NCBI GenBank assembly: GCA_949282195.1
Contig: CASDOW010000008.1
Coordinates: 1 to 64,000, forward strand
Reading direction: 5' to 3'
From: an uncultured bacterium
Lineage (GTDB): Bacteria; Cyanobacteriota; Vampirovibrionia; Gastranaerophilales; Gastranaerophilaceae
Length of the DNA: 64,000 bases
The notes under the pieces were generated by a model. The model did no database searches and was not told the origin of the DNA. It saw only the letters and a list, made by a program, of their open reading frames with translations. The position numbers and the translations under genes are program-made. Within the stretch, counting starts at the first letter, position 1. Every line of letters begins with the position of its first letter. Positions 1-64,000 of the stretch are shown in pieces.

Positions 1-456
1 GCTATCACTATTTGGCCAATAACCTGCTTCACAATACTTACATTCTTTTCCGTTATCAGAATATTTTTCACTAGTACAAGCAACACATAGCCCTTCAACT
101 AATCTATATCCTTTTTGGCATTGAATACAAGCAGTACTTGTAAATTTAGCGCAATTGGGAAATTCGCTTGTAGGACATTCTTTACAAGAACAATTTGTAG
201 CGTCTTGACACTGACCGTCAGGACATGATTTAACACAACTTAAACATTCGCTTGATGAACATAAAATACAATCGGATGAATATTTAGAACTGCAATCGGT
301 TGTAATTGAAGGAGAATCAATATTTGTTCCTCCGCCGCCATTAAACCCGATGTTTGTTGCAAACTTTTTAGTAATCAACGGTGTAAAAGCAGCAGTTATA
401 CAGCTAATTACTATCAAACTTATTAAAAGCTCGACAAGCGAAAAACCATTTTTCAT
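1..456 (-). CDS. Partial cysteine-rich pseudopilin (type IV pilin-like N-terminus)
   Basis: The gene runs off the left edge; 152 codons are visible. The N-terminus is a prepilin leader and methylation motif, G-FSLVELL at residues 4-11 with the Glu at +5, followed by a hydrophobic helix to about residue 25. This marks a type II/IV pilin-like protein processed by PilD. The exported part is unusual. After a Gly-rich stretch (about residues 39-43) it becomes cysteine-rich, with repeating CxxC and Cx3-6C spacings (LCSSSECLSCVKSC, CIQCQKGY, CKYCEAGY) like furin/ephrin-receptor or EGF-like repeats. The ATG at 456 is the only sensible start. It is divergent from the XRE gene at 563. Pseudopilin is clear from the motif; the function of the Cys-rich domain is unknown. 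Confidence 0.8.
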   Translation of the reverse strand, partial: MKNGFSLVELLISLIVISCITAAFTPLITKKFATNIGFNGGGGTNIDSPSITTDCSSKYSSDCILCSSSECLSCVKSCPDGQCQDATNCSCKECPTSEFPNCAKFTSTACIQCQKGYRLVEGLCVACTSEKYSDNGKECKYCEAGYWPNSDS

Positions 457-562
457 GTTTTATATTCCCATTAAATAATTGCACATAAACTATACCATAT
501 ATGATAGTAACTTGTCTATATAGTTAGTTTTATTTTCATAATAAATAAGTGAAAATTATTTT

Positions 563-874
563 ATGGGTTATCAACAATTAATTACAAACGGTATAAAAAG
601 ATTAAGAATGACAAATAAGCTTACTCAGGAACAATTTGCCGAAAAAATCAGCATGAGCGTTCAAGGGTATAGAAATATAGAACATAACAGGTATTTGCCA
701 ACCGCAGAAACAATTGACAAAATCTGTGATGTTTTTAATATTTCTCCAATAAGACTGCTTTTGGCCGATCCTCAAGACAATTTGGTCGATATTAAAAATT
801 TAATTAATTGTAAACTTGATAATTGCACCCTTGATAAATTAATTCGAATTAATGCAATGATTGATTTATTGTAA
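563..874 (+). CDS. XRE-family helix-turn-helix regulator
   Basis: A 103-residue cytoplasmic DNA-binding protein. Residues about 9-65 form a classic Cro/C1-type HTH: GIKRLRMTNKLTQEQFAEKI, then the recognition helix region SVQGYRNIEHNRYLPTAET. A short C-terminal helix region (about 75-103) probably mediates dimerisation. It resembles the 107-residue regulator at 5035 in size and layout, including the trailing helix. It is divergently oriented from the pseudopilin gene, and the 106-bp gap between them is the likely shared control region. Target unknown. The HTH family call is firm; any role in controlling the pilin is inference from position only. Confidence 0.85.
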   Translation: MGYQQLITNGIKRLRMTNKLTQEQFAEKISMSVQGYRNIEHNRYLPTAETIDKICDVFNISPIRLLLADPQDNLVDIKNLINCKLDNCTLDKLIRINAMIDLL

Positions 875-890
875 TTGAGTTAAGCAAAAA

Positions 891-1421
891 TTATTTTCTA
901 AAAAACACTCTGTCTGATAAAATTGCATTTCTTTTTGCAAATTCATCAACTTGCATGTATGGTTCAATTAGCGACAATAGTTTTTTTCCTTGTCGTGCTG
1001 AAATTAGTTCATTATTTACATTTTTATCAAAAAATACAATAATTTGTTCTTTTAATTCATTTCCGATTTTATTTAACGTTTTTACAAGCCCTCCTGAACC
1101 GGCTTGTGTATCAATATTTGCTTTTAAAAATTTTTTAATTTGATATCTGCCTGATAATGTAGATAGTTGTGTTTGGTAAAATTTCTTATTAACAAGCGCA
1201 TAATCGCTTAGTCCGCCATCGAAAAATCTTTCAATATCGCCTGTAAGAACATTTGATTTTAATAATCTTGAAAGGCTGTTTTTTTTAGAAAAGTTTTTAT
1301 CGGCAAAATATGGGAGTGCGCCATAGGTTTGTTGAACAAGTTTTCTGCCTTTTGCCGTTAACTTTGCCATGCCAAAATTGGGCTGATTGTTTTTAAAATT
1401 TTTCACAGTATTAATTTGCAT
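891..1421 (-). CDS. Hypothetical protein with NFG-type leader
   Basis: A 176-residue protein I cannot assign to a family. It begins with an Asn-rich stretch and a PNFGMAKLT segment (about residues 14-22). Comparable short leaders (NFSFKRAFT, PSFSANALK, IRFKGDLL) occur in other proteins of this window. The rest is soluble-looking and mostly helical, without signal peptide or membrane segment. It lies 77 bp downstream of the AarF kinase gene on the same strand and converges on the XRE gene at 563, with only 16 bp between their ends. Possibly part of the same lineage-specific block. Confidence 0.6.
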   Translation of the reverse strand: MQINTVKNFKNNQPNFGMAKLTAKGRKLVQQTYGALPYFADKNFSKKNSLSRLLKSNVLTGDIERFFDGGLSDYALVNKKFYQTQLSTLSGRYQIKKFLKANIDTQAGSGGLVKTLNKIGNELKEQIIVFFDKNVNNELISARQGKKLLSLIEPYMQVDEFAKRNAILSDRVFFRK

Positions 1422-1498
1422 ACACCTAACCTCATGATTTAATAAGCATATCTATAAAAACTGTGATAAATTTTTTTTGCGGTATATAGCGTAAAATT

Positions 1499-3829
1499 TT
1501 ATAAACCAAATACGCCTAATATATCATCTGCTATTGAGTTTCCTTTTTTATATTGTTTTAGGAAATAAGTTAACGCTTGTTCGGAGTTTTCTTTTGGAAT
1601 GTTTACCCCTTTGGTTAGTTTTATTCTTTCACTTGGTGGAAGTTTAGCAAGATTTTTTCTTTGTTGTAATAAATTTACAATTGTTTCTCTGAATTTTAAA
1701 TTGCTAACATCTTTTGCAAGTTCGGCGCTTACTTGCGCTATTAATGCCGTAGCTTGCATTTTTGAATCCATTTTTGCACTTGTGTATTTTGATAGGAATT
1801 TTTTCATATAAGATTCATATAACTCAGATAGGGAATTTTGACCTGATTTTCTGGCTTTTAAAAGATTGCCTTGAGCGGAAGAAGGAATTATTCCCAGTTT
1901 TTGCATGATACCGTCCGTTAGGCTTAATAGAGAATCGTTTGTCATGATTGGCAGTTTTGATTCTTTATCAAAAAATATTCTGTTTAATTCTTTGCTTATT
2001 AATTCTTTTGCATTTTGCCTTGTCATACCTTTGGGCAGCATTGCCCCTTCCAACACAAAATCCGTAATATTATCTACGTCTGCATTTTTAATGTAATTAG
2101 TAAGATTTATAAATCTAAGAGCTTGTTCTTTGGTTTGTTCGATTGTATTACCTGTATCAATTAAAGTGAAACAGTTTTTACCTTCTTTTAATTTTTTAAC
2201 GTCAATAAATATATTTCCGGGGTGAATATCTCCATGGATTATTCTGCCGTTAACATCTGCACTTGAGAATTGTTCAGACAAAATATCCTGATATTGTTTT
2301 AGCATTTCCAATGTTTCTTTTTTTGTTAAGTCTTGAAAATCAATATCTATGCCGATTCTTTGTTTAAATTCTGCTGTTGCTAAATCTAATTCTTTTTTGT
2401 ATTCTTGGTATTTTTTTGAATTTGTACCGTATATTTCAGCGCTTTTTTCCACATCTCTTTTTAAGATTAAAAATCTGCTGCCGAATTCATTGAAGTCTGC
2501 AAGACTTATGCCGTCTGCTCGCTCCATTACATATATATTGTTTTTAACTTCAATCGGTTTTACAACATTTGCTGTTTTTGTGCTTTTTGCAAGTTTTTTA
2601 GCTGCTTCCATTTCATTTGATAAATCAACTTCAGCTTCAACTCCTCTTGCAATATTTTCAACATTTTTAATTAAAAATTCTTTTTCATTTTGGGATTTTG
2701 TTGAAGAATTAATCATTGCAATAAAGGCTTCTTTGTCTTTTAGGATTTTTTCTTTATTAATTCCTTTATGAATTAGCTTGATACATACATCGTTGCCTTT
2801 TTCGTCTTGCGCGACGAAGGTTTGTGCTACTGTACCTACTCCGACACATGCTTTCAGTTTGTATTTATTTGCTCCAAAAGTTTCTTCAACTGCTTTTTGA
2901 GCTTCCTCTAAAGTCCAGGTTTGAGGACAATTTTCTTTTAAAGCTTTAGTTAATCTGGTTCCATCATTTTTAATTTGTTTAAATTTAAGAGCAAAAATAT
3001 TTTCTTCGCTTAAAAGCCTGATTTTTTCGGTTTCGTCTATATCCAAGTTCATTATGGCGGCAATTTTTTCATTATCAAAAAGAATATTTTCCAAGTTATC
3101 ATAAACGCTGTTGAAGCTTGTAGTTTGGGTTAATTTTGCATTTTCTAATGCTTTAACAACATTTTGCGCATTTTTTTCATATACACTCATGAATTGCCCT
3201 TTTTTGATTAAAGGAATTGCAATAGCTAATGCGCCGAGTGCATTTATTATCTTTGATGTTGAAATATTTTCTATATATGATTTTATCGATTTATTGCCCT
3301 TATCTTCTCTTGAAGCTATAAAGTATTTTGAAAGAGAATTGACAATCGCATAAATTGGTGCGCCAATTGGTCCTAATAAGCTAACTATCGGCAGTGTTAA
3401 TCCATTAATTGCTCCTGTTAAACCGTTTCTAAAATTGGCATTTTTCTTTTCTTTTTTGGTTGTTTTTTTGATTTCTTTGATTTCCTTTTTTGACATTGTT
3501 TCTTTGTCAAATTCGGGTTTATATTGTTTTGTTTTAATTCTGTTGATTTTTAAAACGTTTTCTTTAATAATTTGACCCACATACATTGCAGGTAGTGCTG
3601 CAATAATATTTATAGTTTTTTTATCTGTTGCGATATTTAATATTTTTTCTTTATCTGTTTTTGTTATAACGTTTTTTATTATACTTGGAATGTTTGAATT
3701 TTTAATTCCGTTTAAAAAGATGTTAATACCTGCTAAAGTTTTTTCCTTATTAATTAAAAGTACGGACTTAGCTTTGATAAGATTTTTATAGGCAGTAAAA
3801 AATGCCAATGCTGCTCCGCCAATAGACAA
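1499..3829 (-). CDS. UbiB/AarF/ABC1-family atypical kinase (possibly frameshifted 5' part)
   Basis: A 776-residue protein in the ABC1/UbiB kinase-like family. The kinase core has GVGTVAQ at about residues 330-336 (Gly-rich/KxGQ-like loop), an invariant-type Lys in VCIKL (about 351), the catalytic loop HGDIHPGN (about 535) and a metal-binding Asp in LIDTGNT. The first ~210 residues carry hydrophobic stretches (GGAALAFFTAYK; LTLPIVSLLGPIGAPIYAIV; ALGALAIAIPLI), so it is membrane-attached. UbiB proteins support quinone/lipid homeostasis in membranes; the substrate here is unknown. The listed start is TTG at 3829, preceded by AGGAG at a 5-base spacing. The frame stays open upstream for 31 codons to 3922, where it meets the ORF at 4176 through a -1 slippery heptamer, so the true product may be longer. 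Confidence 0.85.
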   Translation of the reverse strand: MSIGGAALAFFTAYKNLIKAKSVLLINKEKTLAGINIFLNGIKNSNIPSIIKNVITKTDKEKILNIATDKKTINIIAALPAMYVGQIIKENVLKINRIKTKQYKPEFDKETMSKKEIKEIKKTTKKEKKNANFRNGLTGAINGLTLPIVSLLGPIGAPIYAIVNSLSKYFIASREDKGNKSIKSYIENISTSKIINALGALAIAIPLIKKGQFMSVYEKNAQNVVKALENAKLTQTTSFNSVYDNLENILFDNEKIAAIMNLDIDETEKIRLLSEENIFALKFKQIKNDGTRLTKALKENCPQTWTLEEAQKAVEETFGANKYKLKACVGVGTVAQTFVAQDEKGNDVCIKLIHKGINKEKILKDKEAFIAMINSSTKSQNEKEFLIKNVENIARGVEAEVDLSNEMEAAKKLAKSTKTANVVKPIEVKNNIYVMERADGISLADFNEFGSRFLILKRDVEKSAEIYGTNSKKYQEYKKELDLATAEFKQRIGIDIDFQDLTKKETLEMLKQYQDILSEQFSSADVNGRIIHGDIHPGNIFIDVKKLKEGKNCFTLIDTGNTIEQTKEQALRFINLTNYIKNADVDNITDFVLEGAMLPKGMTRQNAKELISKELNRIFFDKESKLPIMTNDSLLSLTDGIMQKLGIIPSSAQGNLLKARKSGQNSLSELYESYMKKFLSKYTSAKMDSKMQATALIAQVSAELAKDVSNLKFRETIVNLLQQRKNLAKLPPSERIKLTKGVNIPKENSEQALTYFLKQYKKGNSIADDILGVFGL

Positions 3830-3879
3830 TAAATCTCCTACTGTTTGAGCTGTATTTTCTTGCGAGCGTCTGTAATTTT

Positions 3880-4176
3880 TTATTTCTTTTTCAACTTCTT
3901 GGACTGTTTTTGTGCCTTTTTTGTTTCATTTATCGATTGTTCGATTTTTTTTGAGCTAAAACCTATATTTGTTGCACTTTTGATTTTGTCTGCTATTTTT
4001 TCAATTAGTCCGTTTTGCTTTTTTGCCTGCTCGAATTTTTCATTTAATTCAAAAGAGTCTATTTCTTTTGGAATTGAAACACTTTGTTGAGACAATGTAT
4101 TTTTAGGTGTTTGATTTAATAAGGTTTTATTTTTTGCCAAATTAAGGTATTCATTAAATGACGGAATATTGTTCAT
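3880..4176 (-). CDS. Short upstream ORF, probably the N-terminal part of the AarF kinase protein
   Basis: A 98-codon ORF starting at ATG 4176 behind AAAAGAGA, ending in a Lys-rich tail (KKLKKK) at 3880. It looks soluble and helical, with no family match by eye. At 3922-3916 the message reads A_AAA_AAG in this ORF's own frame. A -1 slip there enters the frame of the kinase gene and continues through coding-like sequence (VQEVEKEIKNYRR, then QENTAQTVGDLL) into the kinase's first hydrophobic segment. Either this is the N-terminus of one split or recoded gene, or it is a small separate protein translationally linked to the kinase. The continuous coding character after the slip favours the first. 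Confidence 0.55.
   Translation of the reverse strand: MNNIPSFNEYLNLAKNKTLLNQTPKNTLSQQSVSIPKEIDSFELNEKFEQAKKQNGLIEKIADKIKSATNIGFSSKKIEQSINETKKAQKQSKKLKKK
3916..3922 (-). other. A_AAA_AAG -1 frameshift heptamer
   Basis: The minus strand has ACA AAA AAG GCA in the frame of the 98-codon ORF, which contains the heptamer A AAA AAG in exact register. This is the same heptamer used for -1 frameshifting in Escherichia coli dnaX. Slipping back one base reads GGC ACA AAA ACA and enters the kinase frame, which has no stop from here to 1499. I see no strong hairpin just downstream and no good Shine-Dalgarno stimulator upstream, so an ordinary one-base indel in the A6 run is equally possible. Confidence 0.5.
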
Positions 4177-4259
4177 ATTATCTCTTTTTAAGTTTTTATA
4201 TCCGGTATTGTTGTAGCAGCGTTATAATATTAATAAAAAAACTAAAAAAATTTTTTTGC

Positions 4260-4296
4260 TAAATTAAAGGCTGTCTATTTGACAGCCTTTAATTTA
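4260..4296 (-). terminator. Rho-independent terminator
   Basis: A perfect 16-bp inverted repeat (4260-4275 with 4281-4296, loop TATTT) overlaps the stop codon of the gene at 4294-4848. On the minus strand it is followed by an A/T run (GCAAAAAAATTTTTTT). It separates this gene from the ORF starting at 4176. Confidence 0.75.
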
Positions 4297-4848
4297 GTTA
4301 TATTTTTGTTCAATCGATTGCTTATTTTTAGAATGTTTTATTGCGTTTGTCACTCCTTGAGCTATTGTTCCTAACGCGAGTGCGCCAAATATAATAAGTC
4401 CGCCTTTTTGTGATTTATTTAAATTTTTAAATTCGTCTATAAAATCACCAACTTTTTCTTTTAATATTTTATTGTAAACAGATTCTGTGCTATCCCAAAC
4501 CTTACCCATGCCTTCTGATAACTTAATTAATCCTTTCGTAACTATATCTTTTTTCTTTTGCGGTAAAATTGGCTTAATTTGTTCATTTATTAATTTAATG
4601 GTTGTATTATCCGATATTATCTGTGTTCCACTAAGATTAACTTTTTTGGGTGTTGTACGTGAAAGAATGTCTGCAAATTTGTCTTGTTCGGCTGTAGCCA
4701 ACGCTTTTCCGATTAACATTGTACCGCCTGCAAAAGTTCCAAGGGTTCCGGCCTGCTTTAGGGCGAAACTTGCGTTATTTTTAACGCTTTCTTGCAGTTT
4801 AGCTGTTTTTCTTTGTCCTGTTGTTAATGCTGCTACTGATGTGTCCAT
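4294..4848 (-). CDS. Hypothetical membrane-anchored protein
   Basis: 184 residues. I take ATG 4848 as the start because AAGGAG lies 6 bases upstream (4855-4860); a longer in-frame reading from 4947 has no such site. It has a Gly/Ala-rich hydrophobic stretch near residues 30-50 (LGTFAGGTMLIGKALATA) and a clear transmembrane segment near the C-terminus (GGLIIFGALALGTIAQGV), then a basic tail. No recognised family. It belongs to the same run of lineage-specific membrane-associated proteins as the AarF kinase downstream. Confidence 0.65.
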   Translation of the reverse strand: MDTSVAALTTGQRKTAKLQESVKNNASFALKQAGTLGTFAGGTMLIGKALATAEQDKFADILSRTTPKKVNLSGTQIISDNTTIKLINEQIKPILPQKKKDIVTKGLIKLSEGMGKVWDSTESVYNKILKEKVGDFIDEFKNLNKSQKGGLIIFGALALGTIAQGVTNAIKHSKNKQSIEQKYN

Positions 4849-5034
4849 TTTTTTCTCCTTTATGTTTCTGACATATTTAATAAGTAAATTGTAGAATTTA
4901 AATTGCTCGAAATTTACAATTAAAAATACTAAATATCTACAATACACTATTAACGATACATTTCAGGTTTACAAAACTTCATATATAATACTTTTAAATG
5001 CTAAAGTATTAATTAAAAGAAGTATTAATTGTAA

Positions 5035-5358
5035 ATGAATATAAAAAAAGAACTCGGAAATAAAATAAAACACTTGCGCATAATGAATGGCTATACTCAA
5101 GATAAATTGTCAGAGTTGTTAAATATTTCTCAGCGTGCATTAAGCAGTATTGAGCTGGGAAAAAATTTTATTACGTCTGATACCTTGGAAAAAATTCTTG
5201 AAGTTTTTAATATCGAGCTTGAGGAGCTATTTGCAACAAATTCCCATAAGGAGCCTGATGAATTAGTTAAACTGATAAATAAAAATATTTTAAAATTGAA
5301 TAACGATTCATATAAATTAGAAATAATATATAATTTGACAAAAAGTTTAATAAGATAA
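5035..5358 (+). CDS. XRE-family helix-turn-helix regulator
   Basis: A 107-residue cytoplasmic regulator with an N-terminal Cro/C1-type HTH at residues about 6-62 (KIKHLRIMNGYTQDKLSELL, recognition region SQRALSSIELGKNF), followed by a short acidic/helical tail. It parallels the regulator at 563 in length and layout. It is divergent from the gene at 4848, with a 186-bp intergenic region that includes AT-rich promoter-like sequence. It is followed at once by a bidirectional terminator shared with tRNA-Ser. The HTH family is clear; targets are unknown. Confidence 0.85.
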   Translation: MNIKKELGNKIKHLRIMNGYTQDKLSELLNISQRALSSIELGKNFITSDTLEKILEVFNIELEELFATNSHKEPDELVKLINKNILKLNNDSYKLEIIYNLTKSLIR

Positions 5359-5359
5359 A

Positions 5360-5384
5360 AAAAGAGCCTTTAAAAGGCTCTTTT
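5360..5384. terminator. Bidirectional terminator between XRE gene and tRNA-Ser
   Basis: An 11-bp perfect stem (5360-5370 with 5374-5384, loop TAA) built on AAGAGCCTT/AAGGCTCTT, with T-runs on both sides. It can end the XRE transcript on the plus strand and the tRNA-Ser transcript on the minus strand. Confidence 0.85.
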
Positions 5385-5388
5385 AAAA

Positions 5389-5478
5389 TGGAGGAGGATC
5401 TGGGATTCGAACCCAGGGGACACTCGCATGCCCGACGGTTTTCAAGACCGCTCCGATCAACCACTCCGGCAATCCTCC
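5389..5478 (-). tRNA. tRNA-Ser (anticodon UGA)
   Basis: On the minus strand a 7-bp acceptor stem (GGAGGAT/ATCCTCC) encloses a D-arm, an anticodon stem-loop with CTTGAAA (anticodon TGA), a long variable arm typical of class II serine tRNAs and a TTCGAATCC T-loop. The 3' CCA appears to be encoded (5391-5389), after a T at the discriminator position. Length 90 nt with CCA. Confidence 0.95.
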
Positions 5479-5536
5479 GAAAAGTACTTTATTATAATAT
5501 CAGAAAAAAATATTATGTAAAGAACTTTTTTAAAAA

Positions 5537-5986
5537 TTATTTAGCAGAAGGCGAATTTAGTGCTTTAACAACCTTGTCTGTTATATCTACTCCGCCAAAG
5601 AATATTACGGATTTTTCAACTACTGTATCGATTTTATTTGAAATTGCGACTTGTTTTATTGCATTTTTTATTGCAGTATCAATTTCAGCCTCTTTTTTTT
5701 CTTTTAGTCTTAAATAAGCATCTTGTTTTTTAGACAATTCTCTTGCTGTTGATTCTTCAAAATTTTTGCGCTCAAGCGGGGTTGAAAGTTTTTTGTATTC
5801 TCTTTCTTTGTCTAAGCTATAGCGTTGAATTTCTGCGTATTTGTCAGAGATTTCATCACTTACTGTTTTAACTTTTGAATAGTTATCGACAACTTTATCA
5901 AAATCTACAACTCCAATAACTTCTGCATTAGCTGAAGCGATGGCAAAAGAAAGTAGTGCAATTGATAGTGTTAAAAATCTTTTCAT
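5537..5986 (-). CDS. OmpH/Skp-family periplasmic chaperone
   Basis: 149 residues with a signal peptide (MKRF then a hydrophobic core, SANA cleavage around residues 18-21). The mature part starts IGVVDFDKVV, as in Skp/OmpH proteins, and continues as a long charged coiled-coil (KEREYKKLSTPLERKNFEE...LRLKEKKEAEID), ending in a short beta region (VDITDKVVKAL). Skp-type proteins chaperone outer-membrane proteins in the periplasm, so this supports a two-membrane envelope. An AGGAGG ribosome site precedes the ATG at 5986. Length fits the family. It is divergent from the PlsC pair. Confidence 0.85.
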   Translation of the reverse strand: MKRFLTLSIALLSFAIASANAEVIGVVDFDKVVDNYSKVKTVSDEISDKYAEIQRYSLDKEREYKKLSTPLERKNFEESTARELSKKQDAYLRLKEKKEAEIDTAIKNAIKQVAISNKIDTVVEKSVIFFGGVDITDKVVKALNSPSAK

Positions 5987-6073
5987 ATTTCCTCCTATAT
6001 TTTAAAAAAATTATATCATATTTTTATTTTATTTAGTATAATTCTATCATAAGACTTTTTAGGAATACACAAA

Positions 6074-6706
6074 ATGAGTCGAAATTATCAAAAGAGAAGT
6101 GCTAAAGAGTATAATGTTTTTAGGGGAATTTTTCAATGGATTACATGCACGCTTGTGTATGGTACATATTATAAACTTGTATTTAATTTGAAAATTGAAG
6201 GCAGGGAAAATGTTCCAAAAAAAGGCTTTTTTATTGTGGCTTCTAATCATGTCAGCGCAATTGATCCTTTTTTGGTTATCCATGCTATTCAACGACATAC
6301 TGCATATATGGCAAAAGTTGAATTGTTTGAAAATAAGGTTGCAAGGTTTTTCTTGAATGTTCTTGGGGCATTTGCAGTTGATAGGGCAAAACTTTCAGTA
6401 TCTACAATTAAAACAGTAATAAGTTTGAAACAAACAAATTGGGTTTTGGGAATTTTTCCTCAAGGCACCCGTGATAAAGAAGGTAGCTTAGATAATATCA
6501 ATAAAGGTTTTGCAAGTTTTGCAAAAACACTAAAATGTGATATTTTGCCTGTCGCAATTACCGGTATGACAAAAGACCAAAGAAAGGCCTTTAGAGGCAA
6601 AATGAAGATAAAAATAGGTAAGCCTATTCCATATAATGATAACATTGAAGAAATGATGGCTCTCTGGAGCAAAACGGTAGCAGAATTATCCGAAGGAAAA
6701 AGATAA
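6074..6706 (+). CDS. 1-acyl-sn-glycerol-3-phosphate acyltransferase (PlsC-like)
   Basis: 210 residues in the LPLAT/PlsC family. Motif I is NHVSAIDPF (HX4D, about residues 58-63) and motif III is FPQGTRDKEG (about 134-143), with Gln in place of the usual Glu of EGTR; later PVAITG matches motif IV. It should transfer an acyl chain to lysophosphatidic acid at the inner membrane in phospholipid synthesis. A -10-like TATAAT lies near 6037 and GGAA precedes the ATG. It is immediately followed, with no gap, by a second family member, so the two form an operon. Confidence 0.85.
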   Translation: MSRNYQKRSAKEYNVFRGIFQWITCTLVYGTYYKLVFNLKIEGRENVPKKGFFIVASNHVSAIDPFLVIHAIQRHTAYMAKVELFENKVARFFLNVLGAFAVDRAKLSVSTIKTVISLKQTNWVLGIFPQGTRDKEGSLDNINKGFASFAKTLKCDILPVAITGMTKDQRKAFRGKMKIKIGKPIPYNDNIEEMMALWSKTVAELSEGKR

Positions 6707-7375
6707 ATGAATATTAAAGACGTAAATTTTGCACAAAAAAAAGCAAAAGATCTTAATATCCTGACAAGATTGTATCAATATTATGCTTTGTACATCTTGT
6801 TTTTACCTATATTTGGCGGTTTGTTCTATAATTTTAAGATTAAACGTAATAATAATTTAGAAAATAAACCTTATATTTTTGCAGCAAATCATATTTCATA
6901 TATTGACGTTTTTATCGTAAATTATGTTGCAAATAGGCCTTTAGCATATATCGCAAAACAAGAGTTGTTTAAAACAGATACTTGGGCGCAAAGGTGGGTT
7001 ACAAGAAATATCTTGCGTCTTGGAGGTTTTGCCGTTAATCGCGAAAAAGTCGGGCTTTCGACAATAAAATCCGTTAAAGAAGTTTTTAAGGCAAATTATA
7101 ATCTTTGTATTTTCCCTCAAGGCGGAATTAGAAAAAATAAAATAGTTGAAAACATAAACGGTGGTTTTATTTATTTTGCAAAAACAAATAAAATTGATAT
7201 TGTTCCGGTTGCAATTGAGGGGCTGGAAACATATAATTGGAAACCTTTCAGAAAACAAACGGTTAATGTTAAAACAGGCAGCCCGATTTCATATGAATTA
7301 GATGAGAAAGAAATTGTTTCCCAATGGTGCAAACAAATATCTGAAATGACGGGTTATGAAAATAAAAATATTTAA
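6707..7375 (+). CDS. Second PlsC-like acyltransferase
   Basis: 222 residues, starting on the base after the stop of the previous acyltransferase. It carries NHISYIDVF (HX4D) and FPQGGIRKNK, a variant of the FPEGTRS substrate motif, plus PVAIEG as motif IV. A hydrophobic segment lies near residues 25-40 (YYALYILFLPIFGGLFY). Two adjacent, diverged LPLAT proteins suggest different acyl acceptors or positions (for example lysophosphatidate versus another lyso- or amino-lipid). Which step each performs cannot be read from the sequence. Confidence 0.82.
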   Translation: MNIKDVNFAQKKAKDLNILTRLYQYYALYILFLPIFGGLFYNFKIKRNNNLENKPYIFAANHISYIDVFIVNYVANRPLAYIAKQELFKTDTWAQRWVTRNILRLGGFAVNREKVGLSTIKSVKEVFKANYNLCIFPQGGIRKNKIVENINGGFIYFAKTNKIDIVPVAIEGLETYNWKPFRKQTVNVKTGSPISYELDEKEIVSQWCKQISEMTGYENKNI

Positions 7376-7438
7376 TTTCATGTCAAAAAAAAATATTCAG
7401 CGGTTTTATAAAGTCGACAGTATAAAACGGATATTATT

Positions 7439-8746
7439 TTGCTGATTAATAAATTTACATCAAATATACCTCAAATTGTCCATACGATTAACAACCCTAA
7501 TTTACCTGTCGGTACTTTGATTGAAGAAATACCGACCGATATAGGCAGATCTTATGCTGGCTATAAGCGTGGCGGTGTAATCGAAGGTGCTGAAAAATTA
7601 AGAAAAGAGCTAATGTCCGCGATTGTATGGATGTTTGGAATAAATGCATTTAATTCATTGGGTACAAAAATATGTGAAAACGTTTTAAATATCCCCATGA
7701 ATATGGATTATTCAAATTCTAAAGATGGAAATGATGCAATAAGAAACTCAGTTGAGTTTTTGGTTGGAAAAGTTAAAGAAACAAAATTTGATACTTCAGA
7801 ATTGGCAAAATACAAAGATAAATACAAAGGCATGGATCCTGAACTTTTGATAAAAAGAATCAGGGGAGCAAAACAAGTTACTTCTATTTTGGCAGTTGCA
7901 ATGAATTGTTTTGCAATGGGTATATTATTACCTAAAATTAATCAGGCAATAACAAGAAAAAAAATTCAAAAAATGAAGCAAGAAAAACTCCAAAAAGCTC
8001 AAAATGAAAATAATGACAAAGGTAAAGACATTCGATTTAAGGGTGATTTATTAAACAGCTTTGTATTTAATGTTGAAAATAATAACACTTTTAGATTGAT
8101 TGTACCTGATGTTCCTATGATTGCAGGGCGTGTCGGTACATCAAGAAATATATTTGAAGGAATTGAAAATTTTGTGATAGACGGCGGAAGTATTTATTTT
8201 TATAATTTCTCTGCAGGCCACATTCAATCTGCTTTAAGAAAAGCAACAAAGACTCCTAATATACCTCCAATAATTGCCGATATCCTTTCTAGGGCAGATG
8301 AAAAAACTTTATCTGAAATATTCACTAATTTAAATGCTAAAAGCAATGTTGAGTTCTTGGCTGATATTACAACAAATCGAGAATTAATCCATGAAATTTT
8401 TGACAAAGGCACATATGGTAAAATTGGAAAAATTAATCGTTTTGTTAAGAGTGATGATTTAAAAGATATAACTGAAGGTGTTATTTCGTTCTTAAATACT
8501 GTTAAATCAGCTCAAACATCTGAACAGCCTTTGTTTAAAAATGGTTCTATAAATATAGATTTAATCAAAAAGGTTGCATATAAAACAAACATGAAAAATG
8601 CGGCCTTCCTTGCTATTGGTCTTGGCATAAGTATTTTTGGCTTGGCTGTTGCCATTCCTAAGCTTGCATTTTGGATTACAAGAAAACTAACCGGAAAAAA
8701 TGAATTTAGCGGTACCATGGTTGTAGATAAAAAAGAAAATAGTTAA
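7439..8746 (+). CDS. Hypothetical membrane protein
   Basis: 435 residues, unrecognised. The frame opens at 7412 and the only candidate start near its beginning is TTG at 7439, with no strong ribosome site, so the start is uncertain. It has two hydrophobic segments: about residues 145-165 (ILAVAMNCFAMGILLPKI) and near the C-terminus (FLAIGLGISIFGLAVAIPKLAFWI). Both are followed by basic residues (ITRKK, ITRKLTG). An IRFKGDLL leader-like motif follows the first. It shares orientation with the PlsC pair and the HD protein but lies 63 bp away. Function unknown. Confidence 0.65.
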   Translation: MLINKFTSNIPQIVHTINNPNLPVGTLIEEIPTDIGRSYAGYKRGGVIEGAEKLRKELMSAIVWMFGINAFNSLGTKICENVLNIPMNMDYSNSKDGNDAIRNSVEFLVGKVKETKFDTSELAKYKDKYKGMDPELLIKRIRGAKQVTSILAVAMNCFAMGILLPKINQAITRKKIQKMKQEKLQKAQNENNDKGKDIRFKGDLLNSFVFNVENNNTFRLIVPDVPMIAGRVGTSRNIFEGIENFVIDGGSIYFYNFSAGHIQSALRKATKTPNIPPIIADILSRADEKTLSEIFTNLNAKSNVEFLADITTNRELIHEIFDKGTYGKIGKINRFVKSDDLKDITEGVISFLNTVKSAQTSEQPLFKNGSINIDLIKKVAYKTNMKNAAFLAIGLGISIFGLAVAIPKLAFWITRKLTGKNEFSGTMVVDKKENS

Positions 8747-8838
8747 CAATACTTAATATTATATATACAATTGCGCAATTTGTCCTTAAAAAAATACTTT
8801 ATTACTACATAAGGAAAGTGTTTAGTATTTATTAGTGG

Positions 8839-9684
8839 GTGAATATGGGTTTTTTAGAGCGCATAACAGGCGTAAATAAGTCTAATAATATTACGACAGA
8901 AAAAACGCAAAAAATAAATTTTTGGCCTTCATTTAGTGCTAATGCTCTAAAAAGAACAAATCTTAAAAAAGATGTTTTTGAATCAGCTCAACAAGTTGAA
9001 GCACAAGGTTTAACTCCAAGATATTATGTTCCAAGCTCAACTGTTTCTCAAGGAATTGTTTTTGAAACAGAATTAGCCCTAAAAGAACCTGAAAAATTTA
9101 TTGCTCTTTATGTTAATCCTATGGTTATTGAAGAAGCAATTATGAGAAATCCCAATATTGAAAGAATTTTAAAAGAAAATAATCTGCCCTTGGATTACAA
9201 TATTGATAATGTTACATCTATTATTAATTCTCATTTAATTCCAACGGCTCGTCAAGCTCAAAAAATTTACAGAAATTTGGGTCATTCTACATCAGAAAAA
9301 AATTATGCATATTTAACTCAAGCTGCTTTATTGCATGATATCGGTAAGGCTTTTATTCCTTCTGAAATTTTAAATAAAAACGGTCGCCTTACTTCTAAAG
9401 AAAGAGAAATTGTTGAACTTCATAATAAATTAAGCTATGAAGTTTTAAAAACAACAAGACTTCATCCAAAAGTTGCCCAATTTGCTCTTGAACATCATGA
9501 TTATGAAAGAAATGTTGAAAGATCGGATGAAAATCAATCTTTAACGGTTGCAGATATTTATTGTGCACTAAAAGAAGATAGACCCTATAAAAAACCCCTA
9601 AATGAAATTGCAACAAGAACAATTCTATATGATATGGGTACAAACGGAAAATTTGATGCAAAATATATAAATTACTTACAATAA
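8839..9684 (+). CDS. HD-domain protein, degenerate HD-GYP type
   Basis: 281 residues (GTG 8839; ATG 8845 is an equally good start). After a leader with PSFSANALK, a metal-dependent phosphohydrolase domain occupies about residues 130-275: AALLHDIGK with His166-Asp167, then LEHHDYER (His219-His220) and VADIYCALKEDRPYKK. This order is that of HD-GYP cyclic-di-GMP phosphodiesterases, but the GYP tripeptide after the HH motif is missing and the region is shorter. It may hydrolyse a different phospho-ester or act as a binding protein. It ends before a terminator that also closes the phage module. Confidence 0.8.
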   Translation: MNMGFLERITGVNKSNNITTEKTQKINFWPSFSANALKRTNLKKDVFESAQQVEAQGLTPRYYVPSSTVSQGIVFETELALKEPEKFIALYVNPMVIEEAIMRNPNIERILKENNLPLDYNIDNVTSIINSHLIPTARQAQKIYRNLGHSTSEKNYAYLTQAALLHDIGKAFIPSEILNKNGRLTSKEREIVELHNKLSYEVLKTTRLHPKVAQFALEHHDYERNVERSDENQSLTVADIYCALKEDRPYKKPLNEIATRTILYDMGTNGKFDAKYINYLQ

Positions 9685-9721
9685 AATCTCCTCTAATAAA
9701 CTAAACTTACTAAACAAAAAA

Positions 9722-9742
9722 GCCTTGCAGAGTATGCAAGGC
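9722..9742. terminator. Bidirectional terminator at the left edge of the phage module
   Basis: An 8-bp stem GCCTTGCA/TGCAAGGC with loop GAGTA, with A-runs to the left and T-runs to the right. It can end the HD-protein transcript on the plus strand and the late phage transcript (lysozyme) on the minus strand. Confidence 0.85.
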
Positions 9743-9748
9743 ATTTTT

Positions 9749-10180
9749 TTATTTTTTTAAAAATAACTCTTTTTCTTTTTTTCTTCTGTTGATTAAACCT
9801 TTTGATTTCATTTTGTTACAATAAATCCATTTATCAAATTCATTTGAAGCTTCAAGGTATCTCTTTTTGTTTAAGAGTTTTAATAATGTTGAATTTTTAA
9901 AAGCATTTATGCCGATATTATATTCAAAGGAAATAATTGCATCAAACTGATTTTGAGTCAATGGGACATTTATCAGATTATTTACATTGTTTGCGTGAAT
10001 AATTAAGTCTTTAATAAGAAGATTTTCGGCTTCTTTTTCGGTTATTTTTTGTTCTTTAAATACATCTTTTCCAGTGTGTCCATAGCCTATTGTTAGAACT
10101 CCCGCCGGGCATTTATAAGCCTTAAGGCTTAAGCCTTCAAAATTTTTAATTAAATCAATTCCATTTTTTGATATATTCAT
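9749..10180 (-). CDS. Phage endolysin, GH24 lysozyme
   Basis: 143 residues from ATG 10180, chosen because GAGG lies 9 bases upstream; a TTG at 10195 would add five residues. It is a T4-type muramidase that cleaves the glycan strands of peptidoglycan: FEGLSLKAYKCPAGVLTIGYGHTG, with catalytic Glu15 and Thr30. The position usually held by Asp20 of T4 lysozyme is Cys24, a substitution common in phage GH24 enzymes. The family's FDAIISFEYNIG segment follows. There is no signal peptide, so it depends on a holin or similar. It overlaps the end of the membrane protein at 10155 by 26 bases: a typical lysis cassette. Confidence 0.92.
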   Translation of the reverse strand: MNISKNGIDLIKNFEGLSLKAYKCPAGVLTIGYGHTGKDVFKEQKITEKEAENLLIKDLIIHANNVNNLINVPLTQNQFDAIISFEYNIGINAFKNSTLLKLLNKKRYLEASNEFDKWIYCNKMKSKGLINRRKKEKELFLKK

Positions 10181-10406
10181 TTTGAATATCCTCAATGTCT
10201 TCTATTCTGTGGTTTTCGACTTTTAATTGTTCTTTTAAGACGGATATTTCTTTTTCGTTAAAATATGTTCTCTCAATTATCGAATTATGTTTATCTTGCT
10301 TGATTTCAAGAGCTTGTATGCTTTTTTCTATAACTCCCATTTTATGAGCAAAATATAGTGCCTGTATAATTACACTTATAAATATTCCAAGTAATTCATA
10401 GTTCAT
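10155..10406 (-). CDS. Phage lysis-associated membrane protein (holin or spanin-like)
   Basis: 83 residues starting at ATG 10406, which overlaps the stop of the DUF1353 gene as TAATG. It has a single N-terminal transmembrane segment (LLGIFISVIIQALYFAHKMG) and then a long charged coiled coil to the C-terminus. Position directly before the lysozyme, with overlap, suggests a lysis role. The N-in, TM-then-coil layout fits an inner-membrane spanin subunit or a small holin/hemolysin-like protein. The exact class is undecided. Confidence 0.65.
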   Translation of the reverse strand: MNYELLGIFISVIIQALYFAHKMGVIEKSIQALEIKQDKHNSIIERTYFNEKEISVLKEQLKVENHRIEDIEDIQNEYIKKWN

Positions 10407-10876
10407 TAATCTGTCCAAAATAATTTTTGATAATTGTCAACACTGTGTTTAATAAGCCATCTTGAAATCGGGTTCACTTCTGAAACATAAAGCAATCTTT
10501 CAAAGACTATTGTTGAAAAATATCTGTCGTTATTAATGTAATCATGGTTTTCACATAGTACATCGTGAATTAATGACGGAATTAAAAATTTTGGGTCTGT
10601 TTTGGGTCCTATAAGCCGCCAGAAAATTCTTGGAATTGTTGCTCCGTCCCAACAATATCCTTTTTTAATCGTAAAATCGTATTCATTTAAGAGTGTTTTA
10701 TCTGTCAAAACAACATTTAATTCTTTTTGGTTTTGAAAGGGAAGTTTTTTAATTATTTCTTTTTCTGTTTCATTCATGTTTGGTTGAATATATCTCAGTG
10801 TTATTTTTGGAATATCTGAAAATAAAATTGTTAATTCTTCGTCATTATACCATTCTATCAATTTTAAAATCTCCAA
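10406..10876 (-). CDS. Phage protein, DUF1353 family
   Basis: 156 residues, likely TTG start at 10876 (TTG 10861 is better spaced from GGAG). The central block YCWDGATIPRIFWRLIG followed about 20 residues later by LIHDVLCENHDY is the DUF1353 signature, seen near the lysis genes of many tailed phages. The function is not known; the conserved Trp-Asp and His-Asp residues suggest a hydrolase-like or structural role. The downstream lysis gene starts within its stop codon. Confidence 0.8.
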   Translation of the reverse strand: MEILKLIEWYNDEELTILFSDIPKITLRYIQPNMNETEKEIIKKLPFQNQKELNVVLTDKTLLNEYDFTIKKGYCWDGATIPRIFWRLIGPKTDPKFLIPSLIHDVLCENHDYINNDRYFSTIVFERLLYVSEVNPISRWLIKHSVDNYQKLFWTD

Positions 10877-10909
10877 GTAAAATTAAAACCTATTTTATTT
10901 TTTGAAATT

Positions 10910-11086
10910 CTAAAACTTTTCAATAAATTCCAAAAGAGTTTTTTTAATCCCTTCTTTAGCTTTTTCAATTATTAAATCCTTTTTTTCTTTAAATAAAATT
11001 TCTGCTTTTTCTTTTAGTTGTGGTAATTGGGCTAAAATGTCTTTAATTATTCCCTCAAAAATTTTTTTCCTTATCCATTTAAACAT
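10910..11086 (-). CDS. Small phage protein, amphipathic
   Basis: A 58-residue ORF with a good ribosome site (AAAGGAC, 7 bases before ATG 11086). The sequence alternates hydrophobic and Lys/Glu residues (FKWIRKKIFEGIIKDI, then KEKAEILFKEKKDLIIEKAK), predicting one or two amphipathic helices. It fills the 221-bp gap between DUF1353 and the fibre-associated gene on the operon strand. No family recognised; a lysis or membrane-binding role is possible but unproven. Confidence 0.6.
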   Translation of the reverse strand: MFKWIRKKIFEGIIKDILAQLPQLKEKAEILFKEKKDLIIEKAKEGIKKTLLEFIEKF

Positions 11087-11097
11087 TTTTTTGTCCT

Positions 11098-11589
11098 TTA
11101 AATTAATTTTGTATAATCATTTGTTTCAAAAAATTCATCAAGTTGTTGACTTGTTAAGCCCAATAATGTGCCAACTTGATTTATATAGGGATTTCCACGA
11201 TAAAAATTATTAGCTTTTAATTCAATCTTTAAAGCTTTAATATCAATCTGTGGTGTTCCATCTTCCGCCAACGGTTGCGCCTCAACAAGAGCTACAATAT
11301 CATCAAAATCAAGCCCCTTTGCTTTATATATTGCACGCTCTACATCTGCTGCTGTCAGGTTAAGCATGGCTATTCTTTCTTTTTCTTTTTGTGCTTGTTC
11401 TTGTTGATATTCTTCTGTGTCTGCAAAAACAAAATAAGTACCGTCATTTGATAAACCTATCGGTCTTTGTGTTTCTTTGATTTCTAAATTTTGTAATTCA
11501 GGGCGGTGTTTAAGCATTAAATTAAATTGTTCTAAACTTGTGTCAAATCTTATAATTTTGTTATCTTGTTCTATATAGTAATTAGTCAT
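11098..11589 (-). CDS. Phage tail-fibre-associated protein (possible fibre chaperone)
   Basis: 163 residues from ATG 11589, chosen for the AAAAGGAG 7 bases upstream and the 8-base overlap with the fibre gene's 3' end. The N-terminal part describes substrate features (DNKIIRFDTSLEQFNLML, then GLSNDGTYFVFADTEEY). It is followed by a Gln/Glu/Lys helix and a compact C-terminal domain with NFYRGNPYINQVGTLLGL. Position immediately after the fibre gene is where tail-fibre assembly proteins sit. Family not recognised with certainty. Confidence 0.6.
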   Translation of the reverse strand: MTNYYIEQDNKIIRFDTSLEQFNLMLKHRPELQNLEIKETQRPIGLSNDGTYFVFADTEEYQQEQAQKEKERIAMLNLTAADVERAIYKAKGLDFDDIVALVEAQPLAEDGTPQIDIKALKIELKANNFYRGNPYINQVGTLLGLTSQQLDEFFETNDYTKLI

Positions 11590-12520
11590 TATTTGCTCCT
11601 TTTGTATAGATAAACTTAAAGAAATCAACTGTGCCAAAATAAGCTAAAGATACTGTATCACCCTTAGCAGCAGGTAAATAAGCGGAAATATTAGAACTGC
11701 CTGATGATTGTAATTCGCTTTGAATATTTTTTGTTTGATTTGTTAGTGCAAGTCCGCCATTACTTATTCTAAAACAATACCAACCGTCAGCAGGAGCTGT
11801 ATAAGTTGCACTGCTTGCGTCTACTGTTAAATTGTCGAATTTTGATGAGGGGAAAGAATATGAGCCAATAAGTTCTTTTGTTGTGCTTGTTATATTTGAA
11901 AGGCTTTTATCCAGTTTATTTTCAAGGTTGTTTTGTATTGAGGTTATTGCGACTGTATTTACATCAATTTGATTGAATTTTTCGTAGTTATCGTTAATGT
12001 TTTGAGAAATGTTTTTTAATTCATCATATTTTTCATTTATATCCGAAGCTATGTTTGTTACAAGTAATGCTGATGAATTTAATTGATTATAAAGTTCTTC
12101 AGGGGTTTGATCCGAGAATTCGGATACTTTTATAGTCAGTTCTAATTTTCTTGATAATATTTGAATTAATCTTGTCAGGTAATCAAAAGAATACTCGAGT
12201 GCTTCTAAGTTTAATAATGAACTGTTATTGTATTGAGTTTCTTGACTTATCGGGAGGGTTAATTCGAGCGAGATTTTTTCGTTTTCTGATAGAATATCGT
12301 AATTTGATGAACTTATAGGAAAAGTTATGTAACTCCCGTTTTCGTTTTTTATTTCGTTAATGCTGTAATCTATTCCGTTTTGGAGTGTATGTTGAATATT
12401 TTCTTTATCGAAAAGAGTTACTTTTAGTTGTTCTTCGTTATCAATATAAAAATCAAATTCAAATATGGTTGTAGAATTATTTCCGGTATAATTATTTACC
12501 GGAGTTATGTCATATATCAA
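11582..12520 (-). CDS. T7-type phage tail fibre protein
   Basis: 312 residues. The first ~120 residues match the virion-attachment domain of T7-like tail fibres: YTGNNSTTIFEFDFYIDNEEQLKV, a YSINEI strand segment, and LEALEYSFDYLTRLIQILSRKLELTIKV. A coiled-coil region follows (about 140-205). The C-terminal part (about 210-312) is beta-rich, with SATYTAPADGWYCFRISNGG and Ser-rich strands, and is likely the receptor-binding tip. The start overlaps the preceding gene's stop as ATGA. The fibre is short, so the particle probably recognises one surface glycan or protein. Confidence 0.82.
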   Translation of the reverse strand: MIYDITPVNNYTGNNSTTIFEFDFYIDNEEQLKVTLFDKENIQHTLQNGIDYSINEIKNENGSYITFPISSSNYDILSENEKISLELTLPISQETQYNNSSLLNLEALEYSFDYLTRLIQILSRKLELTIKVSEFSDQTPEELYNQLNSSALLVTNIASDINEKYDELKNISQNINDNYEKFNQIDVNTVAITSIQNNLENKLDKSLSNITSTTKELIGSYSFPSSKFDNLTVDASSATYTAPADGWYCFRISNGGLALTNQTKNIQSELQSSGSSNISAYLPAAKGDTVSLAYFGTVDFFKFIYTKGANND

Positions 12521-12957
12521 TTTTCCTCCTTTTTAAAATAAAATAATTTAAATTTTTTATCGTTAGTGTCTAAAATTTTAAAGCCGTATTTTTTGAGCCA
12601 AATAAGTGCATCAAAATTTTCTAAGTATATATAATTAAATAAAATTGAATACTCTTTTTTAAACTTTTCAATTTTGGAGAATATATACTTCATTAAATAA
12701 AATCTGTTTTTATGTGCATATTTTGTGCATAATAGCCATAACTGCGCAGTAGAGTCGTTAATTTTTTTAGCTCCGCCGATTGCAATCGGATTATTATTGT
12801 CGTCAGCTAAAAAATATGCATTCTTTTTGTTTTTCAAACAGAGTTCAATAAAATCTTCTTTGTTTTTTATATAAAAATCCAGTTCTTTTTTGTCGCTTTT
12901 TCTTAAATTGTCATATAGCAATTTAAGATTGTCTTTGTTTATATTCATTTTTTTCAT
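12517..12957 (-). CDS. GNAT-fold phage protein, T7 gp13/DUF2833-like
   Basis: 146 residues with an acetyltransferase-like fold: NAYFLADDNNNPIAIGGAKK followed by AQLWLLCTKYAHKNRFYLMKYIFSKIEKF and FNYIYLENFDALIWLKKYGFKIL. In T7-like phages a GNAT-like protein of this type (gp13, DUF2833) sits between the nozzle and the internal virion or fibre genes and is needed for particle assembly. The start overlaps the nozzle gene's stop (ATGA), so the two are translationally coupled. An active acetyltransferase cannot be excluded. Confidence 0.65.
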   Translation of the reverse strand: MKKMNINKDNLKLLYDNLRKSDKKELDFYIKNKEDFIELCLKNKKNAYFLADDNNNPIAIGGAKKINDSTAQLWLLCTKYAHKNRFYLMKYIFSKIEKFKKEYSILFNYIYLENFDALIWLKKYGFKILDTNDKKFKLFYFKKEEN

Positions 12958-15011
12958 TGTGACTCAACTTCTTCTAATGAAATTGTTGCGTTTATTGCTA
13001 ATATTGACAGCGGAAGCGGGTATTTTTGTACAATTTTAATATTTTTTTGAGGAGCTCTGTCCGCAAGCGGACAAAATTCAATGTCTTTTGAATATAATTT
13101 TTTAGGATTGTTAATGCTGTCATGGCTTCTTGGGTTTTGACTTAAGCTATTGTTGTCATTTTGGATAAAGAAATCTTCTCTGGAGTTTAGTATTTTTACT
13201 TCAACCTTATTAATCATTTTATTAATTCCTAATGTCCCTTGTGATTCTAAATTCAGGGTCTCAAGCTCAAAGTCATATCTTAAGCCGATAAATATATCTT
13301 TTGCCGGGTATGGAAGTTTTAAAACGCCGTTTTCATTAATTTCTAAATCTTCAACTACGCCCCAATCAGCCAAGGCATTTACTTTTGTATTTTTTAAATG
13401 ATTTAAATTGCTGATTGTGTCTGTTTTCTCTTCAAAGTTAAAACTGGTTGAGCTGTCTAAAAATTTTGAATTTTCAAGAGAAGTCACAATTCTTGAATAA
13501 AATCTTTCGATGTAGCATACTTTTTCATTATTTATTTCTCTTTCAACAACAAAATATGCAATATCTTCATAATTTTCTCTAATAACGGCAACGCTTTTAA
13601 ATTTTCCTTGGGTTGTATGAGTGTGCCAAGCGGCAATTTTTTGCGTGGGGTTATATGTTAGGGCGCATAAATTTCCGTCATCCATTACGCACCAAAGAAT
13701 TCTGTTTGGCTCTTTAGAATATGCCATATCAATTATTTTTCTGCCTTCAAAAAGATGAGAAGCAAATAGAGTTAATTCTTCTCCGTCGTATGAGTCTGAA
13801 AGGTAGTCATATCCCAGATTTCTGACAATGTTTCCTCCTGACTGTACAAATAACACCATAGAACCCGATACAACAGGTTTGATTTTAGATGAGCCGTAGT
13901 ATGATTGCAATTTGGCATATGGGGAATTTGATGCACTCATAACTCCGTCAGACCCGTTAACCGACCATTCTGCATTCGTTGTCATAACAATTAAATTGTC
14001 AAGAGGTATTAAATGCTGAATATTGTTTGCAGTATTATCATAAATCGACATAGTAATTGAATCTGTTGCATTCAGGGGTCTTGAAATATTAAAATTATCA
14101 TTTGTACCTGTTTGACTCATCCATAGTGTTTGAGGAGAAGCATTTGATGCGGCATAAATTTTTCTTTGTTGAAAGTAACAGACGCATGAGGGGCCTTCGT
14201 TTTCAAATGGGTTTGTGTGCGTAGGTGCGCAACTCGATAAATCGGGCTCAATATTATTGTCTTTAAACGAGGTTGTGTTTGATGTTCCTACATAACCGTA
14301 TATGCCGTTTACGCTTCTGTATATATTGTATTCACAAGCATTTTGAACAGCCGACCAAGAAATTGTTATATATTCTGATGTTGTCCAATATGCTTCTAAG
14401 TGTCCAACAACAGATATTGGTGAACTTTTAGAGCTTTCTTCAAAGCTGTCTTTATGAACCGATGTAACAACATAGCTATAAGTTGTGGTATTGGATGCAG
14501 TTGAGCCAACATAGCTTATTGACAGATTACTTGGAGCTTCAATTGTTGCTTTAAAATTAATTTCTTCAAATCTCCAATCGTCGTTAGCATATCTTGATAG
14601 ATTGTATGGCAAAAAGTTTGCGCAAGTCAGTGTAATAACGTCTGCTTGCTGACAGTAGTCAATGTTGAAGATATCATTTTCGGTATACGGGCTTTCAATT
14701 TCGTAGATTTCCTCGTTTTTTAAAATATATCCGCCGTCTTTAATTATTCTTATATATTTATCTCCAAACTCTAAAATGTAACTTTCATTAAGATTAAAAA
14801 CAAAAGGAATTAGTCTTGTTTTTTTGTCGGAGTATTTTGCTTTTTCAAGAAATTCAAGGCCGGAGCGATTAACAACGCATCCTTCTTGAAGCACTAAGCC
14901 GTTTTTTAAATTTTTTAATCCGAGATTATATTGTTCTAAATCAACTCTTCCTTGCAAGGACGGGGATAAAATTCCTTTTGAAAAAGAATTTTGACATACT
15001 CTTATACTCAT
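12954..15011 (-). CDS. Phage tail nozzle / tubular protein B (T7 gp12-like)
   Basis: 685 residues. The N-terminus has the conserved nozzle block: FSKGILSPSLQGRVDLEQY, GLKNLKNGLVLQEGCVVNRSG, RLIPFVFNLNESYILEFGDKYIRI, then FNIDYCQQADVITL. Residues about 160-260 look like an inserted fibronectin III-like domain (SNLSISYVGS...TTYSYVVTSVHKDS). The middle part (FNISRPLNATDSI; LIVMTTNAEWSVNG) is the usual beta-propeller-like core. It forms the tail tip tube through which DNA exits. The length is a little shorter than T7 gp12. It lies directly after the adaptor gene. Confidence 0.85.
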   Translation of the reverse strand: MSIRVCQNSFSKGILSPSLQGRVDLEQYNLGLKNLKNGLVLQEGCVVNRSGLEFLEKAKYSDKKTRLIPFVFNLNESYILEFGDKYIRIIKDGGYILKNEEIYEIESPYTENDIFNIDYCQQADVITLTCANFLPYNLSRYANDDWRFEEINFKATIEAPSNLSISYVGSTASNTTTYSYVVTSVHKDSFEESSKSSPISVVGHLEAYWTTSEYITISWSAVQNACEYNIYRSVNGIYGYVGTSNTTSFKDNNIEPDLSSCAPTHTNPFENEGPSCVCYFQQRKIYAASNASPQTLWMSQTGTNDNFNISRPLNATDSITMSIYDNTANNIQHLIPLDNLIVMTTNAEWSVNGSDGVMSASNSPYAKLQSYYGSSKIKPVVSGSMVLFVQSGGNIVRNLGYDYLSDSYDGEELTLFASHLFEGRKIIDMAYSKEPNRILWCVMDDGNLCALTYNPTQKIAAWHTHTTQGKFKSVAVIRENYEDIAYFVVEREINNEKVCYIERFYSRIVTSLENSKFLDSSTSFNFEEKTDTISNLNHLKNTKVNALADWGVVEDLEINENGVLKLPYPAKDIFIGLRYDFELETLNLESQGTLGINKMINKVEVKILNSREDFFIQNDNNSLSQNPRSHDSINNPKKLYSKDIEFCPLADRAPQKNIKIVQKYPLPLSILAINATISLEEVESQ

Positions 15012-15015
15012 TTGT

Positions 15016-15609
15016 TTATCCTCTGGAATCTAAATATGTTAGTTCGTCATCTATTGTTTCTACGCCTTCTTGTGCGTTTAAAACTTTTGCTCTTTTTATT
15101 AGCTGATTGTACTTCTCGTAGGCAATTTCGCCTTTTTGTATACTTCCTACAAGTACATTTGCCGTAAGTGAGGCAAGGTAGTACGATAATGCCATTGCAA
15201 ATTCACAAGAGAAAAATATTTCTTTCTCAACACGTCTTGTATATCTTAGTATTGCATTTTCAACATCGCACAAGATTACTTTTTGCCCGTTTGACAGTGA
15301 TGAAATTGAATATTTTTCAATTGCGTACGAGTTTTTTCTGAAAACATCGCGTGTACAAATGCAATCGTTGGGATAATTGTAGCAATATTTATATTGAAAT
15401 TGCGAAACAGGGTTTTCACAAAGTGCCAGTTCTTTGAAAGTGGATGCAAAATTCCAGTCAAAGTCTTTTAATACGTAATCTCTGGCTAATTCATAATAAT
15501 TGTTTAATAAAATTGCACGATTGTCGGTTGAATTTCCGTTTTCAAGCGGCATTGAAACCCCAAGTATATTTAGGGTTATGTTGAATATTTGCGCTTTTGA
15601 TTGTGTCAT
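15016..15609 (-). CDS. Phage tail adaptor / tubular protein A (T7 gp11-like)
   Basis: 197 residues matching the gp11-type head-tail adaptor: SKAQIFNITLNILG at the N-terminus, LARDYVLKDFDWNFASTFKELAL, YKYCYNYPNDCICTRDVF, and C-terminal FAMALSYYLASLTANVLVG with helix KYNQLIKRAKVLNAQEG. It links the portal to the tail nozzle. The ATG at 15609 abuts the stop of the upstream gene, and the nozzle gene starts 4 bp downstream. Family assignment rests on motif order and synteny. Confidence 0.82.
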   Translation of the reverse strand: MTQSKAQIFNITLNILGVSMPLENGNSTDNRAILLNNYYELARDYVLKDFDWNFASTFKELALCENPVSQFQYKYCYNYPNDCICTRDVFRKNSYAIEKYSISSLSNGQKVILCDVENAILRYTRRVEKEIFFSCEFAMALSYYLASLTANVLVGSIQKGEIAYEKYNQLIKRAKVLNAQEGVETIDDELTYLDSRG

Positions 15610-16110
15610 TTAATCTCCTTTGTACCAATTGGAAGCCACTTTATTAGTGGAGCCAAGGTAATTTATGGCTTTTGAATATAAGTTTGCATTGTAGTAACTT
15701 GTATCTAAGTTTGCATTATTTAAATATTCGTTTGCTTTATCTAAATATTGTTTTGAAATTAAATCGTAACTCTTTTGTGTTTCTTGGGCTTCAGAGTCTG
15801 CATAGTCAAGAGTGTCTTGAAAATTCATAAGATTTGTGTCTGAATTTACATCAAAACCCATTGCGCTCGCTTTTGCTATTTGCTCGTTTGCTTGTTTTTT
15901 GCCTTCAAGTTTTTGTTTTCTTGCTTCTTCTATCCCTTTTTGTTGTTGGTATCTTGATTCATTTATTGAATTTTTAGCATTAGCAATTGCAACTTGTGTT
16001 TGATATTCTTGTGTTTTTGCGTCTTGATATAAATTTGTTAATTCATTTGTTACGCCAAAGATACTGCTTCCTACTTGCAGGGCGGTATTAATAACTGTCG
16101 GAACACACAT
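15610..16110 (-). CDS. Phage internal virion protein-like (gp14-type)
   Basis: 166 residues, Ala/Gln/Lys-rich and mostly helical: TNLYQDAKTQEYQTQVAIANAKNSI, EARKQKLEGKKQANEQIAKA, then ASAMGFDVNSDTNLMNFQDTL. This helical layout, with the MCVPTVINTALQVGSSIFG start, is typical of small internal virion/ejection proteins that precede the tail genes in podoviruses. GGAG lies upstream of ATG 16110. No counterparts of the large T7 core proteins gp15 and gp16 are present, so DNA ejection must be simpler or use fewer parts. Confidence 0.65.
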   Translation of the reverse strand: MCVPTVINTALQVGSSIFGVTNELTNLYQDAKTQEYQTQVAIANAKNSINESRYQQQKGIEEARKQKLEGKKQANEQIAKASAMGFDVNSDTNLMNFQDTLDYADSEAQETQKSYDLISKQYLDKANEYLNNANLDTSYYNANLYSKAINYLGSTNKVASNWYKGD

Positions 16111-16132
16111 TTTTTACTCCTTTTTTTAAAAA

Positions 16133-16155
16133 AATGTGGGCATAATGCCCACATT
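16133..16155 (-). terminator. Terminator-like hairpin between head and tail genes
   Basis: A perfect 10-bp stem (AATGTGGGCA/TGCCCACATT, loop TAA) lies in the 53-bp gap after the cement gene. On the minus strand it is followed by a T-run of about five. It could partially end transcription after the capsid and cement genes and so lower the level of the downstream tail genes. Confidence 0.75.
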
Positions 16156-16163
16156 GGATTAGG

Positions 16164-16550
16164 TTATATTACATTATTTTCATCTGCAGCAACGACGCCG
16201 GCTGTTATTTTTCCTGTTGTTTCGGCGGTTCCTGTTACTGTATAAACAATTCTCATATAGCCTTTGTTTCCTTTTGGAAGAAAATTAATCGGAAATCTTT
16301 GCCCTGCTTTTAAGTCGGCCAGTTCAAGTGTAGAAGTTACTAAATCTTCGCTTGATGAAAAGTCTTCTTCTTGGCTGGTTTGTACTTTTACGGTCAGTGA
16401 AGTCAGGTTTGTAAAATCTTCTACAACTTGAATTAATAAAGGGGCAAAAGAAACGTCGCCTTTCCCAAAATAAACTGTGTTATCCGAATTAATTGAGCCT
16501 GTTGTTATGGCTTGATTTTCCGAAAATAAATTTTGAGCATCTAATAACAT
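16164..16550 (-). CDS. Capsid cement protein (Bbp16-like)
   Basis: 128 residues: LLDAQNLFSENQAITTGSINSDNTVYFG at the N-terminus, then LLIQVVEDFTNLTSLTVKVQTS and FLPKGNKGYMRIVYTVTGTAETTGKITAGVV. This beta-rich pattern is that of the small Bbp16-type protein next to the major capsid gene in Bordetella phage BPP-1 relatives, which decorates or stabilises the shell. It lies 14 bp after the capsid gene, with GGAG upstream. It is followed by a strong hairpin. Confidence 0.8.
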   Translation of the reverse strand: MLLDAQNLFSENQAITTGSINSDNTVYFGKGDVSFAPLLIQVVEDFTNLTSLTVKVQTSQEEDFSSSEDLVTSTLELADLKAGQRFPINFLPKGNKGYMRIVYTVTGTAETTGKITAGVVAADENNVI

Positions 16551-16564
16551 TTGTATCTCCTTAA

Positions 16565-17566
16565 CTATGCGCTTACAACTCTTTTTTCATCATTTCTCAA
16601 TTGATCTGCACATTTAACAGGTATTCCCAAGAATGATACAATTGGTTTACCTGCAAAGTTTTCAATTGAAAGATTTACGTTCGCTTTATTTATTGCTTGG
16701 AAGTGCAAATATGTTTCAATTGTTTCGTTGCAATAAATTACGGTGTTACCTGTTTTAGCGAAGCGTTTAATTCTGTGGTAGGCTTGAATCATCAGTTTGA
16801 TTAAATCGGCGGGACTTGAGCCGTCAAGTGCGGTTACGTCAATATTTGCAATTCTTGCTGTTGAGCGGAAATCTCTTACGGTCATCCCTATATCCCATTT
16901 GAAGTGATCGCGATATACTTCAAACATGTTTCCGTTTGCGTCTGTTGCGGTTTGTGCACCTTTGTTTTCGTGTATTAAGCCCATTTGAGAGCCTTTTGGA
17001 TATAAAAGATGAGTATGTAAATCTCCCCAAGTGATAAACCAAATGGATGTATTTTTATTTCCTGTGCCGCCGCCGTCTAAGACTCTGTATCCGATTGAAT
17101 TTTTATCTGTTGAAATCTTGTTATATCTTACGCTTAAACCGTCAAAACCCGCAGGATTTGTTGCTTTAGAACCATAAAAGATATTTTCTTGAACGGTATT
17201 GTTCATAGATTCCAAGAAAGCTTGCGCTTCATTCATTCTAAATTGGTCTGTATCGCCTTCAAGGTCTGCAAGCGATTTATCAACCTGAGAATAAACTTCA
17301 AGCATTCCTGTTGTATCTGTTATTTGAGTGTATTCACCTTTTGAAGCAGATACGCCTTGATAAAATTTTCTAAATTCAACTTCCGGTAAGCCGTTTCTAA
17401 CGGTGGTTTTATGGGTTGAACCTTCGTTACATTCCCTTACAACCGCATCTTCAATAAGTACATTTGATTGAGCCAATAAATCCACGATTGTTGTTGCAAT
17501 TTTGCCGTTTTCTTTTTGTGCAAATTTGTCTTTTAAGGTTAAATAAGTATTTCCAACTGTTGCCAT
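16565..17566 (-). CDS. Phage major capsid protein (BPP-1/podovirus type)
   Basis: 333 residues with an HK97-like layout. Helical N-arm (YLTLKDKFAQKENGKIATTIVDLLAQ), then the conserved block LPEVEFRKFYQGV, SASKGEYTQITDTTGMLE, and a spine-helix region QFRMNEAQAFLESMNNTVQENIFYG followed by PAGFDGLSVRYN. The end has VKCADQLRNDEKRVV. It forms the icosahedral shell. AGGAG precedes ATG 17566, and the gene sits between the scaffold and cement genes, as in BPP-1-like phages. It lacks a separate protease domain. Confidence 0.9.
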   Translation of the reverse strand: MATVGNTYLTLKDKFAQKENGKIATTIVDLLAQSNVLIEDAVVRECNEGSTHKTTVRNGLPEVEFRKFYQGVSASKGEYTQITDTTGMLEVYSQVDKSLADLEGDTDQFRMNEAQAFLESMNNTVQENIFYGSKATNPAGFDGLSVRYNKISTDKNSIGYRVLDGGGTGNKNTSIWFITWGDLHTHLLYPKGSQMGLIHENKGAQTATDANGNMFEVYRDHFKWDIGMTVRDFRSTARIANIDVTALDGSSPADLIKLMIQAYHRIKRFAKTGNTVIYCNETIETYLHFQAINKANVNLSIENFAGKPIVSFLGIPVKCADQLRNDEKRVVSA

Positions 17567-17581
17567 AATTTCTCCTTTTTA

Positions 17582-18133
17582 CTAATCTCTTGGTCCGTAT
17601 AAAATTTGAGCTGGTGTAAGCTCCTTAACGGCAGGTGTGCCTTTGTATGATAAGCTGTCTTCTTTTGTCAATTCTCCGATTTTGAAAAACATTTTTATCA
17701 TTTCGGGGTGATAAATTAAACCCGTTGATTTTAAAAGTTCTTTTAAATTCGGGCTTGCAAATTGACTGTAGGCATTGTTTGCCGTTTGCATGTATTCTTT
17801 TAGCTGAAGTGAATTTGAGCTTGGTATGTTTCTATCCTGTTTAAATAATTCTGTATATTTTGTTGTGTTTTTTTCTTGCATTGTTTTCTCGTCAATTTTA
17901 TAAATTTCCTTTTGTTTTTTTGACATTTCAAGTGCAAGTTCTAACAACAAATCCAGTGATTCTTGTGATAGATTTAGTTTTTTTGCAATTGGAATAAGTT
18001 TTCCGGTTAATTCATCATCCAAGCTAAAATCTTCGTCAGCTAAAAATTTAGAAAAATTGTATTCTTCACATAATTTATTGTTTTCTTCCTGTTCGTCTTG
18101 TAAACAATAGTTACTTTTTAAATTTTCTTGCAT
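17582..18133 (-). CDS. Probable phage head scaffolding protein
   Basis: 183 residues, acidic N-terminal half (NNKLCEEYNFSKFLADEDFSLDDEL) and a helical centre (LIPIAKKLNLSQESLDLLLELALEMSKKQ). The C-terminal signature YHPEMIKMFFKIGELTKEDS resembles the HPEMVKLLAKIGK-type motif seen in scaffolds encoded just before podovirus capsid genes. Position 15 bp upstream of the capsid gene fits. The plus-strand cargo gene begins just beyond its start, so this is the point where the phage operon is interrupted. Confidence 0.72.
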   Translation of the reverse strand: MQENLKSNYCLQDEQEENNKLCEEYNFSKFLADEDFSLDDELTGKLIPIAKKLNLSQESLDLLLELALEMSKKQKEIYKIDEKTMQEKNTTKYTELFKQDRNIPSSNSLQLKEYMQTANNAYSQFASPNLKELLKSTGLIYHPEMIKMFFKIGELTKEDSLSYKGTPAVKELTPAQILYGPRD

Positions 18134-18158
18134 TTTTATCCTTTCTATGTGGTATAAT
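18128..18158 (+). promoter_or_regulatory. Promoter of the plus-strand cargo gene
   Basis: An extended -10 element TGGTATAAT (TATAAT at 18153-18158) lies 28 bp upstream of ATG 18186. A weak -35 candidate TTGCAT (18128-18133) is 19 bp away. AAGAGGAG then gives a strong ribosome site. The cargo gene can therefore be expressed independently of the phage operon. Confidence 0.6.
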
Positions 18159-18185
18159 TACTCTTAAGAGGAGTTATTTAGTTTT

Positions 18186-18611
18186 ATGAAAAAGACATTG
18201 ATTATTGGTTTTGTATTTGTTGCTTTTATTTGTTTTGTTTCTTGCAATATTTCATTTGCGCAGACTGATTTTTCAAAGGCGCTTAGAACTTGTGAAACAT
18301 TTAGACAAGACGGAAGCATTACCCATAATGGCGAAGTTTTTAATTTGACAATTACTCTGGACAAATCGAGAAACAAGTGTGTATATAAAGAAAAAATTCA
18401 CCAAGGTAAAAAATATCAAATGTTAACTTGTAATTTTGACAATAATCAACTTCCTGCCATGGCTGATTCAATGGATAAATTCACAAATTATTACAAAAAA
18501 GAGATTGCAAAAAATAAAATCTTTGAAGCAAAGATGACAACTAATGGCGAAGTTTTCCAAAAATATCTTGCTAATCCTAAATATTGTTCAATTACTCACT
18601 CTAAGAATTGA
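18186..18611 (+). CDS. Small secreted protein encoded inside the phage module (moron-like)
   Basis: 141 residues with a signal peptide (MKKTLIIGFVFVAFICFV core, cleavage near SFA/Q at about residue 25; an alternative lipobox-like FVSC is weaker). The mature part holds four cysteines (CETF, NKCVY, LTCNF, KYCSI), suited to two disulphides, and a compact alpha/beta pattern. It is the only plus-strand gene in the phage module, between scaffold and an unknown head gene, with its own extended -10 promoter. Its 3' end overlaps the convergent gene by 11 bp. It may alter the host envelope or be a host gene captured by the module. No family recognised. Confidence 0.75.
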   Translation: MKKTLIIGFVFVAFICFVSCNISFAQTDFSKALRTCETFRQDGSITHNGEVFNLTITLDKSRNKCVYKEKIHQGKKYQMLTCNFDNNQLPAMADSMDKFTNYYKKEIAKNKIFEAKMTTNGEVFQKYLANPKYCSITHSKN

Positions 18612-19518
18612 TTAAACTTTTAAAATAATTATTTTTTGCATTTTTTGAGTTATTATCTTGAAATATCTGCATACGTTTTTTAATTAGTTCAAGCTGATTT
18701 TCAAGTTCCAGTTTTGAATTTTGCGAAATATAGTATCGAAAATCATTTTCTACTTGCTTGATAAAATCTATTGTTGTATCTTCATTTTTTAGATTTAAAC
18801 TTTCTATAGCGCAATCTATAAGAATAATAGTATCTTTTATGAAATTCTTTTTGTAGGTGTTTAATTCATTTTGAATTTTTTTAAAATAAGTTATATCTTC
18901 GTTTGATAATTTTTTTGTATCAAAGTTTAGCGATAAAAATTTTTCTTCATTTTCAAGAATTAATTTTCTTAATTCAATAAAATATTTTGAATCTGTTTTT
19001 ATCTTTGGTTTTTGTTTTAAAAAGTCGTTATCTTTGGAATTAAGTGCATTGATTATTTTTTTATTAAAATCTTTTATAAGTTCTGTTTGCACTTTTTTAT
19101 CTAAATTCATCACACCGCTATACCATGAAATTGCGCATAGGCCTCTATTGTAGATTTTGTCTGTGTAATTTTTGTTGGTTTTATTTATGGAAACATAAAG
19201 CGCTAAATTACTTATTATATTTTCATAGACTTCTTTTGCCCATATTGCAGCTTGTGAATTATAGTGTTTTTTAATTTGATAGATTAATTCGTTTCTTTTT
19301 TCTTGTATTATTTCATCTAAGTTTTCAAAATCAATATCATCGCAAAGTTTTATTGCTTCATTATCAAATTCTTCTACAACATTAATTGCTTCATCAATTG
19401 CCTGTTTAGAATTTAAATTTACATAACCTTTTTCTTTTGAATAAAGAAGTTCATTAATTAAGTTATCTAAGTTGTTTATAAATTCCAGATTTCTTATGCT
19501 TTTTGCTAAATTGTTCAT
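18601..19518 (-). CDS. Phage protein of unknown function between portal and scaffold
   Basis: 305 residues, strongly helical with repeated Lys/Glu/Asn heptads (for example DNEAIKLCDDIDFENLDEII, YFKKIQNELNTYKKNFIKDT, LELENQLELIKKRMQIF), so long coiled coils are expected. No signal peptide or membrane segment. A short conserved-looking segment LCAISWYSGVMNLDKKVQ lies mid-protein. Position between portal and scaffold suggests a head-assembly or internal protein, as BPP-1-like phages also carry an uncharacterised gene here. Assignment is by synteny only. Confidence 0.6.
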   Translation of the reverse strand: MNNLAKSIRNLEFINNLDNLINELLYSKEKGYVNLNSKQAIDEAINVVEEFDNEAIKLCDDIDFENLDEIIQEKRNELIYQIKKHYNSQAAIWAKEVYENIISNLALYVSINKTNKNYTDKIYNRGLCAISWYSGVMNLDKKVQTELIKDFNKKIINALNSKDNDFLKQKPKIKTDSKYFIELRKLILENEEKFLSLNFDTKKLSNEDITYFKKIQNELNTYKKNFIKDTIILIDCAIESLNLKNEDTTIDFIKQVENDFRYYISQNSKLELENQLELIKKRMQIFQDNNSKNAKNNYFKSLINS

Positions 19519-19528
19519 TTTTTTAACC

Positions 19529-21163
19529 TTATATTATGCCAAACCTTGCCAATAAATCACTTCCAAAAGAATCAACTCCGCCCATGTTTTGCAGAATTTG
19601 ACTTCCTTCTTTTGCCATTTGTATTTGCGATTGTTGATTTTGGTTTTTAAGATTTTCTTTTCTTATTTTGTCCATTTCTGTTTTTGAAACCAATTGTGAT
19701 GGTGAAATATTTGCATATGTTGCATAGTCTTCAATTATTTTTTCTGCATTTAATTTTTGTTTTAATATTGGGTCAATTGAATTTGCAATATTTGAAACAA
19801 AGGTTGTAAATCGTTCCATACTTGAAATATTTGCTACTTTTTGTGCTTGTGCAAGAGTTGAAACAAATTCTATTTGAAATTTGGAGTTTGAATATTTATT
19901 GTTTAGAGGTTCTAAAATCCCTGTTTTAATTTCTTCGTCGTAAATCCAAAAAAGAATTTGTTTCAGTGAATTATGAATTTGTTCTAATAGGGGTGATAAA
20001 AGAACCATTTTTTCTTCTTTTAATTCATTAACTTCTGTTGCTGTTCTTCCTCTTTCCGCTGTTGATAAAATCATTGCAAAAAGGTCGTTATAGAAATGTT
20101 CTTTAATTATTTGTTTTAATTCGTCTTTTTCTTCTTTTAATTCTAAAATTCTCGGATTTACTTCATAAACAGGGCTTATACCTCTGCCGTTTTCATCTTC
20201 TTCTATATATGCTCCGGGGACATCGGCGAGTTTTTTATTTTTTAAACTGGCAGGACCCTTATAAGCCGGACAAACTATTTTTTTAACGGCTTTTGCATAC
20301 TCTTTAACCATTGTCATCAATTGTTTAACATCAGCTAAAGCGCAAATTCCGGGGGAATCTTGAGGGTAGTCAAAGTCGCTTGTAAAGCCGGATTCAAAAA
20401 CAACATAAGGGAATTTGTCAAAACCTTTTATGGATAAAAATTCGTTTTTCCCTGATAAAATAACAACAGAAACATATTTTGCAAATTGTGATGAAAGTCT
20501 TTTTTCTTTGTAATATTTATTTTTTTCCACATAATGCATTACTTCAAAAAGTTTATAGGGGTTGTTTTTAACAGCTTCTTTAATTACATCAGGGCAATTT
20601 TGCCCGTAATTTTCATAGATATTTTTAGCAGTTTCACTGTATACCCTGCAAAAAGTGTCGACTATACCTTGGGAGTTTTTAGCGTAATAGTATGAGCCGA
20701 TTGGCAGAATTCTGAAATTAACTACATTTTCATAATCTGATTCAAGACCTAATGCGCTAAACCCGAATACACCCAATTGTTTGTATATTTCAGGTAAACA
20801 CTGATAAAAATTCGAACTGTACAGTATTTTTCTTGTTAGCTCTTCTTGTTTGTGGCACCATTTTTTTAGATAAAAATTATTTTTTTCATCATTGTCGTCA
20901 AATGTTGTTTTAAACCAGCGAGTTGTCGGGCTTGTTGCGCCGCTCATCATACCTGACGAGAAATTTCTCAGTGCAATCAATGGAGTGGAATCTATAATTT
21001 TTTTGCTTTTTGCAATCGGTTTTCTTATGTTTCTAACAAGAAACTGCGTGCTTCTTGGAAGAAAATAATCGGACAGTTCTTGCAGGTCAGGTTTTATAAC
21101 GTTAAAAATTTCTTCCAGCTCCTGTTTCCTTTTTTGAAAATATTCAACAGTATAAAAGGTCAT
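19529..21163 (-). CDS. Phage portal protein (head-to-tail connector)
   Basis: 544 residues with podovirus portal features: an N-terminal FLPRSTQFLVRN, then ALRNFSSGMMSGATSPTTRWFK, PEIYKQLGVFGFSALGLE, FRILPIGSYYYAKNSQG, and VVFESGFTSDFDYPQDSPGICALADVKQ. A Cys-Pro-Ala block (VCPAYKGPASLK) and RTATEVNELKEEKMVLLSPLLEQ form the wing/crown helices. It is the dodecameric DNA gate at one capsid vertex and the docking site for the terminase. It starts 1 bp after the small linker protein gene's stop. Confidence 0.9.
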   Translation of the reverse strand: MTFYTVEYFQKRKQELEEIFNVIKPDLQELSDYFLPRSTQFLVRNIRKPIAKSKKIIDSTPLIALRNFSSGMMSGATSPTTRWFKTTFDDNDEKNNFYLKKWCHKQEELTRKILYSSNFYQCLPEIYKQLGVFGFSALGLESDYENVVNFRILPIGSYYYAKNSQGIVDTFCRVYSETAKNIYENYGQNCPDVIKEAVKNNPYKLFEVMHYVEKNKYYKEKRLSSQFAKYVSVVILSGKNEFLSIKGFDKFPYVVFESGFTSDFDYPQDSPGICALADVKQLMTMVKEYAKAVKKIVCPAYKGPASLKNKKLADVPGAYIEEDENGRGISPVYEVNPRILELKEEKDELKQIIKEHFYNDLFAMILSTAERGRTATEVNELKEEKMVLLSPLLEQIHNSLKQILFWIYDEEIKTGILEPLNNKYSNSKFQIEFVSTLAQAQKVANISSMERFTTFVSNIANSIDPILKQKLNAEKIIEDYATYANISPSQLVSKTEMDKIRKENLKNQNQQSQIQMAKEGSQILQNMGGVDSFGSDLLARFGII

Positions 21164-21164
21164 T

Positions 21165-21371
21165 TTATTCTCCTAAAAGTGTTTTTTTGTTTGGATTTTG
21201 ATTATCTTCAAGACCTGTTGGTGATGTTTTTATATTTTGACTAAAGCCTTTGTTTGAATTAATGTTTGTGCTTTTCTTTGTTAATGAGGCGTCGGCTTCG
21301 TGACGTTGCACTTTTTCCTCTACTTCAGGTACTGCTGCTGTTACTTTTGGTGATTTTTGAATAAAACACAT
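21165..21371 (-). CDS. Small phage protein next to the portal
   Basis: 68 residues: MCFIQKSPKVTAAVPEVEE at the start, ADASLTKKSTN in the middle and NIKTSPTGLEDNQN...KTLLGE at the end. Small MC-starting proteins with an ADA..KK centre and a TSP.GL..TLLG ending occur between terminase and portal genes of several podoviruses. It looks disordered and may bridge head proteins. The same MC start is seen in the internal virion-like protein at 16110. Function unknown. Confidence 0.65.
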   Translation of the reverse strand: MCFIQKSPKVTAAVPEVEEKVQRHEADASLTKKSTNINSNKGFSQNIKTSPTGLEDNQNPNKKTLLGE

Positions 21372-21389
21372 TTTATTATCTCCTTTCTT

Positions 21390-22712
21390 TTAATCAAACG
21401 GTTCAAATTCTGCTTCAACATAGTTTTCATTGTTATCGGTGTATGGATTGTATGCGTTTAGGCAATAATTGATTGCATAAAGTGCCATCATAGCGCAATC
21501 AGCAAAATCAGGGCTTTCATTGTTTTCTTTTCTTAGTTCTTTTTTATCTTTAATTGCTATTAAGCCGTTGGGTTTATAAACTTTTTTGATGTATTCAAGC
21601 TGTCTTATTGTGTTTTTGTCTGTTAATTTCAAATATCCTTTATCAAGAAAATCTCTTAAAGCTAAATATCCGTCAGCTCTTGCATTTAGTGCATATTTTG
21701 ATATAGCCTTTTTTGCACCCCTAAAACCGATTGCGTTAGGAATTATTTTTTGAATGCTTATCCAAATCGGATAACCGAGTCCGTCGGCGTCAATTATCAA
21801 TAATTTTGGCATCCAAGATGAGTACAGGCTGATTATTTTACCCTTTGTTATGTCGGTATCTGCTTCTGACCAGCTATTTGTAAATTTTTCAAGCCAAATA
21901 TTTTGATTTTCCTGTACAAAATATTTAGCTACGCATAAATCGGCTCCTGATGCCGATAAATCTACGCTCATAACAGAATTAAACATAAAACTTTCATCTT
22001 TTTCATATTTTAAATTGATTGCGTCATCAATCATTTTTGAACTTAGAAGATATTCATTATTATTATTCAATGGGTATCCGAGCCAGATATGGTTATAATC
22101 ATTCAGGTTGGTTTTTTTAGATATTTCTGCTTCTTTTTTGATTTTTTCATCCACATAAGGATTGTCAAAATAGCAAATGTTGATATGCAGACAATCATCT
22201 CTTTTGGCACAAAAATTATACACAGAATCAAATCTTGTGTATCTGTTCATGGTGAATATTATTACAGAATTCTTTTTTCTGATAGTAGGTACGATGACAT
22301 CAAGTGTTGCTTTTGCTATTGATTGAGCTTCATCTATCCATAATATATCAATACCTTCAAGTCCTTTAATATTGACTTTTCCTTGTTCTCTAAAGCCTTT
22401 AAAAAATATTTTTGAGCCTGTTTTTTTATGAATTAAAATATCTCTTTTAATTTCGTAGATTAATTTATATTTTTCAATTAAATCCAAAAAAACCGTTCTG
22501 ACTGACTCATTGATTGAGTTTTGGATTTCTCTGCCGCAGCAAATTCTTACATGGCGCATTTCCATTATATAAAGTAAAAATCTGGCTACACTTTGTGTTT
22601 TGCCTGAGGCTCTGCCGCCTTCTAAAAGAAAATAACTAAAGTTATTAAATTTAAAAATAAAAGGATATAATTTAGGTGGAATGTTTAAAATTTCCGGTAA
22701 TATTAAATCCAT
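21390..22712 (-). CDS. Terminase large subunit
   Basis: 440 residues, PBSX-like packaging motor. The ATPase domain has Walker A GGRASGKT (residues 32-39), a CGREIQNSINESV segment, Walker B ILWIDEA (about 123-129) and coupling motif FTMNRY. The nuclease domain has metal-binding acidic residues in VDLSASGAD (about 248), LIIDADGLG (about 308) and SPDFADCAMM (near 420). It pumps DNA into the procapsid and cuts it. All catalytic motifs are intact, so a packaging function is plausible. Confidence 0.93.
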   Translation of the reverse strand: MDLILPEILNIPPKLYPFIFKFNNFSYFLLEGGRASGKTQSVARFLLYIMEMRHVRICCGREIQNSINESVRTVFLDLIEKYKLIYEIKRDILIHKKTGSKIFFKGFREQGKVNIKGLEGIDILWIDEAQSIAKATLDVIVPTIRKKNSVIIFTMNRYTRFDSVYNFCAKRDDCLHINICYFDNPYVDEKIKKEAEISKKTNLNDYNHIWLGYPLNNNNEYLLSSKMIDDAINLKYEKDESFMFNSVMSVDLSASGADLCVAKYFVQENQNIWLEKFTNSWSEADTDITKGKIISLYSSWMPKLLIIDADGLGYPIWISIQKIIPNAIGFRGAKKAISKYALNARADGYLALRDFLDKGYLKLTDKNTIRQLEYIKKVYKPNGLIAIKDKKELRKENNESPDFADCAMMALYAINYCLNAYNPYTDNNENYVEAEFEPFD

Positions 22713-22716
22713 TATT

Positions 22717-23025
22717 TTAGCTGAAATCTTCTCCGATATTTAATTTTAATTGGGTTCCGTCTATCATAATTTCTCCCATTTTTACTACTGTGCCGATTTC
22801 GAGATTGTTTTGCGAATATAGACCCGCAATTTTTGCTTTGTTTTCAACTGCCCTTAAGGCAGCTCCAATATTAGGGTTTCCGTTTTTATCCAGACAGTTT
22901 AGGGCGATTTTTTTGAGTTCGTCAAATTCCTCTATTGCTTTATTTTGATTGTAGGTGTCGTGTTTTTCGTTAATTTTAAGAGTATTTTGTGATTCAAATT
23001 GAATTATTTTATTTTCATTTTTCAT
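22717..23025 (-). CDS. Probable terminase small subunit
   Basis: 102 residues directly before the large terminase (4-bp gap), overlapping the previous gene by ATGA. It holds a helical segment FDELKKIALNCLDKNGNPNIGAALRAVENKAKIAGLY, typical of short terminase small subunits of PBSX/BPP-1 relatives, and a C-terminal beta tail (VVKMGEIMIDGTQLKL). A clear N-terminal HTH for site-specific DNA recognition is not visible. If absent, packaging may be non-specific or headful, which matters for a gene-transfer-agent interpretation. Confidence 0.7.
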   Translation of the reverse strand: MKNENKIIQFESQNTLKINEKHDTYNQNKAIEEFDELKKIALNCLDKNGNPNIGAALRAVENKAKIAGLYSQNNLEIGTVVKMGEIMIDGTQLKLNIGEDFS

Positions 23026-23402
23026 ACATCAATTTTTTTAACAAGAGCTTTATTTCCGCTAAAATCACAAGCATATTGTTTTAGGGCGATTATTTTTCCG
23101 TTTTTCTTGATTTCTTTATTTATTCCGTATTTAAACCCTGAAGGAGCTTTGTATTTATATTTAAAGCCAAGCATGGTTGAAACAACGTCTTTTTTATATT
23201 TTTCTTTAATTCTTGTAACTCCGCCGGAGTAGAAATATTGTTCGATAAATGTGTTTGTATTGGTGTCCATAAAAGATAATAAGGCAATATTTTTGTTGCA
23301 TATAGGACATTTTGCAAGGTATATTCTTCTGTTTGTGTAATTATCTTTGTCTAATAAAAACCAAATATCATCAGATGAAAATACACTATTACAATGACGC
23401 AC
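23022..23402 (-). CDS. First gene of the phage module: small zinc-finger-like protein
   Basis: 126 residues, GTG start at 23402 behind a strong GGAGGAG. It contains a zinc-knuckle half site LAKCPICNKNIALL (residues about 31-44) and a Cys later in QYACDFSGNKALVKK. The C-terminal half is basic and beta-rich (LGFKYKYKAPSGFKYGINKEIKKNGK). Promoter-proximal position and the putative zinc site could fit a regulator or packaging factor. No family recognised. Confidence 0.65.
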   Translation of the reverse strand: MRHCNSVFSSDDIWFLLDKDNYTNRRIYLAKCPICNKNIALLSFMDTNTNTFIEQYFYSGGVTRIKEKYKKDVVSTMLGFKYKYKAPSGFKYGINKEIKKNGKIIALKQYACDFSGNKALVKKIDV

Positions 23403-23565
23403 AGTTTCTCCTCCTTTATTTTCGTCAGCCTCGTTTCTCTATCCAATCGGGATGATACAAATTTGAATTGTCCGAAAATCTATATTTTTAGAATATCATA
23501 TTTTTTCAAAAAAGCTCGTTTTTTGCCTGTTTTTTGGAAGGTCTTACAAATTTTTGGCTTTTTTC

Positions 23566-23594
23566 TTGCTATTTTTTTATGTTTAATTTATAAT
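23566..23594 (+). promoter_or_regulatory. Promoter of tRNA-His
   Basis: TTGCTA (23566-23571), a 17-bp spacer and a perfect TATAAT (23589-23594), with the tRNA starting 27 bp after the -10. Between this promoter and the first phage gene (23403-23565) I see only AT-rich sequence; an imperfect dyad ACAAATTTGAATTGT near 23457-23471 could be an operator for the phage operon. Confidence 0.7.
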
Positions 23595-23621
23595 GACAAG
23601 GCACATATTATGTGTCTATAT

Positions 23622-23698
23622 GGCGGGTGTCGCCAAGTGGTTAAGGCCCCGGATTGTGGTTCCGGTATTCATGGGTTCGATCCCCATTACCCGCCCCA
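23622..23698 (+). tRNA. tRNA-His (anticodon GUG)
   Basis: A 77-nt tRNA with anticodon loop TTGTGGT (anticodon GTG), T-loop TTCGATCCC, an extra G at position -1 facing the C73 discriminator, as required for histidine tRNAs, and an encoded CCA end. The phage module lies on its 5' side and no copy of its 3' end was found at the far phage border. Confidence 0.95.
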
Positions 23699-23703
23699 TT
23701 TAC

Positions 23704-23727
23704 AAAAGACTCTTTTTGGGGTCTTTT
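23704..23727. terminator. Terminator after tRNA-His
   Basis: A 7-bp stem AAAAGAC/GTCTTTT with a 10-base loop, followed by T-rich sequence. It lies between the tRNA and the convergent GH77 gene and may serve both. Confidence 0.6.
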
Positions 23728-25665
23728 TTATCCTTCTAAAAACAACTTATTTGCTTCTTTTTCTGTCATAGGGCCATCAGTGCGCAAGATGTCCGCTGCT
23801 TGAGATAATAAATTTATTGTTGGTTTATCGTCTATTCCTTTTGCAATCATTGCAACCTGATATACTTTTGGAAAATTAATTCCATAACCTTTTGACAGCT
23901 GTGAGTGGTAAAATCTTTCATAATCGCTTGGAATTTTTACTTTCCAATTATCTTTGTTTATTTTCCCTGTTAAATTAATTCTTTCTTCCATTCCGAACAT
24001 ATCTGTCAGAGTGAAATATTGTTTTTTTGTTGTGTAAACTTCGGCAATTTTTGCTGTTCTAAAATCTTCTTCTATCTTATCTTTTTGGGGTTGAGTTTGA
24101 TATTTGTTAACATTATATCCAAGATTATTTATGCCTTGATTTAGTGAAGCCTGTAAGATATGAGCATGGGCTTGTCTTCTTTCGGGATTTCTTGACATAT
24201 TAACTAATGTGTCATTGTCATGGGACATTGGTCCAATTATAAATTTGCCGTCTTGATATTTTTTGTTGTTTATTAAATCTCTTGGATTTTCATCATATTC
24301 GGCATATGCAGTTGAATACATGTGAGGATAGATATTTTTTGTTAAGGCTTTTGCCCTATCTGTACCATAGCCAATTAATTCAAGAACAAAATTGTCAGGG
24401 TCTACCTCTCTATTTTGTGCATCTTTTGCTGCTATTTGTATTATCTTAATGATTTTATCACCAATATCATTGATATATCGACCTTCCAGATTATCATTAT
24501 AAATAAACGGGCTGACATATTGCCAAAAGGCATCTAATCTCATTCCGTCGTAATATTGCATGAAAGTTTTAAATTTTTCATATAATAATTTTCCAACTTC
24601 TCCAAGATTTGATTTAACAGGTTCTTTTGAATTATCAAGTAATAATTTTGAATAATCTAATGCAGGTGCCCACCAAGTTTGTATGTTATTTGTTTCTGGA
24701 CAATTACCGTCTTCAACGCCTATATAGTATCCTTCAAGAAAACAATTTGGATTTGCCCAGATTTCAGGAGTTGAAAAGCAAATTAGGCAATCGCCGTTTA
24801 GTTTAATGCCTTTATTGTTTAATTCTTCTTTTGTTTCAAAATGTTGTTTTTGCGCCAAAAATTGACAGAATAAGTAAAAATCTATTGATGATTTAAGCTC
24901 ATCCAGTCTTTTTTGTCTGTTTTTGTCTGAAACTTTATTCGAGAATAAATATTTATCTATGTAATCCCAGTTTTTCCAATCATCTCCATTTTTGCCTTTT
25001 GAATGATATTCATCTGATATTGCATTGAAAATTGCTTCTTTGCGTATTTCTTCTGTTGTATTTTCTTTGAACTTTTCAAATTCACTTCTTAGAGCTTTTG
25101 TTTCTTCTTTTCTTATTAAGAAGTTGTTATAAGCTTTTTTTAGAGCTTGAAAAATTACTCCGTTTTTATTATCACCAAGCGCATAATCATAATCGGTTTT
25201 ATATTCTCTTGTGGTTTTAGATAAAGGATAATTTTCATCAAGACTTTTTATATAGCTTTTATCTAATAATCGTCCGTATTTTTTTTGTGTTAATTTTTCA
25301 AGCGCAATTCCTTGTATACCAAGCGTGAATGTAGTCCCTGAATAAGGGGAAACTACAGGTTTAAAAGTTATCCCGTCTGATTTATAGTCGAGATTTCCCT
25401 GAGGACCCATTTGAATTTTTGATATAGAGGCGTTTTCTTTTAGAAAGTCAACAAAAGGAATAAATGCGCTTGAATTAATTGAAGACAATCCATAATTTTC
25501 ACCTTTGTTTGTCGGTGAATTAAAGTCAAAAATTTGAGCCGATGTTTCAGCTAGCCCAAGCTCTTGTCTTGCTTTTTCAATCGCTTTAGAATATTTCTCT
25601 TTTTCCTTTGTTGTAAAGGCTCTTTTAAAAGAAAAATTGTTTAAATTCTGCAAATTTATTTTCAT
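23728..25665 (-). CDS. GH77 4-alpha-glucanotransferase (MalQ/DPE-like, divergent)
   Basis: 645 residues. A leader NNFSFKRAFTTKEKEKY precedes the catalytic domain. GH77 features: GENYGLSSINSSAFIPFVDFL near the N-terminus, nucleophile region YYDGMRLDAFW (Asp378), acid/base region VLELIGYGTD (Glu in place of AEDLG context) and the third acidic motif MSHDNDTL. It should rearrange maltodextrins by 4-alpha-glucanotransfer in the cytoplasm. It is divergent from typical MalQ, with a ~100-residue charged helical insertion around residues 180-290. Together with the GH13 enzyme at 38811 it points to glycogen or dextrin metabolism. Confidence 0.8.
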   Translation of the reverse strand: MKINLQNLNNFSFKRAFTTKEKEKYSKAIEKARQELGLAETSAQIFDFNSPTNKGENYGLSSINSSAFIPFVDFLKENASISKIQMGPQGNLDYKSDGITFKPVVSPYSGTTFTLGIQGIALEKLTQKKYGRLLDKSYIKSLDENYPLSKTTREYKTDYDYALGDNKNGVIFQALKKAYNNFLIRKEETKALRSEFEKFKENTTEEIRKEAIFNAISDEYHSKGKNGDDWKNWDYIDKYLFSNKVSDKNRQKRLDELKSSIDFYLFCQFLAQKQHFETKEELNNKGIKLNGDCLICFSTPEIWANPNCFLEGYYIGVEDGNCPETNNIQTWWAPALDYSKLLLDNSKEPVKSNLGEVGKLLYEKFKTFMQYYDGMRLDAFWQYVSPFIYNDNLEGRYINDIGDKIIKIIQIAAKDAQNREVDPDNFVLELIGYGTDRAKALTKNIYPHMYSTAYAEYDENPRDLINNKKYQDGKFIIGPMSHDNDTLVNMSRNPERRQAHAHILQASLNQGINNLGYNVNKYQTQPQKDKIEEDFRTAKIAEVYTTKKQYFTLTDMFGMEERINLTGKINKDNWKVKIPSDYERFYHSQLSKGYGINFPKVYQVAMIAKGIDDKPTINLLSQAADILRTDGPMTEKEANKLFLEG

Positions 25666-25716
25666 AGAACACCCTATTAATTTAAAATCTATGAAAATAT
25701 TTTTTTGCTTTATAAA

Positions 25717-26670
25717 TTAAAACATTCCTTTTTTAGCAAAATAAAATGCAGCTAAAATTGCGGCAATTAAAGAAATAAATCCTACAATCATAAAACCATA
25801 GGGGTTATGTGCAAAAGGAACAGCAACGTTCATTCCCCAAAAGCTTGAAAACATTGTTGGAATTGCAAAAATAATTGCAATTGAAGTTAAAAATTTCATA
25901 ACTATATTTAAATTATTTGAAATAATTGAAGCAAAAGCGTCCATCATATTTTCTAAGATGTTTCTGTGCATTTCAACCATTTCAAGCGCCTGTTTGTTTT
26001 CAATTATAACGTCTTCTAAAAGGTCAATATCATCTTCTGTGAATTTAAAGAATGAATTAGGCTTTGCGTTTTGAGTTAAGCGCATGATTTTTTGAAGCAC
26101 CATATAATTATCTTTTAGTGCGGTTGTGAAATAAACCAATGATTTTTGCACTTCAAACAGTTGAAAAAGTGCTTTGTTTTTCATTGTTTTTCTTAATTCT
26201 TCTTCAATTTCTTCTGATTGTTTATAGATATAATTTAAATACCTCAAATAAAATTTTGTTGAGCGGAATAATATGTCCAATAAAAATTTTGTTTTATTTC
26301 TTGTGTCAAAAGATGATGATGTATCTTTATTAAAAGAGCCGATTACTTTATTTTTCTTTGAAGCTACTGTTATAAAACCTCTTTGTGTAAAAATTATACC
26401 CAAGGGTAAGGTATCATAAGTTCCTTCATCTTCCATAACAGGAAGGTTTGTAATTATAAGAACGCAATCATCTTCAATTTCAATACGTGAACGTTCATCC
26501 ACGTCAAGAGAATTTCTTAAAAAGCTTTCATCTAAGTTCAATATCAGGGAAACTTTTTGTATTTCATCATACGTAGGGTCTATAAGATTAAACCAAGACC
26601 CGCTTTGCGCTTCATTTATTCCTAATTCCTTAAGTTTATTGTCATCTGTGGTTTTTAATATTTCAATCAT
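25717..26670 (-). CDS. CorA-family divalent metal (Mg/Co) transporter
   Basis: 317 residues. A large cytoplasmic N-terminal domain is followed by a long stalk helix (YIYKQSEEIEEELRKTMKNKALFQLFEVQKSLVYF). Two C-terminal transmembrane helices flank the signature GMN (about residues 279-281, in SSFWGMNVAVPF), the selectivity filter of the pentameric CorA channel. The C-terminus ends in the basic FAKKGMF. Length matches the family. A stand-alone gene with its own upstream region; I see no magnesium riboswitch in front of it. Confidence 0.92.
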   Translation of the reverse strand: MIEILKTTDDNKLKELGINEAQSGSWFNLIDPTYDEIQKVSLILNLDESFLRNSLDVDERSRIEIEDDCVLIITNLPVMEDEGTYDTLPLGIIFTQRGFITVASKKNKVIGSFNKDTSSSFDTRNKTKFLLDILFRSTKFYLRYLNYIYKQSEEIEEELRKTMKNKALFQLFEVQKSLVYFTTALKDNYMVLQKIMRLTQNAKPNSFFKFTEDDIDLLEDVIIENKQALEMVEMHRNILENMMDAFASIISNNLNIVMKFLTSIAIIFAIPTMFSSFWGMNVAVPFAHNPYGFMIVGFISLIAAILAAFYFAKKGMF

Positions 26671-26743
26671 AATTAACCCACCAAATAGCGCCCTTACATT
26701 TATATTAAACTACACATAAAAAAATAAGTAAACAAAAAAAGAA

Positions 26744-26766
26744 ACCTCTTTTTAATCAAAAGAGGT
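26744..26766 (-). terminator. Terminator downstream of the 26800 gene
   Basis: A 9-bp stem ACCTCTTTT/AAAAGAGGT with loop TAATC, followed on the minus strand by TTTCTTTTTTT. Confidence 0.8.
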
Positions 26767-26799
26767 AATTTAACACACACAAAACCATTCATATCTTTT

Positions 26800-27150
26800 T
26801 TACGCCATCTCAGGGCGAGGTTCTTTGGCTAATTTTTGCGTTAAAGCGTGTTTTTTAGCCATTTGAGCTGCTACAACTTTTCTTGCAGCTTCTGCAATCC
26901 TTTCTTTCTTAGATTTAACTGATTTCATTTTTGTATATTGAATATTCATTGAAATCGCTTTTGTACAAATATCTCTTAATGCTTGATGTATTCTAAATGC
27001 TTCCATATGAGCATTTGCATAATCATTCATTGTTTCCATCATTTTATTGGGATCAACCATTGAACTTTGAATTATTGCATTATCAACTTTTAAACTTTGA
27101 TATTTTTTAACTAATGCTTTATCTAATCTATCTTTTGCGCCAACAGCCAT
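26800..27150 (-). CDS. Hypothetical basic helical protein
   Basis: 116 residues, rich in Lys, Ala and Met, predicted all-helical: KMMETMNDYANAHMEAFRIHQALRDI then a strongly basic C-terminus (KSVKSKKERIAEAARKVVAAQMAKKHALTQKLAKE). The basic end could bind nucleic acid, but no family is recognised. It is divergent from the zinc-finger gene at 27334 and ends at its own terminator, so it is a monocistronic unit. Confidence 0.6.
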   Translation of the reverse strand: MAVGAKDRLDKALVKKYQSLKVDNAIIQSSMVDPNKMMETMNDYANAHMEAFRIHQALRDICTKAISMNIQYTKMKSVKSKKERIAEAARKVVAAQMAKKHALTQKLAKEPRPEMA

Positions 27151-27257
27151 TTTAAAAAGCTCCTAAATATCTCTCGTACTATAATAAAGTATTTTTTTAT
27201 TCAAAAATTGACTTTTTTGTTCTTTTTTGTTTACAAAACTTAATATTTAATTTTTGA

Positions 27258-27285
27258 TTTACTGTAATTTAATATTGTATATAAT
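27258..27285 (+). promoter_or_regulatory. Promoter of the zinc-finger/RuvX operon
   Basis: TTTACT (27258-27263), a 16-bp spacer and TATAAT (27280-27285), placed about 48 bp upstream of the TTG start at 27334. The 183-bp gap between the divergent genes holds no other clear signal. Confidence 0.55.
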
Positions 27286-27333
27286 CGAAAAATCTTATAG
27301 AATAATATTAACAGCTATTATGAAGGAGAAATT

Positions 27334-27585
27334 TTGGAAGATAAGAAAGTAGTGTCTTTTGAAAAAAAACATTCAAAAGCTAATGATAAAACTCAAGAAA
27401 TAGAATATTGCAGTTTCTGTAAAAGACCAAATACGCAGGTTCCTAAAATGGTTAAGGGTCCGGGTGTAAATATATGTTCTGAATGTACTTTGATTGCTGT
27501 TCAATATTTAATTCTTCAAGACGGCTTAATGAGTGCCGAAGCGCAAAAAATTCTTGATTTATTATGGGGTGTATCCAGAAAATAA
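27334..27585 (+). CDS. Stand-alone ClpX-type C4 zinc-finger protein
   Basis: 83 residues from TTG 27334, supported by AAGGAG 5 bases upstream; no in-frame ATG is available. Residues about 29-65 match the ClpX zinc-binding domain: YCSFCKRPNTQVPKMVKGPGVNICSECTLIAV with two CxxC pairs. ClpX uses this domain to dimerise and to bind adaptors and substrates. Here the AAA+ motor is absent, so it could be an adaptor or a regulator of Clp. Its stop overlaps the ATG of the next gene (TAATG), showing translational coupling. Confidence 0.8.
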   Translation: MEDKKVVSFEKKHSKANDKTQEIEYCSFCKRPNTQVPKMVKGPGVNICSECTLIAVQYLILQDGLMSAEAQKILDLLWGVSRK

Positions 27586-29204
27586 TGCCAAGCGCTTCTT
27601 TAAAACTAGAATATCGTACAAAAATAATGGCGGTATTGAATAAATATAGAGATAATAAGCCGACAGATAATCGCATATTGCAAAAAGATATCGAGTTTAT
27701 TAAATCTTTTGAAGATAAGAGTATTGTCTTAAAAATTCTATTGGATGAAATTATTGATATTAAGTCTGATTTCAGTAATATTTGTGCGGTTATGATAATT
27801 GAAGCAATTGATGTTGATATTATTGAAAAGTATGCGTACGATTTTTTATCAAGAAAAGATGTTGCTGATGACAGAAAGTTCTTCTTTATTTCCATATTAA
27901 AACAAAAAGGTATTCAGTTTGATTATGATGAAATATCAAACTATGTTTCCAAACCCGACGAAATAGCGCAAAACGGGGTCAGAGATTTCCTTAACAATGC
28001 AACTTATGACGCTGAAGCACAAATAGATTTATTAGATTTTTATCTTAACATTTCAAAAGATGAAAAATTATATCTGCTGAATAATTTAATTAATGAGTTT
28101 GAAGGCGATGATTTAGCTAACGCTTTTTCTTTATTGGCGCAGCTTGATGTTGAAGATGATGAAATAGAAATTATTTCAAATGGATTAATAAAGACAGATT
28201 CTCCTTATTGTCTTGAGGGGTTGGAATATATTCTTAAAAATTATAATCTTAGCGATTTTTTAAAAAAGGCTTTAAAACAGGCATATAGAAAATTAAAATT
28301 CAAATATCAGAATTTTAAAAATCTTTCTTTTTGCAAAGATTCTAAAGTTTTAAGATGTTATATGAGTTTTGTAGACGGTGAATCTAATTTTTCTCTCATT
28401 ATTTCAAGAAGTAGAGATGATAATTCAATTGATACATTGCTTTTAACTGCAAATCTTAATAAAGGTATATCGGCTTGTGTTGGTTTTGGAAATATAAATA
28501 TTGAAAATTTAAAAGCGATAATACAAAGAACATTTGCAAATACCTTGCCTATTGAAATCAGCCCGATAGCTTTTAGGGGTTTGTGTGAATATTATTATTC
28601 AAAAAATAAAACAACAAATAATAAATGTCCGTATGAATTTATTGTTTGGAAAAAAATGTTTTCAGATATTCAAGAATTGAATTATGATTTATCGGAATTT
28701 TTAAATTCTAAGCTTGATACAATTAATTTGACCGAGCAAAAGGTAAGAAAGTTCATCTCGTCTAAAATGCTTGAAACTTGGTATTATTATCAAGGACAAG
28801 ATAAAAAAATCGACAATATACTTGATTATATCGAAAATAACCATATTTCTAACATTGATGAATTAAAAAAATATGTATCAGATGAAATAGATAAAAATTT
28901 CATAAATAATGATGAATTTATTTCTGAATTACAGACAAAACTTCTTCTACAAGCATATGCAGCTAAACAGGCGAATTTAAAAGTAAGCAGTGCTTGTGCT
29001 TATAGCATGTGTTTTAAGAATAAATATACAAAAATGTTAATAGAATCTATTATTGATAAAAGCATTTATTATCATTTGAGCAATTGTTTATATGAAAAAG
29101 ATGAACTATTAAAAGAAAATATGTTTAAAAGACGACTTAATTCAAATTTTAGCAAAGAAGAATTGGAAAATTTAATGTCAAGATTAGAGGAAAAATGGTC
29201 TTAG
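27585..29204 (+). CDS. Large protein of unknown function coupled to the zinc-finger gene and ruvX
   Basis: About 539 residues from ATG 27585, which overlaps the previous stop (TAATG); an upstream in-frame ATG at 27564 lacks a ribosome site. The first ~270 residues look like repeated paired helices (IVLKILLDEIIDIKSD, KFFFISILKQKG, IDLLDFYLNISKDEKLYLLNNLINEFEGD), suggesting HEAT-like repeats. The middle (GISACVGFGNINIENLKAII) and the acidic C-terminus are not recognised. Its stop overlaps the RuvX start. Soluble; possibly lineage-specific. Confidence 0.7.
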   Translation: MPSASLKLEYRTKIMAVLNKYRDNKPTDNRILQKDIEFIKSFEDKSIVLKILLDEIIDIKSDFSNICAVMIIEAIDVDIIEKYAYDFLSRKDVADDRKFFFISILKQKGIQFDYDEISNYVSKPDEIAQNGVRDFLNNATYDAEAQIDLLDFYLNISKDEKLYLLNNLINEFEGDDLANAFSLLAQLDVEDDEIEIISNGLIKTDSPYCLEGLEYILKNYNLSDFLKKALKQAYRKLKFKYQNFKNLSFCKDSKVLRCYMSFVDGESNFSLIISRSRDDNSIDTLLLTANLNKGISACVGFGNINIENLKAIIQRTFANTLPIEISPIAFRGLCEYYYSKNKTTNNKCPYEFIVWKKMFSDIQELNYDLSEFLNSKLDTINLTEQKVRKFISSKMLETWYYYQGQDKKIDNILDYIENNHISNIDELKKYVSDEIDKNFINNDEFISELQTKLLLQAYAAKQANLKVSSACAYSMCFKNKYTKMLIESIIDKSIYYHLSNCLYEKDELLKENMFKRRLNSNFSKEELENLMSRLEEKWS

Positions 29205-29608
29205 AAAAAAGAATTGTAGCTCTTGATATCGGAACAAAAAGGATTGGTGTTGCCGTTTCTGACGGCTTGGGCTTAGGAGCTGTTCCTTTAAAATTAATTA
29301 TAAGAAAAAATGACAAGTCGGCGCTTGTTGAAATAAAAAAAATATGCAATGAATATAGAACAGATACAATTTTAATCGGTGTACCTTATAATATGGACGG
29401 TTCTTTGGGTTTTCAAGCAAAAAACTGTCTTGACTTTATAAAACCTTTGGAAAATGATTATATTATTTTAAAACAAGACGAAAGACTTTCATCGCAATGT
29501 GCAGAAGATATACTGAAGGCAAAAGGAAAAAAATATACAAAAAACAAAGGTATGGTTGATGTAACTGCAGCTTGCGTTATTTTACAGGATTATTTAGATA
29601 GTATTTAA
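29195..29608 (+). CDS. ruvX: RuvX / YqgF Holliday-junction resolvase-fold nuclease
   Basis: 137 residues, full length for the family. RNase H-like core with ALDIGTKRIGVAVSD (first catalytic Asp, residue 11), ILIGVPYNMDGSLGFQAK, a second acidic residue in LKQDERLSS, and MVDVTAACVILQDYL at the end (last Asp). YqgF/RuvX acts in processing of pre-16S rRNA 5' ends and has a resolvase fold. It overlaps the preceding gene by 10 bases and precedes the DUF1292 gene by 13 bp. A ruvX-DUF1292 pair is also seen in Firmicutes. Confidence 0.93.
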   Translation: MVLEKRIVALDIGTKRIGVAVSDGLGLGAVPLKLIIRKNDKSALVEIKKICNEYRTDTILIGVPYNMDGSLGFQAKNCLDFIKPLENDYIILKQDERLSSQCAEDILKAKGKKYTKNKGMVDVTAACVILQDYLDSI

Positions 29609-29621
29609 TAAGGAATAAACT

Positions 29622-29912
29622 ATGCAACAAGAACAAAACGCTCCACAAATTATTAAAACAATCGGTGAACAAGGTGAAGAAATTTTCATGAAACTTCTTG
29701 AAATTGTTACGGTTAATGATAAAGACTATGCTTTATTATCATTAGTTGAAGAAGATACTCTGCCTAATAGTGATAATGATGAAGATGAAATTGTAATAAT
29801 GAGAATGAATAAAACTGATGATGATTGTACTTTTGAAATAATTGAAGATGATGATGAATTTAATCTTGTCGCTCAAGCCATAACAGACGGCGATGAAATG
29901 GATGAAGAATAA
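29622..29912 (+). CDS. DUF1292 family protein (YrzB-like)
   Basis: 96 residues, very acidic (DNDEDEIVIM, EIIEDDDEF, DGDEMDEE). The DUF1292 pattern is clear: EIVTVNDKDYALLSLVEE followed by IVIMRM and FEIIEDDDEFNLVAQA. The domain is a small beta protein of unknown function, often placed next to ruvX (yrrK-yrzB in Bacillus). Last gene of the operon; its terminator begins at the stop codon. Confidence 0.88.
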   Translation: MQQEQNAPQIIKTIGEQGEEIFMKLLEIVTVNDKDYALLSLVEEDTLPNSDNDEDEIVIMRMNKTDDDCTFEIIEDDDEFNLVAQAITDGDEMDEE

Positions 29913-29936
29913 AAAGCCCTTTATTTAAGGGTTTTT
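29912..29936. terminator. Bidirectional terminator after the ruvX operon
   Basis: A 10-bp stem (29912-29921 with 29927-29936, loop TATTT, one G-U pair) with flanking A and T runs. It lies between convergent genes and overlaps the last codon of the minus-strand gene ending at 29936. Confidence 0.75.
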
Positions 29937-30973
29937 TATATCATTGAAGTTATTTCGACTTCTTTTTGTCTTTCTTTCATGATTTTTGCTCTTTTATTTC
30001 TATATAACATATCGCAGAAAGCTTCAATTCTTGTTATAAAACCTGCTTCTCCTGTGTGTTCGTCAATTGTTAGATTTAAAAGAGGCTTATTAAAGTTTCT
30101 TGATTTTCTTTTGATATCTTCAACCATTAAGCTATCCGGACCGCAGCCAAAGGCAGTCAGGGTGATTACTCCGTCTATTTTGTCATCTTGAAGATAATGA
30201 CCTGCGCAGCCTGTCATTTCGTGTTGATTTGCCCAATATAGCGTAGAATTTAGAGAATTCATTCCGCCTTTTAATTGTTCTTGGGTAAGTTGATATGCGT
30301 TATATACTCTTACATCCATTTTTTCGAGTTTTTTAAATATGTCCATACAGGTTCTTTTATCGTAGATGTTATAACCATGACCAATTAGAGCTATGCTTAT
30401 GGGCTTATCTTCTTTTTTTGGAGGAATTATAACTTGTCCTTTTTTGGCGTATTTCATTGCGTCATCAAAATCTAGTCCGTTTTGCACCATGACATTAAAA
30501 TTGTTTTGTACGACAAATCCTGCATTTTGGGCTTCTTTTATAATTTTAGCGTCTTTAATATCAAATTGATTGGCAATTTCAGTTATAAAATCGATTAGGT
30601 TGTTATTTTTTTCTGATTTATCAAGAGTTGCTTCGATTATATTGAAATCACCTTTTACAACATTTCTGATTAAATCGGGAAGTCCTCTTATTTTTGAACA
30701 GTTATAGATTTTGGGGGCAATAGACTGAATAGAAGGTACAAAGATATTTTTTATACCTTTGTCGATTAAATTTAATACATGTCCAACGTAGACTTTTATA
30801 GGCAAACAAGTTTCCGTTACAACCAAAGAAGCCCCGTCTGATATGGTTTTTTTGGTTGTGGAATCAGATAAAACTATCTCAATTCCAAGCTTAGTAAAAA
30901 AGCCGTACCAAAATGGAAAGTAATTGTAATATGACATGGCTTTTGGAATTCCGATAATTTTTTCTTTATTCAT
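29936..30973 (-). CDS. 2-hydroxyacyl-CoA dehydratase (HgdB/DUF2229)-type protein
   Basis: 345 residues. The N-terminal IGIPKAMSYYNYFPFWYGFFTKLG is typical of DUF2229/HgdB-like proteins, followed by Cys-containing motifs VTETCLPIKVYVG, IYNCSKIRGLPD and TGCAGHYL, and AFGCGPDSLM near residue 265, likely Fe-S ligands. Relatives are the dehydratase subunits and activase-associated proteins of anaerobic 2-hydroxyacyl-CoA dehydration, but this one is a single gene without the ATPase activator next to it. It points to an anaerobe; the substrate is unknown. Confidence 0.78.
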   Translation of the reverse strand: MNKEKIIGIPKAMSYYNYFPFWYGFFTKLGIEIVLSDSTTKKTISDGASLVVTETCLPIKVYVGHVLNLIDKGIKNIFVPSIQSIAPKIYNCSKIRGLPDLIRNVVKGDFNIIEATLDKSEKNNNLIDFITEIANQFDIKDAKIIKEAQNAGFVVQNNFNVMVQNGLDFDDAMKYAKKGQVIIPPKKEDKPISIALIGHGYNIYDKRTCMDIFKKLEKMDVRVYNAYQLTQEQLKGGMNSLNSTLYWANQHEMTGCAGHYLQDDKIDGVITLTAFGCGPDSLMVEDIKRKSRNFNKPLLNLTIDEHTGEAGFITRIEAFCDMLYRNKRAKIMKERQKEVEITSMI

Positions 30974-31114
30974 AAAATCTACCTAAAATTTGCTACAGGT
31001 TAATAATACACTAAACAAAATAAAATAAAAAATTTAATATTTGTTACTTTTTTGATTTAAAATTAACAATTTTTTTGAAATTTTAGTTTTAATATAATAC
31101 ATAAGGGGAAAATA

Positions 31115-34030
31115 ATGTCTTTTCAATATATAAATCCGTATTTACAAAATCAATATTTGCAAAATCCTTATTTTGCACCGGTTAATTCGCAAAATTTATA
31201 TCAAGCTCCTGTTCAATATTCTTATAATGGAGTTCAAAATCCTATTTATACAAGTTTTTATAATCAAAATACAATTTATCCTTATTTCCCTTTATATACG
31301 CCTCAAGCAGGCACAAATTATACTCAAATTGCACAGGCTAAATCTCCAAATGGAGAAGATTTATATTTGTATCAATTAAAAAATGGTCAAAAAGTTGCAA
31401 TTATTCCAAGAAAAGACGAAGCAACAATCGTTAAAACCTTTTTAAACGGCGGTTCTATGAATGAAAATGATTCAATTCGCGGAATTAGCCATTGTATTGA
31501 ACATTGTTTATTTAAAGGTTCATCTAAGCTTAAAGACGGAGATGTTTTCAGGTTAACAAGCTTAATGGGTGCATCAACAAACGCGTCAACTGATTTTGCT
31601 CAAACGGATTATTATATAAAAGCACCCTATATGAATGAAAAAGATTTAGCTAAAACTATCGAAATTCAAGGCGATATGATTTGTAATCCTGCTTTTGATA
31701 AAGACGCAATTGAATCTGAAAAAGGCCCGATTTGTTCTGAAATTTCTATGATTAACGATGTTCCTACTACCGTTGCTTTTGATAAAGCAATCAGAAATTT
31801 GTTTCAAATTGACTCTGATTCTTTAAATCTTGTTGCCGGTTCAATTCAAACAGTAACGAATTTAACAAGGGATGACATAGTAAATCATCATCAAACCTAT
31901 TATACTCCTTCGGATTTATATACTGTTATTATTGGGGATGTTGACCCTAAAACAACAATTGAACAAGTAAGCAGGAATTTCACCTTGCCAAAAACAGGCA
32001 TGTTTAGCGAAGCAAATAAGGTAAAACAAAAATTAACACCTATTCAGCAATCAAAAAGGGCGGATATAAGGTCATCTAAAACAAATTATACAACTTCAAT
32101 AATTGCATTTAGCGGCCCTACTCCAAAGGATGCAAAAGATTTTGTTATATTTAATGCTCTAAATTATTATTTAAAAACTTGTTCAAGTTCTTATTTAAAA
32201 ACTTCATTGGAAAAATTAAATGCTGCTTTTGATTCAAGTGTTCAAAAGGTGGGTTTAGATAAGGATGATCCATATGCAATTATGAATGTTATTATTTCAA
32301 ATCCTAATGATGAGCAAAAAACTCTGGATTTATTCTACGATTCAATTATAAAATTGCAATCAGCTTTATTGAGTGATGATGAAATTACATCTATTCAAAA
32401 ATTTATCCAAAAAAATACCGAGCTTCAAATGTGCGATAGCGAAAATATGTGTGATTTATTGGGTAAATGTTTAATGGACGGTTCTGTAGATTTATTTGCT
32501 AATTACAAAGAAGTTGCTCAAAGTATAACAAAAGAAGATATCATGAATTTTGTTAAAAAATACTATGATTTAAATAAAGCTTCAATTGTTGTGGTTCATC
32601 CTATGAGTGTAAGCGTTGATGAAATTAACAGCAATTATCAAAATTCTAAATATTCAAACAAAACATCATTAAAAAAATCTCCTGCTGCAATTGTTTTTAA
32701 GGGAAATAAAAAAGTTACAACCGATAAAGTTGAGCAATATAAATTGCCGAATAATACCCATTTAACACTTAATGATACAAATTCAAAGTTATGCGTGTTT
32801 AATTGGAGCGTAAACACTCCTCCTGTTAAACCCAAAAACCCCAATATTCCTGCGGTTTTATCTTATATGTTCCAAAAAGGCACAAACTATAAAAATCAAA
32901 CTGAATTGGAAAGATATAAAGAGCTAAATGGAATAGATGCCGATGTATATGTTAACGGAAAAAGTATTGAAATTAACGCTAATTGCTTACCTTCCGAGTC
33001 TGCCAAAACTTTGGCTTTATTAAATGAATTAATGTATAATCCTAACTTTACTCAAAGCGATTTTGAAGACGCAAAAAGATATGTTAAGGATATGTTAAAA
33101 GCGAGCGAAAAAGACGCAGGTTCAAATTTATTAGATAAAGTTTACCCTGGATATTTCCCGACTGTTGCTCAAAGATTAAGAAAAATCGATGAACTTACAT
33201 TGGATGATATTAGGGAATTTTGGAATGTTTTATTAAGCCATGCTTCATCATCTTTTGTTGCAACAATGCCAATGGATGAATATCCGTTTTTGAAAGATAC
33301 TGTTGTTGAATATCAAAAGACTTCTGCAATTAATTTTAAGGACAACGTTCCAAAATTAACTCCGATTTTTCAGCCTAATTCTACTGAAACAATTGTTTAT
33401 GATACAGATGATTTAAATCAAGCTCAAATTTGTAAGTCTTATGTTTTCCCTATGACAGGAAATATCGAAGATGAAGCAAAGTTTGAATTGGTTAACACAA
33501 TTTTAGGCGGAAGCCCGAGTTCAAGATTGTTTAGCGACCTAAGAGAAAAACAAAATCTTGCATATAGCGTTTCATCTGCAATTCAGTCATTTGAAAATAC
33601 GGGAATTTTGACGTTGCAAATTCAAACAACAACAGACAATAAAGAACAAAATGCGATAAGCTATGATAACTTAAAGGCTTCTCTTGAGGGATTTAAGAAA
33701 CACACCGATTTATTGTGTTTTGAATTAGTTGCTGATGAAGAATTACAAGCTGCAAAAATGAAATTAAAGCAAAATTTAATCGGTCAATGTCAAAATCCTC
33801 TTAGCGAAACTCAGCTTCTTGCAATGAATGCCCTAGAACCATATGGTATTAAAAGAATTGATAAATATTTTGAAGCAATTGATAAAATTACAAAAAAAGA
33901 TATTCAAAATGCTGCAAAATATATATTTTCATATAAGCCTACTACCTCAATTTTAGCTAGCGAAGATACAATAAACAACCAAATGGATTATTTAAAAGAA
34001 CAAGGTGTGGTTTTAAGAGCTGATAATTAA
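31115..34030 (+). CDS. M16-family (insulinase/pitrilysin-type) zinc peptidase
   Basis: 971 residues containing two M16 halves. The active first half has the inverted zinc motif HCIEH (HxxEH, in GISHCIEHCLFKGS, about residues 128-132) with the distal Glu in ESEKGPICSEISM. The second half lacks HxxEH but keeps LREKQNLAYSVSS, the Arg/Tyr substrate motif. The first ~70 residues are an unusual Tyr/Asn/Gln/Pro-rich leader (YINPYLQNQYLQNPYF...) with no signal peptide. A TATAAT and AGGGG precede the ATG. It probably degrades peptides; single-chain two-domain M16 enzymes are common. Confidence 0.88.
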   Translation: MSFQYINPYLQNQYLQNPYFAPVNSQNLYQAPVQYSYNGVQNPIYTSFYNQNTIYPYFPLYTPQAGTNYTQIAQAKSPNGEDLYLYQLKNGQKVAIIPRKDEATIVKTFLNGGSMNENDSIRGISHCIEHCLFKGSSKLKDGDVFRLTSLMGASTNASTDFAQTDYYIKAPYMNEKDLAKTIEIQGDMICNPAFDKDAIESEKGPICSEISMINDVPTTVAFDKAIRNLFQIDSDSLNLVAGSIQTVTNLTRDDIVNHHQTYYTPSDLYTVIIGDVDPKTTIEQVSRNFTLPKTGMFSEANKVKQKLTPIQQSKRADIRSSKTNYTTSIIAFSGPTPKDAKDFVIFNALNYYLKTCSSSYLKTSLEKLNAAFDSSVQKVGLDKDDPYAIMNVIISNPNDEQKTLDLFYDSIIKLQSALLSDDEITSIQKFIQKNTELQMCDSENMCDLLGKCLMDGSVDLFANYKEVAQSITKEDIMNFVKKYYDLNKASIVVVHPMSVSVDEINSNYQNSKYSNKTSLKKSPAAIVFKGNKKVTTDKVEQYKLPNNTHLTLNDTNSKLCVFNWSVNTPPVKPKNPNIPAVLSYMFQKGTNYKNQTELERYKELNGIDADVYVNGKSIEINANCLPSESAKTLALLNELMYNPNFTQSDFEDAKRYVKDMLKASEKDAGSNLLDKVYPGYFPTVAQRLRKIDELTLDDIREFWNVLLSHASSSFVATMPMDEYPFLKDTVVEYQKTSAINFKDNVPKLTPIFQPNSTETIVYDTDDLNQAQICKSYVFPMTGNIEDEAKFELVNTILGGSPSSRLFSDLREKQNLAYSVSSAIQSFENTGILTLQIQTTTDNKEQNAISYDNLKASLEGFKKHTDLLCFELVADEELQAAKMKLKQNLIGQCQNPLSETQLLAMNALEPYGIKRIDKYFEAIDKITKKDIQNAAKYIFSYKPTTSILASEDTINNQMDYLKEQGVVLRADN

Positions 34031-34071
34031 TTTTATATGGATATTAAATTTTGATATTGTAGAATTATCCT

Positions 34072-35025
34072 ATGATAAAGGCTCAAAATTTAGTTAATTA
34101 TCTTGCTTCTAAAAATTGTCTTAAGATAATTTGCGGTGCAAATAATGAAAATTATGATGAAATTAAAAAAATAGTTGCACTATATAGTTCGGCAGGCTGC
34201 AAATTTTTTGATATTAACGCTTCAAAAGAAGCAATCCTAGCTGCAATTGAGGGGTTGAAATACTCAAATTGTTATGATAGCGAGCATTTTATTTGCGTTA
34301 GTGTAGGTACAAAAGATGATGTTCATTTTAAAAAATGCAAAATAAACATTGATTTATGTAAGAAATGTGGAATTTGTCAGAAAGTATGCCCTCAAAGTGC
34401 AATTCAAGGCTTTAAAATTGATGAAAAAAAATGTATAGGCTGCCTAAAATGTAAAAACGCTTGCCCGGTTGGTGCTGTATCCGATTTTTGCATTGAAAAA
34501 GACTTTGACGATTATTTTGATTTATTTCCTTTGGTTGATTGTGTTGAATATCATATTTCAACGCCAAATCCTGATGAAATAATGCAAAAATGGCATAAAT
34601 TAATCGAAAATTATAAAGGTTTAATTTCAATATGTATCAATCGATCAATTTTCGACGAGAAAACAACTCTTGATTTAATTAAAAAAATGATTGATATTTA
34701 TCCTAATTCTATGATTCAAGCAGACGGTAAGCCCATGAGCGGCAATAATAATGAATATAATACAACTCTTCAAGCGCTTGCTTTTGCTGATTTAATATTA
34801 AAATCCAAAATAAATTGCCCTGTGTTTTTATCTGGTGGCACAAATTTAAAAACAAAAGAGCTGTTGAAATTGTTTTCAATCGATGCAGCCGGTATTTCCA
34901 TAGGAAGCTATGCCAGAAAAATTGTAAAAGATTATATAAATTTAGACGACTTTTTGCAAAATAAAAATAAGTTTAATGAGGCTCTTGTAATTGCAAAAGA
35001 GTTTGTTTTATCTGTTACTTCTTAG
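34072..35025 (+). CDS. LdpA-like 4Fe-4S protein (cyanobacterial light-dependent period family)
   Basis: 317 residues. The N-terminal block NCLKIICGANNENYDEIKKIVALYSSAGCKFFDI matches the LdpA pattern (CGASN...YTLAGADCIDVAA). Two 4Fe-4S motifs follow: Cys96-99-102-106 and Cys121-124-127-131, each CxxCxxCxxxCP. A C-terminal TIM-barrel-like region has PVFLSGGTNLKTKELL. In Synechococcus, LdpA senses redox state and adjusts the circadian period. No kai gene or photosystem gene is in this window, so the role here is presumably redox sensing. Recognition is from motif order. Confidence 0.8.
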   Translation: MIKAQNLVNYLASKNCLKIICGANNENYDEIKKIVALYSSAGCKFFDINASKEAILAAIEGLKYSNCYDSEHFICVSVGTKDDVHFKKCKINIDLCKKCGICQKVCPQSAIQGFKIDEKKCIGCLKCKNACPVGAVSDFCIEKDFDDYFDLFPLVDCVEYHISTPNPDEIMQKWHKLIENYKGLISICINRSIFDEKTTLDLIKKMIDIYPNSMIQADGKPMSGNNNEYNTTLQALAFADLILKSKINCPVFLSGGTNLKTKELLKLFSIDAAGISIGSYARKIVKDYINLDDFLQNKNKFNEALVIAKEFVLSVTS

Positions 35026-35056
35026 TATTTAATTGATTATTTAGCTTAATTTTTTA

Positions 35057-35086
35057 TTGACCTTCAAATGTCCTTGTAGTTTAATA
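35057..35086 (+). promoter_or_regulatory. Candidate promoter of nadA
   Basis: TTGACC (35057-35062), an 18-bp spacer and TTAATA (35081-35086), about 40 bp upstream of the nadA ATG. The -10 is weak. Confidence 0.35.
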
Positions 35087-35126
35087 GAATAATATACTGG
35101 CTTTTTCGCAAAATTGCAGGAGCGAT

Positions 35127-36047
35127 ATGAGTTTAATAGAAAAAATCAATAAATTAAAAAAAGAAAAAAATGCAATAATTTTAACACACTGTTATCAAAA
35201 TATTGAGATAGATGAAGTTTCGGATTTTGTTGGTGATTCATTATATTTAAGTAAAATGGCTGCAAACACAAATGCTGATATAATTGTTTTTGCGGGCGTA
35301 TATTTTATGGCACAAAGTGCAAAATTGCTTTCACCCGATAAAAAGGTATTATTGCCAAATTTGAACTCAGGTTGTCAAATGGCAGATATGATTGATGTTG
35401 AAAATTTGAAACATTTTAAAGAAAAATATCCTGATGTTCCTGTTGTATGTTACATAAATTCAACGGCGGAAATTAAGGCGAATTGCGATATTTGCTGTAC
35501 AAGTTCTAATGCAATTGAAGTTGTAAAAAATTTAAATACGGATAAAGTGCTTTTTGTTCCGGATAATTACCTTGGTAAATTTGTTGAAAGTAAGTTGAAA
35601 AATGTTGAAGTCATAACTTTTAATGGTTTTTGCCCAACTCATCTTAGAATTAGACCTTATGATATGATTGAAGCAAAGAAAAAATATCCGCAAGCGCTTA
35701 TCTTGGCACATCCTGAGTGTCATCAAGATGTTGCAAAATTGGCTGATTTTGTCGGTTCTACAAAAGAAATAATGGAATTTGCAAAAAAATCTGATAATAA
35801 ATTGTTTGTTATTGCAACCGAAAAAGGGGTTGTGGACAGATTAAACAGGGATTCTAAACTTCAAAATTGGAATAAGGAGTTTATTTTAATAGATGAAAAT
35901 ATAGTTTGTCCAAGTATGAAAATGAACACCCTTGAAGATATATACAGAACTCTCGATGAAGAAAAATTTGAAATTACTATTGATGTAAATGTTGCAAATA
36001 AAGCAAAAGAATGTATTGAAAAAATGCTTCTTTTAAACAATAAGTAG
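35127..36047 (+). CDS. nadA: Quinolinate synthase
   Basis: 306 residues, the usual NadA length. It condenses iminoaspartate with dihydroxyacetone phosphate to quinolinate in NAD synthesis. Seen: ILTHCYQNIEIDEVSDFVGDSL at the start, the three 4Fe-4S cysteines Cys83 (NSGCQMADM), Cys169 (NGFCPTHLR) and Cys261 (IVCPSMKMNTLED), plus AHPECH. GGAG lies upstream of the ATG. nadB and nadC are not adjacent. It follows the LdpA gene by about 100 bp, with a possible promoter in between. Confidence 0.95.
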   Translation: MSLIEKINKLKKEKNAIILTHCYQNIEIDEVSDFVGDSLYLSKMAANTNADIIVFAGVYFMAQSAKLLSPDKKVLLPNLNSGCQMADMIDVENLKHFKEKYPDVPVVCYINSTAEIKANCDICCTSSNAIEVVKNLNTDKVLFVPDNYLGKFVESKLKNVEVITFNGFCPTHLRIRPYDMIEAKKKYPQALILAHPECHQDVAKLADFVGSTKEIMEFAKKSDNKLFVIATEKGVVDRLNRDSKLQNWNKEFILIDENIVCPSMKMNTLEDIYRTLDEEKFEITIDVNVANKAKECIEKMLLLNNK

Positions 36048-36109
36048 TTATTTATTGCATAAAGTAATTGAAAAGTGTATAATTGTTTTGCAGCTAAGGG
36101 GGTGTTGTT

Positions 36110-36487
36110 ATGATTTTCGGTTTTAACAATTTTAATCGGTCCCAATTCAACAGTTTTAAAAAAAGCCAATATAATAAAATTTATGCTCATGAGGCTCAAC
36201 ATAAGGCAAAGGGTGGTTCGCTTGCTGGGCCCATAGTTATAGAAAAGGATAGCAGAGGTGTTCCGATAGGCGGGCATGTTGATATTAAAATGCCTTCGAT
36301 TGATAAGACAAACCCTGATAATACAATTAAAGATGCCAAAACGGTTATTTCTTCTGCTCTTGCACCTTTCGACCCTTCAAGTCAGGATTTAAAAGTTGCG
36401 GGCGAGGCAAAAACAATTTTAGCTCAAGCTCAAAAAATCAAGAATGATAAACAAAAGGTTGAGCATAAGCTAAATTACTATGCATAA
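36110..36487 (+). CDS. SprA-related putative metalloprotease
   Basis: 125 residues. The segment YAHEAQHKAKGGSLAGP, with HEAQH at residues 27-31, followed by GVPIGGHVDIKMP and DPSSQDLKVAGEAKTILAQAQ, matches the SprA-related family (PF12118), in which an HExxH helix is followed by a Gly-rich strand. It is shorter than most members. The N-terminus is Asn/Phe-rich (FGFNNFNRSQFNSF) with no signal peptide. Zinc peptidase activity is predicted from HExxH but the family is uncharacterised. It lies 23 bp before another HExxH-derived protein. Confidence 0.8.
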   Translation: MIFGFNNFNRSQFNSFKKSQYNKIYAHEAQHKAKGGSLAGPIVIEKDSRGVPIGGHVDIKMPSIDKTNPDNTIKDAKTVISSALAPFDPSSQDLKVAGEAKTILAQAQKIKNDKQKVEHKLNYYA

Positions 36488-36510
36488 AAAAGAATAAGGA
36501 GAGGAATTTA

Positions 36511-37320
36511 ATGAAAAAGATTATTATTTCAGCTTTATCTCTTGTGTTATTTACACTTGGTGCCACTGCTGCAACATACAATGCACAAGATAGGGTGCCT
36601 ACTGTTGGAAAAACCCTTTTAACTAAAAACGATTTACCTTCAAAAACAACTTTTAAAGTTATAAATGGCACTGTTGATAATTCTAATGTTTCAACAACAG
36701 GAGTTATTTATATTCCAAAAGACCAACTTGAATATGCTGGAAATGATAATGAAGTAGCTGCTGTTGTTGCTCACGAGATTGGAAGCATTATAAACGGCAA
36801 ATCTTCTAAAGAAAAATTAAGAAATATTGTTCAAAATACAACAGGTGCAACAAATTCTATTGCAACAAGCTTTATTAATTCAAAAACTCAAATGAAAGAT
36901 AATAAAGACGCTGATATCACAGGCGTTGATTTAATGATTAAAGCTGAATATAATCCTCTTGCTATGATTGTTGTTTTAACAAAACAGCCCTCAACAAGTA
37001 CCTTTGAAGCTTTGAGCGGCAAGCCTTCAAATTCGGAAAGAGCCATGAACATTTTTGATTATTTAAGCTATAATTATCCTTCTAAAGTGAAAGCCGGATA
37101 TGCTTGTCAAGAATACAGAGCTTTTTTAGTTTATGCTGAACCAATTGCAACTGAAAGAAATTCTGATAAAAAGAAACTTGAAAAATTTAACAAAGAACAA
37201 GAAAAAGCAAAAAAAGAAAGAGCAAAAAACATCGCCCAATATAAAGCAACAGGAGGAATAAGCGGTTGGGATGCAACATATGCTATTTTAAATGATTTTG
37301 TTAACGGCGGAGAAAACTAA
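36511..37320 (+). CDS. Secreted M48-like protein with broken zinc motif (pseudopeptidase)
   Basis: 269 residues with signal peptide (MKKIIISALSLVLFTLGATA). The body follows the M48 layout: IPKDQLEYAGNDNEVAAVVAHEIGS, then DADITGVDLMIKAEYNPLAM, the region where the third zinc ligand (usually ExxAD) lies. The zinc motif reads HEIGS at residues 88-92: the second His of HExxH is Ser, so catalysis is unlikely. The C-terminus is a charged helix (KKLEKFNKEQEKAKKERAK). AAGGAGAGG precedes the ATG. It may be a binding or scaffold protein in the periplasm, perhaps in partnership with the neighbouring SprA-type protein. Confidence 0.8.
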   Translation: MKKIIISALSLVLFTLGATAATYNAQDRVPTVGKTLLTKNDLPSKTTFKVINGTVDNSNVSTTGVIYIPKDQLEYAGNDNEVAAVVAHEIGSIINGKSSKEKLRNIVQNTTGATNSIATSFINSKTQMKDNKDADITGVDLMIKAEYNPLAMIVVLTKQPSTSTFEALSGKPSNSERAMNIFDYLSYNYPSKVKAGYACQEYRAFLVYAEPIATERNSDKKKLEKFNKEQEKAKKERAKNIAQYKATGGISGWDATYAILNDFVNGGEN

Positions 37321-37335
37321 AAATAAATTATTAAT

Positions 37336-37367
37336 AAAAAACCCTCTTTTAATTAAGAGGGTTTTTT
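37336..37367. terminator. Bidirectional terminator between the M48-like gene and gdhA
   Basis: A 13-bp perfect stem (37336-37348 with 37355-37367, loop TTAATT) centred on ACCCTCTT/AAGAGGGT with A and T runs outside; it serves both convergent genes. Confidence 0.88.
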
Positions 37368-37384
37368 ATTATGGTTGAATTTTA

Positions 37385-38737
37385 TTAAATTATGCCTTGA
37401 GCTATAACAGCTGAGCTTACTTTTTTAAATGCTGCTATATTTGCACCTGCAACATAGTTTATGCCAAGATTATATTCTTTGGCTGTTTCTTTACAGGTGT
37501 TAAATATATTTGTCATAATTGTATCTAACTTTTTGTCTACTTCTTCAAATGTCCAGAAATATCTCATTGAATTTTGGCTCATTTCTAAAGCTGATGTTGC
37601 CACACCACCTGCGTTTGCCGCTTTAGCGGGCGCAAGTAATACATTGTTTTCAATTAAATATGTGATAGCGTCAATTGTTGTTGGCATATTTGCGCCTTCT
37701 CCAATTGCAATTACTCCGTTATTAACTAAGATTTTTGCGGTTTCAAGATTAATATCATTTTGTGTGGCACAAGGTAAAACAATATCGGCCTTAATTTTAT
37801 ATACGGCAGGAGTCGCATCCTTTTGGTTTTCAATATAAACAGCACAAGGGAATTTTTTAATATATTCTTTTATTCTTAGGCGCTCAACTTCTTTTAGCCT
37901 TTTGATTTCATCTAAGTCAACCCCTCTTTCATCGTAAATGCAACCGTTTGAATCAGACATTGCAACAACTTTTGCTCCGTATTCGGCAGCTTTTTGTGCT
38001 GCATAAATTGCCACATTTCCTGAGCCTGAAATTGTTACTGTTTTGCCTTTGAAATCAAGGTTATTTGCTTTTAGCATTTCTCTCATAAAGTATATTAAAC
38101 CAAAACCGGTTGCTTCTTTTCTTGCTAAAGAGCCTCCGTATTCAAGCCCTTTACCTGTAAGCACTCCTGCTTCATATTGGTTTTTGATTTTTCTGTATTG
38201 ACCGAACAAATATCCGATTTCTCTTGCGCCAACACCTATGTCGCCTGCCGGAACGTCAATATTATGTCCGATATGGCGATATAATTCATTCATAAAGCTT
38301 TGGCAAAAATGCATGATTTCTCTGTCAGATTTTCCTTTAGGGTCAAAGTCTGAACCGCCTTTGCCTCCTCCAATCGGAAGCCCCGTTAAGGCATTTTTAA
38401 AGGTTTGTTCAAAGGCTAAAAATTTCATTATGCTTTGATTTACACTTGGATGAAATCTTAATCCTCCTTTATATGGACCTATTGCGCCATTAAATTGAAC
38501 TCTGTATCCTCTGTTAACTCTAACATTGTTGTTGTCGTCAATCCAAGGTACTCTGAATGTTATAATTCTTTCAGGTTCTACCATGCGTTCAAGCAATGCC
38601 TCTTTTTTTAATGACGGATTTTTCTCAATAAAAGGCTTAATTGTATCTAAAACTTCTGATACAGCTTGAATGAACTCTTTTTCGTTTGAATTTTTTTGTT
38701 TGAGTGAGTCTAAAACTTCGTCAACATAATTTTGCAT
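37385..38737 (-). CDS. gdhA: Glutamate dehydrogenase (hexameric, GdhA type)
   Basis: 450 residues, full length. Seen: RVNRGYRVQFNGAIGPYKGGLRFHPSV, the catalytic-Lys region GLPIGGGKGGSDFDPKG, DVPAGDIGVGAREIGYLFGQYRK, the nucleotide-binding GSGNVAIYAAQKAAE, and GANMPTT near the C-terminus. It interconverts 2-oxoglutarate plus ammonia and glutamate, the main nitrogen entry in many anaerobes. Bacterial GdhA of this size usually uses NADP. Single gene with an AGGAGG ribosome site. Confidence 0.95.
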   Translation of the reverse strand: MQNYVDEVLDSLKQKNSNEKEFIQAVSEVLDTIKPFIEKNPSLKKEALLERMVEPERIITFRVPWIDDNNNVRVNRGYRVQFNGAIGPYKGGLRFHPSVNQSIMKFLAFEQTFKNALTGLPIGGGKGGSDFDPKGKSDREIMHFCQSFMNELYRHIGHNIDVPAGDIGVGAREIGYLFGQYRKIKNQYEAGVLTGKGLEYGGSLARKEATGFGLIYFMREMLKANNLDFKGKTVTISGSGNVAIYAAQKAAEYGAKVVAMSDSNGCIYDERGVDLDEIKRLKEVERLRIKEYIKKFPCAVYIENQKDATPAVYKIKADIVLPCATQNDINLETAKILVNNGVIAIGEGANMPTTIDAITYLIENNVLLAPAKAANAGGVATSALEMSQNSMRYFWTFEEVDKKLDTIMTNIFNTCKETAKEYNLGINYVAGANIAAFKKVSSAVIAQGII

Positions 38738-38810
38738 AAGTCCTCCTAAATTAGCTGGATTTATTATATCACCATATAATTTGTCGGGCTATAATTTTAC
38801 AAAATTTTGT

Positions 38811-41192
38811 CTAGTTTATTTTTTTAAATATAATTGTAGTTCTGTTTGAAAGGTTTATTGGTGCAGGATTTACGCCGTCAGATGAAATTATTTGTTTATT
38901 TGTAAATCCTTCGCCTCTATATTTAACATCATCTGTATTAATAGCTTCTTGCCATACGCCTTTTGGGAATTGAATGTAGTATCTGTCGGCGTCATCTCTC
39001 GGGTATCTCATATCGGAGAAATTTGCCACAGTGAATATTTCATCACTTGTTTCATTATCTCGCATATTGAGCGCAATAACTTGTGAGCTTGGATGAATTA
39101 TAGTATTTTTTTCAATTATTCTTCCGTTTGACATTGCGGAATTTTCATTTGCCAATCTGTTTAAATCTTTAGTTAATCTTATTGCGCCGCATTTATTTTC
39201 AAATGCATCACCTTTTGCTTGACTGTTTGATAGTTTAGAAGCTTCAAAAGCCTCATGGTTGCTGTTGTATCCTTTTTCTATATATAAATTTGCTTCGTAG
39301 GGAACTCTTTTAGATTGTCTGAAAAATCTAAACGGAACATTTGTTACTTCATCATCCCCTTGGAAGGTCATTTTTGGTCCATTTTGGCTATATGTAAATG
39401 CTTGTGCCATTTTGTAAGAGTCAAAAGCCTTCTTACACATTGCTTTTATTCTTTTTGGTGTAATATATGCTTCTTTTCTGATACCCAAAGCTTCAAGTTT
39501 TGACTGATAAAAATCAGAATAATTATAATCGGAGTAATTATCCAGTTCGCCGTTAAGATACATATCAACAAGTTTTTCACTCACCATTTGAGCTTTTTGT
39601 AAAGTCACATAGTTTATTGCTTGGCTTAGGTCAATATTTTTTAAATCGACAAGCTTTTTTGCTCTTTGAGTGTCTTGATTGCTTAAAACTATATTCTCAT
39701 TCAAATGTAGCATTGGAACGATTAATTTTGGAATTAATCTTGTGCCTTCATAGTTTCCTATTTCATCGTGGCTCATAACATACTTTAATCTTGTCTGACC
39801 TTGCAGACAAGCGTCATAAAGTGCGTCAAGATTGCAATTGCCATATAAATGGTCTTTTAGGGTATGAAAATAATTAAAATCCCATTCGGTATTAAATCCT
39901 AAGCGAGAAAGATTTGTCTTTCCTTTTTCGGGGTTCATTTGTTCAATTGCATTATTGTGTGTATTTTCATCCATTAAAGGTGAATTTTCTTCGGGTGTTA
40001 ATTGGCAAAGCACTCTTTCATCGTGCTTTTTAGAATAATCTTGCCAGTAATTTGTGCCGTCTGAAGCAATTGCATTTCTGGCATCTTCTGCAATTAAAAA
40101 TGCGTCAGGAAAATGATAATTAATTTCAGCTGCCATTTGTTTCATTGTGATATCAGAGTCCATAAATTTTGTCATATCAAACCTTATGCCGTCACAATGA
40201 TAGTTCTTTAGCCAATACAGCGCTGCATTTACCATAAAATCTCTAACATAAGTTGAATTTTTTCCTTCATAATTCCAAGCATCACCAAAAGCATTTCCGC
40301 ATTTTATATATGGGCCTGTTTCTTTTAGGTTTTGTCCGTTTGGTCCGAGATGATTAGGAACCATATCTATAATTACATTAAGATTTTTATTGTGAGCCAT
40401 ATCGACAAATTTTTTAAAGTTGTCTGCGCCGCCCAAGTTTTGCGCTACTGCGGTTTTATATCTTCCGTCATAGCCCCAGTTAAAATAGTCAAGCGTTTCT
40501 TCAACAGGCATAACATGGATTGCATTGTATCCTTTTTTCGCTATTTCATCCAGTTTCTTTATTGCAGAGGTAAAGTCACCGTTTTTTGTTAGTGTTGCAA
40601 TATTTATTTCATATATTCTTGCGTCGTTAAGGCTTGTGAGCTTATTTTTTGAATTTGCTATTCTTGAAATTCTGTGAGGGTTATTCCTGAACCAGTTTTC
40701 ATCATTCCATTGATATCTTGACTGGTCATATATAATTGAATTATTGCCTTCAAAATCAACCATAAACGAATATGGGTCATTTGCTTTTATTGTTGTACCG
40801 TCATTTTTTTCTATTTCGTAGTGGTATCTGTCATTTTCTTGAATTAGTGATGATGAAATTGGTTTTGGGGTTTCAAATATCCCGTTTTGCTTGTTTTCTA
40901 AAGGAAAAACCATAGTTTCATCGTTGTTTCTTTTTTGTACAACAACATTTACATTTTTTACGTCAGGAAAAGTAAACAATTTAAAAGTTACATCTTTTGT
41001 ATTTGGGTCTACGACTGCTCCCCAGCTTGTGTGTTCTTTCCATTTTCTTGAAAATTTTATGGGGTAGAAATGCCCTTGAACTCTGTCGGTATTTTTAGGG
41101 TTTGAAATAATATTTGTTTTTTGAAAATTGTTATTTTTGCTTGAGAAAAGTTTGCCATGTTTTGTAATAACATCAACTGAATTTACTTTCAT
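38811..41192 (-). CDS. GH13 glycoside hydrolase, branching-enzyme/amylase type
   Basis: 793 residues. A ~55-residue leader is followed by a CBM48-like beta domain (WGAVVDPNTKDVTFKLFTFPDVKNV), then the GH13 barrel: NLNVIIDMVPNHLG (region I), CDGIRFDMTK with nucleophile Asp339 (region II), DAFLIAEDA with Glu369 (region III) and YVMSHDEIGN (region IV). The C-terminal beta domain ends with PINLSNRTTIIF. The domain order matches glycogen branching enzyme or maltooligosyltrehalose hydrolase relatives. No signal peptide, so it is cytoplasmic. With the GH77 enzyme it suggests storage-glucan turnover. Confidence 0.82.
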   Translation of the reverse strand: MKVNSVDVITKHGKLFSSKNNNFQKTNIISNPKNTDRVQGHFYPIKFSRKWKEHTSWGAVVDPNTKDVTFKLFTFPDVKNVNVVVQKRNNDETMVFPLENKQNGIFETPKPISSSLIQENDRYHYEIEKNDGTTIKANDPYSFMVDFEGNNSIIYDQSRYQWNDENWFRNNPHRISRIANSKNKLTSLNDARIYEINIATLTKNGDFTSAIKKLDEIAKKGYNAIHVMPVEETLDYFNWGYDGRYKTAVAQNLGGADNFKKFVDMAHNKNLNVIIDMVPNHLGPNGQNLKETGPYIKCGNAFGDAWNYEGKNSTYVRDFMVNAALYWLKNYHCDGIRFDMTKFMDSDITMKQMAAEINYHFPDAFLIAEDARNAIASDGTNYWQDYSKKHDERVLCQLTPEENSPLMDENTHNNAIEQMNPEKGKTNLSRLGFNTEWDFNYFHTLKDHLYGNCNLDALYDACLQGQTRLKYVMSHDEIGNYEGTRLIPKLIVPMLHLNENIVLSNQDTQRAKKLVDLKNIDLSQAINYVTLQKAQMVSEKLVDMYLNGELDNYSDYNYSDFYQSKLEALGIRKEAYITPKRIKAMCKKAFDSYKMAQAFTYSQNGPKMTFQGDDEVTNVPFRFFRQSKRVPYEANLYIEKGYNSNHEAFEASKLSNSQAKGDAFENKCGAIRLTKDLNRLANENSAMSNGRIIEKNTIIHPSSQVIALNMRDNETSDEIFTVANFSDMRYPRDDADRYYIQFPKGVWQEAINTDDVKYRGEGFTNKQIISSDGVNPAPINLSNRTTIIFKKIN

Positions 41193-41313
41193 ATTTTTTA
41201 CACCACTTTAACAACTACCAACGTACTAATAATAAAACAAATGAAGGTGTTTTATTGCTTTTTATTTTTCTTAATTCCTTAACAGTTTTAAATTTATTTA
41301 CATTATTTTTTCC

Positions 41314-42273
41314 TTATCTTTTTATGTATTGCAGATTATTTTTGAAGTATTCAATTGTTTTATCTAAACCTTTTGAAATAGATATTTTTGGCTCCCAATT
41401 AAAATACTCTTTTGCAAGAGTTATATCAGGTTTTCTTTTTTTGGGATCATCTTTCGGTAAAGGTTTATGTGTAATTTTTATATTACTGTTTATTTTATTT
41501 TTTATTAGCAACGCCAGTTCATTAATTGTTAATTCTTCAGGGTTTCCTGTGTTAATTGGGCCTAAAAAATCATCAGAACTTGCCATTATCTTAATCATGA
41601 TGTCAATTAAGTCATCAATATAACAAAAAGAACGAGTTTGTTCCCCATTTCCGTATATTGTTATATCTTCTCCTTTTAAGGCTTGACAAATAAAATTTGA
41701 TACTACTCTTCCGTCATTGGAATTCATTTTTGGACCGTATGTATTAAATATTCTTATGACTTTTATTTTGATATTGTGTATTCTGTGGTAGTCAAAAAAC
41801 AGGCTTTCAGCCATTCTCTTGCCTTCATCATAGCATGCTCTTATTCCTATAGGGTTTACATTGCCGCTATAAGCTTCGTTTTGAGGATGTATGTCAGGAT
41901 TGCCGTATATTTCACTTGTGGATGCTTGAAGAATTCTGGCATTATTTTTCTTTGCTAATTCAAGCATATTAATAGCGCCTAAAACACAAGTTTTGCTTGT
42001 GAAAATGGCATGTTCTTTTTGGTAAAATTTTGGTGAAGCAGGACAAGCCAGATTGTATATCTCGTCAATTTTTTGATTAATATTTAATGGCTCAATTATA
42101 TCATGCTCAATAAATTCAAATCTTGGATTAGATAAAAGTTTTTTTATGTTGCCGATTGTGCCGGTGTAGTTGTTATCGACACAAATTATTTTGTTATTTT
42201 CATTTTTTACTAATTCCTTGCAAAGGTTTGAACCGATAAATCCGCTCCCTCCGCTAATCAAGATGGTTTTCAA
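41314..42273 (-). CDS. UDP-glucuronate decarboxylase (UDP-xylose synthase)-type epimerase
   Basis: 319 residues, extended SDR. Cofactor motif GGSGFIGSNLCKEL at the N-terminus, Asp of VDNNYTG, the family signature YNLACPASPKFYQ, Ser of ASTSEIYG, and RACYDEGKRMAESL with the catalytic Tyr-x3-Lys. Later RIFNTYGP and RSFCYIDDLID. UXS converts UDP-glucuronate to UDP-xylose with decarboxylation. It lies downstream of the galactopyranose mutase gene on the same strand, so both supply nucleotide sugars for surface glycans. Confidence 0.85.
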   Translation of the reverse strand: MKTILISGGSGFIGSNLCKELVKNENNKIICVDNNYTGTIGNIKKLLSNPRFEFIEHDIIEPLNINQKIDEIYNLACPASPKFYQKEHAIFTSKTCVLGAINMLELAKKNNARILQASTSEIYGNPDIHPQNEAYSGNVNPIGIRACYDEGKRMAESLFFDYHRIHNIKIKVIRIFNTYGPKMNSNDGRVVSNFICQALKGEDITIYGNGEQTRSFCYIDDLIDIMIKIMASSDDFLGPINTGNPEELTINELALLIKNKINSNIKITHKPLPKDDPKKRKPDITLAKEYFNWEPKISISKGLDKTIEYFKNNLQYIKR

Positions 42274-42353
42274 CTTTTCCTCAAGTTTTCTAACAACTAA
42301 ATTATTCTATAATTTTTTAATTTGTATTGCAAAAACTTAACATTTTTTTATTT

Positions 42354-43457
42354 TTATAATTTTTCAAAAAGTTTAAATATGTCTTCAATTGCTTCATCTA
42401 TATTTAAATATCTGTATTTTCCAAGTCTTCCTATGAAATAAAGCCCTTTTATTTTTTCTTTTTCTTTAAAATACTTTTCATATAATAAATTGTTTTTTGA
42501 ACTGATAACAGGGTAATATCTTTCATTTTTGCCGATTTTAAAATCTTCGGGATATTCATAAGTTATGATTGTTCTGGTTGATTTTTGATTGAGTGCGTGT
42601 TTGTGTTCTGTTATTCTTGTGTATTTATAATCATTTGGGTAATTAATGACATATTTTGGTTGATGATATTCCCTATTCAATGTTTTATGTTTAAAATATA
42701 AACTTCTGTATTCTAATTTTGAGAATTTATAGTTAAAAAATTCGTCAATTGACCCCGAATAAAAGATATTATCGAATTTTTCATCTATTTCTTTAAAATC
42801 GGTATTTAATTTAATTGTTATATTTTTATGTTTTAAAATATTTTCAACTAACTGTGTATATCCTTTTTGAGGGATTGCTTGATATTTATCTTGAAAATAA
42901 TTTTTATTAAAATTTATATAAATGGGTATTCTTGAACTGATTGAAAAATCAAGATTTTCAATTGGCATTTTCCATTGTTTTAGTGTGTAGTTTTTATAAA
43001 TGTTATTATAGATATATTCATAGATTGGTTTTAAATTTTTGTTATTTATTTTACTTAGTTGCGATATTGTTATTTTGTTATCATATCCAAAGGCACTTAT
43101 TAATTCATTTTCAAAATTTTTTGCAATTTTTAAAGGGAAAATTTCATATAAAGTAGCTAAGCTAAAAGGTATTGTTATTAATTGTTTTTCTACATTTGCC
43201 TTAACTTGGTGTTCGTATTGGTGCCATTTAGTATAGTTAGATAAAAAATTCCAAACTTTTTCATTGTTTGTGTGAAAAATGTGGGGCCCGTATTTTTGAA
43301 TTAGTATATTTGTTTTTGAGTCTTTAAAGTCAAAGATATTGCCTGCAATATGGTTTCTTTTGTCTATTATAAGAACTTTTTCATTTTTTATTGTGGCAAT
43401 TAAATTTGCCAATACTGCTCCTGATATTCCTGTGCCTACAATTAAATTTTTTTTCAT
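42354..43457 (-). CDS. glf: UDP-galactopyranose mutase
   Basis: 367 residues, flavoprotein. FAD-binding GTGISGAVLANLIA at the N-terminus with KVLIIDKRNHIAGNIFD, then the Glf motifs KYGPHIFHTNNEKVWNFL, IPFSLATLYEIFP, MPIENLDFSISSRIPI and RLGKYRYLNIDEAI at the end. It isomerises UDP-galactopyranose to the furanose form for galactofuran-containing glycans. It begins 1 bp after the CDF transporter gene's stop, so it is cotranscribed with it despite the unrelated role. Full length. Confidence 0.95.
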   Translation of the reverse strand: MKKNLIVGTGISGAVLANLIATIKNEKVLIIDKRNHIAGNIFDFKDSKTNILIQKYGPHIFHTNNEKVWNFLSNYTKWHQYEHQVKANVEKQLITIPFSLATLYEIFPLKIAKNFENELISAFGYDNKITISQLSKINNKNLKPIYEYIYNNIYKNYTLKQWKMPIENLDFSISSRIPIYINFNKNYFQDKYQAIPQKGYTQLVENILKHKNITIKLNTDFKEIDEKFDNIFYSGSIDEFFNYKFSKLEYRSLYFKHKTLNREYHQPKYVINYPNDYKYTRITEHKHALNQKSTRTIITYEYPEDFKIGKNERYYPVISSKNNLLYEKYFKEKEKIKGLYFIGRLGKYRYLNIDEAIEDIFKLFEKL

Positions 43458-43458
43458 T

Positions 43459-44352
43459 TTATTTTGTTTCTGTCAATTTTTTGCATTCAGGTTCTGAATG
43501 TATCATGATAGTGACATTTTTAAGTTTTTTATTAATTAATTCTTCGATTTCGTCACAGATATCATGGCATTTTAGTATTGATGTTTCAGGAAGGAAGATA
43601 ATTGTTAATTCAATATCTATTGAAGGACCGCAGCGCCTTGCTTTTAAATCTTTGTATCTTGTCAGACAGTTATTTTTATATGAGTTAATTATATCTTCGA
43701 TTGTTTTAATGTCAGAAGGCGGCAGTGAGCCGTCTAAAAGATTATTTAGTGTTTCTTTTGAAATTGAAAAGCCTGCCTTAAATATAAAAGTTGCAACTAA
43801 TATTGCAATAATCGGGTCGAGTATATAAATGTCTGTTATTTTAATTAAGATTAAACCTGCCATTACTCCCAAAGAAGAATAAATATCAGTTCTTAAATGT
43901 TCCCCATCGGCAAAAAGAGATATTGAATTTGATTTTTTGGCAACTTTGAATAATATTGTGCTGACAAAGAAATTTGCAATACTTGCGATTAACATTACAA
44001 TAATACCAAGGTTTGTATCGAGTTCAGAGTTGTTGTGCAGAAATATTTTTTTTAGCGCCTCATATATTATGTATAGTGCTGCAAATATTATTAATCCACC
44101 TTCAATAAAGCCTGACATATCCTCATATTTGCCATGACCAAAAGGGTGGTTGGAATCAGCGGGTTCTGATGATTTTATTACTGCAAAAAAGGTCAAAACA
44201 GAGGCCAGAAAATCGCTGAGCGAATGTATTGCTTCAGAAATTATACTTATAGAGCCTGATATCGCACCGGCGATTAGTTTTAAAACTATTATAGCTGCAT
44301 TAGAGGTTATGGAAAGTCCTGCCGCTAGTTTTTTTTCTGTAACTATGTTCAT
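43459..44352 (-). CDS. Cation diffusion facilitator (CDF) metal transporter
   Basis: 297 residues. Six predicted transmembrane segments with the CDF zinc site EAIHSLSDFL in the second helix and DGEHLRTDIYSSLG in the fifth. HPFGHGKYEDMSGFIEGGLIIF lies between, and a cytoplasmic C-terminal domain carries SIDIELTIIFLPETSILKCHDICDEIE with further metal ligands. It exports Zn, Fe or Mn from the cytoplasm by proton exchange. It is divergent from a gene for a small secreted His-rich peptide, which suggests shared metal-linked function. Confidence 0.92.
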   Translation of the reverse strand: MNIVTEKKLAAGLSITSNAAIIVLKLIAGAISGSISIISEAIHSLSDFLASVLTFFAVIKSSEPADSNHPFGHGKYEDMSGFIEGGLIIFAALYIIYEALKKIFLHNNSELDTNLGIIVMLIASIANFFVSTILFKVAKKSNSISLFADGEHLRTDIYSSLGVMAGLILIKITDIYILDPIIAILVATFIFKAGFSISKETLNNLLDGSLPPSDIKTIEDIINSYKNNCLTRYKDLKARRCGPSIDIELTIIFLPETSILKCHDICDEIEELINKKLKNVTIMIHSEPECKKLTETK

Positions 44353-44415
44353 AATATTAACCTAATTTTAGCACATGTTTTAAAATATGTTTGAAAATTT
44401 GTATTTAAAGTTTAC

Positions 44416-44444
44416 TTGACACTATCTGAAATACATAAGATAAT
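44416..44444 (+). promoter_or_regulatory. Strong sigma-70-type promoter
   Basis: A perfect -35 TTGACA (44416-44421), a 17-bp spacer and GATAAT (44439-44444). Transcription would begin near 44451. This places the start of the next gene downstream, at ATG 44473, and rules out an in-frame reading from 44416. Confidence 0.8.
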
Positions 44445-44472
44445 TGTTAAAGGTTTTATGAGGATTGTATTT

Positions 44473-44730
44473 ATGTTTAAAAAATTTTTTGGAATTAGTA
44501 TTTGTGTTTTGATGTTGACTTTATTTACCCTGCCAAGTGCACAAGCTGCTTTTACTTGGTTTGGATTTAGCAATGAAAATACCGAAGTTATGATTAATTC
44601 ATCAGATGAACCGCATCATCGTTGTTGGTTTCATGATTGTTCCCATAAAAAACATAAACCAAAGCCGCATCCAAAGCATCATCCGCCAAAAAAAGGTCCC
44701 AAACATCACGATTGGTGGTGGAAAAAGTAA
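44473..44730 (+). CDS. Small secreted His/Lys/Pro-rich peptide, likely metal-binding
   Basis: 85 residues from ATG 44473, supported by GAGG 9 bases upstream and the promoter at 44416-44444. A signal peptide (FFGISICVLMLTLFTLPSAQA, cleavage after about residue 25) is followed by a short linker and a tail extremely rich in His, Lys and Pro, ending in WWWKK. It includes HHRCWFHDC and KPHPKHHPPKK; two Cys and about a dozen His could bind Zn, Cu or Ni in the periplasm. It is divergent from a CDF metal exporter. No family recognised. It could also be a structural cell-surface or cationic peptide. Confidence 0.7.
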   Translation: MFKKFFGISICVLMLTLFTLPSAQAAFTWFGFSNENTEVMINSSDEPHHRCWFHDCSHKKHKPKPHPKHHPPKKGPKHHDWWWKK

Positions 44731-44762
44731 TTTCATGATTTCTGTTGTTTGTTGAGGGAAAA

Positions 44763-45161
44763 ATGACTGACGATTTATTGGAACAATTAAAAAAATACAA
44801 ATTTGATAAACAATTAAAGAAAATTAAATCAAAATTGAAAAATAAAACAATTATAATTTATGGTACGGGGCTTTTATTCCAAAAGATTGTGGAAAATTAT
44901 GACTTATCGGATTTAAATATAATCGGAGTGTCCGATAGAAAATATACATTAGAAGAAGAAGGCAGCAGTTCTTTTGGTTATAAGGTTATTCCTATTGACA
45001 AGATTGTTCAATATAAGCCTGATGTTGTATTAATTGCTACTTTAAAGTTCTTGTCAATCATGGATGATTTAAAAAGAAATACCCTAAAGGGGCTTGAGGT
45101 GTCTGTTTTGCCTCTTGTTGACAGACCGTTTTTTACTTTATTAAAAGAGATTTTTCAATAA
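44763..45161 (+). CDS. Rossmann-type nucleotide-binding protein of the glycan locus
   Basis: 132 residues from ATG 44763, supported by GAGGGA upstream. After a helical start, KNKTIIIYGTGLLFQKIVENYD forms a Gly-rich nucleotide-binding turn (residues about 34-55), followed by IIGVSDRKY and KPDVVLIATLKF. The same small domain occurs at the N-termini of the two FkbM methyltransferases (49143, 52070) and the TagF-like protein at 53176. Here it stands alone. Its stop overlaps the next ATG (TAATG). Probably binds a nucleotide or nucleotide sugar; exact role unknown. Confidence 0.7.
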   Translation: MTDDLLEQLKKYKFDKQLKKIKSKLKNKTIIIYGTGLLFQKIVENYDLSDLNIIGVSDRKYTLEEEGSSSFGYKVIPIDKIVQYKPDVVLIATLKFLSIMDDLKRNTLKGLEVSVLPLVDRPFFTLLKEIFQ

Positions 45162-45886
45162 TGAATATAGCAATAATATTTGCAGGAGGAAAAGGGGAAA
45201 GGCTTGGCGGTTCAGGTGAATCGCTACCTAAACAGTTTTTGGAAATAGATAAAAAGCCTATATTGGTTCACACACTTTTAAAATTTCAAAATCATAAAGA
45301 TATTGACAAGATTTATATTTCTGTCCTTCCAAAATACTTAGATTATACAAAAGAATTGGTTAGAAAATTTGACTTAACTAAAGTCGAAGAAGTTACACAA
45401 GGGGGGCAAACCGCACAAGAATCCATATATAATGCTTTAATGTGTGCCCAAAAGAGCAATCCTGATGAGTCGATTGTTTTGATCCATGACGGAGTAAGAC
45501 CTGTCATAACCGATAAAGTAATAAGTGAAAATATTAAAAGTGTTTTAAAATACGGCAGTGCAATTACTTCTACTCCATGTTATGAGACAATATTGATTAG
45601 TCCTGACGGGATTAATCCAAAAATTGTTCCATACAGAAATGAAACATATAAAGCGCAAGCTCCTCAAAGTTTTTACCTTGGAGAAATTATTGAAGCTCAT
45701 AATTGTATCAGAAAGACCAAAGAGGGTTACAAAAATATTGTCGATTCTTGTACTTTGTTCCATGTATTAAATAAAAAAGCATATCTTGTAGAAGGAAACT
45801 TTGGTAATATTAAAATTACTACTCCCCAAGATGTATGCATTTTAAAGGGTATACTTGATTTTCTTAATGGTAATGATGATGAATAA
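45161..45886 (+). CDS. IspD/TarI-type cytidylyltransferase
   Basis: 241 residues, MobA-like nucleotidyltransferase. AGGKGERLGGSGESLPKQFLEI contains the CTP-binding Gly-rich loop and Lys, then QGGQTAQESIYNAL, LIHDGVRPVI (metal-binding Asp) and FGNIKITTPQDV. These are shared by IspD (isoprenoid pathway) and TarI (ribitol-5-phosphate cytidylyltransferase). Placement in a glycan operon, next to a dehydrogenase-like gene and a TagF-like transferase, favours a polyol-phosphate (TarI-like) role making CDP-ribitol or similar, rather than the housekeeping IspD. Substrate not proven. Confidence 0.82.
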   Translation: MNIAIIFAGGKGERLGGSGESLPKQFLEIDKKPILVHTLLKFQNHKDIDKIYISVLPKYLDYTKELVRKFDLTKVEEVTQGGQTAQESIYNALMCAQKSNPDESIVLIHDGVRPVITDKVISENIKSVLKYGSAITSTPCYETILISPDGINPKIVPYRNETYKAQAPQSFYLGEIIEAHNCIRKTKEGYKNIVDSCTLFHVLNKKAYLVEGNFGNIKITTPQDVCILKGILDFLNGNDDE

Positions 45887-45905
45887 GAAAGACAAGGTTT
45901 GAAAA

Positions 45906-46961
45906 GTGTTTGAAACAGCAAATAAAATTAGGCAAGAAGATTTAAATAAGCTGGCAAATGATTTAATTTTTGAACAATTTGCCAATGAAACAATTTTAAT
46001 TACCGGCGCAACAGGGTTAATCGGCAGTGAAATTGTTTTTGCGTGTCTTTGTGCAAATCGAATTAAGGGTCTTAATATTAAGGTTGTGGCACTTGTTAGA
46101 AATGAAATGAAAGCTAAGATGATTTTCAATAATGTGCTTGATAATCCTAATTTTGAACTTTTAGTCCATGATGTTCAAAATGCGTTTAACTTTTCAAGAA
46201 AAATTGACTACGTAATTCATCTTGCAAGTTATACTTCATCAATTGATTTTGTTAAAAAACCGGTTGAAACCATTTTAACATCTATAATTGGAACTAAAAG
46301 TCTTCTTGATTTTTCAATAAAAAACAGCGTTAAGGGATTTTTGTATCTTTCCTCTCTCGAAGTGTACGGACTTATGAATTCTAAGGCTCCTGTTTCTGAA
46401 AATGAAATAGGCTGTATTGACTCTCTTTCTTGTAGAAGCAGTTATTCTCTTAGTAAGAAAATGGCAGAAAATTTATGTATTGCTTATGGTTCAGAATTTA
46501 ACCTGAATGTAAAAATTGCCAGATTGTGTCAGACTTTTGGTGCAGGAATTACAAAAGCCGATAATCGATTATTTGCCCAACTTGTTAAGTCTGCTGTTTT
46601 AAAAAATGATATTATTTTGCATACGGAAGGAAAAACCGTCAGAAATTATTGTTATATAACAGATGCAGTGAGTGCTATTTTAACAATATTAAAATATGGT
46701 TTAATTAATGAAGCTTATAATGTTGCAAATAATAAAACAGCAATTTCCGTTAAAAAAATGGCGGAGTATGTCGCAAAAGAAAATAATCTTTTATTGAAGT
46801 ATGATATTGATGACAAAGAAAGAGGCTACAACCCGACAATAAACATTTGTTTAGATACAACAAAGTTAAATAATTTAGGTTGGAGCGCTAAGGTTGATTT
46901 AGTTGAAATGTTTAAAAGAACAATTTTATTTATGAATGAGGAAAATATTAAATATGAATAA
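45906..46961 (+). CDS. NAD-dependent epimerase/dehydratase (extended SDR)
   Basis: 351 residues, GTG start. LITGATGLIGSEIVFACL (about residues 31-48) is the cofactor motif; IHLASYTSSIDF, YLSSLEVYG, and the catalytic YSLSKKMAEN (Tyr-x3-Lys) follow, then RLCQTFGAG and RNYCYITDAVSAI. It should epimerise, reduce or dehydrate a nucleotide-activated sugar. Directly after the cytidylyltransferase, it may act on the same CDP-linked product. The last codons overlap the start of the TagF-like gene. Confidence 0.85.
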   Translation: MFETANKIRQEDLNKLANDLIFEQFANETILITGATGLIGSEIVFACLCANRIKGLNIKVVALVRNEMKAKMIFNNVLDNPNFELLVHDVQNAFNFSRKIDYVIHLASYTSSIDFVKKPVETILTSIIGTKSLLDFSIKNSVKGFLYLSSLEVYGLMNSKAPVSENEIGCIDSLSCRSSYSLSKKMAENLCIAYGSEFNLNVKIARLCQTFGAGITKADNRLFAQLVKSAVLKNDIILHTEGKTVRNYCYITDAVSAILTILKYGLINEAYNVANNKTAISVKKMAEYVAKENNLLLKYDIDDKERGYNPTINICLDTTKLNNLGWSAKVDLVEMFKRTILFMNEENIKYE

Positions 46962-48135
46962 GTATGATGTTCTTTTGTTTATAATTAATTTCAAAAAATC
47001 TTTTTTTAAATTTATTCCTTTTGATTTTTTCCCAATAAATCAGAAAAAGATTGTTTTTTCAAATTATTTCGGTTTGGGTTATGGATGCAATCCAAAATAT
47101 ATTGCTGAATTGTTAAGAATTAAACATCCTGAATATAAGATTGTCTGGCTTGTTAATCCTAAAAACGGAAACTTCAAATTCCCTAAGGGCATAAAAAAAG
47201 CAGACATAAATTCTCTAAGGGCGTTTTATGAGCTATCAAGCGCAAAAATTTGGGTTGATAATTATCATAAAGTTTTTTTGATTAAGAAAGGCTTAAAAAA
47301 ACGCCCTAACCAATATTTTATCCAAACTTGGCATGGGTCTTTAGGTATAAAGAAAATCGAAGCAGACGTTAACGCCCTAAATACTGTTGAAAGTTGGAAA
47401 AAAGCTTCATATCAAAATGCCTTGATGCAGGACTATCTTCTTTCAAACAGTGCCTTTGAAGATAATGTCTATAAGTCTGCTTTTATGAACAAAGGCAAGA
47501 TATTAAGAATAGGTCATGCCAGAAATGATATTTTCTTTAAAGATAATAAAAAAAACAAAGAAAAGACACTTAAGGCTTTTAATTTAAGCCCAGACACGAA
47601 TATTTTATTATATGTTCCGACTTTTAGACAGGGATTTTCCCTTGATATATATGACATTGATTATGAAAGATTAAGAAATTCATTAATAGAAAAATTTGGC
47701 GGAAATTGGGTTATTTTTATTCGTTTGCATAGAAACATTAAAGCTAAACTTAATTTAGAAAACAGTAAATATCTTTTTGATTTATCTTCTTATGATGATG
47801 TTCAGGAGCTTTTAGCTTCTTGCGATGCTGCAATAACTGATTATTCAAGCTGTATTTTTGATTTTGTTTTAGCTAAAAGACCCGCTTTTATTTATGCGCC
47901 TGATATTGAAAAATATGACAAAGAAAGAGGATTTTATTATTCAATATACGATACTCCTTTTTTGGTTGCAAAGAATAATGATGAATTAATGATAAATATT
48001 AAAAATTTTGATAACGACATTTATCTTAAAAAAGTTGAAGATTTTTTACTTGAAAAAGGCTGCATTGATGACGGTAATGCTTCAAAAAGAGCAGTTGAAC
48101 TTATAGAAAATTTAATGGATAAAAAGAAAGAATAA
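46954..48135 (+). CDS. TagF-like CDP-polyol phosphotransferase
   Basis: 393 residues from ATG 46954, which lies behind GAGGA and overlaps the previous stop; an in-frame ATG at 46936 lacks a ribosome site. Glyphos_transf features: WVDNYHKVFLIKKG, TWHGSLGIKKIE, the conserved GHARNDIFF, LLYVPTFRQGF, FIRLHRN and ITDYSSCIFDFVL. TagB/TagF enzymes transfer glycerol- or ribitol-phosphate from CDP-polyols to a glycan or teichoic acid at the cytoplasmic membrane face. Its companion is the cytidylyltransferase at 45161. A second homologue is at 53176. Confidence 0.88.
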   Translation: MNKYDVLLFIINFKKSFFKFIPFDFFPINQKKIVFSNYFGLGYGCNPKYIAELLRIKHPEYKIVWLVNPKNGNFKFPKGIKKADINSLRAFYELSSAKIWVDNYHKVFLIKKGLKKRPNQYFIQTWHGSLGIKKIEADVNALNTVESWKKASYQNALMQDYLLSNSAFEDNVYKSAFMNKGKILRIGHARNDIFFKDNKKNKEKTLKAFNLSPDTNILLYVPTFRQGFSLDIYDIDYERLRNSLIEKFGGNWVIFIRLHRNIKAKLNLENSKYLFDLSSYDDVQELLASCDAAITDYSSCIFDFVLAKRPAFIYAPDIEKYDKERGFYYSIYDTPFLVAKNNDELMINIKNFDNDIYLKKVEDFLLEKGCIDDGNASKRAVELIENLMDKKKE

Positions 48136-48139
48136 TTGT

Positions 48140-49138
48140 ATGAAAAATGAAATATTATTAGCGTTGTTTAATTTAAGAAAAAGATATAATGATACACTTT
48201 TAAAAAAATACCCTGAGCTTTATGAAATTTTTGTTTTAAATAAAAGAAGGTGCAAAAAGGATAAAATAAGAAAACCTCAATTAGAAGCGGTTTTAAATGA
48301 TTTAATCGGGATTTCTCCTTTTCCTTTGCCTACCGCAATTGAAATAGAAACCCTAAATCGGTGCAATGGTGATTGTGATTTTTGCCCTGTTAATAAATAT
48401 CTTGACAAAAGAGAATATAAAGTTATGAAAGATGAGCTTTTTTATTCAATTATTTCGCAATTAAAAGAGCTAAATTATGAAGGTTATATTTCTGCTTATT
48501 CAAACAATGAACCGTTATTAGACAAAAGAATATTTGATTTTGTTAAATACATTAAGCAAGAATTATCAAATGCAAAAAACTTTCTTTTTACAAACGGAAT
48601 ATTGCTTAATCTTGAAACGTTTAAGGAATTAATTCAATATTTAGATTATATGGTTATTGATAATTATTATGAGGGCAAACCTCATTTATATCCAAGGATT
48701 GAAGAAATAGCCAAATATTGTTTAAATAATCCGGAATTAAAAAATAAAGTAAAAATTCAAGTTATAGATAAGCATATGTTAAGAAATAACAGGGCAGGTA
48801 ATGCTAAAAACAGGAAACATACATATAGAATAAAAAGTTCTTGCTTGTGGCCTTTTTCTCAAATAGTGATAAGACCCGACGGAAAGCTTTCTCTTTGTTG
48901 TAATGATGCATTGGGGCAGATGACAATGGGAGATTTAACTCAAGACAAATTAATTGACATCTGGAGAGGAGAAAAATATTCTACTTTAAGAAAATCCTTG
49001 TTGTTTTCAAGAAAAAATATAAAATTATGCTATGATTGTGATAGCTTTGGTTTAGAAAAAAGAGATACGGTTCTTGCTATGTATAATATAGGTAAAAATT
49101 GGCATGATATTGAAAAATTGATAGGTATTAAGGAGTAA
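48140..49138 (+). CDS. Radical SAM / SPASM-domain protein of the glycan locus
   Basis: 332 residues. LNRCNGDCDFCPVN carries the SAM-cluster cysteines Cys75, Cys79 and Cys82 (CxxxCxxC). A TIM-barrel core follows (LKELNYEGYISAYSNNEPLLDKR). The C-terminal auxiliary cluster region is PDGKLSLCCNDALGQMTMGDL...LCYDCDSF, typical of SPASM domains. Substrate unknown: such enzymes in polysaccharide clusters modify sugars or small molecules. The ATG follows the previous stop by 4 bp. Confidence 0.85.
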   Translation: MKNEILLALFNLRKRYNDTLLKKYPELYEIFVLNKRRCKKDKIRKPQLEAVLNDLIGISPFPLPTAIEIETLNRCNGDCDFCPVNKYLDKREYKVMKDELFYSIISQLKELNYEGYISAYSNNEPLLDKRIFDFVKYIKQELSNAKNFLFTNGILLNLETFKELIQYLDYMVIDNYYEGKPHLYPRIEEIAKYCLNNPELKNKVKIQVIDKHMLRNNRAGNAKNRKHTYRIKSSCLWPFSQIVIRPDGKLSLCCNDALGQMTMGDLTQDKLIDIWRGEKYSTLRKSLLFSRKNIKLCYDCDSFGLEKRDTVLAMYNIGKNWHDIEKLIGIKE

Positions 49139-49142
49139 CAAT

Positions 49143-50267
49143 ATGAATATGGCTTATAATAATTTTTTAAAAAAGATTGCAAAAAATGCAAAAGTCTGTA
49201 TATATGGTTCAAATAAGACTGCCGAAAAATTGTTTGATGAAATTAAGCATAATAGGCCTGATATTGAAATAAAATTTTTTATTGATTCAAAAATAGAAGG
49301 TGAATTAAAGGGATTACCTGTATATTTTGCAAAAGATTTAGGTAAGTATCTTTCTGAATTTGACACTGCAATTATTGCTTCTTATTCAAACAGATTTTAT
49401 ATGCAATTTATTTTAAAAGGGTTTGGTGTAAAAAATATCTTGATGATTACAAAAGATATGCTGGAGATTAATTTTAATCCTTCAACGAATAAAAAATGGG
49501 ATGTTGAAAAATCAGCCAGAGTTTTTAAAACTCTAAAAGATAGAAATTTATACAGATTTTTAGCTAAATCAAGAAATGATAAAGCAAAATATGAATACAA
49601 ATTAAAAAAATATTACAATGAAAATTATCCTAATAGAATAGATGTTTATCCTTTGGAACATTATTTTGAATTTTTAAATAAAGATGCTATTGAAACAGTT
49701 ATAGACGGCGGAGCTTGTAATGGCATACATTCTTTATTGATTCTTCAAACTTTACCGAATTGCAAAAAGGTGTATACTTTTGAGCCTTGTTATGATTCTT
49801 TTAAAAATGATTTATTTGATACGTTAATAAAATGCAACAATGAAATAGAAATTGTTCAAAAAGCATTATGGAAAGAAAATACGCAACTTTCATTCAGAAA
49901 AGAATTAAGTTTTAAGGCTGCTTCAGCCGTAATTGAAAAGAAGCCGAATATAACAAGACCTGCTGAAGTCATTAATGTTGAAGCAATTAGTATTGATAGT
50001 TTTGTTGAAAAAAATAACATTAAAAAAATTGATTTTATTAAAATGGACTTAGAAAATGCAGAGCAAGAGGCTTTGGAGGGCGCAAAAAGTACTCTTGTAA
50101 AACACAGGCCTCAATTGGCAATTTCAATTTATCATTCTAATGAGCAGTTCTATGTAATACCGTTATATTTGAGTAAACTTTTAAATAATTATGAGTTTAG
50201 ATTAGGTCACTACAGGGACAATAATACCGAAACAGTCTTGTATGCAATTCCAAAGGAACTGGCTTAA
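49143..50267 (+). CDS. Rossmann domain fused to FkbM-type methyltransferase (copy 1)
   Basis: 374 residues from ATG 49143 behind AGGAG. Residues about 1-110 form the nucleotide-binding domain shared in this locus (KVCIYGSNKTAEKLFDEI; AIIASYSNRFYMQ). A linker (DKAKYEYKLKKYYNENYPNR) leads to an FkbM SAM methyltransferase domain: VIDGGACNGIHSLLIL, TFEPCYDSFKNDL, IDFIKMDLENAEQEALEGAKSTL, LAISIYHSNEQFY. It O-methylates a sugar or polyol. A clear paralogue lies at 52070, two genes later. Confidence 0.87.
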   Translation: MNMAYNNFLKKIAKNAKVCIYGSNKTAEKLFDEIKHNRPDIEIKFFIDSKIEGELKGLPVYFAKDLGKYLSEFDTAIIASYSNRFYMQFILKGFGVKNILMITKDMLEINFNPSTNKKWDVEKSARVFKTLKDRNLYRFLAKSRNDKAKYEYKLKKYYNENYPNRIDVYPLEHYFEFLNKDAIETVIDGGACNGIHSLLILQTLPNCKKVYTFEPCYDSFKNDLFDTLIKCNNEIEIVQKALWKENTQLSFRKELSFKAASAVIEKKPNITRPAEVINVEAISIDSFVEKNNIKKIDFIKMDLENAEQEALEGAKSTLVKHRPQLAISIYHSNEQFYVIPLYLSKLLNNYEFRLGHYRDNNTETVLYAIPKELA

Positions 50268-50270
50268 TTG

Positions 50271-50822
50271 ATGTTTGAGCAAAAAAATACGTGGTTAAAT
50301 AATTATATTTATAAAGAGTCTTTTTTTGAAAGATTGGAGTATTTATTTTCTTTTATTGATTTTGATAAGGTTAATTCAATTATGGATTTAGGATGCGGAA
50401 ATCAATGGGCTAAAAAATTGTTACCTGATAGAATTAAATATTTTCCGATTGATTTATATAAGACTAATAAAAATACAATAGTTTTAGATTTTAATAAAGG
50501 TGAATTTTTAAATCAAAATGTTGATTTGGCTTTATGCAGCGGAATTATTGAATATATTTACAATGTTGAGAATTTTATTCAAAATATTAAAAATAATTCA
50601 AATTATGTTATTTGCTCTTATCATTTTAAGGAGAAATGCACAAAGCGTTCTTCAATCTGGGTTAATAATATCGAAATTAATGAATTTTTAAATATATTTT
50701 ATGAGAATAAATTTGAGCTTCAAATGCCAATAATTCACACTGACAGGCATGACGGTGAATCTTATTGTTTTTTTAAAAAAATCGGATTAAATAGTATTTT
50801 AAAAACGGAGAATGTAAATTAA
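50271..50822 (+). CDS. Class I SAM-dependent methyltransferase-like protein
   Basis: 183 residues from ATG 50271 (TTG 50268 is one codon upstream, immediately after the previous gene's stop). SIMDLGCGNQWAKKLL is motif I (SAM-binding, residues about 38-53), IKYFPIDLY motif II and VDLALCSGIIEYIYNVENF motif III/IV. Small for the class, with no extra domain. It likely methylates a glycan component or a carrier-linked precursor. It is followed by the pyruvyltransferase at a 1-bp gap. Confidence 0.8.
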   Translation: MFEQKNTWLNNYIYKESFFERLEYLFSFIDFDKVNSIMDLGCGNQWAKKLLPDRIKYFPIDLYKTNKNTIVLDFNKGEFLNQNVDLALCSGIIEYIYNVENFIQNIKNNSNYVICSYHFKEKCTKRSSIWVNNIEINEFLNIFYENKFELQMPIIHTDRHDGESYCFFKKIGLNSILKTENVN

Positions 50823-50823
50823 A

Positions 50824-52065
50824 ATGCCTGATTTAAAATTAGCATTGTTATATGTTAAAGAACCTGCATTACTTGGCGATGAGGTGATTTCCAAAACCGG
50901 CCATTATTTAATTGATAAAATTTTAAAAGAATTAAAGATAAAATTCGAAATTTTTAATTTAAGTATGCTTCCGCCACCTTCTCATTATAAAGCTCTCAGA
51001 GTATTTCAAATTAAAATAAGAAAATTATGTTATGTTATTTTTTATAAATTATTTTTGAAAAATTTTGATAGGGATTTTTTAGAAATAATCTGTGACAATG
51101 TTTTCTTTTTGTTTTCATTGGTTTTTTGGATTGTTTATGTAAATATTAACAAAGAATTAAATCGACATTATGAAAATATATTAAAAGATAAAGATATTGT
51201 TGTTTTTGTCGGTGGAGGAATATTTCAACATTCTTATATGCAGTTGTGGCGTGGAATTTACCCTGTAGCCCGCTATTGCAATAAAAATCAAATTCCTGTT
51301 TATTATAATGCGATAGGGATTGAAAAACCTTCAATCTTTATTGAGCAATTATTTTATAAATATCTTTTGAACCAAAATAATGTTAAGGCTGTTACAACCA
51401 GAGATGAGTTTGATTATTTAAATCAAATTTTAAATAAAAAGATATACAGAAAACAAATTTTAGACCCTGCGCTTTGGACAAATGAATGTTATCAAGTTCA
51501 AAAACAAAAAAATGATATCATTGGAATTGGCATAATACGACCTAAAATATTTTCTGATAGCGAAATAACTCTTACTCCTTTAGAGGTAGAAAATATTTTT
51601 ATTAATATTATTGGTGAAGTTAACAAAAGAGGTTTTAAGTGGGAATTATTTTGTAATGGTGGGGAAGCTGATTTTGAATTTGGGCTAAAACTTTTAAAAA
51701 GGTTAAATTTGCCCGAAAGCTATATTGCAAATCGTCCTTTGAATGATTTTGAGTTAGTTAATTGTATTAAAAAGTATAGAGGAATTATAGCAGCAAGGCT
51801 GCATGCTAATATAATTGCAACTTCACTCGGTATTTCTGCTCTTGGAATTGTTTGGAATAATAAACTTGTTCATTTTTCTAAATTTTTAAAAATGCCTTGT
51901 GCTTTTATTACTAAGGAAAATTTTTCAAATGACAAATTCATTGTTGATGAACTTCAAAAGGCTTTAGATAAGGGTTTAGATATAAAATATATTGAAAAGT
52001 TAAAAGAATATTCTTATATTGAAATGAAAAATATATTTTCAAGAATTGTAAAAAATAAAGGATAA
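50824..52065 (+). CDS. Polysaccharide pyruvyltransferase family protein
   Basis: 413 residues of the PS_pyruv_trans (CsaB/WcaK-like) family. It has YVKEPALLGDEVISKTG at the N-terminus, VFVGGGIFQHSYMQLWRG, YNAIGIEKPS, TTRDEFDYL and IGIGIIRP, then CNGGEADFEFGLKLL and the diagnostic C-terminal IIAARLHANIIATSLG. It transfers pyruvate from PEP to form ketals on sugars, giving negative charge. An extra hydrophobic segment (residues about 75-115) could anchor it to the membrane. Part of the plus-strand operon. Confidence 0.87.
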   Translation: MPDLKLALLYVKEPALLGDEVISKTGHYLIDKILKELKIKFEIFNLSMLPPPSHYKALRVFQIKIRKLCYVIFYKLFLKNFDRDFLEIICDNVFFLFSLVFWIVYVNINKELNRHYENILKDKDIVVFVGGGIFQHSYMQLWRGIYPVARYCNKNQIPVYYNAIGIEKPSIFIEQLFYKYLLNQNNVKAVTTRDEFDYLNQILNKKIYRKQILDPALWTNECYQVQKQKNDIIGIGIIRPKIFSDSEITLTPLEVENIFINIIGEVNKRGFKWELFCNGGEADFEFGLKLLKRLNLPESYIANRPLNDFELVNCIKKYRGIIAARLHANIIATSLGISALGIVWNNKLVHFSKFLKMPCAFITKENFSNDKFIVDELQKALDKGLDIKYIEKLKEYSYIEMKNIFSRIVKNKG

Positions 52066-52069
52066 TCAA

Positions 52070-53179
52070 ATGTTTGATTTTATAAAAAAGATTAATAAAA
52101 ATGCCAAAATTTCAATTTGGGGTACTAATTGCGCCGCTCAAAAAATATACGAAATTTTAAAAACCAGAAGATCCGATGTTAAGGTGAAATTTTTTATTGA
52201 TTCATATAAAAATGGGGAATTGCTTAATTTAAAAATATACAATCCTCTTGATTTTATCAATTGCATTAATCAAGTTGACGGTGTAATTATTGCTTCATAT
52301 TCATCAAGGAATTATTTGGAAGTTATTTTGAAGGGTCTTGGAATAAAAAATATTATAATACCAACAAAAGACGATTTTGATGATTTATTCCAAATAGAAC
52401 CTTTAAAATGGGATATTAAAGATACGCTTAAAGTGTTTGATGATAATAAAGACAAAGAGCTTTTTGGATTTATCTCTAATGTAAGAATGAATTCTTTTAA
52501 ATATTCTTCTGAAATTAAAAAATACTACGATAATACATATAAAGAAAGATATAATAATAATGTTTCAATTAAGCATTACTTTGAATATATAAAACCTGAT
52601 TTTATAAAAAATGTTGTTGACGGGGGTGGTTATGAGGGTTTTAGTGCAATAACTTTTTTACAAAATTTTAAAAATGTGAAAAATGTTTTTGTGTTTGAAC
52701 CTTGTTATCAGGATTTTAAAAATGATTTGCACGATATAATCTTAAAAAATGACCCTAGGGTTGAAATCATAAATAAGGGATTGTGGGATATAAATACAAC
52801 TTTGGAATTTCGCAAAGAAACTCTAAAAATGGGCGGTTCGGCTATTGTCGAAGCAAAACCAAATATCGAGCGGCCGCATAAGATTATAAAAATTGAAACT
52901 CAAACAATAGATGATTTTAGTCATAATAGAGGCGTCAAGATTGATTACATTAAGCTTGATGTTGAGAATGCAGAAAAAAATGTTTTAGAAGGAGCAAAAA
53001 ATACTTTGATTGAACACAGACCTCAATTGGCTATATCAATTTATCATTCTAACGAACATTTTTATACTATTCCGATATATTTAAAGGAACTTTTAAAAAA
53101 TTATAAATTCAAGCTCGGTCATTATAGTAGTTGTTTTTATGACACTGTTTTGTATGCAATACCTGATGAATTATTCTAA
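52070..53179 (+). CDS. Rossmann domain fused to FkbM-type methyltransferase (copy 2)
   Basis: 369 residues, an evident paralogue of the gene at 49143 across its whole length. N-terminal KISIWGTNCAAQKIYEIL and VIIASYSSRNYLEVILKGLG; methyltransferase part VVDGGGYEGFSAITFL, FEPCYQDFKNDL, IDYIKLDVENAEKNVLEGAKNTL and LAISIYHSNEHFY. The binding-loop residues differ from copy 1 (GGGYEGF versus GGACNGI), suggesting different acceptors. Last gene of the plus-strand operon; its stop overlaps the convergent TagF-like gene by 4 bp, with no terminator between. Confidence 0.87.
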   Translation: MFDFIKKINKNAKISIWGTNCAAQKIYEILKTRRSDVKVKFFIDSYKNGELLNLKIYNPLDFINCINQVDGVIIASYSSRNYLEVILKGLGIKNIIIPTKDDFDDLFQIEPLKWDIKDTLKVFDDNKDKELFGFISNVRMNSFKYSSEIKKYYDNTYKERYNNNVSIKHYFEYIKPDFIKNVVDGGGYEGFSAITFLQNFKNVKNVFVFEPCYQDFKNDLHDIILKNDPRVEIINKGLWDINTTLEFRKETLKMGGSAIVEAKPNIERPHKIIKIETQTIDDFSHNRGVKIDYIKLDVENAEKNVLEGAKNTLIEHRPQLAISIYHSNEHFYTIPIYLKELLKNYKFKLGHYSSCFYDTVLYAIPDELF

Positions 53180-54831
53180 ATAATTGTTTTTTGAAGAAAA
53201 TCAACAATAAGTTCGCTTGAGCTTGGCTTTGGAATATAGAAATTTTTTTCTATGATATTTTGTCTTGTGTTTTTAAGAATGTCTTTTTTATTGATTAATA
53301 ATTCTCTGATTAAATTTGGTAATTCATAGGTTGAACTAACTTTGTAAATTCCTTTTTCTAATTTTCTTCCAAAATTATCAAACGGAGCTCTGTTTTTTCT
53401 ATCTTGCAGGATTATGGGCTTTTGAGTCGGAAAATATTCAGCCAAGAAAGAAGAACAATCTGTTATAAGTAAATCTGATGTTTTAAAAATGTCAAAATAC
53501 ATTCCTTCTTCATATAAATTAGTGTTTGGAAGATTTTTCCATTCGTTTAAGTAGCTTTCAAAATCTTTTTCTGTCATTAAGTTTGTCGATATTACCGTGC
53601 TTTTTAGTGCAGGGTGTGGTTTTAAAATAAAGGTGTATTCACTATGATTTTTGGCAAAATCAAGCATAAATTCATAACATTCTTCAAAATTCGACATGCA
53701 AAGTCCTTGGTTTTTAATTGAATGATGTGGTGCCCATATTATACGGTTTTTGCCGTTCTTCCACAGTCTTTCAAAATCTTTGTTTATTGGTTCATTGTAT
53801 GAATCCAATTTGGGGGTTCCTGTTGCTATTAGATTGTCTTTATATTTCATATTTGCAGCTTTTTTATAAAATTTATTATGATAATTACTTTCAGAAAAAA
53901 ACATCCATAAATTTGAATACACTTTTTTTACTGAGTCTGAACCCCAAAATTTTTCATTCAGTGTAGTATATCCGTATGGCAGCATAGCGGTTAAGGCATA
54001 TTTTGAAACATTAATCGGGTGGTTTTCGTTTTCAAGGTACCAAGGTTGCTGATAGAATACAATATCTGGGTCAAATTGTTGTAAATTAAAATTTTTATTG
54101 TTTTTGTAATCGTATCCGTCCATTGTTTCAATGTTGTGTTTTTTAAAAAAAATTTTATTTTCTTTTTGTGTAAAGTCAATTCTATTTGATGTAATTATGG
54201 GGAATAAAACAACGGGTAAAACTTCAAAATTGTTGTTATTTTTTAATGAATTATAGATATTATTGCTGCACCATTTTTGATTTTCTTCGCAGGTGAATAA
54301 TATTTTAATTTTTTTATTTAATTTAAGTTTGTTTTTTATATCTTTAAGTTTTTTTTCGTAGTTTGTTTTTGTATTAATTTCTTCTTTTGAACAAAAGAAC
54401 AGGTACTTTACAGTTTTTAGGATATTTTTTGTTTGGTTAAAATATTCTATCGCTTGCGGTATTTTAGGTAAAAAATTGTCTTTTTCTTCGAAAATAGGGT
54501 AAATTTTTTTATTTATAAACAGATTGTTTCTTAGGTAATTTTTGATTTGTTTTGGATTTGGGGAAGTAATTATTATACAGTCAAAAATTTCATTTTTTAG
54601 GCTTGAAGGCTTGATAAGACGAAATAACCCATGTTTTTCATTTGGGTTATTTTCGTATCTTATGTCTGAAATACCAACAATATTAAAATATTTTGTTAAA
54701 TCGTATTTGTTTATTAATTGGTTTAAAAATTGTCCACTACAATATAATATGACTTTTTTATTTTTTAGTTTTTTTTGAAGATTTATTAAATATTTTTCAA
54801 ATTGTTCCGATTTTATAAATTCTTCAAACAT
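53176..54831 (-). CDS. Rossmann domain fused to TagF-like CDP-polyol phosphotransferase
   Basis: 551 residues. The N-terminal ~115 residues (KNKKVILYCSGQFLNQLINKYDL; DCIIITSPN) form the same small Rossmann-type domain as in the gene at 44763. The rest is a CDP-glycerol/ribitol-phosphate transferase domain: KILFTCEENQKWC, FYQQPWYLEN, AMLPYGYTTL, IWAPHHSIKNQGL, FILKPHPALK, LLITDCSSFLAEYF. It is the last gene of the minus-strand operon. The two TagF-type enzymes at the convergent end may add polyol phosphate at different positions. Less conserved than the copy at 46954. Confidence 0.85.
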   Translation of the reverse strand: MFEEFIKSEQFEKYLINLQKKLKNKKVILYCSGQFLNQLINKYDLTKYFNIVGISDIRYENNPNEKHGLFRLIKPSSLKNEIFDCIIITSPNPKQIKNYLRNNLFINKKIYPIFEEKDNFLPKIPQAIEYFNQTKNILKTVKYLFFCSKEEINTKTNYEKKLKDIKNKLKLNKKIKILFTCEENQKWCSNNIYNSLKNNNNFEVLPVVLFPIITSNRIDFTQKENKIFFKKHNIETMDGYDYKNNKNFNLQQFDPDIVFYQQPWYLENENHPINVSKYALTAMLPYGYTTLNEKFWGSDSVKKVYSNLWMFFSESNYHNKFYKKAANMKYKDNLIATGTPKLDSYNEPINKDFERLWKNGKNRIIWAPHHSIKNQGLCMSNFEECYEFMLDFAKNHSEYTFILKPHPALKSTVISTNLMTEKDFESYLNEWKNLPNTNLYEEGMYFDIFKTSDLLITDCSSFLAEYFPTQKPIILQDRKNRAPFDNFGRKLEKGIYKVSSTYELPNLIRELLINKKDILKNTRQNIIEKNFYIPKPSSSELIVDFLQKTII

Positions 54832-54833
54832 GA

Positions 54834-56609
54834 TTATACTTGTACTTCTTGTTTTTTAAATTGCATTTCATACAATGCTTTATATTGTCCGTTTTGAATT
54901 TGCATTAATTCGTCGTGTGTTCCTAATTCAACAAGTTCGCCTTCATTGATTACTGCAATTCTGTTTGCGTTTTTAATTGTTGAAAGCCTGTGGGCAATTA
55001 TAAAAACAGTCTTATCTTTCATTAAGTTGTCGATTGCTTTTTGTACAATTGCCTCAGATTTATTATCCAGAGCTGATGTTGCTTCGTCTAAAACAATTAT
55101 CGGTGCATCTTTTATGAATGCACGAGCAATTGCAACGCGTTGCTTTTGACCTCCGGATAATAGAATTCCTCTTTCTCCGATTTGAGTATCCAGTCCGTCT
55201 TGCAGAGTTGCAATAAATTCATCAAGATATGCAATTTTTACTGCTTTTTGTATTTCTTCCTCTGTTGCATCTTCTTTGCCTAGCAATATATTTTCTCTTA
55301 TTGTTCCTGAAAATAAGAAATTGTCTTGGAAAACAACAGCGATATTTTGACGAAGAGAGTTTAGCGAGTAATCCCTGATATCTATTCCGTCAATTTTTAT
55401 TGAGCCTGATTTGATATCATAAAAGCGAGGAATTAAGTTTACCAAAGTTGATTTTCCGCCGCCTGAATTTCCTACAAGAGCGATTGTTTCTCCTCTCTTG
55501 ACTGATAGGTTGATATTTTTTAAGACAGGAACATTTTCAACGTATTCAAAACATACATTTTCAAATTGAATTTGATTATGTTCTTTTTTCATGGTTATCG
55601 GATTTTCTTTGTCCCTAATTTCAGGTACGGAATCCAATACTTCAAAAATGCGCTCAATTGAGAAGAATGAGAATTGAACTGCATTTAAATTATTTCCAAT
55701 GTTCTTAATAGGCGTATAAAGTAAAATCAGAGCAGTGATAAACGAAACAAAGTTACCTGCGGTAATTTGATTTGATATTATCAGGTGCGAGCCATATCCT
55801 ATTGCTGCCGCAATTCCGATTGATACAATAACATGCATCATAGGTGATAGCCATTGTGTTTTTTGTACCATTTTAATTCTTAGTTTAAAAATGTTTTGTA
55901 AAATATGGAAAAATTTATTGGTTTCATGTTGGGCTAAGTTGTATGATGTGATTGTTTTATTGCCTGCAAATACTTCATTGTATTCCGTTATTATTGCAGC
56001 ATCTGCAACAACTGTTTTATTTAATACGGATTTAATTTTTTTCTGTAATTTTGCAACTGGCGCAAAGGCACAGCCAAGAACAATTACCGCAATTAGGGCA
56101 AGTTGCCACGAATTATAGAATAATACAAAAACTAAAGAAACCGATGAGAAAAATCTTTGTGTAAATACGCTCAAATTATCCAATAAACCGTTACAGGCTA
56201 TATCTGCCTGATTGTTGAATTGAAATACGATATCGCCTGAATTTCTCTTATCAAAAAACAAAGTAGGCATAGTAAGGAGTTTTTTAAACATATCATATTT
56301 AAGTCCGTTTGTAATTTTTCCGCCTACCCATGTCGAAATGTAAGAGGACAAATATTTAAGTCCGCCTTGCGCTGAAGTAAATGCAACAATTCCAAGCGGT
56401 ATATACCATGGTGATTGAATTGATTTTTCGACCATTACCAAATCCATATATGGCTTTAGTGCCAGTGCAATAATTGCATCTAAGGAGCCTATCGGAATAC
56501 ATATAAGCATTGAGCAAAGCGCCCTAAACCATACCGGTCTGACATATGGCCACATACGTTTATAATTTATAAAAAATCTGTTTTCTTTTATTAAGTTAAT
56601 TAGCTTCAT
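54834..56609 (-). CDS. MsbA-like ABC exporter (membrane and ATPase domains fused)
   Basis: 591 residues. Six transmembrane segments over about residues 20-310 (for example LALIAVIVLGCAFAPV) and an ATPase domain from about 340: Walker A GNSGGGKST, signature LLSGGQKQRVAIARA, Walker B IIVLDEATSALD, H-loop IIAHRLSTI. Half-transporters of this type flip lipid-linked molecules such as lipid A or lipid-linked glycans across the inner membrane. Placement at the end of the glycan operon suggests export of a lipid-linked sugar product. Confidence 0.9.
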   Translation of the reverse strand: MKLINLIKENRFFINYKRMWPYVRPVWFRALCSMLICIPIGSLDAIIALALKPYMDLVMVEKSIQSPWYIPLGIVAFTSAQGGLKYLSSYISTWVGGKITNGLKYDMFKKLLTMPTLFFDKRNSGDIVFQFNNQADIACNGLLDNLSVFTQRFFSSVSLVFVLFYNSWQLALIAVIVLGCAFAPVAKLQKKIKSVLNKTVVADAAIITEYNEVFAGNKTITSYNLAQHETNKFFHILQNIFKLRIKMVQKTQWLSPMMHVIVSIGIAAAIGYGSHLIISNQITAGNFVSFITALILLYTPIKNIGNNLNAVQFSFFSIERIFEVLDSVPEIRDKENPITMKKEHNQIQFENVCFEYVENVPVLKNINLSVKRGETIALVGNSGGGKSTLVNLIPRFYDIKSGSIKIDGIDIRDYSLNSLRQNIAVVFQDNFLFSGTIRENILLGKEDATEEEIQKAVKIAYLDEFIATLQDGLDTQIGERGILLSGGQKQRVAIARAFIKDAPIIVLDEATSALDNKSEAIVQKAIDNLMKDKTVFIIAHRLSTIKNANRIAVINEGELVELGTHDELMQIQNGQYKALYEMQFKKQEVQV

Positions 56610-56611
56610 AT

Positions 56612-58000
56612 TTATACTCTACCGTAACAATCTTCATATCTTATAATATCATCTTCTGAAATATAGTCACCCTTTTGAACCTCTATGATTTTCAATTCTT
56701 TATCATATGGATTTTGTAAGGAATGTTTTGCTTTTAGTGGAATATCAATACTATCGCCTGCATTAATTACATATTCTTTTCCGTCTTTTAAAACTAAAGC
56801 AGTGCCTTCTAAAACCACCCAGTGTTCTGAGCGGTGATTGTGAGATTGGACGGACAATTTGTGTTTCGGCATTACGCATATTGTTTTTGTTAAATAACCT
56901 TCTCCTCTATTTAGGCAAGTATAGTAGCCCCATGGTCTAAATACCGTTTTATGTAATTTTATAGTATCTGATTCTTTGGCTTTTAATTTTTCATATAATT
57001 TTTTAACGTTTTGAGATTCATCCAGTTTGCAAGCCATAATCGCATCTTCTGTTTCAACAAGAATAATATTTTCTAAGCTTGAAACTGCAACCACCTCTTT
57101 TTGTGAATAGATAAATGAATTTTTTACATTATCAACAACAACGCTTCCTGTTAAAACGTTTCCGTTTTCATCTTTTTCTTTAACATTATACAATGATTGC
57201 CAAGAACCTAAATCATTCCAGTCTGATTGAAGTTCAACCAAAGCTATTTTTTGAGATTTTTCCATAATTGCATAGTCTATTGAAATAGAGGGCATTTTTT
57301 CGTAAATTGAATAATCAATTTGTGTTGAATTTGAAAAATCAAGTTTGTTTAAATTTGAATAAATTCCAGGGGCATATTTACTAAATTCTTCCATAAATGT
57401 TGAAATTTTGCCCATAAAAATACCGCCATTCCAATAATATTTACCGCTTTCAAGGTATTTTTTTGCAGTTTCCAAATTTGGTTTTTCGACAAATCTTTCA
57501 ACTTCATATCCAACTAAAAGTTCTTTTTTTGTTTTAATGTAACCATATCCTGTTTCAGGATAAGTCGGTTTTATGCCAAAAGTAACAATATAGCCAAGCT
57601 CAGCAAGTTTTTTACCTTCTTCAACCGTTTGATTAAATTTATCGGTATTTTTTATTAAATGATCGGAAGGAACTATTAAAACAATATCGTCTGATGAGTC
57701 TTGTTCTATAAAATACTTCAAAGTAGAGGCTATTGCAGGAGCCGTATTTTTGCCAAAGGGTTCCGCTATAACAACATTTTTTGTGTCAATTTTATTTAAT
57801 TGCAATTTAATATTCGAATAGTGTTTTATGTTTGTAACAGTAACTATTTCTGAAGGGTTTGAATAAGCACAAAGCCTGTTAAATGTCATTTGCAAAAGGC
57901 TTTCGTCTTTTTCAAGTGCTAATAGTTGTTTTGGGTATTCTTCTCTTGATAAGGGCCATAAACGGCTGCCTGAGCCGCCTGCTAATATTATTGATTTCAT
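56612..58000 (-). CDS. manC: Mannose-1-phosphate guanylyltransferase / phosphomannose isomerase type II
   Basis: 462 residues. The N-terminal GTP transferase has ILAGGSGSRLWPLSREEYPKQLL, DHLIKNTDKF, FVEKPNLETAKKYL and YYWNGGIFMG. The C-terminal cupin isomerase domain has FRPWGYYTCLNRGEGYLTK and SVQSHNHRSEHWVVLEGTALV with the metal-binding His pair. It makes GDP-mannose from mannose-1-phosphate, the precursor for the Gmd reaction at 62862. Its ATG overlaps the previous stop (TAATG). The phosphomannomutase is not in the window. Confidence 0.95.
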   Translation of the reverse strand: MKSIILAGGSGSRLWPLSREEYPKQLLALEKDESLLQMTFNRLCAYSNPSEIVTVTNIKHYSNIKLQLNKIDTKNVVIAEPFGKNTAPAIASTLKYFIEQDSSDDIVLIVPSDHLIKNTDKFNQTVEEGKKLAELGYIVTFGIKPTYPETGYGYIKTKKELLVGYEVERFVEKPNLETAKKYLESGKYYWNGGIFMGKISTFMEEFSKYAPGIYSNLNKLDFSNSTQIDYSIYEKMPSISIDYAIMEKSQKIALVELQSDWNDLGSWQSLYNVKEKDENGNVLTGSVVVDNVKNSFIYSQKEVVAVSSLENIILVETEDAIMACKLDESQNVKKLYEKLKAKESDTIKLHKTVFRPWGYYTCLNRGEGYLTKTICVMPKHKLSVQSHNHRSEHWVVLEGTALVLKDGKEYVINAGDSIDIPLKAKHSLQNPYDKELKIIEVQKGDYISEDDIIRYEDCYGRV

Positions 58001-58878
58001 TATTTTCTCCTGAATTTTAGTTTAATACCAAGAATTTTAAATATTTTATGTTTATCATTTTTTTCTATTGAAAATATTTTTTTGCAAAAATTTGATTTTT
58101 TATCAAATAATTCTCCGTTTATATATTTTTCAAAACGCGATTTATGCCATTTGTCTGCTTCTTCGGTTCTGTAATTTTGATCATGCGAGCAATTGTATAT
58201 GTGCTCTAATACATCATCTAAATGTATTTCATTTACATTATGCGCTAAGTTATATATCTTAAATGCTCTTTCTATATTATGTGAAACTTTTGGATCATCA
58301 ACCAATAATGGCTTCATTTTTTCAATCCAATCAACAAAGCCGACAAGCCATTCTTTATTGCAGGCAAATGAGCCCCCGCTTGGCCAGTATTTGTCGCCAT
58401 TTCTTTTGGCATCTTCCACCATATGAAGAGGGTCAATATTGTATACTTTTTTACTTGCTTCAATTATTGCTTTTGCAAATTCTTCTTCTAAAAAGTAGTT
58501 ACATTCTATTGGCTGAGGGATAAAATTAATAAAACATTCTTTATTTTGTTTAAATATATTTTGGATTTTATTTTCAAAATTTTCGAACACAAAACAATCA
58601 TAGTGAATGACTGCAACATAATCTTTTTTAATTAGATTATTTTTTACCAATGCATACCAGCCTGTATAATCAAACAGATATTTTTCAGGTTCTATATTTA
58701 TCGGCAAATCTCTTGCGATAATGACTTTATTTTTCAGTGAGTTTAATTTATCGGTTGGACGATATCCTAAAAAAAGATACTTGTATTTTTTGATATTTCT
58801 AAAGCATCTGTTTTTTTCCAGCTGGAGAATTAAGTCTTGATCATGTACCGAAATAAATACATCATATCTTTTGTTCAT
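58000..58878 (-). CDS. Probable glycosyltransferase of the glycan locus
   Basis: 292 residues. MNKRYDVFISVHDQDLILQLEKNRCF begins a Rossmann-like domain; DYVAVIHYDCFVFENFENKI holds a possible DxD-like metal site, and KYWPSGGSFACNKEWLVGFVDW with VNEIHLDDVLEHI follows. The C-terminus ends with the motif KKIFSIEKNDKHKIFKILG, also found in the next two genes. A glycosyltransferase role is suggested by context and fold-like features only. It overlaps its upstream neighbour by ATGA. Confidence 0.65.
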   Translation of the reverse strand: MNKRYDVFISVHDQDLILQLEKNRCFRNIKKYKYLFLGYRPTDKLNSLKNKVIIARDLPINIEPEKYLFDYTGWYALVKNNLIKKDYVAVIHYDCFVFENFENKIQNIFKQNKECFINFIPQPIECNYFLEEEFAKAIIEASKKVYNIDPLHMVEDAKRNGDKYWPSGGSFACNKEWLVGFVDWIEKMKPLLVDDPKVSHNIERAFKIYNLAHNVNEIHLDDVLEHIYNCSHDQNYRTEEADKWHKSRFEKYINGELFDKKSNFCKKIFSIEKNDKHKIFKILGIKLKFRRK

Positions 58879-59906
58879 TTTTTCTTCCTTTTTAATTTTA
58901 ATTTAATTCCGCACAATGTTACAATTTTGTGTTTTCCATGGTTTTTTAGAGAAAATATTTTCTCTAAAAATGTATATTTTTTAATTTTGGAAATTACCGT
59001 ATTTGTGCGCATATTCGAATATAAAATACGCTCATATACAGGTGTTTGTCTTGCTTCCATCCAAAAATATTCTGATTTTGGTATATATGGGTTTTTCCAG
59101 GGTTTTTCCCCTGAAGTGTAATGAAGTATTTTTGCATTTTTTATTTTTTCAAGGCATTTTTCATGGATGTCTTTTTTATTTTTGATGAAATCTTTTAAAA
59201 ATTGTTTAGCATAATCAGTGAAACACATTGTTTGAGCATTCCAAACCCAATCTATCATATAAGTTTTCCCTTTTGCCAGAACATTCAAAACATCTTGATC
59301 ATCAACCAATGGTTTTTTTAAGTAGATTAATGTTTCAATAGCTTTATTTAAAAAGTCAAATTTAGTTAGTTCTTTAATGTTAAATAACAAAACGCCTGCG
59401 TTAAAATATGTCATTGTGTCTTTAATTAATAATTTTTCTTGTACATATTTTGTCAGGTTTTTTTGAAGCTTTGTACCTATCCCCATATCTGTTATGGCGC
59501 CAAATAAATTATTGCCAATTTCTGTGTCGTATAATTTTGCTACATCATCAAACACAATAATATCGGAATCAAGATATAAGACTTTATCGTAGTTTTTAAA
59601 TAATGTCGGTATCCATAAACGATAATATGTTGTTATTGTAATATCGTTATTTAGTGTTAAATGTTTTCCATAATTTTTAATGTTTTCGTTTATATCAATA
59701 AATTTTATTGATATATTTTCTCTTGATAATTTTAAAAGCAGTTCTTTGTTGTATTCGTTAATTTTTTGGTAAAGAATGTAAATATCATAATTTCTATTTT
59801 TGCTTGCTTTTTTTATCAGTGAGTTAATAGCTACATATGCATAATTGAAATAATTGTCATCAAATGCAAGCACTATTGGTATATTATTAGAACTTTGTTC
59901 TATCAA
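58875..59906 (-). CDS. GT8-family glycosyltransferase
   Basis: 343 residues. GT8 features: IPIVLAFDDNYFNYAYVAINSLI at the start, TTYYRLWIPTLFKNYDKVLYLDSDIIVF with the DxD metal site Asp113-Ser-Asp115, YFNAGVLLFNIKEL, PLVDDQDVLNVLA and ILHYTSGEKPWKN. It transfers galactose, glucose or a similar residue from a nucleotide sugar in LPS-type glycan synthesis. The C-terminus carries KIFSLKNHGKHKIVTLCG, the short motif shared with its neighbours, followed by a basic tail, perhaps for membrane contact. Confidence 0.9.
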   Translation of the reverse strand: MIEQSSNNIPIVLAFDDNYFNYAYVAINSLIKKASKNRNYDIYILYQKINEYNKELLLKLSRENISIKFIDINENIKNYGKHLTLNNDITITTYYRLWIPTLFKNYDKVLYLDSDIIVFDDVAKLYDTEIGNNLFGAITDMGIGTKLQKNLTKYVQEKLLIKDTMTYFNAGVLLFNIKELTKFDFLNKAIETLIYLKKPLVDDQDVLNVLAKGKTYMIDWVWNAQTMCFTDYAKQFLKDFIKNKKDIHEKCLEKIKNAKILHYTSGEKPWKNPYIPKSEYFWMEARQTPVYERILYSNMRTNTVISKIKKYTFLEKIFSLKNHGKHKIVTLCGIKLKLKRKKK

Positions 59907-59934
59907 AATTTTCTCCTTTGCGTTGAATGTTATT

Positions 59935-60753
59935 TTATTTTGCGATTACAACCGTTCCTGATATATCGGGTATGGGTATGTATTTTATTTTGTTAGATTC
60001 CATAAATTCATATAATGCTTTTTTGATGCCCCGATATTGTGAATGATTGAAATCGTGTAAAAATATATATCCACCTTCAACTAATCTTGGGTAAAAGTAT
60101 TCTAATGCTGCTATTGCAGGTTTATATAAATCGGGGTCAATGGATACAAAAATAAATTTTTCTTCTAATCCTGCAGCGGTATCGGGAAAATACCCCTTTT
60201 TGATGATACATCTTTGCGGATTTGTTATTTTTGACAAAACCATTTCTTCCGTAGTGTTTGTAAAATCATTGTCAATTTCTGAATAATTATTTTCTTTATC
60301 AAATTGAGTATCTTGATTATTGAAACCATCGAAAGTATCAAACAGATAAAACTTGTTATCAGGCAAAAATTCACCTATCTTTGAAGCAAAATCTCCTTGA
60401 AATACGCCTATTTCAGCTATTGCACCGTCTGTTACGTTGTTTCTTTTCATTTCTCTTAAGACAAGCTCCAGAGTTGTTAATCTCACATTGTCCATATCTT
60501 GAAGAGCATACTTTAATTTGTCGTCACACCAACCTAGTGGATTATAATTCCAAGTTAAGAAAGACTCTTTTTCATTTGTAAGTTGAGTAATTTTTTGATT
60601 TAATAATTGTTCTTTTTGAATAAGTTGATTAATATTTTGTTTTATTTTTGTTGTATTTTTAAATTTAATTTTAAAGCCTAAAAAAGTTATGACTTTATGA
60701 AAATCCTGATTTTTAACTGAAAAAATATTTTGCAAGATTTGTTTTAGTTTCAT
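59935..60753 (-). CDS. TylF/MycF-type sugar O-methyltransferase
   Basis: 272 residues. The N-terminus carries NIFSVKNQDFHKVITFLGF, the motif found at the C-termini of the two upstream-strand neighbours, then a coiled coil. The catalytic domain has AEIGVFQGDFASKIGEFLPDNKFYLFDTFDGF (SAM-binding), CIIKKGYFPDT, IFVSIDPDLYKPAIAALEYFYPRL with metal-binding Asp, and GGYIFLHDFNHSQYRG. TylF family enzymes methylate sugar hydroxyls. The DegT gene lies 1 bp upstream. Confidence 0.85.
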   Translation of the reverse strand: MKLKQILQNIFSVKNQDFHKVITFLGFKIKFKNTTKIKQNINQLIQKEQLLNQKITQLTNEKESFLTWNYNPLGWCDDKLKYALQDMDNVRLTTLELVLREMKRNNVTDGAIAEIGVFQGDFASKIGEFLPDNKFYLFDTFDGFNNQDTQFDKENNYSEIDNDFTNTTEEMVLSKITNPQRCIIKKGYFPDTAAGLEEKFIFVSIDPDLYKPAIAALEYFYPRLVEGGYIFLHDFNHSQYRGIKKALYEFMESNKIKYIPIPDISGTVVIAK

Positions 60754-60754
60754 T

Positions 60755-61918
60755 TTAAACCCCTTTTAACACTTCTTTTAAATAATCCAGTTTATCTTTA
60801 ATGTCAAATTGGTGATTTCCCACGAAAAATCCGTTTTTATCAACATAATCTGAATTTTTCAAATCACCCTGAATTTCATAATCAAACCATTTAACAACTT
60901 CTTTTCTTGCAAAATTGCCTGCGACAATCGGGCGTGTGTCAATATTTGCTTCTGTTAGAGCTTTGATTACATTTTCTCTTTTTATATTTGAATTTTCATT
61001 AATTAAGAATGAAAAACCAAACCAGCTTGATGTTTCAATTTCTTTTTGAATTATAAATCTATCATCATTTTCAAAAAGTTCTTTGAAATATTTAGCATTT
61101 TCTCTTCTGTGTCTTAAAAATTCAGGCAGTTTTTTAAGTTGTTCTATTCCTATTGCGCCCATCATTTCTATGGGTCTTACATTATACCCTGGTAAAATAA
61201 ATCTAAAGCTTTCGTCAAATGCATTTTTGGATTTTGTGCATAGTTTATTTTCTTCCGGTAAATGTCTTGTCCAGCCATGGGAACGAATTGAAAGCAGAAT
61301 ATGATATAATTCTTCATCGTCTGTTCCGACTAAACCTCCCTCCATTGTTGCCATATGATGAGAGAAGAATGTTGAGTATGTACCCATTAAACCTATTGAA
61401 CCAAGCTGTTTTCCTTTGTATATGCCGCCTAATGACTCGCAATTATCTTCTAAAAGATATACGTTTTTATCTTTAATCATTTCGTTGATTGCGTCATAGT
61501 CATTAGGATTTCCAAGCAAGTTAACCGCAAAAATTAATCTTGTTTTATCTGTTATCGCTTTTTCTAATTCGTTTAAATCAAAATTTAGAGTATATTTATC
61601 TACATCTACAAATTTTAATTTTAGCCCATATTGACATAAAGGATAATAAGTTGTTGCCCATGAAACAGCAGGCACAATAACCTCGTCACCTCTTTTAAGC
61701 GGATTTTCTTTTTTGAAGAACATTGCTGCAATTGCAAGTAAATTTGCGCTTGAGCCTGAGTTAACCATTACACAATATTTATTTCCTGTGAATTTTGCAA
61801 AATCAGCCTCAAATTGTTTTACATCATCACCCATTGTATAGTTATTCTTTTTTATGACTTTTTGAATTGCTTCAATTTCTTTTTCATCCCAAGATGTGCT
61901 TGCTAATTCATATTTCAT
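60755..61918 (-). CDS. ColD-like DegT-family enzyme (GDP-4-keto-6-deoxymannose 3-dehydratase type)
   Basis: 387 residues, PLP-dependent DegT/DnrJ/EryC1 fold: VNSGSSANLLAIAAMF, VIVPAVSWATTYYP, LLEDNCESLGG. Where aminotransferases have the PLP-binding Lys, this protein reads FFSHHMATMEGG, with His187 at that position. A His here is the hallmark of ColD and RfbH sugar 3-dehydratases, which remove the 3-hydroxyl instead of transaminating. With Gmd and an Fcl/ColC-type enzyme adjacent, the likely product is GDP-4-keto-3,6-dideoxymannose, on the way to GDP-colitose. AGGAG precedes the ATG. Confidence 0.85.
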   Translation of the reverse strand: MKYELASTSWDEKEIEAIQKVIKKNNYTMGDDVKQFEADFAKFTGNKYCVMVNSGSSANLLAIAAMFFKKENPLKRGDEVIVPAVSWATTYYPLCQYGLKLKFVDVDKYTLNFDLNELEKAITDKTRLIFAVNLLGNPNDYDAINEMIKDKNVYLLEDNCESLGGIYKGKQLGSIGLMGTYSTFFSHHMATMEGGLVGTDDEELYHILLSIRSHGWTRHLPEENKLCTKSKNAFDESFRFILPGYNVRPIEMMGAIGIEQLKKLPEFLRHRRENAKYFKELFENDDRFIIQKEIETSSWFGFSFLINENSNIKRENVIKALTEANIDTRPIVAGNFARKEVVKWFDYEIQGDLKNSDYVDKNGFFVGNHQFDIKDKLDYLKEVLKGV

Positions 61919-61919
61919 T

Positions 61920-62861
61920 TTATTCTCCTTTGTATTCGTTTATGAAATAGTTGTATGTTTCTTTTATTCCTTCTTCCAAAGAATATTTGCATTTAAAGCC
62001 AAGGGCTTTTTGCTTTTCGATATTTAAAAGTTTTTGTTTGATTCCTGAGGGTTTGGATAAATCGTGAATGAAATTACCTTCAAAACCAATAACTTTTGCT
62101 ACTGTTTTATAATATTCATTAATTGTGTAATCGTATCCTAAACCGATATTTAAAACGGTTGGGATTTTTTCAAAGTTTTCAAGAACATCTACGACAATTT
62201 GCGCAAAATCACCTGCATACATAAATTCTCTTCTTGATTCTCCATTACCCCAGATATCAATTTCTGATATATTGTTGATTTTGGCATCGTGTAATTTTTT
62301 AATAATCGCAGGAATAAGATGAGAGTTTTTAGGTGAAAACTTATCGTATCTTCCATATAAATTACAAGGTATCAATGTTTTGTAGTGATATCCTTCAAAT
62401 TGTTTTGTTATATATTCACACATTCTTAAAATGGTAGTCTTAGCTATTGCGTATCCTTCATTTGTTTTTTCAAAAGGCCCTGTTAAAATCATTTCTTCCG
62501 ATAAGGGAGTGGAGATATTACAAGGGTATGAGCACGAACTTGATAAATTAAGCAAATTTTTTATACCTAATTCTTTTGCGGCGCGTACAACATTTACGCC
62601 CATGACTGTATTATTTGTAAAAAAACCGTATGGGTCATTCATGTTGGCTTGAATACCACCGACTTGACCTGCTGTATGGATTATAAAGTCCGGTTTTTCT
62701 TTATTTATGAAATCGTAAACTTTGTTATAATCCATTAAATCAAGTTCATTGTGTTTTGGTGCAAGTATTGTACAATTTGAAATATGCTGATTTTCAATTA
62801 TATTTCTTCCAACTAATCCGCTTCCACCTGTTATATAAATTTTTGTTCCTTTATGAAACAT
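61920..62861 (-). CDS. GDP-L-fucose synthase / ColC-type epimerase-reductase
   Basis: 313 residues, extended SDR. ITGGSGLVGRNIIEN, LDLMDYNKVYDFI, HTAGQVGGIQANMNDPYGFF, NLSSSCSYPCN, NEGYAIAKTTILRMCEYI (catalytic Tyr-x3-Lys) and SHLIPAIIKKLHDAK match Fcl/WcaG. ColC, which completes GDP-colitose, is in the same family. Usual Fcl has AAAKVGG where this has HTAGQVGG, and the Fcl sugar-binding residues cannot be judged by eye. Between Gmd and a ColD-like gene, the ColC role is the better fit; GDP-fucose remains possible. Confidence 0.85.
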   Translation of the reverse strand: MFHKGTKIYITGGSGLVGRNIIENQHISNCTILAPKHNELDLMDYNKVYDFINKEKPDFIIHTAGQVGGIQANMNDPYGFFTNNTVMGVNVVRAAKELGIKNLLNLSSSCSYPCNISTPLSEEMILTGPFEKTNEGYAIAKTTILRMCEYITKQFEGYHYKTLIPCNLYGRYDKFSPKNSHLIPAIIKKLHDAKINNISEIDIWGNGESRREFMYAGDFAQIVVDVLENFEKIPTVLNIGLGYDYTINEYYKTVAKVIGFEGNFIHDLSKPSGIKQKLLNIEKQKALGFKCKYSLEEGIKETYNYFINEYKGE

Positions 62862-63950
62862 TTAAACCTCCCTAGGGATTAATACTGTATAGCCATGGTC
62901 TTTAAGAGTTTTTTCTTTTTTAGCAAGTTCTAAATCTGATTGCACCATTTCTTTTACTAAATCTCTTAAAGAATATTCAGGCTTCCAGCCTATCTCTTTT
63001 CTTGCTTTTGAGCTGTCACCCAATAATAAATCAACTTCTGCGGGTCTGAAGTATCTTGGGTCAACTTCAATTAGAGTTTTTCCTGTTTCGGTATCAATAC
63101 CTTTTTCGTCAACTCCTTCGCCTTTAAATTCAATATTTATACCCAATTCTTCAAATGTCATTTTACAGAAATCTCTGATTGATGTTGTTGTGCCTGTTGC
63201 AAGTACGTAGTCTGTTGGTTTATCTTGCTGCATTATTTGCCACATGCCTCTTACGTAGTCTTTTGCGTGTCCCCAGTCTCTTTTTGCGTTTAAGTTGCCA
63301 AGGTAAATTTTATCTTGTAAGCCAACTTTTATTTTTGTTGCAGCCATTGTAATTTTTCTTGTAACAAAAGTTTCCCCTCTTCTTGGAGATTCATGGTTAA
63401 ATAAAATTCCGTTTGCTGCCCAAAGACCGAAAGATTCTCTGTAATTTACGCAAATCCAATATGCATAAAGCTTTGCAACCGCATAGGGTGAACGAGGATA
63501 AAATGGCGTTGTTTCTTTTTGGATTGGCTCTTGTATTAAACCATATAATTCAGATGTTGAAGCTTGATAGAATTTGGTTTTCTTTTCTAAGTGATTCATT
63601 CTGATTGCTTCTAAAAGCCTCAATGTGCCCAATGCGTCACAATCTGCAGTGTACTCCGGACAATCCCAAGAAACTTTAACATGAGATTGAGCTGCCAAAT
63701 TGTATATTTCATCAGGTTGAATGTCATAAACTAATTTTTCTAAGTTTGTGGAGTCTGATAAGTCGCCATAATGCAAAATAAATCTTGCGTTTTTATCATG
63801 CACTTCTTGAAATAAGTGGTCAATTCTTTGCGTGTTAAATGATGAAGCCCTTCTTTTAATTCCGTGGACTTCATAGCCTTTTTCTAAAAGCAGTTCTGAT
63901 AAATAGCTGCCGTCTTGACCTGTAACACCTGTTATTAAAGCTCTTTTCAT
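62862..63950 (-). CDS. gmd: GDP-mannose 4,6-dehydratase
   Basis: 362 residues. Cofactor motif [113 protein letters not shown] (catalytic Tyr-x3-Lys) and [14 protein letters not shown]. It makes GDP-4-keto-6-deoxymannose, the branch point for GDP-fucose and GDP-colitose. It ends 0 bp before the Fcl/ColC-type gene. AGGAG precedes ATG 63950. Confidence 0.96.
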
Positions 63951-63952
63951 TT

Positions 63953-64000
63953 TTATACTCCTACTTTCTCTTTGCTTAATAATTTAATCCATTGTGCTGT
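63953..64000 (-). CDS. C-terminal end of an upstream gene (cut by window edge)
   Basis: Fifteen codons read [14 protein letters not shown]-like to a TAA at 63955-63953, two bases before the gmd ATG and overlapping its AGGAG ribosome site. Basic C-terminal helices of this kind are common in glycan-synthesis proteins, and it likely belongs to the same operon. Too little remains to name it. Confidence 0.4.

Follow-up and report, generated by a model that had tools for sequence, protein, structure and literature searches.

On present evidence, the split gene for a kinase-like membrane protein on the minus strand of the window (the whole 64,000-nt stretch of DNA that was analyzed) was best read as a gene broken by an ordinary frameshift, or else as a one-base slip in sequencing, and not as a programmed frameshift, a result that removes one candidate programmed frameshift. 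A natural and recent one-base frameshift in an accessory gene was the probable cause. Two overlapping frames were found in this source genome, that of a gut-type bacterium with 30% GC. The first was an ATG-initiated ORF of 98 codons (3880..4176, minus strand), in which residues 1-86 of an N-terminal module, alignable with the N-termini of fused orthologues, were followed by ~12 codons read out of frame and then by a TAA stop; searched alone against Pfam, it gave no match. The second frame, -1 relative to the first, was open for 808 codons from stop to stop (1499..3925, minus strand) and carried the remainder of the N-terminal module, hydrophobic segments and an ABC1/AarF-type kinase domain; a TTG-initiated ORF of 776 codons (3829..1499, minus strand) lay inside it. 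The preliminary description had placed the heptamer A_AAA_AAG within the short ORF in X_XXY_YYZ register and had proposed a -1 slip there into the open kinase frame. Both observations were confirmed: the heptamer was in register at 3922..3916 on the minus strand, with its A6 run at 3922..3917, and a -1 step at this site joined the frames into a protein of 892 residues that aligned with its relatives from end to end.

Relatives of the gene were sought in 58 related genomes and were present in 11, the window's own genome among them. The nearest relative (G020) was ~71% identical across the whole kinase frame and was encoded in a single open frame of 892 codons. In six others (G024, G018, G010, G014, G009 and G047) the gene likewise occupied one frame, 906 to 1126 codons long, as it did in G280, G256 and G168, three more relatives of full length. 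The junction was open in all seven relatives in which it was read (G020 and the six others named with their lengths), and A_AAA_AAG was absent from all seven. The protein alignment crossed the junction without a break (INETK followed by KGTKTVQEVEKEIKNYRRSQENTAQ in the window; IEDAK followed by NGTKTVEEVKDEIKNYRRSQENTAQ in G020). At the codon level, GCG AAA AAT GGT ACA AAA ACC GTT in G020 corresponded to ACA AAA AAG in the window, continued in the -1 frame by GGC ACA AAA ACA GTC, with one A missing relative to the fused frame. Since the relatives were fused in a single frame, the -1 frame is ancestral and the A run of the window lacks one base. No neighboring genes in common with the window were found in the relatives examined, so that flanking synteny added no evidence.

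The orthologue alignment, a check that the preliminary description had itself named, thus went against programmed -1 frameshifting, the first of the three readings offered there, in which slippage at the heptamer would give this lineage two products, one of 98 aa and a fused one of 892 aa. The exact register of the heptamer, the 808 codons of open -1 frame and the conservation of both frames all fit such a mechanism, and A_AAA_AAG is the most slip-prone type of heptamer, very efficient when stimulators are present. However, neither the heptamer nor the two-frame layout was kept by any relative read, and the tail of the short ORF was simply the conserved sequence of the fusion in a shifted frame. 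No SD-like element was present within 40 nt upstream of the heptamer, and the best downstream fold, among nested folds, had an MFE of 0 to -1 kcal/mol, less stable than those of almost all shuffled sequences. The gene therefore shares with dnaX-type frameshifting (E. coli dnaX, IS911/IS3 transposases) an in-register A_AAA_AAG and an open -1 frame, but differs from it in having neither an SD-like stimulator nor a detected hairpin, in a heptamer that relatives do not conserve and in a -1 frame that is the ancestral one. Taken together, these results made programmed frameshifting very unlikely.

The heptamer itself was not unusual. Base rates were taken from 464 kb of stretches of the window's own genome, comprising 353 genes and 125,186 codons. 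In-register A_AAA_AAG occurred 46 times in these codons and in 44 of the 353 genes (12%), a frequency that also speaks against a programmed site; its occurrence in register here is no more than chance expects. The feature that does exceed chance is the relation between the two frames, which encode the two halves of a single conserved protein. Among the A7 runs of the sampled genes, 92 of 448 (~20%) had the phase and the following G that give an in-register heptamer after loss of one A, so that roughly one such loss in five would produce the exact register seen here. An A_AAA_AAG found in register where a gene is broken is for this reason weak evidence in a genome of 30% GC. In E. coli, A AAA AAG is found in 68 genes, and spontaneous frameshifting during canonical translation amounts to 1e-4 to 1e-5 (PMC9307594). 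In E. coli reporters without a stimulator, heptamers raised -1 frameshifting at most ~10-fold over a background of ~0.055% (PMC4066793). The A6 run is also short for transcriptional slippage, against which a large proportion of genomes show evident selection at nine nucleotides (PMC1088944). That the run serves this lineage as a functional -1 slip site, or as a switch between A6 and A7 that turns a membrane kinase-like protein on or off and so sets its dose, was highly improbable.

In the preferred reading, the gene is ordinarily one uninterrupted frame of ~890 codons encoding the N-terminal module, the hydrophobic segments and the ABC1/AarF-type domain, and one base would have been lost from the A run at codon 87-88 in this genome. 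Translation from the ATG would then almost always stop after 98 codons, leaving an occasional spontaneous -1 slip on AAAAAAG, or inefficient initiation within the gene, as the only routes to the kinase part. We infer that living cells carry the base loss and are left with little of the product. Poly(A)-run frameshifts occur as pseudogenes, strain variants or slippage-rescued genes of endosymbionts. The present case resembles those of AT-rich bacterial genes in its one-base A-run indel, its 30% GC genome and its intact downstream frame.

The gene showed no sign of decay. Between the window and G020, dN was 0.22 and dS ~2.6 in the N-terminal part, 0.07 and 1.3 just past the junction, and 0.19 and 1.16 in the rest of the gene. 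With outgroups, 12 amino-acid changes were assigned to the window branch and 8 to the G020 branch in the N-terminal part, compared with 50 and 60, respectively, in the rest of the gene. These comparisons, coarse because synonymous sites were near saturation, point to purifying selection on both halves without acceleration on the window branch. The downstream kinase motifs VCIKL, HGDIHPGN and DTGN were intact. The undecayed state of the gene indicates that the base loss was recent, or was not real.

The second of these cases, a sequencing or assembly indel in an organism whose gene has seven A's and runs in one ordinary frame, was considered possible but doubtful. It would account for the fused orthologues, the intact kinase motifs and the purifying selection in both halves, and the site is a homopolymer A run. 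However, open genes of this assembly contained many runs of A7 or longer (448 A7 and 85 A8 in the sampled genes), and only 1 of the 140 genes that could be compared between the window genome and G020 was split, namely the kinase-like gene, indicating that the assembly is not indel-ridden. The reverse comparison, of G020 genes, gave no split among 142. A generally noisy assembly was unsupported as an explanation, no other split gene having been found among the 140, and a suspected second split gene near 45886-46107 proved to be open throughout. A protein scan and exact patterns with room for additional bases at the A run, applied to genome contigs, viral contigs and genus genomes, recovered no sequence of the species besides the window. 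As a matter of judgement and not of measurement, a real mutation or strain variant was given about double the likelihood of a sequencing or assembly error. Of the readings in the preliminary description, the natural split and the A-run indel were thus retained; the programmed frameshift was set aside on account of the fused orthologues, the missing stimulator and the commonness of the heptamer.

An independent lesion was observed in another relative, G101 (L124, G101:C7, ~22815-23138), in which a Glu codon of the N-terminal module had become an in-frame TAG. This copy was otherwise ~92% identical in DNA sequence to its intact counterpart in G194, and, as in the window, its kinase frame was open downstream. 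The near relatives of the gene, in G194 and G089, were both intact, showing that natural disruption occurs in this patchily distributed accessory family.

A natural split could also be rescued by initiation within the kinase frame, with the short ORF left as a separate product or as debris. The AGGAG-TTG proposed in the preliminary description as an internal start at 3829 was present in the sequence (3827..3839, minus strand), within the codons GTA GGA GAT TTA TTG and with AGGAG 5 nt ahead of the TTG. The intact kinase frame would suit its use, as would the open kinase frame kept by the independently truncated G101 relative. However, the AGGAG fell within conserved V-G-D codons and was not conserved itself: in G020 the equivalent codons were GTA GGT GAT TTA TTG, a single synonymous base (GGT for GGA) removing it. 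Comparable internal in-frame pairs of SD and start were found in 28 of the 353 sampled genes, and initiation at this site would forfeit the N-terminal module. Nothing marks selection for an internal start here. The AGGAG-TTG may supply some kinase protein, whereas rescue of the gene by this route was extremely unlikely; the natural one-base frameshift remained the favored reading.

The 808-codon frame matched Pfam ABC1 (PF03109) with an E-value of 2.2e-14 and a score of 53.6 bits (cut-off 22.9), and no other PF03109 gene was found in the genome. The H.D..PGN and D.G motifs were represented by HGDIHPGN and DTGN and were conserved in the fused orthologues. The UbiB family motif is KxGQ; KFKQ was found at the corresponding position. 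The score against the UbiB equivalog TIGR01982 was 47.2 bits, far under the cut-off of 487.55, so the earlier label of AarF/UbiB kinase was narrowed to ABC1/AarF-like and the name UbiB was dropped. The protein resembles ABC1/AarF/UbiB proteins in its profile match and in HGDIHPGN and DTGN, and differs from them in adding a lineage-specific N-terminal module and hydrophobic segments.

This N-terminal module, common to many different long proteins, is the more interesting lead. The first 150 residues of the G020 protein were matched in 110 of 286 genomes from the order, and the open frames concerned varied widely in length. The window genome contained two further copies of the module, in frames of 375 and 300 codons without a PF03109 match. 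The usual location of the module within longer frames indicates that the 98-codon ORF is the head of a module normally carried by a longer protein. The pattern was roughly L..LE.AKK.NG..EK..D..K...G.GS.K.E..I....G..T.E.....I..YR..Q, and in many long proteins of the bacterial family that otherwise differ from one another it preceded hydrophobic segments, often rich in glycine; some of these proteins had an ABC1 kinase-like domain and others no Pfam match. Besides the window copy (3880-4176, minus strand), examples were L114:1183-2307, L115:1100-1999, L127:220-5046 and L126:1133-9784. The module could serve these proteins in common for targeting or for insertion into the membrane. Elsewhere in the window, a prophage-like block lay ~5.5 kb from the kinase gene (9749-23402, minus strand) and contained lysozyme-like and tail/portal/terminase-like ORFs, as judged from their translations alone.
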